Shown piece after piece: positions 1-32,981 of a stretch of DNA of 32,981 bases. Source of the stretch: Ilumatobacteraceae bacterium (lineage in GTDB: Bacteria > Actinomycetota > Acidimicrobiia > Acidimicrobiales > Ilumatobacteraceae); assembly GCA_017853385.1 (NCBI GenBank), contig JAFMJR010000012.1, forward strand, positions 1-32,981. The letters are read 5' to 3'. Position numbers and translations under genes: made by a program. Within the stretch, counting starts at the first letter, position 1. Each line of letters starts with the position of its first letter. The notes under the pieces are model-generated. The model ran no database searches. It saw only the letters and a program-made list of their open reading frames with translations, and was not told the DNA's origin.

Positions 1-41
1 AACTTCGACTCGGGTAAGTAATCCAACGTAGTTAAGTTACG

Positions 42-77
42 AAAAGGCCCCCAGCTGAAAAGCTGGGGGCCTTTTTT
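42..77. terminator. Two-way intrinsic terminator
   Basis: A perfect 15-pair stem (42-56 with 61-75) closes a GAAA tetraloop at 57-60. The GC core is flanked by A4 on the left and T6 on the right (72-77), so both strands give a hairpin followed by a U-run. On the minus strand it lies just beyond the livF stop and would end the ctaA-liv transcript. On the plus strand it would end whatever gene lies to the left of the window. Confidence 0.9.
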
Positions 78-122
78 ATTGATCGTGAATTGTTAGATAA
101 ATCAAAAAATTAAAAACTGGGA

Positions 123-860
123 TCAGCCGCCGGTCATTTTGGCAAGCGTGCCAAGATAAAGCTTGATCACATTTGGGTCTTCAAGTAATTGCCTTCCCGT
201 GCCGGTGTAAGCGTTTTTACCTTGATCAAGCACATACCCACGATCAGTTACCTGCAAGCAACGACGAGCGTTTTGCTCAACCATCAATATGGCGATGCCC
301 TCGGCATTGATGCGCTTGCATTGAATGAATACTTCATCTTGAAGCGCTGGAGAAAGTCCTGCGCTCGGTTCGTCGAGAAGCAACAGTTTAGGTTCCATCA
401 TCAGCGCGCGACCCATGGCAACCATCTGACGTTCGCCACCCGAAAGAGAGCCTGCGCGCTGCTGAGCACGCTCTCGCAGTTTTGGAAACAAGGAAGTTAC
501 ATATTCAAATCGTTCGTTGAACACTGAAGGCTTAAGGAAACAACCCATCTCCAAATTCTCGGAAACGGTGAGGCTTTGAAACACGTTTTGTGTTTGAGGA
601 ACATAACCAACGCCTTGTTCAACAAGCTCGTGAGCCTTGCGACCGGTGATATCACTGCCGAGGAAACTCACGCTTCCGCTGCGGACGCCGCATTGGCCAA
701 GAATCGCCTTTAACACAGTCGACTTACCGGCTCCGTTTGGACCGATGACTCCTACGAACTCGCCCTCTCGAACTTCAATGTTGCATCCATTGAGAATGTT
801 GACTTCAGGAATGTAACCAGCGACCAATTCATCGACAACAAGAACACGATTGTCTGACAC
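123..860 (-). CDS. livF: Branched-chain amino acid ABC transporter ATPase LivF
   Basis: Second ATPase subunit of a LivHMGF-type importer. It hydrolyses ATP in the cytoplasm as a heterodimer with LivG, driving uptake of branched-chain or other small amino acids or amides. The 245-residue protein has the Walker A motif GPNGAGKST at 40-48, signature LSGGERQ at 139-145, Walker B LLLLDEP at 159-165, and VEQNA in place of the H-loop histidine, as is usual in LivF. Its length matches the family. The start is GTG, sharing one base with the livG stop (TAGTG), with GAAGG upstream as a ribosome site, so it is translationally coupled. It is the last gene of the run and is followed by the terminator at 42-77. 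The substrate cannot be read from the ATPase. Confidence 0.93.
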   Translation of the reverse strand: MSDNRVLVVDELVAGYIPEVNILNGCNIEVREGEFVGVIGPNGAGKSTVLKAILGQCGVRSGSVSFLGSDITGRKAHELVEQGVGYVPQTQNVFQSLTVSENLEMGCFLKPSVFNERFEYVTSLFPKLRERAQQRAGSLSGGERQMVAMGRALMMEPKLLLLDEPSAGLSPALQDEVFIQCKRINAEGIAILMVEQNARRCLQVTDRGYVLDQGKNAYTGTGRQLLEDPNVIKLYLGTLAKMTGG

Positions 861-1738
861 TATGCACCTTCGCCTTCTAGTAGCGATTTACCTTGATGCG
901 AACCAAGGTACGCCTCGATTACTGCCGGGTTTGCCGAAATCTGATCTGGCGTTCCTTCAGCAATGATTTTTCCTTCAGCCATTACGACTACCCAATCGGA
1001 AATGTCATGCACCATGTCCATGTCGTGTTCAACGAACAAAACGGTCATGCCGTCGTCACGGAGGCCACGAATGTGCTCATTAAGACTTTGTTTCAAGGCA
1101 GGGTTAACACCCGCCATCGGCTCATCCAACATGACTAACCGAGGATTAGTCATCAGGGCTCGCGCCATTTCGAGCAACTTGCGCTGACCACCTGACAACG
1201 TGCCTGCATATTGGTCGCGCATGTGATCCAGTTTGAACCTCTTTAACAACTCATCTGCACGTCGCTCAATGATTGCTTCCTGTTTGCGGTATCTAAATGG
1301 AAGTAAACCATTCCACCACTTTTCACCAGCCTGGTGAGTAGCACCAAGTTTCATGTTTTCGATGACCGAAAGTTTGGTCAAACTCTTGGTCAACTGAAAC
1401 GTGCGCACCATACCCAGACTTGCTGTCTTGTGCGCGACGACTTTCTTGAGACTTTTGCCATCAAACATCCACTCACCGTTATCCGGAGCGTCGAACCCTG
1501 TAAGCAAATTGAACAATGTGGTCTTACCTGCACCATTTGGTCCAATCAAGGCGGTAATTGAACCGCGCTGAATTTCTAAATGGTCTACATCTACAGCAGT
1601 CACGCCTCCGAAGTTTCGTTTTACCTTCTCTGCATGCAAAATCGGATCTGGCTTAGCGACACCTGGTGATGCCTGAACCGAAGCAAGCGCCGCTCGTGCA
1701 CGAACAGCGAGTTCTGAATAACTGCGCTCAGCGTCCAT
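860..1738 (-). CDS. livG: Branched-chain amino acid ABC transporter ATPase LivG
   Basis: First ATPase subunit of the LivHMGF importer. Counting from the ATG at 1738 (292 residues), Walker A GPNGAGKTT is at 66-74, signature LSGGQRK at 181-187, Walker B RLVMLDEP at 200-207 and the H-loop histidine, in VEHDMD, at 238. The frame stays open to a GTG at 1771 (303 residues). I prefer 1738 because it is an ATG with GGAAGAGATGG upstream and overlaps livM by only 11 bases instead of 44. The first 35 or so residues before the ABC domain are an extension of no clear function. It is coupled to livM upstream and livF downstream. Confidence 0.92.
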   Translation of the reverse strand: MDAERSYSELAVRARAALASVQASPGVAKPDPILHAEKVKRNFGGVTAVDVDHLEIQRGSITALIGPNGAGKTTLFNLLTGFDAPDNGEWMFDGKSLKKVVAHKTASLGMVRTFQLTKSLTKLSVIENMKLGATHQAGEKWWNGLLPFRYRKQEAIIERRADELLKRFKLDHMRDQYAGTLSGGQRKLLEMARALMTNPRLVMLDEPMAGVNPALKQSLNEHIRGLRDDGMTVLFVEHDMDMVHDISDWVVVMAEGKIIAEGTPDQISANPAVIEAYLGSHQGKSLLEGEGA

Positions 1739-2732
1739 CAAGTGCCATCTCTTCCTTGCTTCCAAATACACCTTGAGGCCTAAAAGTCATCAACAGCATA
1801 AGACCAAGCCCAATGAGCATGTAGTTGACAGGACCCACTTGAGCTTTTTGAATGATTCCGAAACCAAAGATCTCAAACGGTCGATCTTTCGTGAGCTCAC
1901 GCAAGAAGTTGTCACTAAACACGTACAGTCCCCAGAACATCATCGGTCCGATTACCGATCCGCGAACTTTTGCTACTCCACCAAGCACAAGCGCTGTGAG
2001 CACGTAGAACGTTACATCGCGGCTGTAATTGTCGGGCTGAACCGACCCTCGGTCAAGTGCAAAAATCATTCCCGAAAACATTCCAACCACACCACCAATG
2101 ATTAGTGATTGCATTTTGTAGCTGTATACGTTTTTCCCAAGGCTGCGAACGGCATCCTCATCTTCGCGAATGGCTTTCACCACTCTTCCCCATGGACTCT
2201 TCATGAGCATGTAAACAAGGAATGAGAAGAAGGCAACGAGAGTCCAACCAACGATCATCGTCCAAAGTGAATAGCCGCTGTACTGAAAAGGCCGAATTCC
2301 GTATTGAGCGCCGGGATCAAACGGGCTGAGGTTTCTAAATGACGTACTAAAGCTGTTGATGCCGTCGCTACCGCCAAAATATTGCTTGAATCGCACGGAC
2401 CGAACAACAAGCCGCACGATTTCTGCTGTAGCAATGGTGACAATTGCCAAATAGTCAGCTCTCAGACGAAGTGTTGGAATACCAACAAGCAAACCGAGGA
2501 TGATGACAAGGGCAAGTGCAATAAGAATGCCCCACCACATCCCTACTCCAAAATATTGAGAAGTCATGCCAAGTCCGTATGCGCCACAGGCCATAAACGC
2601 TGACTGTCCAAAGTTAAGAAGACCCGTATAGCCAAATTGAATATTGAGACCGATTGCTGCGAGAGCGAAATACGCAGCATCGATGCCAAAAAATGCTGCA
2701 ACGGTATTCTCAAGAATTTTGATTATGTCCAC
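1728..2732 (-). CDS. livM: Branched-chain amino acid ABC transporter permease LivM
   Basis: Membrane permease subunit of 334 residues that forms the translocation pore together with LivH. The family signature is clear: GLNIQFGYTGLLNFGQSAFM around 28-47 and LRLRADYLAIVTIATAEIVR at 88-107, the latter being the coupling region that contacts the ATPases. Many hydrophobic helices are visible. The protein ends in MTFRPQGVFGSKEE, matching the typical LivM C-terminus. It starts at an ATG two bases after the livH stop, and its 3' end overlaps livG. The length is a little above the usual 300 or so residues. No odd features. Confidence 0.92.
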   Translation of the reverse strand: MDIIKILENTVAAFFGIDAAYFALAAIGLNIQFGYTGLLNFGQSAFMACGAYGLGMTSQYFGVGMWWGILIALALVIILGLLVGIPTLRLRADYLAIVTIATAEIVRLVVRSVRFKQYFGGSDGINSFSTSFRNLSPFDPGAQYGIRPFQYSGYSLWTMIVGWTLVAFFSFLVYMLMKSPWGRVVKAIREDEDAVRSLGKNVYSYKMQSLIIGGVVGMFSGMIFALDRGSVQPDNYSRDVTFYVLTALVLGGVAKVRGSVIGPMMFWGLYVFSDNFLRELTKDRPFEIFGFGIIQKAQVGPVNYMLIGLGLMLLMTFRPQGVFGSKEEMALDGR

Positions 2733-2734
2733 AA

Positions 2735-4060
2735 TCAGCCCACTCTCTGCTTACGGCCGAGTATTCCTTGTGGCCTCAGGACCAAAACGACGATGAGAAT
2801 TAATAGCGCTGGCGCATTTTTTAATTCGGCTGGTACCACTAGCGAGGCCAATTCAACGAGGAGGCCAACTAGGAAACCGCCAACCAACGCTCCGTAGGCC
2901 GAACCAAGACCGCCAAGCGTGATTCCTGCAAACATCAAGAAAATAAGACCAGATCCCATTTCAAAACCAACTTGTTCATCAAGACCACGAAACAAGCCAC
3001 CCATTGCAGCTAACGCGCCACCAGCGAACCAAACAATACGAATGATTTTCTGAGTATCGATGCCGGTCGATGACGCCAATGATGGATTGTCTGAAACTGC
3101 GCGAATGGCCTTACCTGTTCGAGAGCGCTGTAAATAAGCCGCGACGCCAAGTAACACCGCGAGCGAAATGATCGTTGTCGTTAAATCTCGCATGGTGATA
3201 CTTACGGGACCAAAAGACTTCGCAACTTGCAAACTGAAATCATCTAGAGGGCGTGTACGGCCACCAAATTGATACAAATACATATTTCGCAACATGATTG
3301 AGAGACCAACTGATACCACGAGTTGCGAAATCAGACCGATTCCCCGCTTGCGCAATTTTGCGAAGATAAGGCCATTCATCGCCAAGCCAAAAACACCTCC
3401 AAGAGCGATGACCAGTGGACCGGCTATCAGCAATGGAACGCCAAGCAGCACATTGAACCAAAAAGCCATCATTCCACCAAATGTCACCATTTCACCGTGT
3501 GCAAAATTGGTTAAACCAGTTGTTCCGAAAATAAGTGACAAACCAACTGAGCAAATGGCGATGATCAAACCAAGCCGAACGCCATCGACCAAACGCTGGG
3601 CAATTCGCTCTGCCAAACTCGCTCCAGAATCGCCGGTTGATCCAGCAAAGAACGTCACACGCTTTTGATTAGTAGTGAATGCATCCTTAACAATGTTGAC
3701 AACTGTTTTGGTTCCTTCAACCAGTGTTACACCAGAAGGCAACGAAGCAACGTCAAGTGTGACTACATAGTCATCTTTAGCGGGCACTGCAATGGTTGCA
3801 GCTCCAGTTGCATCAGTAACCCCTTCGCCAACAGCAACTCCGGCCGGAGTGGTTATCGCAATTTTTACACCAGCAACGGGTTTCTTTTCTGCAACACCAT
3901 TGTTGTTTGTTTGATTAGCAACCGAAACGATGATCGAATAGTCGCTGTCTAGGGCATGAACCGCTGCAGGTGCAGCAAGAGCAACCAACACACCGAGCAA
4001 TACAAACATTGCCCTCATGGCTGCTAGGCAGCGAGATCTCTTTTTTTGCCCAATAGTCAC
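2735..4060 (-). CDS. livH: LivH-type ABC permease with N-terminal secreted Ig-like domain
   Basis: Permease subunit of the LivHMGF importer. The C-terminal part, from about residue 150, is a standard LivH of roughly 290 residues, with GLSLIFGTTGLTNFAHGEMV at 173-192 and VLRPQGILG near the end. The front is unusual. Residues 15-36 look like a signal peptide or extra helix, with a possible signal-peptidase site after AVHA. Residues 39 to about 135 are a soluble, beta-rich stretch (PVAGVKIAITTPAG, then GVTDATGAATIAVPAKDDY) that resembles carboxypeptidase-regulatory or Cna-B type Ig folds. E. coli LivH is about 308 residues; this one is 441. The start is GTG at 4060 with GGGGAA upstream; ATG at 4018 would still keep the signal peptide. 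It lies 23 bases after ctaA. Confidence 0.88.
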   Translation of the reverse strand: MTIGQKKRSRCLAAMRAMFVLLGVLVALAAPAAVHALDSDYSIIVSVANQTNNNGVAEKKPVAGVKIAITTPAGVAVGEGVTDATGAATIAVPAKDDYVVTLDVASLPSGVTLVEGTKTVVNIVKDAFTTNQKRVTFFAGSTGDSGASLAERIAQRLVDGVRLGLIIAICSVGLSLIFGTTGLTNFAHGEMVTFGGMMAFWFNVLLGVPLLIAGPLVIALGGVFGLAMNGLIFAKLRKRGIGLISQLVVSVGLSIMLRNMYLYQFGGRTRPLDDFSLQVAKSFGPVSITMRDLTTTIISLAVLLGVAAYLQRSRTGKAIRAVSDNPSLASSTGIDTQKIIRIVWFAGGALAAMGGLFRGLDEQVGFEMGSGLIFLMFAGITLGGLGSAYGALVGGFLVGLLVELASLVVPAELKNAPALLILIVVLVLRPQGILGRKQRVG

Positions 4061-4083
4061 TTGTTCCCCAAACTGCCGTTCAT

Positions 4084-4968
4084 CTAGTCAAGCACAGCCA
4101 GGGTGCTTGTAGGAAGAAAAACTGAAAAAGCCGCCAAAAATACAGCCACCGATAAGCCGACATGAACTGCAACCAGCTGTGCCGGAACACCAGCGAAATA
4201 CTGCACATAACCTATGAATCCCTGTACTAACAAAAGTCCGATTAAACGCATCACAGCGGGTCCCTCTTCTATCCAACGAGATGATGAGCGACGAACACGT
4301 ATGGCGTACACAACCGAAAGCAAAACGGTAAGCCACACGGCTAGTGAATGAATTTGGGTAGCAAATCTCACCGAAATGTCGAGTCGCGTAGCTAATTCCG
4401 AGCCCGAATGCGGACCAGCACCGGTAACTACAGTCCCTAGAAGAACCGCTAGGGACATCGCAACAAAAATTAGCCGTCGAAGCCAGACATCGTGATGAGA
4501 AGTTGATTTTGGACCATGTATCAACGTTTCTACCCTTTTGAGAAGGACAAACGCTGACGAAACCAACAGCACGGAAACGAGAAAGTGGGCCATATTGGAC
4601 CACGGATTGAGGCCAGTCAGTACTACATAGGCACCCAAAATGACTTGGGCAAGCACGCCTACAACAAGTAAAAGCGCATTACGGACGAGGCGCGCAATGC
4701 GCGGACGCATCACTAGCGCACCTGAGACGGCAACCACTACTGAAAGCGCAACGAAACCCGTGAAAAGGCGGTTTACCTGTTCGATTGCAGCATGACCTGA
4801 CGAGACATCGACAAACTTCTCATTGTTGCAATTTGGCCAATCTGAGCAACCAAGCCCCGAGCCAGTAAGGCGCACCAATGAGCCGGTGACAATGATGGTG
4901 TACAAAGCAAAAAAGGCAGTTCGTGCCACCTGTTGATATCGCTTTGCGGACATCCAGGAAACAGCCAT
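4084..4968 (-). CDS. ctaA: Heme A synthase (CtaA/Cox15)
   Basis: Integral membrane enzyme that oxidises heme O to heme A for aa3-type cytochrome oxidase. The 294-residue protein has the family start TGSLVRLTGSGLGCSDWPNC (28-47) with a cysteine pair, C41 and C47. It then has E63-x-x-N66-R67, where many homologues have E-x-x-H-R; the Asn form is, to my knowledge, common in actinobacteria. Likely heme histidines are H128, H207 and H269, with GAGPHSG around H187. About eight hydrophobic helices are visible. It has a possible leaderless promoter (-10 box at 4976-4981). It sits just upstream of livH on the same strand, with a 23-base gap, so it probably shares the transcript, although the two functions are not obviously linked. 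Confidence 0.92.
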   Translation of the reverse strand: MAVSWMSAKRYQQVARTAFFALYTIIVTGSLVRLTGSGLGCSDWPNCNNEKFVDVSSGHAAIEQVNRLFTGFVALSVVVAVSGALVMRPRIARLVRNALLLVVGVLAQVILGAYVVLTGLNPWSNMAHFLVSVLLVSSAFVLLKRVETLIHGPKSTSHHDVWLRRLIFVAMSLAVLLGTVVTGAGPHSGSELATRLDISVRFATQIHSLAVWLTVLLSVVYAIRVRRSSSRWIEEGPAVMRLIGLLLVQGFIGYVQYFAGVPAQLVAVHVGLSVAVFLAAFSVFLPTSTLAVLD

Positions 4969-4975
4969 CGAGTGC

Positions 4976-4981
4976 AGATTA
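4976..4981 (-). promoter_or_regulatory. Putative -10 box of leaderless ctaA-liv promoter
   Basis: TAATCT on the minus strand, followed by 7 bases and then the ctaA ATG. There is no Shine-Dalgarno sequence before this ATG, so transcription would begin at or next to the start codon. No convincing -35 box is seen. Confidence 0.4.
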
Positions 4982-5025
4982 CTGCCCGAATTCGATAGAC
5001 CACGGCTCGGTTTTCCCCTTTTAGG

Positions 5026-5158
5026 CCACCACAGAAGGTGGTGAAGTCATCTCAATTTTCTATTTTCACCACTTTCAGTGGTTAATACAACATTTTTAGT
5101 GTTTTTTTCCTCAAGTTCTCCTGAATCTGGCCGATCCCTTATGCGGATCTCACACCAG
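5026..5158 (+). promoter_or_regulatory. Structured upstream region of the M23 peptidase gene
   Basis: The 209-base gap between ctaA and the M23 gene (4969-5177) is the longest non-coding stretch here. It holds three inverted repeats: CCACC/GGTGG (5026-5030, 5037-5041); ACCACT-TTC-AGTGGT (5068-5082), an operator-like palindrome; and a two-part stem CTGG/CCAG (5127-5130, 5155-5158) enclosing GATCC/GGATC (5133-5137, 5145-5149), which ends just before the ribosome site AAGGGAG at 5165-5171. These could be an operator plus a folded 5' leader. I could not match them to a known riboswitch, and the exact promoter is not clear. Confidence 0.35.
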
Positions 5159-5177
5159 CAAGTCAAGGGAGCAAGAA

Positions 5178-6500
5178 ATGAAGACAGGAATTTTTCGCAA
5201 GGCAATTGTTGCAACTTCAGTAGTTATCGGAACTTCGATAACTGCAACTGCGTTTGCAGTATCACCAGTATCTGCACACCACGTTCAGGGCAAGTCGAAT
5301 TCTCTTCCAACGTTTGGCGAATCGGGCCCTGAAGTTACACGTCTGCAGCAGGCCATCGTTGCTCGCGGTTTCACCATTAAGGGTGGGATTGATGGATCAT
5401 TTGGTCCAGCAACACAAATCGCCCTCAAGTCATTGCAAAAAGTCGCCGGATTTGCCCCTACCGGAACACTTGATGCAAAGACCGCAAAGTTTCTTGGTCT
5501 GGTAGATGTAGCACCTATCTCGGCCTCAAATTTTCCAACAGTCGGAGCTTCGGGTGACACTGTGTGGTCACTACAACAAGCCCTCATCAACAACGGCGTT
5601 CCAGTTAAAGGTGGTGCTGATGGAAAATTTGGTATCGCGACGTCAATTGCTATTGGCAAGTTTCAGTCGAGCAAGGGTTTGAAAGTTACAAAGACCGTTG
5701 ACGAAGCAACCGCCATTGCACTTGGTCTACTTGCTGCACCAGCACCTGCACCAAAGGCATCGTCAAAAAAGAATGTTGTTGCAGCATCTGCACCTGTTGT
5801 CGCTGTAGCACCTGCAAATGAATCCTCAATCACCATCGACACGCTTCCACAACGTGGTCAAAAGAGCGAAAACGTTCGCGCTTTGCAAAACGCTTTGATT
5901 GCATCGGGTATTGAAGTAAAGGGTGGTGCAGATGGTGTATTTGGCGTTGCAACTTCAGTGTCAATCGGCAAGTTTCAGTCGGCAAAGGGCTTGAATGTCA
6001 CGACAGCTTTGGATGCCCCTACAGCCGCTGCTCTCGGATTAATCCCATCGCTCGCAGAACTTGGTCTTCCAACCTTGCAGGCTTTCCCAGTACAAGGTCG
6101 CTGTGGCTTTTCAGATTCATGGCAAGCGCCTCGACCTGGTGGACGCCAACACGAAGGTGTTGACATCATCGGTGCTCGCGGTCTTGCAATCTATGCAGTA
6201 GCTGATGGCGTGATAACAAAAATGCTGACCGGCGGAACATTGAGCGGTAATTCAATTCGCTTGACCATTGCCGATGGGACCTACTTTTTCTACGCTCACC
6301 TTGACGGCTTTGCCGCTGGACTCACTGCAGGACAGACAGTTCGCGCAGGCCAAATCATTGGATACCTCGGATCAACTGGCGCAACGTCAAACCACTTGCA
6401 CTTTGAAGTTCACCCAAAGGGCGGCGCTCCAGTTAACCCATACCCAATTGTCAAAGCAGTAGATGCATGCAATGTTACGGAGTTGCTCCCGCAGCCATAA
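5178..6500 (+). CDS. Secreted M23 endopeptidase with three peptidoglycan-binding repeats
   Basis: Exported cell-wall hydrolase of 440 residues. A signal peptide covers about 1-33 (positive start, hydrophobic core, AFA or VSA cleavage). Three peptidoglycan-binding (PGB_1-like) repeats lie at about 42-108, 118-185 and 222-289; the second and third are nearly alike (KGGADG-FG-AT). Proline/alanine-rich linkers separate them. The C-terminal M23/LytM domain (about 300-425) has H325-x3-D329, H374 and H406-L-H408, the complete zinc and catalytic set, so it should be active on peptide cross-links. The start ATG has AAGGGAG six bases upstream. The gene stands alone, divergent from ctaA and convergent with the phosphatase gene. 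The exact bond cut is not known. Confidence 0.92.
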   Translation: MKTGIFRKAIVATSVVIGTSITATAFAVSPVSAHHVQGKSNSLPTFGESGPEVTRLQQAIVARGFTIKGGIDGSFGPATQIALKSLQKVAGFAPTGTLDAKTAKFLGLVDVAPISASNFPTVGASGDTVWSLQQALINNGVPVKGGADGKFGIATSIAIGKFQSSKGLKVTKTVDEATAIALGLLAAPAPAPKASSKKNVVAASAPVVAVAPANESSITIDTLPQRGQKSENVRALQNALIASGIEVKGGADGVFGVATSVSIGKFQSAKGLNVTTALDAPTAAALGLIPSLAELGLPTLQAFPVQGRCGFSDSWQAPRPGGRQHEGVDIIGARGLAIYAVADGVITKMLTGGTLSGNSIRLTIADGTYFFYAHLDGFAAGLTAGQTVRAGQIIGYLGSTGATSNHLHFEVHPKGGAPVNPYPIVKAVDACNVTELLPQP

Positions 6501-6520
6501 CTAACAGCTATTGCATACTC

Positions 6521-6568
6521 GTTAAGAGAGCCGATGACGATGTGAGAACCATCATCGGCTCTCTTAAC
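6521..6568. terminator. Long hairpin between convergent genes
   Basis: A perfect 17-pair inverted repeat (6521-6537 with 6552-6568) around a 14-base loop, 20 bases past the M23 stop and 4 bases past the phosphatase stop on the other strand. Neither side has a proper U-run, so it may be a weak two-way terminator or a barrier that protects 3' ends from decay. Confidence 0.65.
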
Positions 6569-6572
6569 ACCT

Positions 6573-7250
6573 TTATCGAGTGCGATCTTCTTCAGTTAAA
6601 TGTTCAACATCACTTAAGCGCTCAAGGCTGAACGCATAACCATCACCCAACTTGATCGCTTTAATAGTGGTGATCGAAGCGTGGTTGATGATGAACCGTT
6701 CCCACTCCCATGGTGTTGCTGAAATACCTAATAGATGACAAATTAAAACGCTGTTTGTGCCTGCATGAGCAAACAATGCAAACCGCTCACCCGGCTCTTC
6801 TATATGCCAAACCGGTAACTCAGTCGCCAAACGATGCACTCCATTGCGTTCGAGAAACTCCGTTGCACCTGAGTGGATTCGCTGAACAAAATCCTTTACA
6901 GACTCCCCGCCTTCCAGACCCTTCCAACGATCGTGGGAAGCGTTCTTCACTTCTTCACGGTAAGCCTTAATAGTTTGTTCGGCTGGCGCTCCGTGCCAAG
7001 AAGGCTCGCGAATTTCTTCAAGAAAGGGCTCAATCTCAAGTGGTCTATTCTGGCGCTTCAGGGTCGGTTCAGCAGTGAGATGAGTTCGTTGCAAGGGCGA
7101 AGCAAATACATGATCAAATTTCTCGTGCGCCAATCTCTGACCTAAGAGCTCTGCTTGCCTTTGTCCTCTCACCGTCAAAGGCGGATTGACAACACTTTTA
7201 CCGTCTTTCACCCATTCAGGTTCAGCGTGGCGAATGAGTACAAGTTCCAT
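6573..7250 (-). CDS. Histidine phosphatase family protein (phosphoglycerate mutase-like)
   Basis: Cytosolic phosphatase of the branch-1 histidine phosphatase superfamily, 225 residues. The catalytic core is complete: R7-H8-A near the N-terminus (LIRHAEPEW), R55 in ASPLQRTHLTAEP, E79 as likely acid, and H162 in LFAHAGTNSV. The sequence does not identify the substrate; members act on sugar phosphates, cofactors or nucleotides. The ATG at 7250 is preceded by TAGATT and a 6-base gap, a leaderless promoter pattern in which the -10 box overlaps the TAG stop of the upstream lipoprotein gene. It follows that gene by 9 bases and may also be read through from it. Confidence 0.85.
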   Translation of the reverse strand: MELVLIRHAEPEWVKDGKSVVNPPLTVRGQRQAELLGQRLAHEKFDHVFASPLQRTHLTAEPTLKRQNRPLEIEPFLEEIREPSWHGAPAEQTIKAYREEVKNASHDRWKGLEGGESVKDFVQRIHSGATEFLERNGVHRLATELPVWHIEEPGERFALFAHAGTNSVLICHLLGISATPWEWERFIINHASITTIKAIKLGDGYAFSLERLSDVEHLTEEDRTR

Positions 7251-7256
7251 ACACGC

Positions 7257-7262
7257 AATCTA
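7257..7262 (-). promoter_or_regulatory. Putative -10 box of the histidine phosphatase gene
   Basis: TAGATT on the minus strand, 6 bases before the phosphatase ATG. Its first three bases are the stop codon of the lipoprotein gene, so a second, internal promoter would be embedded in the operon. The call rests on spacing and the match to TANNNT only. Confidence 0.35.
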
Positions 7263-7994
7263 CTTGATGGCTATGCCGCACTCATTGAAGGTTGCCGATA
7301 GCGCTGATTCATATTTTTCATCACTCAGAGTTGGATTCGATTCGGTAACTGCAATCATTCGACTCCCCAAGCAGTCAGCTTGAGCTTCGGTAATTGATAC
7401 CCCTCTTTGCATCGCTATGAAGTATGCAAATGAACGAATCGCAGTGGTTTCGTTGTCAAATCCGTAGTTGATGTCAGGACCTGGTTCAGCATTGACAGAA
7501 TTTTGAACTTGAGGCTGCTCATCTCCTGGAAGCGCATTGATGCTCTGATTAAATTCAACTTTGCATTCGCGCTCAATAAATGTACGGATTGATTCAAGTG
7601 ACTCAACATTGTCATTTCTCGTGAGATTATTGATCGCATTTTCTACGTTGTTATCGATTGCCGCAATCTGGCCGTTCCAGTTCACATTCTGAAACGCGAC
7701 AGACAATTCGTTATAAGCGCGCGAAGTTCTCGAGATGTCATCCTTGATGGAGGCAGGCGAAAACTCCTCGATGATTGACAGTGACCCATTCAGCACAGCG
7801 AGAGTGCTCTGCAGTTGGCGAGGGGCAATATTTGCAAGTCCTTCAATCGCAGCAGAAGTGGCAACAAGTGAAGACTCAAACTCCGCTGCATGTGAACAAA
7901 CAGCTTTCGTTTCCTGCGATTCTCCGCACGCAGCCAGAGATAGACAACAGAGAGCTAATGCCAGGCTGAATAATCGGTTATTCAACTTCACCAC
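7260..7994 (-). CDS. Putative lipoprotein of unknown function
   Basis: A 244-residue protein with a lipoprotein signal: basic start, hydrophobic stretch (LFSLALALCCLSLAAC) and lipobox LAAC with C23 as the lipid-bearing residue. It should therefore be anchored outside the membrane. The rest is polar, with three more cysteines (C33 in AVCSHAAEF, one in ERECKVEF and one near the end in NECGIAIK) and likely helical segments. I do not recognise a family. It starts at GTG inside the end of the ABC exporter gene (17-base overlap), which suggests co-expression, perhaps as an accessory to the exporter; that is inference. A second GTG directly follows the first and could also serve as start. Confidence 0.7.
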   Translation of the reverse strand: MVKLNNRLFSLALALCCLSLAACGESQETKAVCSHAAEFESSLVATSAAIEGLANIAPRQLQSTLAVLNGSLSIIEEFSPASIKDDISRTSRAYNELSVAFQNVNWNGQIAAIDNNVENAINNLTRNDNVESLESIRTFIERECKVEFNQSINALPGDEQPQVQNSVNAEPGPDINYGFDNETTAIRSFAYFIAMQRGVSITEAQADCLGSRMIAVTESNPTLSDEKYESALSATFNECGIAIK

Positions 7995-9780
7995 TCCCAG
8001 TAGAAATCAGCCACTGATCAAATAGCTTCGCATATTTTCCGCCAGCAGCAACCAAGTCGGAATGTGGGCCATCCTCAACTATCCGTCCATTTTCAAGCAT
8101 GATCACTCGATCTGCACGCGATGCAGTTGATAAACGATGAGCTATGGAAATAGTGGTTCTTCCACGTGCCAGCCGTTCAAGCGCACGGGAAATGCGTACT
8201 TCTGTAAGCGCGTCAACAGACGATGTTGCTTCATCGAGAACCAACATGTCGGGCTTGACCATAAATGCTCGTACTAGTGCAACCAATTGTCGCTCTCCAG
8301 CTGAAAGCGATGAACCACGTTGACCCACCTGCGTATCGATACCGAACGGGAGAGCTTCAAGCCAATCTGATAAGCCGAGTTCAGAAAAGGCTTCACTCAT
8401 GTGACTCTCGGTCGCATTTGGCTCTGCAAACAACAAGTTATAAGCAATGGAGTTTGCGAATAGAAATGGCTCTTGAGGAACAACGATTAATCGTCTTCTT
8501 AGTTCATCGTTTGCAACATCAACCAAATTGACACCGCCCAAAAAAACTTTGCCAATAGTTGGGTCTGTTAGTCGCGCTATCAGTCTTGCAATCGTTGTCT
8601 TGCCACTGCCTGAAGGTCCTACCAGCGCCACATGCTGACCTGCAGGAATATGCAATGAAATGTCGTGAAGCACTGGCGTGTCATCATCGTCGGCATCTAG
8701 TCGTGAACTGTATGCAAAACTGACACCCGAAAAATCGATAGATAGCTTCCCTTTTGGTAGAGACTGAGGGTGAAGCGTTTGTGGTGGACCTATCGGTGTA
8801 TCCAGAACTCCAAGTACGCGTCGGAGACCTGCAACTGCGCTTTGAACTTGATCAATGATCTCGGTGAATTCAGCAATCGGCTCCAAAAATCGATACGTAA
8901 GAAAGATGAAACCGACCAATGCGCCGGAGGTCAATCCGCCCGACGGGCCTATGAGCAGCCCAGAACCCACAACAGCCATGACGGTGAAAACCGCAAACAC
9001 CTCTCCACTTGGAAACAAAAAGGCTCCGATTACTCCGGCACGAACGTTGCTCTTCTTGCGACGTGACATTGAATCAGAAACTGTCTCAATCATCTGGTCT
9101 TCAGCGTTATAAGCCCGAAGCGTTTCGGCACCTGCAATCAATTCTGAAACAGAGCCAAGAAAATCTGCGTTTCGCTGACGCGACAAATTGTGGGCGTTCA
9201 CAAGGCGAGATTGCACGTATCTCAGCACAAGGACCAATGGCGCACTGGTGATAAAAGCAACCAAAGCCAAACGCCAGTCGTAGGCAAGCATGACTACAGC
9301 AACCGCAATCATTTGAGAGCCATCGAGAAGTAAACCAAGACCACCCCACGAAAAAAATTGCGTCAGGGTCTCGATATCACTAGTTACTCGTGAAACCAGC
9401 GCTCCCCGTTTTTCATTGTTGTGGTCTTCCAAACTCAATCGATGGATGTGATCAAACAGTTGTGATCGCAAGGCAAAAAGGCCGACTTCAGCACGCGTTC
9501 CTAACCGACGAGTGGCCTCACGAAGACAATACGACGATACGAGGACCGCAATGGCCCCATAGGCACACAGAGTGGTCACGAAACTTACGTCGATTTTTCC
9601 TGGTTGAAGACCATGATCAATTGATTGTTGAATAAGAACAGGAATTGCTAGTCGCGCACCAGTGCCTAATAAAGCGAGAACGAACGTTAAACCAATTCCG
9701 CTTTTCAGAGCTGGTGCTGCATTAACACCGCGCCCAATAACTCTGGCCGCTTGAAATCTGCCTTCGGTATCGATGTTCAT
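7978..9780 (-). CDS. ABC exporter subunit with intact ATPase site (fused TMD-NBD)
   Basis: Half-transporter of 600 residues: membrane domain (about 25-320, six helices) followed by an ATPase domain. Walker A GPSGSGKT is at 388-395, Q-loop Q436, signature LSAGERQ at 492-498, Walker B MLVLDEAT at 512-519 with catalytic E517, and H-loop H548 (IAHRLS). An acidic run, DADDDD, lies at 362-367. It overlaps the next half-transporter by four bases (ATGA) and should form a heterodimer with it. The consensus catalytic residues sit here, while the partner has the altered ones. Substrates of such exporters include drugs, lipids and peptides; nothing here decides which. Confidence 0.92.
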   Translation of the reverse strand: MNIDTEGRFQAARVIGRGVNAAPALKSGIGLTFVLALLGTGARLAIPVLIQQSIDHGLQPGKIDVSFVTTLCAYGAIAVLVSSYCLREATRRLGTRAEVGLFALRSQLFDHIHRLSLEDHNNEKRGALVSRVTSDIETLTQFFSWGGLGLLLDGSQMIAVAVVMLAYDWRLALVAFITSAPLVLVLRYVQSRLVNAHNLSRQRNADFLGSVSELIAGAETLRAYNAEDQMIETVSDSMSRRKKSNVRAGVIGAFLFPSGEVFAVFTVMAVVGSGLLIGPSGGLTSGALVGFIFLTYRFLEPIAEFTEIIDQVQSAVAGLRRVLGVLDTPIGPPQTLHPQSLPKGKLSIDFSGVSFAYSSRLDADDDDTPVLHDISLHIPAGQHVALVGPSGSGKTTIARLIARLTDPTIGKVFLGGVNLVDVANDELRRRLIVVPQEPFLFANSIAYNLLFAEPNATESHMSEAFSELGLSDWLEALPFGIDTQVGQRGSSLSAGERQLVALVRAFMVKPDMLVLDEATSSVDALTEVRISRALERLARGRTTISIAHRLSTASRADRVIMLENGRIVEDGPHSDLVAAGGKYAKLFDQWLISTGSGEVE

Positions 9781-11501
9781 GCCTGTCGCCTATCGATTTC
9801 AAAAGACGTCATCAGTTTTGAATATGCGACATTTGAGTGCAACAGATCCTCATGGGTTGACAGTGGTTCGACAACTCCATCGTGAATAAACAACACGTAA
9901 TCGGCGATTCGAATTGTTGTCGGACGCGAAGCAACCATGATCGTCGTAATTTGTCTTTTAACTGAACCTAATCGTTCAATTACCAATGATTCAGTAGCCG
10001 GATCAAGTGCACTAGTTGTGTCATCAAGCAACAGCACTCCACTGTCAGCGGCAAGCGCACGCGCCAATGCAACTCGTTGACGTTGCCCCCCACTCAGGCT
10101 GACACCACGTTCTCCCACCACGGTGTCTTCTCTCTCCTCAAGCCCAGAGATGAATTCATCACACGCAGACACCCACAACGCGCTTTGAACCTGTTCATTA
10201 GATGCCGTTTTTCCAAGGGTCACGTTGAACCGAATCGATCCCGAAAATAAAAAAGGCTCTTGAAAGACAATCGAACATTTACGGTCTTGAATAGCAACAG
10301 ATCCAGAATCTGGCGCCAGCAGACCAGCAATGATCTTCAACAGTGTGGATTTTCCACAGCCAGTCTCCCCAACTACTGCAACTTTCGATCCTGAAGGTAT
10401 TTCAACATTTACATGTTCAAACACAAAGTCGTTAGTTCCTGGATATTTGAATGCAACATCAGCAAGTTGAACAGATTTTCCATCTGAGGTTTCGCAAAAT
10501 TTGGTACGCGGATTTAACTCACGCTCTTCACTCAGAACTTCAGTAACGCGCTTGTACCCACTTGATGAGTGAGGAATTTCACTAAGCAAATACCCAATAA
10601 TTCGGAGCGGAAATACCAGAAGAGTAAATAAGTAAATGAAACTAGACAGCTCCCCAATTGAGAGCGAACCGCTACGAACTCGATACGCACCAGCAACAAT
10701 GAGCAATATGTTCACCATTGATGGTGTTCCATCGACTAATGCTTCAAATACGGCTCTTGCGTTAACCGCCTTGATTCGTGCGTCTTTTAACTTTGTAGAA
10801 ATTGCTGCGAGTCGTTGCTGTTCGCGACTCTCAGCTCCAAAAGCTTTCACCACCATTACGCCATCAAAACTCTCATGCACGGCTTCGGAAAGGCTTCCTA
10901 AAGCCTCTTGAGCCGAGTCGTAATGTCGGTCGATTCTGCGTTGATAGCCAAGATTCAGAGCAAAAAGGACTGGAATCACAACGAGAGCAAGAATTCCAAG
11001 TGGTACATCGATCACCACCAACCACACGCTGGTCAAAAACACAAGGAGAACCACAGACGTACTGAATGGAAGTGGTCCAAGCACCTGTGCGGCAGTGTCT
11101 GAGTCAACGCCAATACGTGCAACGAGATCACCCGTCATGTGTCGCTGATGCCACATGGATGGCTGATTCATAACGTGTCGAACAAGTTTCTTGGACAAGG
11201 ACTCAGAAGTTGACCAATGGGAAACTCCGGCGTATGAACGTCTGAATACAACACCAACCGCTCTCAGCAAGCCAATACCGATGACAATTAGACATGCTGT
11301 GAAATATGCAGAAACGTCACTAACACCCGACTGAAAGCGAGGCAGGACAACCTCGTCGATTACAAATCCGAGACCGTAACTTGACGCAACAGTGCAAACC
11401 GCATACAGGGAGGCGCCACCAACCGCGATCAAGAATGGGCGGGGATGAAATCTGAGTAAATTTCGCAACAGCGAAACAGCGAGCCTAAAACGAGATTCCA
11501 T
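9777..11501 (-). CDS. ABC exporter subunit with degenerate ATPase site (fused TMD-NBD)
   Basis: Partner half-transporter, 574 residues from the ATG at 11501 (an in-frame GTG lies one codon earlier). It has a membrane domain, then an ATPase domain. In numbering from that GTG, Walker A GETGCGKS is at 379-386, Q-loop Q415 and signature LSGGQRQ at 470-476. Walker B reads VLLLDD, so D495 replaces the catalytic Glu, and the H-loop His is S526 (VASRP). These two changes mark the degenerate site of heterodimeric exporters such as TM287/288. It is first in the run exporter-exporter-lipoprotein-phosphatase and divergent from the gene at 11554. Confidence 0.92.
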   Translation of the reverse strand: MESRFRLAVSLLRNLLRFHPRPFLIAVGGASLYAVCTVASSYGLGFVIDEVVLPRFQSGVSDVSAYFTACLIVIGIGLLRAVGVVFRRSYAGVSHWSTSESLSKKLVRHVMNQPSMWHQRHMTGDLVARIGVDSDTAAQVLGPLPFSTSVVLLVFLTSVWLVVIDVPLGILALVVIPVLFALNLGYQRRIDRHYDSAQEALGSLSEAVHESFDGVMVVKAFGAESREQQRLAAISTKLKDARIKAVNARAVFEALVDGTPSMVNILLIVAGAYRVRSGSLSIGELSSFIYLFTLLVFPLRIIGYLLSEIPHSSSGYKRVTEVLSEERELNPRTKFCETSDGKSVQLADVAFKYPGTNDFVFEHVNVEIPSGSKVAVVGETGCGKSTLLKIIAGLLAPDSGSVAIQDRKCSIVFQEPFLFSGSIRFNVTLGKTASNEQVQSALWVSACDEFISGLEEREDTVVGERGVSLSGGQRQRVALARALAADSGVLLLDDTTSALDPATESLVIERLGSVKRQITTIMVASRPTTIRIADYVLFIHDGVVEPLSTHEDLLHSNVAYSKLMTSFEIDRRQA

Positions 11502-11509
11502 CACGTGAA

Positions 11510-11515
11510 ACTCTA
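11510..11515 (-). promoter_or_regulatory. Putative -10 box of the ABC exporter operon
   Basis: TAGAGT on the minus strand, 8 bases before the ATG at 11501 (5 before the GTG at 11504). The whole divergent intergenic region is only 52 bases, and no Shine-Dalgarno sequence precedes the exporter start. Confidence 0.35.
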
Positions 11516-11542
11516 GTTGTATTCAGTATTAGCGAGGCTAAC

Positions 11543-11548
11543 TATAAG
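11543..11548 (+). promoter_or_regulatory. Putative -10 box of the gene at 11554
   Basis: TATAAG, 5 bases before the ATG at 11554, close to the TATAAT consensus. No ribosome site lies at proper spacing (GAGG at 11534-11537 is too far), so a leaderless start is likely. Confidence 0.4.
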
Positions 11549-11553
11549 TAAAT

Positions 11554-12141
11554 ATGAACTACGATCAGCGCGTGTCGAAATCCGAAAAATCTGTGCAGAT
11601 TAAAGCCAAATCCAAGTTTCAAATCATTACCAGCTCGCTCTTGAAAGGTGTTGTTGCCTTATCCATTTTGGGTTTATTAGCAATGTGGATCTATGCATTT
11701 GGTTTTGCATCAAAAGAATCTGTGAACAAAATTGGCGACACAGTTTGGACACAAAATGCAGAATCAATCTGCAAAAAAGCTGCTGATAAACGTATGCAAT
11801 TAGTGGATACTCGACAAATTTCAGATGCTGGGCCAGACGCTCTCCTAGAGAGAGCAAAAATTGTCGATCTCGCTACCGACACATTAGAAGAGGCATTGAA
11901 ATCGATAGCTCAATTACAAGTAAGTGATGAAAAAGGCAAGGCAATCGTTCCTCTTTGGTTGCTGGATTACCAGCAACTTGTGAAGGATCGACGCGAATAC
12001 GCCAGCATGTTGCGAAGTGGAATTAACAAACCATTTTCTGAGACCATGGTCGACGGACTGCCGATCAGCGAAAAGATCTCAACTTTTGCCGCCGACAACC
12101 GAATGTCATCGTGCAAAGCACCAATGGACTTATCAATCTAA
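11554..12141 (+). CDS. Single-pass membrane protein of unknown function
   Basis: A 195-residue protein. A basic, charged cytosolic tail (1-28, lysine-rich) is followed by one hydrophobic helix at about 30-52, then an outside-facing domain of about 140 residues. That domain is largely helical and charged, with two cysteines (one in ESICKKAADKR, one in MSSCKAPMD near the end) that could pair. I do not recognise a family. It stands alone, divergent from the ABC exporter genes. Its 3' end overlaps the end of the acyltransferase gene on the other strand by 9 bases. Base composition resembles its neighbours, so there is no sign of recent transfer. Confidence 0.72.
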   Translation: MNYDQRVSKSEKSVQIKAKSKFQIITSSLLKGVVALSILGLLAMWIYAFGFASKESVNKIGDTVWTQNAESICKKAADKRMQLVDTRQISDAGPDALLERAKIVDLATDTLEEALKSIAQLQVSDEKGKAIVPLWLLDYQQLVKDRREYASMLRSGINKPFSETMVDGLPISEKISTFAADNRMSSCKAPMDLSI

Positions 12142-12783
12142 ATTTTCAAATTCATGCGCCGGTCGCCACTTGCCGTCGCTTGCATATCTTTTAATTACTC
12201 GTGCCGGAGCTCCAACTGCAACGCTGAAATCTGGAATTTCACCGGTTACGACCGAATTTGCTCCAATTGCAACGTGCTTTCCAATTTTTGCTCCGGGAAG
12301 AATCACGCTCCCAGCACCTATCCATGAGCCGTCGCCGATCGATACAAAGCGCTCTGCCTGTGATTGTTGTGAAATTGGAAGGTCAACATTTTCATATCCA
12401 TGGTTCTGGTCAGTGATGTACACGTAATGACCAGTCCACACATCATTTCCGATGTCAATGCCCAAGTGTCCGACTATTCCGCTACCTCTACCAATCAGAC
12501 ATCGATCCCCAATTCGAACAACTGGATCTGTAAGACACTGCTGGCCGGGCACCATACCCGCTGAAAGGGCGACATGGGATCCAATCATCGTTTCATTTCC
12601 AATATGTATGTATCTCTCATTGAAAATTGTGGTCTGAGGAAATCCGATGATGCTGCGCTCACCAAATTGGCCAAATTTCTTGCCACGGACCGAATTAGGC
12701 CCAATCGCTCCATGCATTGACATCCAGCCCCAAACGGAAATCACGATTTTCTCTTTTATACGGAGCAGTAATTCGCGAAACAT
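12133..12783 (-). CDS. Hexapeptide-repeat (LbH) acyltransferase
   Basis: Cytosolic transferase of the left-handed beta-helix family, which moves an acetyl or other acyl group from CoA to a sugar or small acceptor. Repeats of the [IV]G-x4 type run through most of the protein (ERYIHIGNETMIGSHVALSAG, then VSIGDGSWIGAGSVILPGAKIG). The catalytic-type histidine is in DQNHGYEN (residue 128). The end has VGAPARVIKRY, typical of the maltose/galactoside O-acetyltransferase group. The frame is open to an ATG at 12828, but that start would lie inside panB. I chose the ATG at 12783 (216 residues), 8 bases after a TAAGAT -10 box and just before the conserved region. The acceptor is unknown. Confidence 0.83.
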   Translation of the reverse strand: MFRELLLRIKEKIVISVWGWMSMHGAIGPNSVRGKKFGQFGERSIIGFPQTTIFNERYIHIGNETMIGSHVALSAGMVPGQQCLTDPVVRIGDRCLIGRGSGIVGHLGIDIGNDVWTGHYVYITDQNHGYENVDLPISQQSQAERFVSIGDGSWIGAGSVILPGAKIGKHVAIGANSVVTGEIPDFSVAVGAPARVIKRYASDGKWRPAHEFENLD

Positions 12784-12791
12784 CTGAAGGA

Positions 12792-12797
12792 ATCTTA
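12792..12797 (-). promoter_or_regulatory. Putative -10 box of the acyltransferase gene
   Basis: TAAGAT on the minus strand, 8 bases before the ATG at 12783. It supports the shorter acyltransferase start and fits back to back with the panB -10 box at 12802-12807. Confidence 0.35.
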
Positions 12798-12801
12798 TCG
12801 G

Positions 12802-12807
12802 TAGCCT
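12802..12807 (+). promoter_or_regulatory. Putative -10 box of panBC
   Basis: TAGCCT followed by 6 bases and then the GTG start of panB. There is no Shine-Dalgarno sequence, so a leaderless panBC mRNA is likely. Confidence 0.4.
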
Positions 12808-12813
12808 AAAAAT

Positions 12814-13638
12814 GTGTCCGAAGTGCATACCCGCCAGCGAATCACCGTTCCGATGGTCATTGCACGTAAAGGGTCAGCAGACAAATTGAGCATGATTACC
12901 GCTTACGATGCGACGTTTGCCAGGATCGTGGATGAGTCCGGCGTTGACATGATTCTCGTAGGTGATTCGGTTGGGTCTGTTGTGCAAGGTGTGACGACAA
13001 CCATTCCTGTAACACTCGAGGAAATGGAATACCACGTCAAACTTGTTGCGCGCGCAAATCCTCGAGCATTAATTGTTGGCGATCTTCCTTTCGGTTCATA
13101 CCAAGTAAATTCAGAGCAAGCAGTTCGCAGCGCAATACGTTTAGTCAAAGCTGGTGCTGCCGCCGTCAAGCTAGAAGGCGGCGTAACCATGTTCGAAACG
13201 ATTGCAGCAATAAGCCGAGTCGATATTCCCGTGATGGGCCATATCGGGCTAACTCCCCAGAGTTATCACCGTATGGGCGGTCATCGTGTTCAAGGTCGTG
13301 TTGATGGTCGCGAAGCTGGCGGAAAAGAACGTTTATTGGAAGACGCACATAGCGTCGAACAAGCAGGAGCGTTTTCTGTTGTAATTGAAGGTGTACCTCG
13401 TACCCTCGCACAGGAAATTACGCAGAAGATTTCAATCCCTACAATTGGAATCGGCGCTGGACCAGATTGCGATGGTCAAGTGTTAGTGCTTCATGACATT
13501 CTTGGGCTAACTCAATCCAATCTGAAATTCACACGGCAATACGCGAATGTTCGTAAGGTCAGCATTGACGCATGCAAGCAATTTGTCAACGAGGTAAAAC
13601 ACGGCGTTTGGCCTGATGATGACCACTCTTTTCACTGA
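12814..13638 (+). CDS. panB: Ketopantoate hydroxymethyltransferase PanB
   Basis: Cytosolic enzyme that adds a hydroxymethyl group from methylene-tetrahydrofolate to alpha-ketoisovalerate, the first committed step to pantothenate and CoA. The 274 residues show the family motifs in order: MITAYDATFA (27-36), VGDSVG with metal ligand D51, VGDLPFGSY with D90, KLEGG with K119 and E121, VMGHIGLTPQS (140-150), GGHRVQGR (155-162), catalytic E192 in IEGVP, and PTIGIGAG (209-216). The length is normal. The GTG start fits the leaderless -10 box at 12802-12807; ATG at 12853 is an alternative but would clip the N-terminus. Its end overlaps panC by 23 bases. Confidence 0.95.
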   Translation: MSEVHTRQRITVPMVIARKGSADKLSMITAYDATFARIVDESGVDMILVGDSVGSVVQGVTTTIPVTLEEMEYHVKLVARANPRALIVGDLPFGSYQVNSEQAVRSAIRLVKAGAAAVKLEGGVTMFETIAAISRVDIPVMGHIGLTPQSYHRMGGHRVQGRVDGREAGGKERLLEDAHSVEQAGAFSVVIEGVPRTLAQEITQKISIPTIGIGAGPDCDGQVLVLHDILGLTQSNLKFTRQYANVRKVSIDACKQFVNEVKHGVWPDDDHSFH

Positions 13639-14467
13639 TCTGGGCCAATACAAACGATGGCGAGACAGTCTTGATGGATCTGCCATAGTCGGATTTGTTC
13701 CAACGATGGGCGCATTGCACGAAGGTCACATCAACTTGATGCAAAGAGCAAAGCGCGAATGTGATGCAGTGGTTGTCAGTATCTATGTAAATGATTTGCA
13801 GTTCAATTCACAACAAGACTTTGATAAGTATCCACGAACACTTTCACTTGATACCGAAGTCTGCAATGGGGCCAAGGTTGATGTTGTAATAGCTCCGAAT
13901 AAATCCGATTTATTCCCACATAACGTTGAAAAATTGATCGAACCGTCGGCATCGGCATTGGATTACGAAGGTCGGGATAGACCAGGACATTTCGCAGGTG
14001 TCACAACCATTGTCGATGCCCTATTTTCAAGCATTCGTCCTTCAAAGGTATTTCTCGGTTTGAAGGACTATCAACAGGTTTGTGTCATTCGCGATATGGC
14101 TGCGATCAAGCACCCTGAAATTTCGATAATTCCATGCAACACCGTTCGAGACCACGATGGTCTTGCATTTTCGAGCAGAAATCGATTCTTAACGAAAAAT
14201 GGACGTGAAAATGCACTACATATTCCTCGTGCTCTAAATCAAGTAAATCAACTTTGGAACGATGGAATGCACGACGTTTCTGAATTGGAACGCAATGCGG
14301 TACAGCTTTTTAATGCTGTCGATGGCGTGGATCTTCAATACGTATCAATAGTTGAGCAGGATTCAATGAGACACGCAACAGTCGCTCGCGAACACGACAC
14401 CGTACTCATCGCTGCAATTGTTGAGGGTATTCGGCTCATTGACAACGTTCAACTACTTAGCGTTTGA
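13616..14467 (+). CDS. panC: Pantothenate synthetase PanC (pantoate-beta-alanine ligase)
   Basis: Cytosolic ligase that joins pantoate and beta-alanine, with ATP split to AMP, to give pantothenate. The 283 residues carry VPTMGALHEGHINLM (28-42) with the nucleotide-binding H35 and H38, EGRDRPGHFAGV (118-129) and DGLAFSSRNRFL (181-192), the KMSKS-like region. FLGLKDYQQ (146-154) has Leu where homologues usually have Glu or Gln (FGEKD/FGQKD), and SIYVNDLQF replaces the more usual VNPTQF, so it is slightly diverged but has its core motifs. It may start at either of two adjacent ATGs (13616 or 13619). It is coupled to panB and its 3' end overlaps the proA-like gene (minus) by 11 bases. Confidence 0.94.
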   Translation: MMTTLFTDLGQYKRWRDSLDGSAIVGFVPTMGALHEGHINLMQRAKRECDAVVVSIYVNDLQFNSQQDFDKYPRTLSLDTEVCNGAKVDVVIAPNKSDLFPHNVEKLIEPSASALDYEGRDRPGHFAGVTTIVDALFSSIRPSKVFLGLKDYQQVCVIRDMAAIKHPEISIIPCNTVRDHDGLAFSSRNRFLTKNGRENALHIPRALNQVNQLWNDGMHDVSELERNAVQLFNAVDGVDLQYVSIVEQDSMRHATVAREHDTVLIAAIVEGIRLIDNVQLLSV

Positions 14468-15917
14468 TACTTGAATCCACCTGAGTCGCTCTGTAGCGAA
14501 CCGTGTACATGGAGTCACCGCTCAGAATTCCTCCGCGAGCAAGAGTTCTTCCTTGCTGCCAATTTGAGAGTCCAAGTTCGGGTTTCAACAGCGCGTATTG
14601 ACCGTCAACCCAGCGCGTGAAACCGTTGCAGAAAAATGGCGCATTGGAATTTCGCCAGCAGTATTCAACATCGTCAGCATTGTCGGAAACGACACTCAAA
14701 ACAAAAAATGGTGACTGACTATTGAACAAACCAAGCGCTTCCGAAATATTGTCTACACAAATCAAGGAAACCTCTGGCTCATTTTCCCATTCCCACTCTT
14801 TATAGAGATCATCGATTGCAATAGGACGAAACTCTGTATTTGGTATCAACGATTCAACATCAAAGAATTCGGTAATTGACTCGTGGAAATGAATGACGCA
14901 TCGCGCCGATCGTGCTTTTGCTGCATCAGAGATTGCCGTCACTGCGTGGGCGATATTTGATTTTGCATATTCCTTTACGAACACAATGGTGTTCAATGTG
15001 TTACATACCTTGCGATCAAGCGAATTAGTGATTACGTTTCTCAAATAGTCATGTGTACTGGTCTGAGAAATAATCATCCAGGCACCACCCGTACCGTGAA
15101 GGCTGACTGGTGTTCCTTGCTGTTGTGCAATCTCGCCCAACAGTGACACCGATGATCCGCTTCCTCTTGCCACCGCTAGATCGATCTTTGGGTGAGAAAA
15201 CAATGCCCATGCACTTGAGTGGGATTTTGATGGCAACAGGGTGACACACCCAATTGGTAGACCTGCCTCTACCAAGCTCGGCAACACAGCATTCTTCATG
15301 ATTGCTTCAGCTGTTTCGTAGGCATCACTACCGATACGGAAAATGCAGACGTTGCCACTGGTCAACACCCCGGTTGCATCTGCAAAAACATTCGGGCGTC
15401 CCTCAAAAACAAACGCAACGATTCCAAGGGGCGCTCGATGTGCTTCAACCTTCCACCCATGATGTTCAATCGATGCATCAATTGAATCCTCCAGATCGAA
15501 ATCGCGCCATATATGGAGAGCATCAATCATGGACTTTCGCATTGACTGATCTAATTGCAAACGAGTTGTTGATCGGCCTCGTTGTGCGGCGCTTTCAACA
15601 TCCAAATCGTTTGCTCGCTTGATTAACTCAAATACCTGATCGTCTTCTAGGCGCGAAGCGAACAACGCAAAAAACTTCCGAATAGCAACAGAATCAGCAT
15701 GGGCGAGTTGCTCAAAGGCATAATGAGCTTTGTTAACACAATCCTCTACTAACCGGATTTCAGACCCTGGAATAACCAGTAATCCCGATGAATTAGTCGC
15801 GACAATGGCATCACCCTTCTGATACTGGTTAGCGATTGCAGCACCAATTTCGCTCAATTCCCCGTTGATGATGATTTTGTCAGTTGGTTGTAATTGCATG
15901 CCTAGACCTCGGTTCAT
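14457..15917 (-). CDS. proA: ProA-like gamma-glutamyl phosphate reductase, extended and diverged
   Basis: Aldehyde-dehydrogenase-fold protein of the ProA family, which reduces gamma-glutamyl phosphate to glutamate semialdehyde with NADPH for proline. Family landmarks are APLGIVAFVFEGRPNVFADA (162-181), SGNVCIFRIGSDAY (187-200), VARGSGSSV (249-257), catalytic C305 in DRKVCNTLNT, and GLSNWQ...ARGGILSGDSMYTVRY near the end. Differences: 486 residues against about 415 usual, with roughly 50 extra at the N-terminus; EGRPN where ProA usually has ESRPN; no proB nearby. The start is ATG at 15917; ATG at 15899 has GAGGT seven bases upstream and is a good alternative. It could be true ProA or a paralogue for another acyl phosphate. 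Confidence 0.75.
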   Translation of the reverse strand: MNRGLGMQLQPTDKIIINGELSEIGAAIANQYQKGDAIVATNSSGLLVIPGSEIRLVEDCVNKAHYAFEQLAHADSVAIRKFFALFASRLEDDQVFELIKRANDLDVESAAQRGRSTTRLQLDQSMRKSMIDALHIWRDFDLEDSIDASIEHHGWKVEAHRAPLGIVAFVFEGRPNVFADATGVLTSGNVCIFRIGSDAYETAEAIMKNAVLPSLVEAGLPIGCVTLLPSKSHSSAWALFSHPKIDLAVARGSGSSVSLLGEIAQQQGTPVSLHGTGGAWMIISQTSTHDYLRNVITNSLDRKVCNTLNTIVFVKEYAKSNIAHAVTAISDAAKARSARCVIHFHESITEFFDVESLIPNTEFRPIAIDDLYKEWEWENEPEVSLICVDNISEALGLFNSQSPFFVLSVVSDNADDVEYCWRNSNAPFFCNGFTRWVDGQYALLKPELGLSNWQQGRTLARGGILSGDSMYTVRYRATQVDSSIKR

Positions 15918-15928
15918 CCAGTCGTAAA

Positions 15929-15936
15929 TCTATAGT
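15929..15936. promoter_or_regulatory. Shared palindromic -10 element of divergent promoters
   Basis: The palindrome CTATAG (15930-15935) sits inside this element and gives TATAGT on the plus strand, 8 bases before the ATG at 15945, and TATAGA on the minus strand, 11 bases before the ATG at 15917. One short element could thus serve both the hydrolase gene and the proA-like gene. Confidence 0.4.
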
Positions 15937-15944
15937 CTTCATAT

Positions 15945-16655
15945 ATGGAAGAGCGTTTGTACTTTCGCCAATTGCTGTCGGGAAGAGATTTTGCAACGAA
16001 CGACCAAATGGCTCAGCAAATGGTGAATTTCGTGTATCTCATTGGCGACAATAAAACCAAAGAATGCGTCATTGTTGATCCTGCCTATGCAGTTGCGGAT
16101 TTGATCGCAATTGCGGAGCAAGACGAGATGAAGATCGTTGGCGCTCTTGGAACGCACTATCACCCCGATCATGTTGGTGGGAAGATGATGGGCTGGAATA
16201 TCGAGGGAATCTCGACGCTTCTTGACGAGATGCACGTACCGATTCATATTCAGGCAACAGAGGCCGAATGGGTTACAAAAACTACTGGTGTGTCTCCGTC
16301 TGCGTTGCAGCAACACGAGAGCGGCGATGTTGTAAAAGTTGGCGAAATTGACATTGCTCTTATTCACACGCCTGGACATACGCCAGGTAGCCAATGTTTT
16401 CTCGTCGGTGACAAGCTTGTTTCTGGTGACACACTCTTTCTAGAAGGCTGCGGTCGTACAGACCTACCGGGATCAAACCCCGATGATATGTATGACAGTC
16501 TTCATAAACTTGCAAACCTTCCAGAAAGCACAGTTGTGTTTCCCGGACATCAATATTCCGACCCCGCATATCTTCAAATGGGAATCGTCAAGCAAACGAA
16601 CTACGTGTTTAAACCGAAATCAAAAGAGGGATGGCTGCAATGGTTTGGTCAATGA
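15945..16655 (+). CDS. Metallo-beta-lactamase-fold hydrolase (glyoxalase II / persulfide dioxygenase-like)
   Basis: Cytosolic metal hydrolase of 236 residues. The metal site is complete: H71-x-H73-x-D75-H76 in GTHYHPDHVGG, H145 in HTPGHTPGS, D162 in VSGDTLF and H202 in VFPGHQY. HTPGHTPGS, FLEGCGRTDLPG and PGHQY match the glyoxalase II and ETHE1-like branch, which act on thioesters or persulfides. Which one cannot be decided here. The plus-strand -10 TATAGT at 15931-15936 and the 8-base gap suggest a leaderless start; no ribosome site is seen. Its stop lies 3 bases from the stop of the TSUP permease on the other strand. Confidence 0.87.
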   Translation: MEERLYFRQLLSGRDFATNDQMAQQMVNFVYLIGDNKTKECVIVDPAYAVADLIAIAEQDEMKIVGALGTHYHPDHVGGKMMGWNIEGISTLLDEMHVPIHIQATEAEWVTKTTGVSPSALQQHESGDVVKVGEIDIALIHTPGHTPGSQCFLVGDKLVSGDTLFLEGCGRTDLPGSNPDDMYDSLHKLANLPESTVVFPGHQYSDPAYLQMGIVKQTNYVFKPKSKEGWLQWFGQ

Positions 16656-16658
16656 AAC

Positions 16659-17399
16659 CTAAGCAGAAAACCCCGCATACATACTGCTGAGTCCAGCGAA
16701 AGTCAGCAGTACAAGAACAACCATTCGAAAGCGATCTGGGTGTACGCGAAGGCGCACTTTTCTTCCGATATTGACACCGATGGCCATACTCGGAAGTGAT
16801 ACTAAAGCGAGCAGTAGGTCGCTTTGAAAAATTTCACCAAATGCAGCAAACAAGATAAGTCCATAAATTCCACTAATCAAAAAAATCATATTCAACGTGG
16901 ACCGAAAAACATGTGGTGGACTCTTTCTCGCCTGTAATGCGAAAACCAGAGGTGGACCGTTCGTTGAAGTTGACGTGAGCAGGAATCCGCTCAGTACACC
17001 CATTGCCCAGTCCAAACTGATATGAGCATGTGAAAGGTCGCGTCCTTTAGCTAGTAGCAATACCCCGAGCAAAACTCCGAAGCCCAAAACTACTTTCAAA
17101 ATATTCTGATCGGCATACAGGAATGCAATGAGTCCAAATGGTGCTCCGATAAACGAGGCACAAAGAAATCGCTTTACCTGTTGAGCATCTGAATCTGCCC
17201 GCAAATCTCGATATTGGTAGATGTTGTTAGCGGTACCAATTAGCGAGGCCAAAATGACTGCCTCATGAAGACCAATAATCTGCATTAAAACGGGAACAGT
17301 GAGCAACGCAAAGCCAAAACCAACCACGGATTGCGTAAATGCCGTCAGCAATACAACAACACATACTGCAAGAATTTCGAGCGCTGAATTATCGATCAT
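16659..17399 (-). CDS. TSUP (TauE/SafE) family membrane permease
   Basis: Integral membrane protein of 246 residues with about eight hydrophobic helices and the twin TSUP repeats. The first has TAFTQSVVGFGFALLTVPVL (residues 19-38). The second has GVLSGFLLTSTSTNGPPLVF in the middle of the chain. Family members move sulfite, sulfonates, sulfoacetate or other small organic anions. The gene overlaps the class III aminotransferase by four bases (ATGA), so the two are co-translated; the permease may import the substrate, or export a product, of the catabolic genes next door. That link is inference from position only. Confidence 0.85.
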   Translation of the reverse strand: MIDNSALEILAVCVVVLLTAFTQSVVGFGFALLTVPVLMQIIGLHEAVILASLIGTANNIYQYRDLRADSDAQQVKRFLCASFIGAPFGLIAFLYADQNILKVVLGFGVLLGVLLLAKGRDLSHAHISLDWAMGVLSGFLLTSTSTNGPPLVFALQARKSPPHVFRSTLNMIFLISGIYGLILFAAFGEIFQSDLLLALVSLPSMAIGVNIGRKVRLRVHPDRFRMVVLVLLTFAGLSSMYAGFSA

Positions 17400-18742
17400 T
17401 GCATCAAATGCCCAACGGCATCTTCAAAAATCTTTGTATGCGCATCAACATCTTCCACACTATGAAACGGTGTCATCAGAGCCATATTGTGAAACGGCGT
17501 GAGTAAGACTCCTCGGTTGAGCGCATATAGATGCATAAAAGATTCCAATTCGTCATTGACCGTCGCCGCAGCTTCCGCACCATTCACAGGATGATCGGCG
17601 AACCAATACTCGGATCGGCATCCAAGCTGTTGAACAGTCCATGGAAGTTGGAAGTCGTTAATTGTTGACTGAACACCTTCACTCCAACGAGTTGCTAATG
17701 GAATTGCAATATCGAAGTCTTCTTGCCTAAGGGCATTCGACAAGGTTGCTTTCATTGCCGCAGCCGAAAGAGCGCTTCCACTTAAGGTTCCACCAATTCC
17801 AGAAACATCAAGATCGTGGCCATGCATGAGTTGCTCCACATTTCTTGCTACCTCGGCAGACATTCCGTATGCAGCAACAGGGATACCACCGCCAATCGTC
17901 TTTCCGATTACCAACATGTCAGGCTCGATTCCCCACATGCGAGACGCACCATGGGGTCCGGCACAAATGGTGTGTGTTTCGTCGAGAATCAGCAGAACCC
18001 CATATTTACGAGTGAGTTCACGAACACCTTCTAGGTAACCATCTAACGGCAGAACAATACCGATATTGGTAAGAGCTGGTTCCATGAGTACACATGCGAT
18101 GTCGCCTCGTTTGAGCGCGGCTTCCATAGCTTGTAAATCGTTGTACGGAACAGCGACAGTAGTTGTTGCTGGATTGACCTGTGGGCCAATCGCCCCAGGA
18201 CGACTCACTGTGTTGCCATGAGCATCCAAAATCACGAGCGTTTCATCGACAGTGCCGTGATAGCACCAGTCGTTAACAATAATTTTTGGCTTACCCATCA
18301 ATTGTCGTGCAAGACGCAAACTAAACCTGTTCGCATCTGTTGCACTTAAACAAAATTGCCACTTCTCCAATCCGAAACGCTCTCGGAGATGGTCGGCCAC
18401 CCACGCAACGTCTGTTGAGGGCAACATTGTGGTGAATCCGCTGTTCGCCTGAGCAAATATCGCATCATTGATAGCCGTATTTGCATGTCCAGTCATTGCA
18501 CCCGTGTCTCCCAGACAAAAATCGATGTACTCATTGCCATCGATGTCACGAATTTTTCCGCCTTGTGCAGATTCGGCAACAACTGGAAAAGGCCCTGCCC
18601 AGCGTTTCATCCAAGGCATTGGTACGCCTGCAAGCAAAGACTTGCTTGCAGTTTTCGATGACTGCTGAGATTTTGGGTGAGATTCGATGAAACGAGAAAT
18701 CTCAATTGCCATCAGATCCTGAACTCGTTGACTTCCAATCAT
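17396..18742 (-). CDS. Class III PLP aminotransferase, glutamate-1-semialdehyde aminomutase-like
   Basis: PLP enzyme of fold type I, 448 residues. The PLP lysine is K281 in VIGKTIGGGIPVAAYG. D254 in LILDETHT should hold the pyridine nitrogen, and WCYHG (159-163) is the ring-stacking region. GNEYIDFCLGDTGAMTGHA (69-87) and YHGTVDETL resemble glutamate-1-semialdehyde 2,1-aminomutase (HemL), but CLSATDAN stands where HemL usually has a SG-T-A pattern, and the context is catabolic. It is more likely a transaminase for an amino acid or amine released by the neighbouring carbamoylases. The start is ATG at 18742; ATG at 18712 is possible. It is divergent from the M20 hydrolase with a 52-base gap. 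Confidence 0.83.
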   Translation of the reverse strand: MIGSQRVQDLMAIEISRFIESHPKSQQSSKTASKSLLAGVPMPWMKRWAGPFPVVAESAQGGKIRDIDGNEYIDFCLGDTGAMTGHANTAINDAIFAQANSGFTTMLPSTDVAWVADHLRERFGLEKWQFCLSATDANRFSLRLARQLMGKPKIIVNDWCYHGTVDETLVILDAHGNTVSRPGAIGPQVNPATTTVAVPYNDLQAMEAALKRGDIACVLMEPALTNIGIVLPLDGYLEGVRELTRKYGVLLILDETHTICAGPHGASRMWGIEPDMLVIGKTIGGGIPVAAYGMSAEVARNVEQLMHGHDLDVSGIGGTLSGSALSAAAMKATLSNALRQEDFDIAIPLATRWSEGVQSTINDFQLPWTVQQLGCRSEYWFADHPVNGAEAAATVNDELESFMHLYALNRGVLLTPFHNMALMTPFHSVEDVDAHTKIFEDAVGHLMQ

Positions 18743-18782
18743 GTTGCCATTCTTATTGATGAATAGGTCAAGTAACTGCTTC

Positions 18783-18788
18783 TACACT
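18783..18788 (+). promoter_or_regulatory. Putative -10 box of the catabolic gene run
   Basis: TACACT followed by 6 bases and then the ATG at 18795. No Shine-Dalgarno sequence is present. This supports the shorter start of the M20 hydrolase and a leaderless mRNA. Confidence 0.4.
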
Positions 18789-18794
18789 GGCCTC

Positions 18795-20030
18795 ATGGAA
18801 AAGTTGAAGATAAACGGCAGCCGATTGATGGACCGAATCATGTCACTAGCCGAGATATCTCCAATAGAAGGTGGCGGCAACTGTCGACTTGCCCTGACCG
18901 ATGACGATAAGGCTGGACGCGACCTCGTTGTCACCTGGATGAAAGATCTTGGAATGGAAATATCCATCGACGTTGTGGGCAATATCGTGGGCACATGGAA
19001 CGTCGGATCAGGTTCTCCTGTAATGACTGGCTCTCACATCGACACAGTCCGAACCGGTGGAAAGTACGACGGAAACTACGGCGTTTTAGCTGGTCTCGAA
19101 GTAATTGAAACACTGCAACAATCAGGAATTAAGCCAAGTCGTCCGCTTGCAGTCGGAGTATTCACTGACGAAGAGGGTGCACGATTCGCGCCCGACATGC
19201 TCGGATCGTTGGTGTATGTAGGAGGTCTATCGGTTGAAGATGCACTCGATATCCGTGCAATTGATGGTCCGCGACTTGGAGATGAACTTAATCGAATTGG
19301 ATACGCAGGAAACACTCCGTGCCCTCAGCAGGCACCCCATGCATTTGTTGAATTGCACATAGAACAAGGTCCGTTACTTGAAGCAAATGGAATTCGAATC
19401 GGAGCAGTGACTGGAGTCCAGGGCATCTCGTGGCAAGAATTAACTATCACGGGACAAAGTAATCACGCGGGAACCACTCCAATGCGCCTACGCAAAGACC
19501 CTGTCGTAGTTGCCGCCGAAGTTGCAAAATTCCTTCATGATCTAGCAATTCGTTATGGCGGCGACCAGGTATGCACGGTTGGGAAGATTGATGTTCATCC
19601 AAATCTCATCAACGTTGTTGCAGCAAAGGTAACGATGACTCTTGATGTAAGAAATACCGACGAATCTTTACTTCAAGCAGCAGAGAAAGAAATTGCATCT
19701 TTTATCGTAGAAATTGCTAATCGGGAAAAGGTCATAACAAGTGTGCGAACGCTTGCTCGATTTGAGCCAGTGAAATTTGATCAACGCGTTATTGACATCG
19801 TGCATCATCATGCAACCGATCAGGGAAATTCGGTTCAGATGATGCCATCTGGTGCAGGTCATGACGCCCAGATGCTCGCTCGCGTCTGCCCCACCGCGAT
19901 GATTTTTACACAAAGCAAAGACGGCCTCAGCCATAATCCAGCTGAATACACATCTCCCGAGGATTTAGAAGCAGGAGCAAATATCTTGCTGCACACCATG
20001 TTGACGCTTACGTCTACGGAATTCGCATAG
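18795..20030 (+). CDS. M20 amidohydrolase: N-carbamoyl-L-amino acid hydrolase / allantoate amidohydrolase type
   Basis: Zinc-dependent cytosolic enzyme that removes a carbamoyl or ureido group, releasing CO2 and ammonia. From the ATG at 18795 it has 411 residues, the usual family length; the open frame reaches back to 18741, but those 18 residues are unlike the family. Metal ligands are H81 (TGSHIDT), D92 (YDGNYGV), E127 (TDEEGARF), H188 (ELHIEQGP) and H380 (GLSHNPAEYT). NHAGTTPMR (223-231) is the substrate-binding hinge of this subfamily. Substrates of relatives are N-carbamoyl-L-amino acids, beta-ureidopropionate, allantoate or ureidoglycine. First gene of the plus-strand run. Confidence 0.9.
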   Translation: MEKLKINGSRLMDRIMSLAEISPIEGGGNCRLALTDDDKAGRDLVVTWMKDLGMEISIDVVGNIVGTWNVGSGSPVMTGSHIDTVRTGGKYDGNYGVLAGLEVIETLQQSGIKPSRPLAVGVFTDEEGARFAPDMLGSLVYVGGLSVEDALDIRAIDGPRLGDELNRIGYAGNTPCPQQAPHAFVELHIEQGPLLEANGIRIGAVTGVQGISWQELTITGQSNHAGTTPMRLRKDPVVVAAEVAKFLHDLAIRYGGDQVCTVGKIDVHPNLINVVAAKVTMTLDVRNTDESLLQAAEKEIASFIVEIANREKVITSVRTLARFEPVKFDQRVIDIVHHHATDQGNSVQMMPSGAGHDAQMLARVCPTAMIFTQSKDGLSHNPAEYTSPEDLEAGANILLHTMLTLTSTEFA

Positions 20031-20056
20031 TTCTATCCGGATTTCAATAAGCCAAT

Positions 20057-20062
20057 TAGGCT
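20057..20062 (+). promoter_or_regulatory. Putative -10 box of the D-carbamoylase gene
   Basis: TAGGCT, 7 bases before the ATG at 20070, again with no ribosome site. It would be a second start point inside the catabolic run. Confidence 0.35.
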
Positions 20063-20069
20063 TAAGTTC

Positions 20070-20996
20070 ATGGCACGAATTATCACTGTTGCGGCTGCAC
20101 AGCTTGGACCTATTCAACGATCTGATTCGCGAGCATCATGCGTTGCGCGGATGATTGTTCTACTACAGGAGGCAGCAAAGCAAGGATGCGACCTCGTTGT
20201 ATTTCCAGAACTGGCGCTCACCACATTTTTCCCGCGATGGTTCGTTGAAGATATTCATGACGCAGATCATTGGTACGAGAAGTCGATGCCAAACGCCGAC
20301 ACTCAGCCCCTGTTTGACGAAGCAAAACGATTACACATTGGTTTCTCTCTTGGTTACGCAGAAATCACCGAACATGGAGAGCGTTTCAATACACAGATTC
20401 TCGTGGAAAAAGATGGTCGAACAGTTGCAAAATATCGCAAGGTGCATATTCCAGGACACGAAAAGCATGAACCCGATCGTCCTTTTCAACATGCAGAGCG
20501 TTACTACTTCACTCCAAGCAATGAGGGTTTTGGTGTATGGAAAGCTTTCGGAGGACGTGTTGGAATGATGATTTGCAATGATCGACGATGGCCCGAAACA
20601 TATCGTGAAATGGGACTTCAAGGTGTCGAAATGATTTTGTGCGGATACAACACTCCATTGCATTACGTGCCGGATCCGTCGCAAGATGCTCTTGCTGGAT
20701 TCCACAACGCATTAGTTATGCAAAGTGGCGCATACCAAAACGGAACTTTTGTAGTTGGTGTGGCCAAGGGTGGGATAGAAGAGGGCGTGGACAGCCTTGC
20801 CGATTCATGCATCATCGGTCCGAGCGGCGAAATTCTGGCCAAAACCGAGACCAATGGGGATGAAATTGCTGTTGCCACATGCGATTTGGATTGGTGTTAC
20901 CAATACAAAAATACGCTTTTTGATTTCGACCGGTATCGCCGACCAGAGGTGTACCAGCGAATTACTGGGCAGCGTGGAGCAATTGTCGCGGAGTGA
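20070..20996 (+). CDS. N-carbamoyl-D-amino acid hydrolase-like protein (nitrilase superfamily)
   Basis: Cytosolic thiol amidase of 308 residues. The catalytic triad is E47 in VFPELALTTFFPRW, K124 in KYRKVHIPGH and C169 in MMICNDRRWPETY. These segments, plus NTQILVEKDG and CGYNTPLHY, closely follow the Agrobacterium D-carbamoylase as I remember it, including its length (about 304). It should hydrolyse an N-carbamoyl amino acid or related ureido acid to the free amino acid, CO2 and ammonia. It stands 39 bases after the M20 hydrolase, so two unrelated carbamoylases sit side by side. Beta-ureidopropionase is the main alternative reading. Confidence 0.88.
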   Translation: MARIITVAAAQLGPIQRSDSRASCVARMIVLLQEAAKQGCDLVVFPELALTTFFPRWFVEDIHDADHWYEKSMPNADTQPLFDEAKRLHIGFSLGYAEITEHGERFNTQILVEKDGRTVAKYRKVHIPGHEKHEPDRPFQHAERYYFTPSNEGFGVWKAFGGRVGMMICNDRRWPETYREMGLQGVEMILCGYNTPLHYVPDPSQDALAGFHNALVMQSGAYQNGTFVVGVAKGGIEEGVDSLADSCIIGPSGEILAKTETNGDEIAVATCDLDWCYQYKNTLFDFDRYRRPEVYQRITGQRGAIVAE

Positions 20997-21032
20997 TTTT
21001 TAACATTCTGTAAATCCCAAACCCTTTAGGTG

Positions 21033-21038
21033 TATGGT
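21033..21038 (+). promoter_or_regulatory. Putative -10 box before the fused molybdenum hydroxylase
   Basis: TATGGT, 28 bases before the ATG at 21067. A transcript starting near 21045 would carry a short leader with GGGGG at 21054-21058, 8 bases before that ATG. Unlike its neighbours this gene appears to use a real ribosome site. Confidence 0.3.
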
Positions 21039-21066
21039 AAAACCAGACCGAACGGGGGAAATTGGT

Positions 21067-23658
21067 ATGTCTGCCACTGAAACATCTGTGCATTTTGTCG
21101 CCAATGGGGTACCTGTTTCAGTTCGCTCCCACCACCCTCACCTACTCTCTGCCCTTCGCGATGAATTGAACATCACCTCTCCAAAGGACGGATGCTCGCC
21201 GAGTGGTCAATGTGGTTGTTGCACTGTATTAATCAATGGCAAAGCCGTGGTTAGCTGTCAAACCAGTTTGGACAAAGTCGCAGGCGCTGAGGTCGTGACA
21301 CTCGAAGGGATAAGCGACGAAGAACGTAAAAAGTATTCCGATGCATTCGCCGCGTGTGGGGGTTTGCAATGTGGTTTCTGCATTCCGGGCATCGTGGTCC
21401 GCGCTAAGGCGCAAGTTGACAAAAAAGGTAAAAACCTCAAACGTGAAGACATGGCTCGGCACTTGGGAGCCAATCTCTGCAGATGCACTGGTTATGTGAA
21501 AATTCTCGATGCGATTGAAATGGTCGCTCAAGATATACAGCCTGTGCTTCCATCGGTTGGAGGGATCGGGTCACGAAGCATGAAATACGAAGCGCATGAA
21601 TTAGCGCTCGGAGATCGTGGATACGTTGACGATATTCGAATAGCAGGCATGCAACATGCTGCCCTGCACCTCACATCCCATGCTCGTGCAAAGGTTCTTT
21701 CAATTGATACCTCAGCTGCATTGGCCGCACCAGGAGTGACTGCGGTTTTTACTGCAGCTGACATTCCTGGTGAATTAATGGTTGGAATCATTTACAAAGA
21801 TTGGCCAGTGATGATTCCAGTTGGTGGTTACACCTCATACGCAGGAGACGTTCTTGCTGTTGTGGTTGCTACAGACCGACTCGCTGCTCGCGATGCCGCA
21901 CAGTTAGTGAAGGTTGAGTATGAAGTATTAAAGCCTGTCACCGATCCGCATTACGCGAAGACAGACGAACAGATTGCTGTATGGAAGACGACATCCAATG
22001 TGTTGAGTACGAGCGCATATACCCGTGGCGATGTTGAAGATGCATTTTCTAGATGTTCCCATATTGTCGAGCAAGATTTTTCAACTCAACGTATTGAACA
22101 TGCATTCCTAGAACCAGAAAGCACACTCGCTGTCCCATCCGAAGACGGCAATCACCTGCATGTCTATTCAGGTGGTCAAGGTATTTGGGACGATCGCAAT
22201 GACATTGCAAAATTGCTCAATATTTCAAACGACCAAGTGACAGTCGAACTCATAACAAATGGTGGCGCTTTTGGAGGCAAAGAAGACATGAGCAATCAAG
22301 CTCATGCTTCTCTTGCGGCTTGGTTATTGAAAAAACCAGTGAAATGCACGCTTTCCCGCGAAGAGAGCTTCCTGATGCATGCAAAGCGTCACCCAATTGA
22401 GATGTCGTACAAAATCGGCTGTGATGTTGATGGAAAGCTCGTCGCATTGCATGTACGAGCTATTGGTGACAGCGGAGCTTATGCAAGCGTTGGCATGAAA
22501 GTGCTCGAACGCATGGCAGGTCACGCAAGTGGACCATATTTCATTCCGAACATCGACGTTGAGGCTGTTGCTGTGAGGACAAATAACCCGGTGTGCGGAG
22601 CATTCCGAGGATTTGGCGCCAACCAAGCTCAGTTTGCGATGGAAGGTGTTCTTGATCGCCTAGCCCACCAAGTTGGCATTAGCGGTTGGGAAATTCGCCG
22701 ACGCAATGTGATCATGCCTGGAATGGTGTGGGGACCGGGTCAAATTATGGACGATGGTTGTCTCGGGGCTTCAAAGTGCCTTGATGCAATCAAACCCGCT
22801 TATGACGATGCGCTTGCATCTGGATTCGCTGTAGGTCTTGGTCTTGGTCTAAAGAACAGCGGACTAGGTAATGGTTTCAAAGAAATAACTCGAGCAGTTG
22901 TTCACTTTAAACATGATGGACGCATAGAGGTACGACACGGTTGGACCGAAATGGGTCAGGGCATCAATACCGTTGCCCAACAGGTAGTTGTGGAAGAACT
23001 CGGTGTAGATGGTTCCCTAATTGACGTCATAGTTGACACCACTCGAGAGCTTGGTCTTGGTCAAACAACTGGATCAAGAGGAACTCTGATGGGAGCGGGT
23101 GCCGTAAAGGCCGCATGCGAGACAGCTCGTGCTGCCAACTGCGAAAAGGGTGTAGATCACCTTGGGGAATACCGAGTTGATTGGACCACCAAACTCGGCG
23201 AACCGGGTGTAGAGAATCCAATTATCCACTCCACTTTTGGTTACGCAGCTCAAATGGTGATGGTGAATAAAGAAACAGGAAAGATTGATCACGTTGTCGC
23301 TGCACACGATGTTGGTAGAGCCGTCAATCCGCAACTCTGCGAAGGACAAATTGAGGGATCTGTGCACATGGGACTTGGTTATGCCCTCAGCGAAGATTTC
23401 CCTAGCGACCCAGAGACTGGTTTCCCAACGAACAAGACGCTTCGAAGCCTCGGCATTATTCGCGCTAAAGACGTACCGAAAATTTCTGTGCAACTTGTTG
23501 AGTCTGCGCAACCTAATTCACCATATGGAATTAAAGGTGTTGGCGAAATTGGATTGGTTCCAACAGCAGGCGCTGTTGCTGCCGCCCTGTTTGCTTACGA
23601 CGGAGTTTGGCGATCAAAATTACCGATGAAGCGTGATGATTCGAGCACCGAAGAATAA
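21067..23658 (+). CDS. Fused [2Fe-2S]-molybdopterin hydroxylase, selenium-dependent xanthine dehydrogenase type
   Basis: Xanthine dehydrogenase-family enzyme of 863 residues that hydroxylates an N-heterocycle at molybdenum and passes electrons through two [2Fe-2S] clusters. The Fe-S domain (1 to about 160) has C43, C49, C52, C64 and then C102, C105, C138, C140. The molybdopterin domain follows, with GGAFGGKEDMS, GAFRGFGANQ and the catalytic Glu at 827 in KGVGEIG. The fused order, with no FAD domain, and motifs such as AAHDVGRAVNP and the FAYDGVWRSKLPMK end match the TIGR03311-like selenium-dependent group (also E. coli XdhD). I chose the ATG at 21067 for its GGGGG ribosome site; the frame is open to 21034. 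Whether selenium is present cannot be seen. It is followed by ssnA with one shared base (TAATG). Confidence 0.88.
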   Translation: MSATETSVHFVANGVPVSVRSHHPHLLSALRDELNITSPKDGCSPSGQCGCCTVLINGKAVVSCQTSLDKVAGAEVVTLEGISDEERKKYSDAFAACGGLQCGFCIPGIVVRAKAQVDKKGKNLKREDMARHLGANLCRCTGYVKILDAIEMVAQDIQPVLPSVGGIGSRSMKYEAHELALGDRGYVDDIRIAGMQHAALHLTSHARAKVLSIDTSAALAAPGVTAVFTAADIPGELMVGIIYKDWPVMIPVGGYTSYAGDVLAVVVATDRLAARDAAQLVKVEYEVLKPVTDPHYAKTDEQIAVWKTTSNVLSTSAYTRGDVEDAFSRCSHIVEQDFSTQRIEHAFLEPESTLAVPSEDGNHLHVYSGGQGIWDDRNDIAKLLNISNDQVTVELITNGGAFGGKEDMSNQAHASLAAWLLKKPVKCTLSREESFLMHAKRHPIEMSYKIGCDVDGKLVALHVRAIGDSGAYASVGMKVLERMAGHASGPYFIPNIDVEAVAVRTNNPVCGAFRGFGANQAQFAMEGVLDRLAHQVGISGWEIRRRNVIMPGMVWGPGQIMDDGCLGASKCLDAIKPAYDDALASGFAVGLGLGLKNSGLGNGFKEITRAVVHFKHDGRIEVRHGWTEMGQGINTVAQQVVVEELGVDGSLIDVIVDTTRELGLGQTTGSRGTLMGAGAVKAACETARAANCEKGVDHLGEYRVDWTTKLGEPGVENPIIHSTFGYAAQMVMVNKETGKIDHVVAAHDVGRAVNPQLCEGQIEGSVHMGLGYALSEDFPSDPETGFPTNKTLRSLGIIRAKDVPKISVQLVESAQPNSPYGIKGVGEIGLVPTAGAVAAALFAYDGVWRSKLPMKRDDSSTEE

Positions 23659-24731
23659 TGCCTAATCACGTCACGCCCGGATTGGTCTGTGCACATCACC
23701 ATTTGTACAGTTCCATAGCTCGCGGAATGCCAGCGCCTCCAGCGACGCCTGATTCATTTATCAGCGTCCTTGAAAATATTTGGTGGCGTTTAGATGCAGC
23801 ATTAGATCTTGACATGATCTATTGGTCTGCAGCACTTGGCGCTGCTGAAGCTTTGTCAAGCGGTACAACATGCATTATCGATCACCATGAATCACCACTA
23901 GCGATTGAAGGATCACTTTCCACAATCGCAAAAGCATGTCGCGATGTAGGTGTTCGCGTGAATGCAAGCTATGGCGTGACCGATCGTTGGACAAATGACG
24001 GCGAAATGCTTAGCCAAGTTGATCCTCAATCAACGATGACACACTCAGCTCGACGCGGCCTTGACGAATGTCTTTCATTCATCAAATCTGGAGGTCGAGG
24101 CATGGTTGGCGTTCACGCAGCATTTACATGTTCAGATGAAACTCTTGCAGAAGCCGCCGCCCTTTCCGAATCGCTTGGAGTTGGAGTCCATATTCATGTA
24201 GCGGAGGGTCCGGACGACATCCATGCTGGTGAACGTTTGCAGCACTTAGCTAAAGATAATTGGTTGCTCATTCATGGTGTGCATTTGCAAAGCCAGCTTG
24301 CTGGACGACTGGTTCATAATCCTCGTTCAAATATGAACAATTCCGTTGGCTATGCCTACCCGGCGACGAAACCGAACACCATTTTGCTTGGTACTGACGG
24401 AATCGGGGCGAACATGATGGAAGAAGCTCGACTTGCATATGTTCGATTACGAGAAAGCGATATCTCTCAAACACCAGACACAATTGCCCAATGGATTGAT
24501 AATGCCTACGAAGTCTTTCCTGAAGGGCTCAATGATCGTGTGACTTGGTCTTATGACCACATGGATAGCCCATGGCATACGGCGTTCACTACAAGCATGA
24601 ACGTTGAGTCAGTAGAAATCGATGGTGAACGTGTGTACGAAAATGGCTCTATAACCCGCATGGATATTTCCGAAATTCGAGCAAAAGCTCAAGAACAATC
24701 ACAACGTCTATTTGAAAGGCTTGCATCATGA
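23658..24731 (+). CDS. ssnA: SsnA-like amidohydrolase lacking the N-terminal sandwich segment
   Basis: Metal-dependent hydrolase or deaminase of the amidohydrolase superfamily, 357 residues. SsnA-like motifs: [14 protein letters not shown] (6-19), [18 protein letters not shown] (33-50), [20 protein letters not shown] (220-232) and GTDGIG (245-250). Metal residues H13, H15, H178/H180, H206 and D247 are all kept. SsnA and most relatives have about 55 residues before the HxH motif (half of a beta-sandwich); here the chain begins 12 residues before it. The shortening is real, because an in-frame TGA lies 21 bases upstream and the start overlaps the hydroxylase stop. SsnA genes usually accompany selenium-type molybdenum hydroxylases, as here. 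The substrate is unknown, possibly an aminated or cyclic purine derivative. Confidence 0.83.
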
Positions 24732-25768
24732 GCATCCCGAAATCAGCAATTAACCCAGTTACGGGCAAAGCACGCATGGCGATCTATTTACAAGATGCTC
24801 ATCCGATTCGCGAAGGGATGGCATTTGCGCAATATGCAGAGTCAAAAGGCTTCGAAGCAGTTTGGCAGGCAGAAAGTCGCCTGGTTCGCGAGGCAACGGT
24901 ACCTATGGCGGCGTTTGCATCTGTAACCAACAACATCAAGGTTGGCTCTGGTGTTGTGGATTGTTGGAGTAGAAACCCTGCTCGTTTAGCTGCAACATTT
25001 TCCACTCTCGACGACTTGGCACCCGGTCGAGTAATTTTAGGAATTGGCGCATGGTGGGATCCCTTGGCGCAAAAAGTGGGAATATCACGCGCAAAACCAC
25101 TAAGAGCAATGCGTGAAATTGTCACTGCTGTACGCGCTCTTTTGCATAACGAAAATGTCACGTTCAATGGCGAATTTGTGCATTTTGATGGAATTGAATT
25201 GGACTATGTGTATCAAGATCGCAGGCCAAAAGATGTTCCCATCTACATTGGCGCAACTGGTATGCAAATGATGGAGCTCACGGGTGAAATTGCAGATGGC
25301 GTTGTCTTGAATTATCTCGTGTCTCCCGATTACAACAAGCAAGCACTTGCTGCCTTACAAGCCGGAGCGGATAAAGCGGGAAGGAAGATTGAAGATATCG
25401 ACCGTCCGCAACTCGTTGTTTGCAGCGTGCACGAAGATAGACAAACCGCTCTCGATATGGCACGCGAAATGGTCACACAATATTTGGGTCAGCAACCACA
25501 CATCATGAAGGCCTCTGGAGTTCCACAGTCATTACTTGACAAAGTTGGCGAAGTACTTACATGGCCCGCAACTCATGAGCAAGTAACCGCGGCTTCGAAA
25601 CTTGTGCCTGACGAAATCGTTCAAATGCTCACCGCAAGTGGCACTCCACAAGAAGCTCGCGAGCAAGTGAGACACTATTTGAACAACGGCGCTACGTGCC
25701 CAATTTTGTATCCACTTGGTGATGTACATGCCATGATCGATGCCTTTGCTGACTGGGATGGCAATTAG
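24728..25768 (+). CDS. LLM-class flavin/F420-dependent oxidoreductase
   Basis: Luciferase-like TIM-barrel protein of 346 residues. Family marks include [17 protein letters not shown] (36-52), [38 protein letters not shown] and [19 protein letters not shown], similar to methylene-tetrahydromethanopterin reductase-like F420 enzymes. The reaction could be an F420-linked redox step or an FMN monooxygenation such as ring opening; the sequence does not say which. It overlaps ssnA by four bases (ATGA), and its TAG stop directly abuts the ATG of the FAD subunit, so it is firmly within the same operon. Placing an LLM enzyme between SsnA and molybdenum hydroxylase subunits is unusual. Confidence 0.87.
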
Positions 25769-26614
25769 ATGCCGATGATTATTGCAACGAGCGTTGAATC
25801 AGCAGTTTCTGCACTGCGCGATCACCCAGATGCCCGCATCATTCAGGGCGGCACAGATTTGATGGTGGAGATCAATTTCAACCATGTCAAGCCATCAACG
25901 ATGATCAGCATTAGAGACATTGAGTCGTTAAAGAAAATTACCCAGCCGAGCAACGGGATCATTCGAATTGGGTCAGGTGTTCCCTATTCACAGCTTGAGC
26001 AGGAGCCAATACTGTCTGTGGTTCCTGCCTTGGCCCAAGCCTCTCGCACAGTCGGATCACCACAAATTCGTGCTGCTGGAACACTTGGTGGGAATTTGGG
26101 TACATGCTCGCCTGCTGGAGACACCCTGCCTGTGATGTTTGCACTCGATGCAACAGTTCACCTTCAGTCACCCTCCGATGCGCGCGAGGTTGCGATTCAC
26201 GACTTCATGGTTGGAGTAAAAAAGAACATACGACGACATGACGAAATCATCACTGCAGTGGATTTCCCGATTGTTCGTGGCTGGCAGGGCTACTCCAAGG
26301 TTGGAGTACGAAACGCCATGGTCATATCAGTTGCATCTGCATGCTTAGTTGCCGATCACAATGAAGGAATTGTTCGTCTTGCCCTTGGTTCTGTGGGGCC
26401 AACAATTATTCGGTGCAGAGAGGCTGAGAGCTGGCTTCATTCAGTCACTTCACTTCAACAGGGTGAGAAAATTTCTTCTGACATTGCAAAGGAATTTGGT
26501 CATCGAGCAGCGAAGGAGAGTTCACCAATAGATGACCATCGCAGTACCGCCGAATACCGCAGACATGCAATCAGTGTTTTAGCTTCACGACTTCTAACAA
26601 AGGCGTATTCATGA
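25769..26614 (+). CDS. Molybdenum hydroxylase FAD-binding subunit
   Basis: FAD subunit of a xanthine dehydrogenase/CO dehydrogenase-type complex, 281 residues, near the usual length. FAD-binding motifs are IIQGGTDLMVEIN (24-36) and GSPQIRAAGTLGGNLGTCSP (96-115). It takes electrons from the [2Fe-2S] subunit and passes them to NAD or another acceptor. It is encoded directly before the small Fe-S and large molybdopterin subunits, overlapping the former by four bases. It is the only FAD subunit in the window, so it may also serve the fused hydroxylase encoded upstream, which has no FAD domain of its own (inference). Confidence 0.92.
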   Translation: MPMIIATSVESAVSALRDHPDARIIQGGTDLMVEINFNHVKPSTMISIRDIESLKKITQPSNGIIRIGSGVPYSQLEQEPILSVVPALAQASRTVGSPQIRAAGTLGGNLGTCSPAGDTLPVMFALDATVHLQSPSDAREVAIHDFMVGVKKNIRRHDEIITAVDFPIVRGWQGYSKVGVRNAMVISVASACLVADHNEGIVRLALGSVGPTIIRCREAESWLHSVTSLQQGEKISSDIAKEFGHRAAKESSPIDDHRSTAEYRRHAISVLASRLLTKAYS

Positions 26615-27096
26615 GTGACAACGAGTTTTACAACCTGCGTGTGAATGGAATGAGCCATCAGGTACAAGATTCTTGGGTCGGAGAAAGTTTGCTTTATGTG
26701 CTTCGCGAGCGCCTCGGACTCCCCGGCACCAAAGGTGCTTGCGAACAAGGTGAATGCGGAAGTTGCACAGTCTTGCTTAATGGAAATGCCGTATGTTCAT
26801 GTCTAGTGATGGCCGCAACTGCTGTAGATGCTGAGATTGTTACTGTTGAGGGCCTCACAACCGGAAACGAACTCACTGACGTTCAGCAATCCTTCGTGGA
26901 TCAAGGGGCTGTCCAGTGCGGATTTTGCACACCTGGCTTAATCGTTGCAGTGCACCACTTGCTAGATCACAATCCGCAACCTACAGAGTTTGAAATCAAG
27001 GAAGCAATTTCGGGAAATATCTGCAGATGCACTGGTTACGGTCGCATATTTGCAGCGGTTGAAGAAACCATCAAAATTCGTAATGGAGCCAAGTAA
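26611..27096 (+). CDS. Molybdenum hydroxylase [2Fe-2S] subunit
   Basis: Small iron-sulfur subunit of 161 residues, the standard length. Plant-type cluster ligands are C44, C49, C52 and C64 in CEQGECGSC...CSC. The second cluster uses C103, C106 (CGFCTPG), C138 and C140 (CRCTGY). It relays electrons from molybdenum to FAD. It overlaps the FAD subunit gene by four bases (ATGA) and ends two bases before the molybdopterin subunit gene. Spacing in the first cluster is the usual C-x4-C, unlike the C-x5-C of the fused hydroxylase. Confidence 0.95.
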   Translation: MSDNEFYNLRVNGMSHQVQDSWVGESLLYVLRERLGLPGTKGACEQGECGSCTVLLNGNAVCSCLVMAATAVDAEIVTVEGLTTGNELTDVQQSFVDQGAVQCGFCTPGLIVAVHHLLDHNPQPTEFEIKEAISGNICRCTGYGRIFAAVEETIKIRNGAK

Positions 27097-27098
27097 TC

Positions 27099-29366
27099 AT
27101 GAGCACAACAGTTACCGCTCGAAATCGTGATGTGCTCGGAAATAGCGCCCTGCGTCCAGATGGCGCAGGAAAGGTTTCAGGCAGTTTTGAATTCACCTCT
27201 GACATGCATGCAGACAACATGCTCTGGGGCGCGACCCTGCGATCCCCCCACCCATATGCGCGAATCGTTTCTATAGATACTTCTGCCGCATTGGCGTTAG
27301 CTGGAGTTTCTTGCGTCATCACATCTCAAGATGTTCCAGGCAAGCCGACATATGGATTAATCAGCAGCGATCAACCAGTGTTCGCTAGTGATTTCGTTCG
27401 TTATGTTGGTGAGCCAGTTGCGGCAGTTGCTGCAGATCATCCCGAAACATGTCGCCGAGCTCTGGCACTTATACAGATTGAATACGAAGTGCTTACTCCT
27501 CTTACAGATCCAGAAGATGCCATAAGTGGGAAGTTTTCACCGATTCACCCTGACGGCAACATCATTCGGCATCAGCGAATTATCAGGGGCGACCAAAGCG
27601 CCACCGGACCTATTGTTGTTGAAGGCTTGTATGAGATCGGCATGCAGGACCAAGCGTTCCTTGGCCTCGAAGCAGCATTAGCCATTCCAGACAGTGACGG
27701 GGCCGGTGTTCACCTGCATGTTGCTACACAATGGTTACACGAGGATTTGTCGCAAATTTCAGCTTGTCTCGCATTACCCGCCAATCGAGTGCGTTTGACC
27801 TTAGGAGGCGTTGGTGGCGCATTTGGTGCGCGGGAAGATATCAGCCTTCAAGTTCACTGTTGCCTACTCGCGCTGAAAGCCAACCGCCCTATCAAGATGC
27901 AGTACAGCCGTGAAGAGAGCTTCTTTGGTCATGTTCACAGACATCCTGCGAAAATCTTCATGCGTCACCATGCAGACGCCTCCGGAAAAATTGTCAAAAT
28001 AGACGCTCGCTTTGTATTTGATGGTGGTGCCTACACCAGCACATCACCTGCAGTTCTGATCAACGGCATAACCCATACTCAGGGTCCATACAAATGCGAC
28101 AACGCAACAGTTGATGGTTTTGCAATACGCACCAACAACCCTCCATGCGGGGCTATGCGTGGCTTCGGAGTAGTACAAGCATGCTTTGCCCATGAATCTC
28201 AAATGGACAAGATTGCTCAGGCTGCAGGAATTTCCCCAATAGAGGTACGTCTCATCAACGCAATGGCAACTGGTGACCCACTCATCACCGGCCAAACCAT
28301 GGAAAGCGTTGCTCCGGTAGCCCGCTGCATCACAGACACTGCAAATATTCCGTTGCCAGAACCTCTTCCAGAGATTGTGAACGAGCTGGCATTACCGGGA
28401 GGCAGCGGACTTACCGCCGAACGTTCAAACATTGTGCGCGGTATCGGCTGGGGTGTTTCCATGAAAAACCTGATGTACAGCGAGGGGTTTGATGACTTTG
28501 CTACTGCACGATGCACTATTCGAGATGGCAAGGTATTTCTAAAATTTGCGACATCCGAAGTAGGGCAAGGATTCGTTACTCTTGCTCCACAGATTGCGAG
28601 ATCTGTTCTCGGTCTCGACGATGTGGAAATTGAACCCATTGATACACAAGTCGGTTCAGCAGGATCTACATCGGCATCACGCCAAACATGGATGAGTGGT
28701 GGTGCCGTTGATGGAGCATGCCGCTTGGTTCGTGAACAAATGTTTAAACATGTCGGATCAATGCACAATATTGATCCATTGCGATTAGTCATTAGCGATA
28801 CGGACATCGTTGATCAAATAGGCACATTCCGTATCTCTGTCCAAGATGCAATTGAAGGATTTTCGTGCAGTGAAACCTTTGAGCATCATCACCGGAAGAC
28901 TGAAGAACTTGATGAGAATGGACAAGGCAATTGCCACACTGCGTTTGCTTTCGTTGCTCACCGAGCCGTAGTCGATGTTGACCCTGAATTAGGACTCGTC
29001 AAAGTGGTTCAAATTGCAACTGCGCAAGACGTTGGTCGAGTACTCAATCCCCTGTCAGCAATCGGCCAGTTAGAAGGCGGAATCGCCCAAGGACTCGGCC
29101 TTGCCGTAATGGAAGAAATTGTGATGAAGGATGGAAAGGTGAAAAATCCAAGCTTCACCGACTACCTATTGCCAACTGCCCTAGATGCACCGAACGTAGT
29201 TGCGGTCATGATTGAAGAATATGAACCGCAAGCACCATTGGGCGCAAAAGGTATCGGCGAACCTCCATGTATTTCTGTAACGCCTGCGATTGTTGCTGCA
29301 ATTAGAGATGCAATAGGCAAAGATTTGCTGCGAATTCCCGTGCGACCACAGGATATTTGTCTCTAG
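27099..29366 (+). CDS. Molybdenum hydroxylase molybdopterin-binding subunit
   Basis: Catalytic subunit of 755 residues, normal for the family. Molybdopterin regions are GGVGGAFGAREDISLQ, CGAMRGFGVVQA and GQGFVTLAPQ; the catalytic Glu is E721 in KGIGEPP. It completes a three-part FAD, [2Fe-2S], molybdopterin complex that hydroxylates a heterocycle or aldehyde using water. The CoxL-type AYxCSFR active loop is not seen, so CO dehydrogenase activity is unlikely. The VHRHP segment (SREESFFGHVHRHPAK) parallels MHAKRHP in the fused enzyme, showing they are paralogues. Its TAG stop shares the palindrome CTAG with the stop of the helicase on the other strand. Confidence 0.93.
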   Translation: MSTTVTARNRDVLGNSALRPDGAGKVSGSFEFTSDMHADNMLWGATLRSPHPYARIVSIDTSAALALAGVSCVITSQDVPGKPTYGLISSDQPVFASDFVRYVGEPVAAVAADHPETCRRALALIQIEYEVLTPLTDPEDAISGKFSPIHPDGNIIRHQRIIRGDQSATGPIVVEGLYEIGMQDQAFLGLEAALAIPDSDGAGVHLHVATQWLHEDLSQISACLALPANRVRLTLGGVGGAFGAREDISLQVHCCLLALKANRPIKMQYSREESFFGHVHRHPAKIFMRHHADASGKIVKIDARFVFDGGAYTSTSPAVLINGITHTQGPYKCDNATVDGFAIRTNNPPCGAMRGFGVVQACFAHESQMDKIAQAAGISPIEVRLINAMATGDPLITGQTMESVAPVARCITDTANIPLPEPLPEIVNELALPGGSGLTAERSNIVRGIGWGVSMKNLMYSEGFDDFATARCTIRDGKVFLKFATSEVGQGFVTLAPQIARSVLGLDDVEIEPIDTQVGSAGSTSASRQTWMSGGAVDGACRLVREQMFKHVGSMHNIDPLRLVISDTDIVDQIGTFRISVQDAIEGFSCSETFEHHHRKTEELDENGQGNCHTAFAFVAHRAVVDVDPELGLVKVVQIATAQDVGRVLNPLSAIGQLEGGIAQGLGLAVMEEIVMKDGKVKNPSFTDYLLPTALDAPNVVAVMIEEYEPQAPLGAKGIGEPPCISVTPAIVAAIRDAIGKDLLRIPVRPQDICL

Positions 29367-30550
29367 TCAGATTCAACTTTCAACAGTGTTGCAACGACAG
29401 CTCCTATTTCACCAGGTCGCACTGGTTTAGCTGGTTCGCTGAGGTCGAAATTCGGTTCGTCATAAATCACGTCAAACTTCATGCCGCGACAAAGAGATGC
29501 CGTCGAACGACGCATCGATTTATCAATCAAAGAAATTACGGTTCCTTTCATACCGGCACGACCAGTTCTACCTGAGCGGTGGATGTAGTCCTTAGGGTCT
29601 TCGGGCATATCGAAGTGCACAACAACCGGCACCGCATCAATGTGAATACCACGAGCTGCAACATCGGTAGCGACCATGACAGTTGCCTTCCCCCGACGAA
29701 ACTGCTCAAGCGCCTTTTCACGCTGAGCTTGGCTGCGATTGCCATGGATAACACATGTGTTGATGCCCATTGCTTCCAAGTTTCCAGCCAGTCGATCGGA
29801 ACCGTGCTTTGTGCGACAAAATACGATGGCGCGCTCATATTGAGTCGCAATCTCTGCAAGCACTTTTGTGCGATTGTCTCTCGAAACATTCCAAAATAAG
29901 TGGTCAATTTCGCCGGCATTTTCAGCTGTAGCAACGGCGTGCCGTTTTGGCGAATTTTGGAACTCACGAATCAATGTGTCAATGTCACCGTCAAGTGTCG
30001 CGGAAAACAGCAAGGTCTGTCGATTAGTCGTAACTGCGCGCATGATTCGTTTAACTGCTGGCATGAAACCCATGTCAGCCATGCGGTCAGCCTCGTCAAT
30101 TACTGCAACATCAACAGCCCCAAGGTCGAGATCTCGACGTTTAATGAGATCTTCGAGGCGGCCAGGTGTCGCTACCACAATGCTTGATGCACGCGCTGCT
30201 TTCACCTGTGGACCGTACCCGGCACCTCCGTAAACAGCGGATACGCGAATGTCGCTACCACCACACAACATTGAAATTTCTTTTGCAACTTGAGCCGCCA
30301 ATTCCCGTGTCGGCACGAGCACTAGCCCCGTTGGACGACCCGGACGGCTCTTTGTAACTTTTGCCGCGATCGCAATACCAAAAGCGAGAGTTTTCCCCGA
30401 ACCAGTCGGCGCTTTTCCGCAAATGTCGTGTCCTGCAAGAGCATCGGGAAGCGTCGCTTCTTGAACTGGAAATGGACTCTCAATTCCACGCGAAATAAGT
30501 CCGGAAACAATATTCTTGGGCACGCCAAGTTCTGACCATGTCTTAGACAT
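29363..30550 (-). CDS. DEAD-box RNA helicase
   Basis: ATP-dependent RNA helicase, cytosolic, 395 residues: a core of two RecA-like domains with only a short C-terminal tail. Motifs: Q-motif around SPFPVQEATLP (25-35), motif I APTGSGKT (47-54), Ia PTRELA (80-85), II DEAD (152-155), III SAT (183-185), ATDVAARGI (294-302) and VI HRSGRTGR (324-331). It is RhlE-like and likely remodels structured RNA, for example in ribosome assembly or cold response. Its ATG has a strong GAGGAG site 6 bases upstream. It follows the FAD oxidase gene by 63 bases on the same strand and ends against the molybdopterin subunit gene. Confidence 0.95.
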   Translation of the reverse strand: MSKTWSELGVPKNIVSGLISRGIESPFPVQEATLPDALAGHDICGKAPTGSGKTLAFGIAIAAKVTKSRPGRPTGLVLVPTRELAAQVAKEISMLCGGSDIRVSAVYGGAGYGPQVKAARASSIVVATPGRLEDLIKRRDLDLGAVDVAVIDEADRMADMGFMPAVKRIMRAVTTNRQTLLFSATLDGDIDTLIREFQNSPKRHAVATAENAGEIDHLFWNVSRDNRTKVLAEIATQYERAIVFCRTKHGSDRLAGNLEAMGINTCVIHGNRSQAQREKALEQFRRGKATVMVATDVAARGIHIDAVPVVVHFDMPEDPKDYIHRSGRTGRAGMKGTVISLIDKSMRRSTASLCRGMKFDVIYDEPNFDLSEPAKPVRPGEIGAVVATLLKVESD

Positions 30551-30613
30551 GTAATTCTCCTCGATCTCTCAATGTTGGGGGTTCCTCAGGTATGTTCCTG
30601 TGGTTGTGGAGGG

Positions 30614-31906
30614 CTAGCAACCCAACACACGACGCAAATAGTCGTTAGTGAACACACCCTCGGGATCGAGTTGGTTCCGAACTTCAATAAAACGCTGATA
30701 TTCAGGATACAGGCCTGATAACGCACTCGCATCTAAATAGTGCAACTTTCCCCAATGTGGTCGACCCTCATATTTACGCAAAATGTGTTCAACTGCAGCG
30801 AAATAGTCGTCATATTCGCACCCTTTGAACATGTGCACGGCAATATAAGCACTCTGCCTTCCTGTTGACGTTGATAGCGGAATATCGTCGGGGCCAGTGC
30901 AGCGGACTTCTACAGGAAAACTAATTTTGAATTGTCGCCGATCAACCATTTCCATGATTTCACGCAATGCAGGAACAAGACTCTTTAGTTCGATCGAATA
31001 CTCCATCTCATAAAACTTCACGAGGCGCTTACTGCTAAAAACTCGGTGGCTGATATTCACGTATTCCACACGACCCGTCGATGGAATAATCGTTGCAAGC
31101 TTTGGTATCAACGCAGGAACAAGGCGGCCAACGCGACAAAGCATTCCAAATGCAATGTTTTCTAAGAACATCTTGTTCCACCAGTTCTTAATTTTTCCAT
31201 CTACGTCGACCGGATCGGTGGTGACATTGTTTGATTTTGTAAGGGCCCATTTCGTATGCGGCACCCAATAAAACTCAAAGAAATCATTCGCTTTGATTAA
31301 TTGTTCATAATTATTGAGAACTTCATCAATTCTCATAGGTCGTTCTACTGCACGAAGGTTAAAAGCGGGAACAACACGCAATGTCATTTCCGTGATTACG
31401 CCAAGCGCGCCTAACGAAACCCTTCCGCAATGGAAAATCTCTGCATGGTTACTCGGATCACAAAATAGAACCTCTCCCCGTGCGACTACCAAGCGAAACG
31501 ACAAGATCTGTGCTGCCAACCCTGAACGCTCAAGTCCCGTACCGTGAGTTGAAGTTGACAGCGATCCTGCAACCGTCTGATACGTGACGTCTCCGAGATT
31601 GGGCATTGACAGATTGTGTTGTTCAAGAATTGCATTTAAGTCGCTGAGCACAATCCCCGATTGAACTGTGACCTTTCCATTCGCAGAGTCAATTTCAACA
31701 ACCTTATTGAAACGAGACAACTCAATCATGATCTGCTCTGGCACTGCAATTCCCGTGAAACTATGACCCGAGCCAACGACTTTCACTCGTTTGCCAACAT
31801 CTGCAGCTCGGCGAACGATGTTCGTAATTTCTTCCTCAGAAGTGGGTCGCTCGACGATTAATGACTTGGCGCGTTGATTACCTGCCCAGTTCTTCCAACT
31901 GCTCAT
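30614..31906 (-). CDS. FAD-linked sugar-lactone oxidase (D-arabinono-1,4-lactone oxidase family)
   Basis: Flavoprotein oxidase or dehydrogenase of 430 residues. The N-terminal FAD-binding (PCMH-type) domain starts with NWAGNQ and has VVGSGHSFTG with H48, the usual site of covalent FAD linkage, and STSTHGTG further on. The C-terminal ALO domain ends with RPHWGKLHY and FTNDYLRRVLG. Family members oxidise aldonolactones or alditols such as arabinono-lactone, gulono-lactone or xylitol. The start overlaps the stop of the MFS transporter by one base (TAATG), with AGGAG upstream, so the two are coupled and the transporter may bring in the sugar or polyol. The true substrate cannot be read. Confidence 0.92.
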   Translation of the reverse strand: MSSWKNWAGNQRAKSLIVERPTSEEEITNIVRRAADVGKRVKVVGSGHSFTGIAVPEQIMIELSRFNKVVEIDSANGKVTVQSGIVLSDLNAILEQHNLSMPNLGDVTYQTVAGSLSTSTHGTGLERSGLAAQILSFRLVVARGEVLFCDPSNHAEIFHCGRVSLGALGVITEMTLRVVPAFNLRAVERPMRIDEVLNNYEQLIKANDFFEFYWVPHTKWALTKSNNVTTDPVDVDGKIKNWWNKMFLENIAFGMLCRVGRLVPALIPKLATIIPSTGRVEYVNISHRVFSSKRLVKFYEMEYSIELKSLVPALREIMEMVDRRQFKISFPVEVRCTGPDDIPLSTSTGRQSAYIAVHMFKGCEYDDYFAAVEHILRKYEGRPHWGKLHYLDASALSGLYPEYQRFIEVRNQLDPEGVFTNDYLRRVLGC

Positions 31907-32981
31907 TAATTCTCCTGGACCTTTAACTGTTCAATGTTCAGCAGAACGAAGAAAATGAGAACTAGCACCACGGTAGTTCCCAACATGGAGAGCCATGGAA
32001 ATCCCAATGACTTTCGGATAAATCCACTTGAGAATCCAGCTATTCCTCCACCTATGCTCATCGCGACATCTGCAGCGCCCTGCATACGAACCCGATTATG
32101 AATCGCAACTGAGTCAATTAACAGACTTGATGAACCAATAAGACCGAAGCTCCATCCGATTCCCAGCAACCAAAGCGACGGAAAGAACACTGCCGGATTG
32201 CTTCCTGCCAACGCTGACATCACCGTGCTCACAATCAAAACGCAACAACCAACCAACAACGTATTGAGTCGGCCGTACTTATCGCTGAACTTTCCAACCA
32301 ATGGGCTAAATGCATACATTCCCGCAATGTGTAATGAAATGATGTACGCACTAACAGTTTCGTGATTGTGTTGCTTTAAGTGAACCGGAGTCATGGTCAT
32401 CACAGCGACCATCGTGATATGGGAAATGATCATCGCATAAAAGGCAAGCCTGGTCTTTGACGATTGACCGAAAATTGCGAACACGCTTAGTTGACTTCCA
32501 GAATCCCTTGATTGTTGAACATCACTGCGGCTCACCAAGCCACCGCTGATAACCAGGGGGTCTGGCTTAAGCCTTAATGAAACATTGATGAGAGACGTAA
32601 GAAAAAAGATTCCTGAGAATATCCATGGACCCGTGTACAAACTCCACCCAAACAAAGATTGCCCCAAATGCTCCGCAGGTTTGATGAGTACCGGACCAAA
32701 AACTGCACCAAATGTTGATGCAAACAAAATTCGACTCATTGCAACCCCACGCTGGTCAGGCCTTGCCATATCAGTTGCTGCATAACGCGACAATAAATTT
32801 GATGATTGGCCGTTTCCGAAAAGAAATAGTCCAATGAGGAACACCACTAGTGATCCTGTCTCTACACCTACGCCAGCGATCAATCCGCCGATAATCGCCA
32901 AAGAATATCCCAGCATCAAACCCTTTCGTCTGCCCTGACGAAGCATGAGGCGAGAAAGCAACTGAGCCATAAAACCAGTTC
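31906..32981 (-). CDS. MFS transporter, N-terminus outside the window
   Basis: C-terminal part (about 358 residues seen) of a major facilitator superfamily transporter. The visible part begins near the loop between helices 2 and 3 (SRLMLRQGRRKGLMLGY, an MFS motif A variant), so about 50-70 residues lie beyond the right edge; the frame is still open at 32981. About ten hydrophobic helices follow, with a second motif-A-like loop at GKFSDKYGRLN in the middle. It is in an operon with the lactone oxidase. The direction and substrate of transport are unknown; the methionine at 32970 is unlikely to be the true start. Confidence 0.88.
   Translation of the reverse strand, partial: TGFMAQLLSRLMLRQGRRKGLMLGYSLAIIGGLIAGVGVETGSLVVFLIGLFLFGNGQSSNLLSRYAATDMARPDQRGVAMSRILFASTFGAVFGPVLIKPAEHLGQSLFGWSLYTGPWIFSGIFFLTSLINVSLRLKPDPLVISGGLVSRSDVQQSRDSGSQLSVFAIFGQSSKTRLAFYAMIISHITMVAVMTMTPVHLKQHNHETVSAYIISLHIAGMYAFSPLVGKFSDKYGRLNTLLVGCCVLIVSTVMSALAGSNPAVFFPSLWLLGIGWSFGLIGSSSLLIDSVAIHNRVRMQGAADVAMSIGGGIAGFSSGFIRKSLGFPWLSMLGTTVVLVLIFFVLLNIEQLKVQEN

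Follow-up and report, generated by a model that had tools for sequence, protein, structure and literature searches.

The window analyzed here comprises 32,981 nucleotides and is the whole of contig C119 from an Ilumatobacteraceae bacterium whose genome is incomplete (1.5 Mb in 122 contigs, 90% complete). At its left end lies an ABC importer operon on the minus strand (Table 1), in which the livH-type open reading frame (2735-4060, minus strand) encodes a single 441-residue protein that starts at a GTG codon, immediately 5' of which is a GGGGAA stretch. Residues 158-426 match Pfam BPD_transp_2 (E 3.7e-37; 128.4 bits against a cut-off of 26.8), livM, livG, and livF are in the same cluster, and the 3' end of a cognate Peripla_BP_6 binding-protein gene can be recognized in the window by comparison with relatives, all as expected of a LivH/HAAT-type permease. 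The score against the E. coli-type LivH equivalog (NCBIfam PRK10740) was only 97.6 bits where the cut-off is 379, so the protein was filed as LivH-type, outside that equivalog. Assignment as the UrtB urea permease (TIGR03409) was also rejected (127.3 bits; cut-off, 250.3); the NCBIfam score is nearer UrtB (127 bits) than LivH (98), with both far under their cut-offs. The only other match to the fusion protein in its own genome is livM. Upstream, a COX15/CtaA-like gene (4084-4968, minus strand) has its stop 23 nt before the livH GTG, and such a neighbor likewise precedes livH in many Ilumatobacteraceae loci. Farther along the window (17396-29366) is a gene set of purine- or amide-degradation type, which includes two molybdopterin dehydrogenases (xanthine-dehydrogenase-like), an FAD subunit, an M20 amidohydrolase, a CN-hydrolase, an amidohydrolase, and a class-III aminotransferase.

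Table 1. Features of the importer locus, in window coordinates.
Feature	Position	Strand	Basis
Signal peptide, residues 1-38	3947..4060	-	Model helix 5-28; A-x-A type site in 106/127 homologues
Outer prealbumin/CnaB-like beta-sandwich domain (predicted), residues 40-140	3641..3943	-	Model, profiles, codon comparison, structure alignment
Linker, residues 141-148	3617..3640	-	Model confidence 69; neither helix nor strand
LivH-type permease core, residues 149-441 and stop	2735..3616	-	BPD_transp_2 and model
livM permease	1728..2732	-	Pfam/NCBIfam
livG ATPase	860..1771	-	Pfam/NCBIfam
livF ATPase	123..860	-	Pfam/NCBIfam
Permuted-type substrate-binding lipoprotein gene, 3' end (NFDSGK and stop), convergent	1..21	+	Bases 1-24 identical to L084, L085, L088, L089, L090
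Terminator-like hairpin between convergent genes	41..76		Folding, -31.7 kcal/mol (+) and -29.1 kcal/mol (-)

An AlphaFold2 model of the fusion protein (mean pLDDT 90.9, pTM 0.78), built from an alignment of 82 rows that remained when 115 LivH sequences were thinned at 85%, places a hydrophobic helix in the signal region, followed by eight strands (residues 41-53, 56-61, 66-70, 76-81, 87-92, 98-102, 120-123, and 132-139) that form a sandwich. Confidence in the domain is mostly 89-97, with lower values at 51-60 (78) and 111-120 (81); it falls to 69 in the linker block (141-150), and helices start at residue 149. When residues 37-144 were compared with solved structures by VIA-align, the best correspondences were to SdrD (10ps; Z 12.4, rmsd 2.6 over 97 residues) and CnaB2 (8bdw; Z 10.7, rmsd 2.9 over 92), with transthyretins and transthyretin-related proteins at Z about 9.5-9.8; the permease core aligned with BtuC (2qi9; Z 15.1, rmsd 4.8 over 249). 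A sequence-profile search of the PDB matched SdrD and a collagen adhesin. In Pfam, residues 56-123 gave matches to bMG3, CarboxypepD_reg, and SdrD_B that were weak and under cut-off. For CarboxypepD_reg (PF13620), the window protein reached 17.1 bits against a cut-off of 32.3, a value exceeded by two of the five fusion proteins scanned (L054, 39.7 bits; L077, 33.9 bits). Model, profiles, and structure alignment thus agree with the preliminary description, in which a signal-like helix and an Ig-, Cna-B-, or carboxypeptidase-regulatory-like fold preceded the LivH core, and the N-terminal domain is predicted to have a prealbumin/CnaB-like beta-sandwich topology.

The same description placed the domain outside the membrane, and two further observations point the same way. 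Of 127 fusion proteins, 106 have an A-x-A cleavage-type motif after the hydrophobic stretch; the remaining 21 have, by eye, mostly V-x-A or S-x-A type sites, and one of them (L029) was read at the wrong place. Positively charged loops after helices 210-238 and 290-312, together with the C terminus, all fall on one side, a charge pattern consistent with an outside N terminus. We consider it strongly supported that the signal peptide and beta-sandwich lie on the outside face, with a short linker leading on to the first membrane helix. In the domain, the columns of highest conservation (G74, G86, Y98, L107, P108, and F137) look structural rather than interface-like. Across residues 40-144 of the 82 rows, Lys, Asn, and His stay below 50% in every column, and the window's own domain has no His at all in that range. 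The isopeptide bond of CnaB domains needs conserved Lys and Asn; an isopeptide-stabilized CnaB domain was therefore ruled out.

It had been pointed out that the proposed fusion would be undermined if the frame ahead of the core were not conserved in relatives or not translated. In a codon-wise comparison with 10 relatives, the domain aligns in frame and without stops in all of them. For the seven closest relatives, dN was 0.11-0.27 for the domain and 0.06-0.08 for the core, and synonymous sites in the domain were saturated (pS 0.68-0.85). This codon pattern indicates that the domain frame is translated and under purifying selection, though less constrained than the core. A survey of the fusion across Actinomycetota, which the preliminary description had recommended, found it in 65 of 101 genomes of the same family, counting matches that span the N-terminal domain (query start at or before residue 72) into the core; one further family genome has the N-terminal fragment alone. 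With a 25-row profile, the fusion was present in 23 of 79 order, 29 of 119 class, and 24 of 198 phylum genomes, where the samples overlap and contig-edge fragments are excluded. Among the best 80 matches listed, fusion loci come from Ilumatobacteraceae, Planotetraspora, Microbispora, Nonomuraea, Blastococcus, Geodermatophilus, Pseudonocardia, Dactylosporangium, Cryobacterium, and Herbiconiux. The fusion therefore extends to many actinobacterial families besides this one. There is thus strong support for the outer domain as a conserved characteristic of a single actinobacterial LivH subfamily. We found no prior description of a LivH with such a domain in the open-licence literature.

In a tree of LivH cores (74 of 137 cores, after thinning at 80% identity), a single change divides the 65 domain-bearing rows from the 9 domain-less rows, so the domain likely had a single origin; the branch that unites all 65 has an SH-aLRT value of 5, and the tree contains long rows. 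The domain-less LivH of locus L064 (G391:C1) groups beside domain-bearing rows and has a signal-like segment directly before the core. It is perhaps a natural deletion of the domain. Its position in the clade implies that the domain is dispensable there. The LivH proteins of a group of genomes of about 1 Mb (f64, perhaps Actinomarinales-like) are 304-305 residues long and domain-less.

The preliminary description stated that no substrate-binding protein gene lies nearby, and this proved to be wrong. The first bases of the window read, on the plus strand, as the final six codons and the stop codon of a convergent binding-protein gene, and the first 24 match the 3' end of that gene at 24 of 24 positions in five relatives (Table 1). 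Because this end matches the gene of relatives, the binding-protein gene is present and is broken off by the contig end; the bacterium's own, incomplete genome yielded no further binding-protein copy. Same-genus relatives encode a PF13458 protein at the position matching the window's left edge, and the gene that follows livF in relatives encodes, convergently, a Peripla_BP_6 binding protein. When we examined the 67 of 139 distinct LivH loci that have at least 4.6 kb of downstream sequence, 53 of the 58 domain-bearing loci and 7 of the 9 domain-less ones had such a partner beside the operon, always convergent. The intergenic hairpin has a 16-bp stem and folding z scores of -8.1 (plus strand) and -7.4 (minus strand); a consensus terminator scan gave no report of it. 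A lipobox is present in 62 of 64 partners, and the two exceptions (L060 and L167) have a front end that is truncated or masked. Since the partner is already held at the membrane by lipid, preventing its diffusion would not be the domain's job, and a role of the domain in holding on to a binding protein that would otherwise diffuse freely was judged unlikely and rejected. Among solved structures, those nearest to the partner are of branched-chain amino-acid binding proteins, and the partner's NCBIfam scores are far under every cut-off. Going by these relationships, the substrate of the importer is likely to be amino acids.

In the relative G031, the partner lipoprotein (L084) opens with what is the C-terminal part of normal members (GMKGT...). 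Its residues 197-423 match Peripla_BP_6 positions 2-226, and against 4gnr its residues 196-428 align with 7-234 while residues 39-100 align, weakly (7.6 bits), with 248-306. As encoded, the protein aligns with normal members over 215-230 residues; reordered to the normal arrangement, it aligns with six normal members over 346-350 residues at 40-59% identity. A model of the permuted partner, built from 28 permuted rows, had a pLDDT of 91.2 and a pTM of 0.88, and its residues 175-418 superimposed on residues 1-241 of 3ip5 with Z 21.5 and an rmsd of 2.5 over 239 residues. Above our thresholds, and with binding proteins that have masked residues or a weak half excluded, 39 of 111 distinct binding proteins are permuted; the permuted alignment holds 28 rows (28 of the 39 after thinning at 93%, with the masked L096 taken out and L084 put in). 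Permuted loci include L084:3101-4417, L088-L091, L164, L128, L143, L153, L080, and L212. In an even phylum sample, the subfamily occurs in 42 of 296 genomes (E 1e-60 or better), and the permuted profile is found nearly end to end in 5 of those 42. The NFDSGK ending in the window belongs to the permuted form. Among same-genus relatives, the partner is permuted in G031, G085, G073, and G061 and of normal order in G047 and G005, whose LivH is more distant (43% identity). These data strongly support the conclusion that the partner in the window's lineage is circularly permuted. We found no earlier account of a permuted partner in the amino-acid-type family in the open-licence literature.

Permutation appears to have arisen repeatedly. 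On a binding-protein tree of 59 rows (from 111, after thinning at 80% identity), the permuted state needs five changes, four of which are forced by starred branches, and none of 200 bootstrap trees needed one change only. A single clade of all 15 permuted rows was rejected (p 5.9e-5), as was monophyly of the four late-break rows (p 4e-4); monophyly of the eleven other permuted rows was rejected less strongly (p 0.015). The constrained groups had been defined from an earlier first tree. Two break sites flank the DGNMGNALG loop, one on each side. It is well supported that normal and permuted orders interchanged at least four times, at two break sites. All permuted cases with LivH in view bear the outer domain, and so do most normal ones. 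We conjecture a link between the two features; that permutation shifted the lipid tether so that the binding protein fits the LivH platform, in one docking arrangement, seems unlikely on present evidence.

Docking or orienting the binding protein is the likeliest role that we infer for the domain. By analogy with the Ig-like P2 domain of MalF, we tentatively favor a LivHMGF-type (HAAT family) ABC importer, probably of amino acids, in which the permease's outer domain would form a platform next to the pore where the membrane-anchored binding protein is received and oriented, in the manner of MalF-P2 with MalE. The domain would set the height and angle of a lipoprotein that is already at the membrane rather than stop its diffusion, because the lipoprotein is membrane-held. 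Docking of a binding protein had been among the original suggestions, and it stands as a candidate role even though a coevolution test was negative: in a partial Mantel test that accounted for the other subunits, domain and binding-protein distances gave r -0.155 (p 0.97; 45 loci, coarse distances). The same test gave positive values for LivM (r 0.22) and for the cytoplasmic LivF (0.24) and thus lacks specificity. Docking is also weakened by the domain-less relatives, in which the convergent lipoprotein arrangement is kept (7 of 9), by the dispensability of the domain in L064, by the structural look of its most conserved columns, and by the low support for the branch that unites the domain-bearing rows.

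Ranking just behind docking, though doubtful in itself, is a role in biogenesis or stability, in which the signal peptide and domain would secure N-out insertion of LivH and stabilize LivH-LivM, with no direct part in delivery. This would fit the retention of the signal peptide in L064 despite loss of the domain, the lower conservation of the domain than of the core, and the missing domain-partner coevolution, and the LivM value was positive, though so was that of LivF. However, the related LivH proteins of 304-305 residues lack both signal peptide and domain, so insertion needs neither, and a constrained beta-sandwich exceeds the needs of insertion. The closest solved folds are adhesin and pilin domains, and CnaB/SdrD-B domains serve as adhesin stalks, which would suit a domain that binds a cell-wall polymer or surface protein and so holds or spaces the importer at a site in the envelope. 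Function is not shown by fold alone, however, there is one domain only, and it has no isopeptide residues; nor was a sorting or wall-binding motif seen, which speaks against the wall tethering proposed earlier and leaves envelope attachment improbable. More improbable still is a sensory or regulatory role, with the domain reporting on substrate status or binding a small ligand: small-molecule binding occurs among prealbumin-like folds, but this domain has no conserved polar pocket residues (K, N, and H columns are all below 50%). The similarity to transthyretin-related proteins (Z about 9.5-9.8) and the purine-degradation-like genes elsewhere in the window would bring to mind an enzymatic domain of the hydroxyisourate hydrolase type. 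5-Hydroxyisourate hydrolase has catalytic His residues, and residues 40-144 of the window protein are His-free; we therefore ruled out this activity, whose likelihood is negligible.

The outer domain is a standard part of a widespread actinobacterial LivH subfamily, whereas E. coli LivH has none. Related bacteria offer natural importer pairs that differ in whether the domain is present and in whether the lipoprotein partner is normal or permuted, so that both the role of outer domains of importer permeases and the importance for transport of where a tethered binding protein is attached can be tested by comparison.

Extra N-terminal regions on this permease superfamily are not unique to the LivH fusion. 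In UrtB from Sinorhizobium meliloti pSymB (L208, 537 aa), of the same superfamily, a signal-like segment and an additional N-terminal region likewise precede the same core, but that region weakly resembles HEAT repeats (17.6 bits; cut-off, 27.7) and is not a beta-sandwich; a Klebsiella UrtB (308 aa) is without one. The domain shares its fold with CarboxypepD_reg, CnaB, and SdrD-B domains, with profile similarity from weak to above cut-off, but the known ones are found in adhesins, pilins, and receptors, and the LivH domain lacks isopeptide residues. MalF-P2 of the E. coli maltose importer is likewise an outer domain of an importer permease subunit, and it touches the binding protein MalE (PMC3150292); such contact is known for MalF-P2 and presumed here. 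MalF-P2 is inserted between membrane helices (residues 91-271) of a permease of another family (PMC3150292), whereas the LivH domain is N-terminal and led by a signal peptide. For the partner, the one natural permuted binding lipoprotein that we found described before in the open-licence literature is TpMglB-2 (Tp0684) of T. pallidum, which is described as a lipid-anchored ABC-importer binding protein in circularly permuted order, proposed as “Type Ic / Cluster Bc” (PMC4990184). Its authors suggest there that anchoring drove the permutation (PMC4990184), an idea about the attachment point that was drawn from a single lineage. TpMglB-2 belongs to a sugar-binding family, whereas the LivH partner is of amino-acid type, with two break sites and several origins; these repeated origins would be a new and stronger case than MglB-2.
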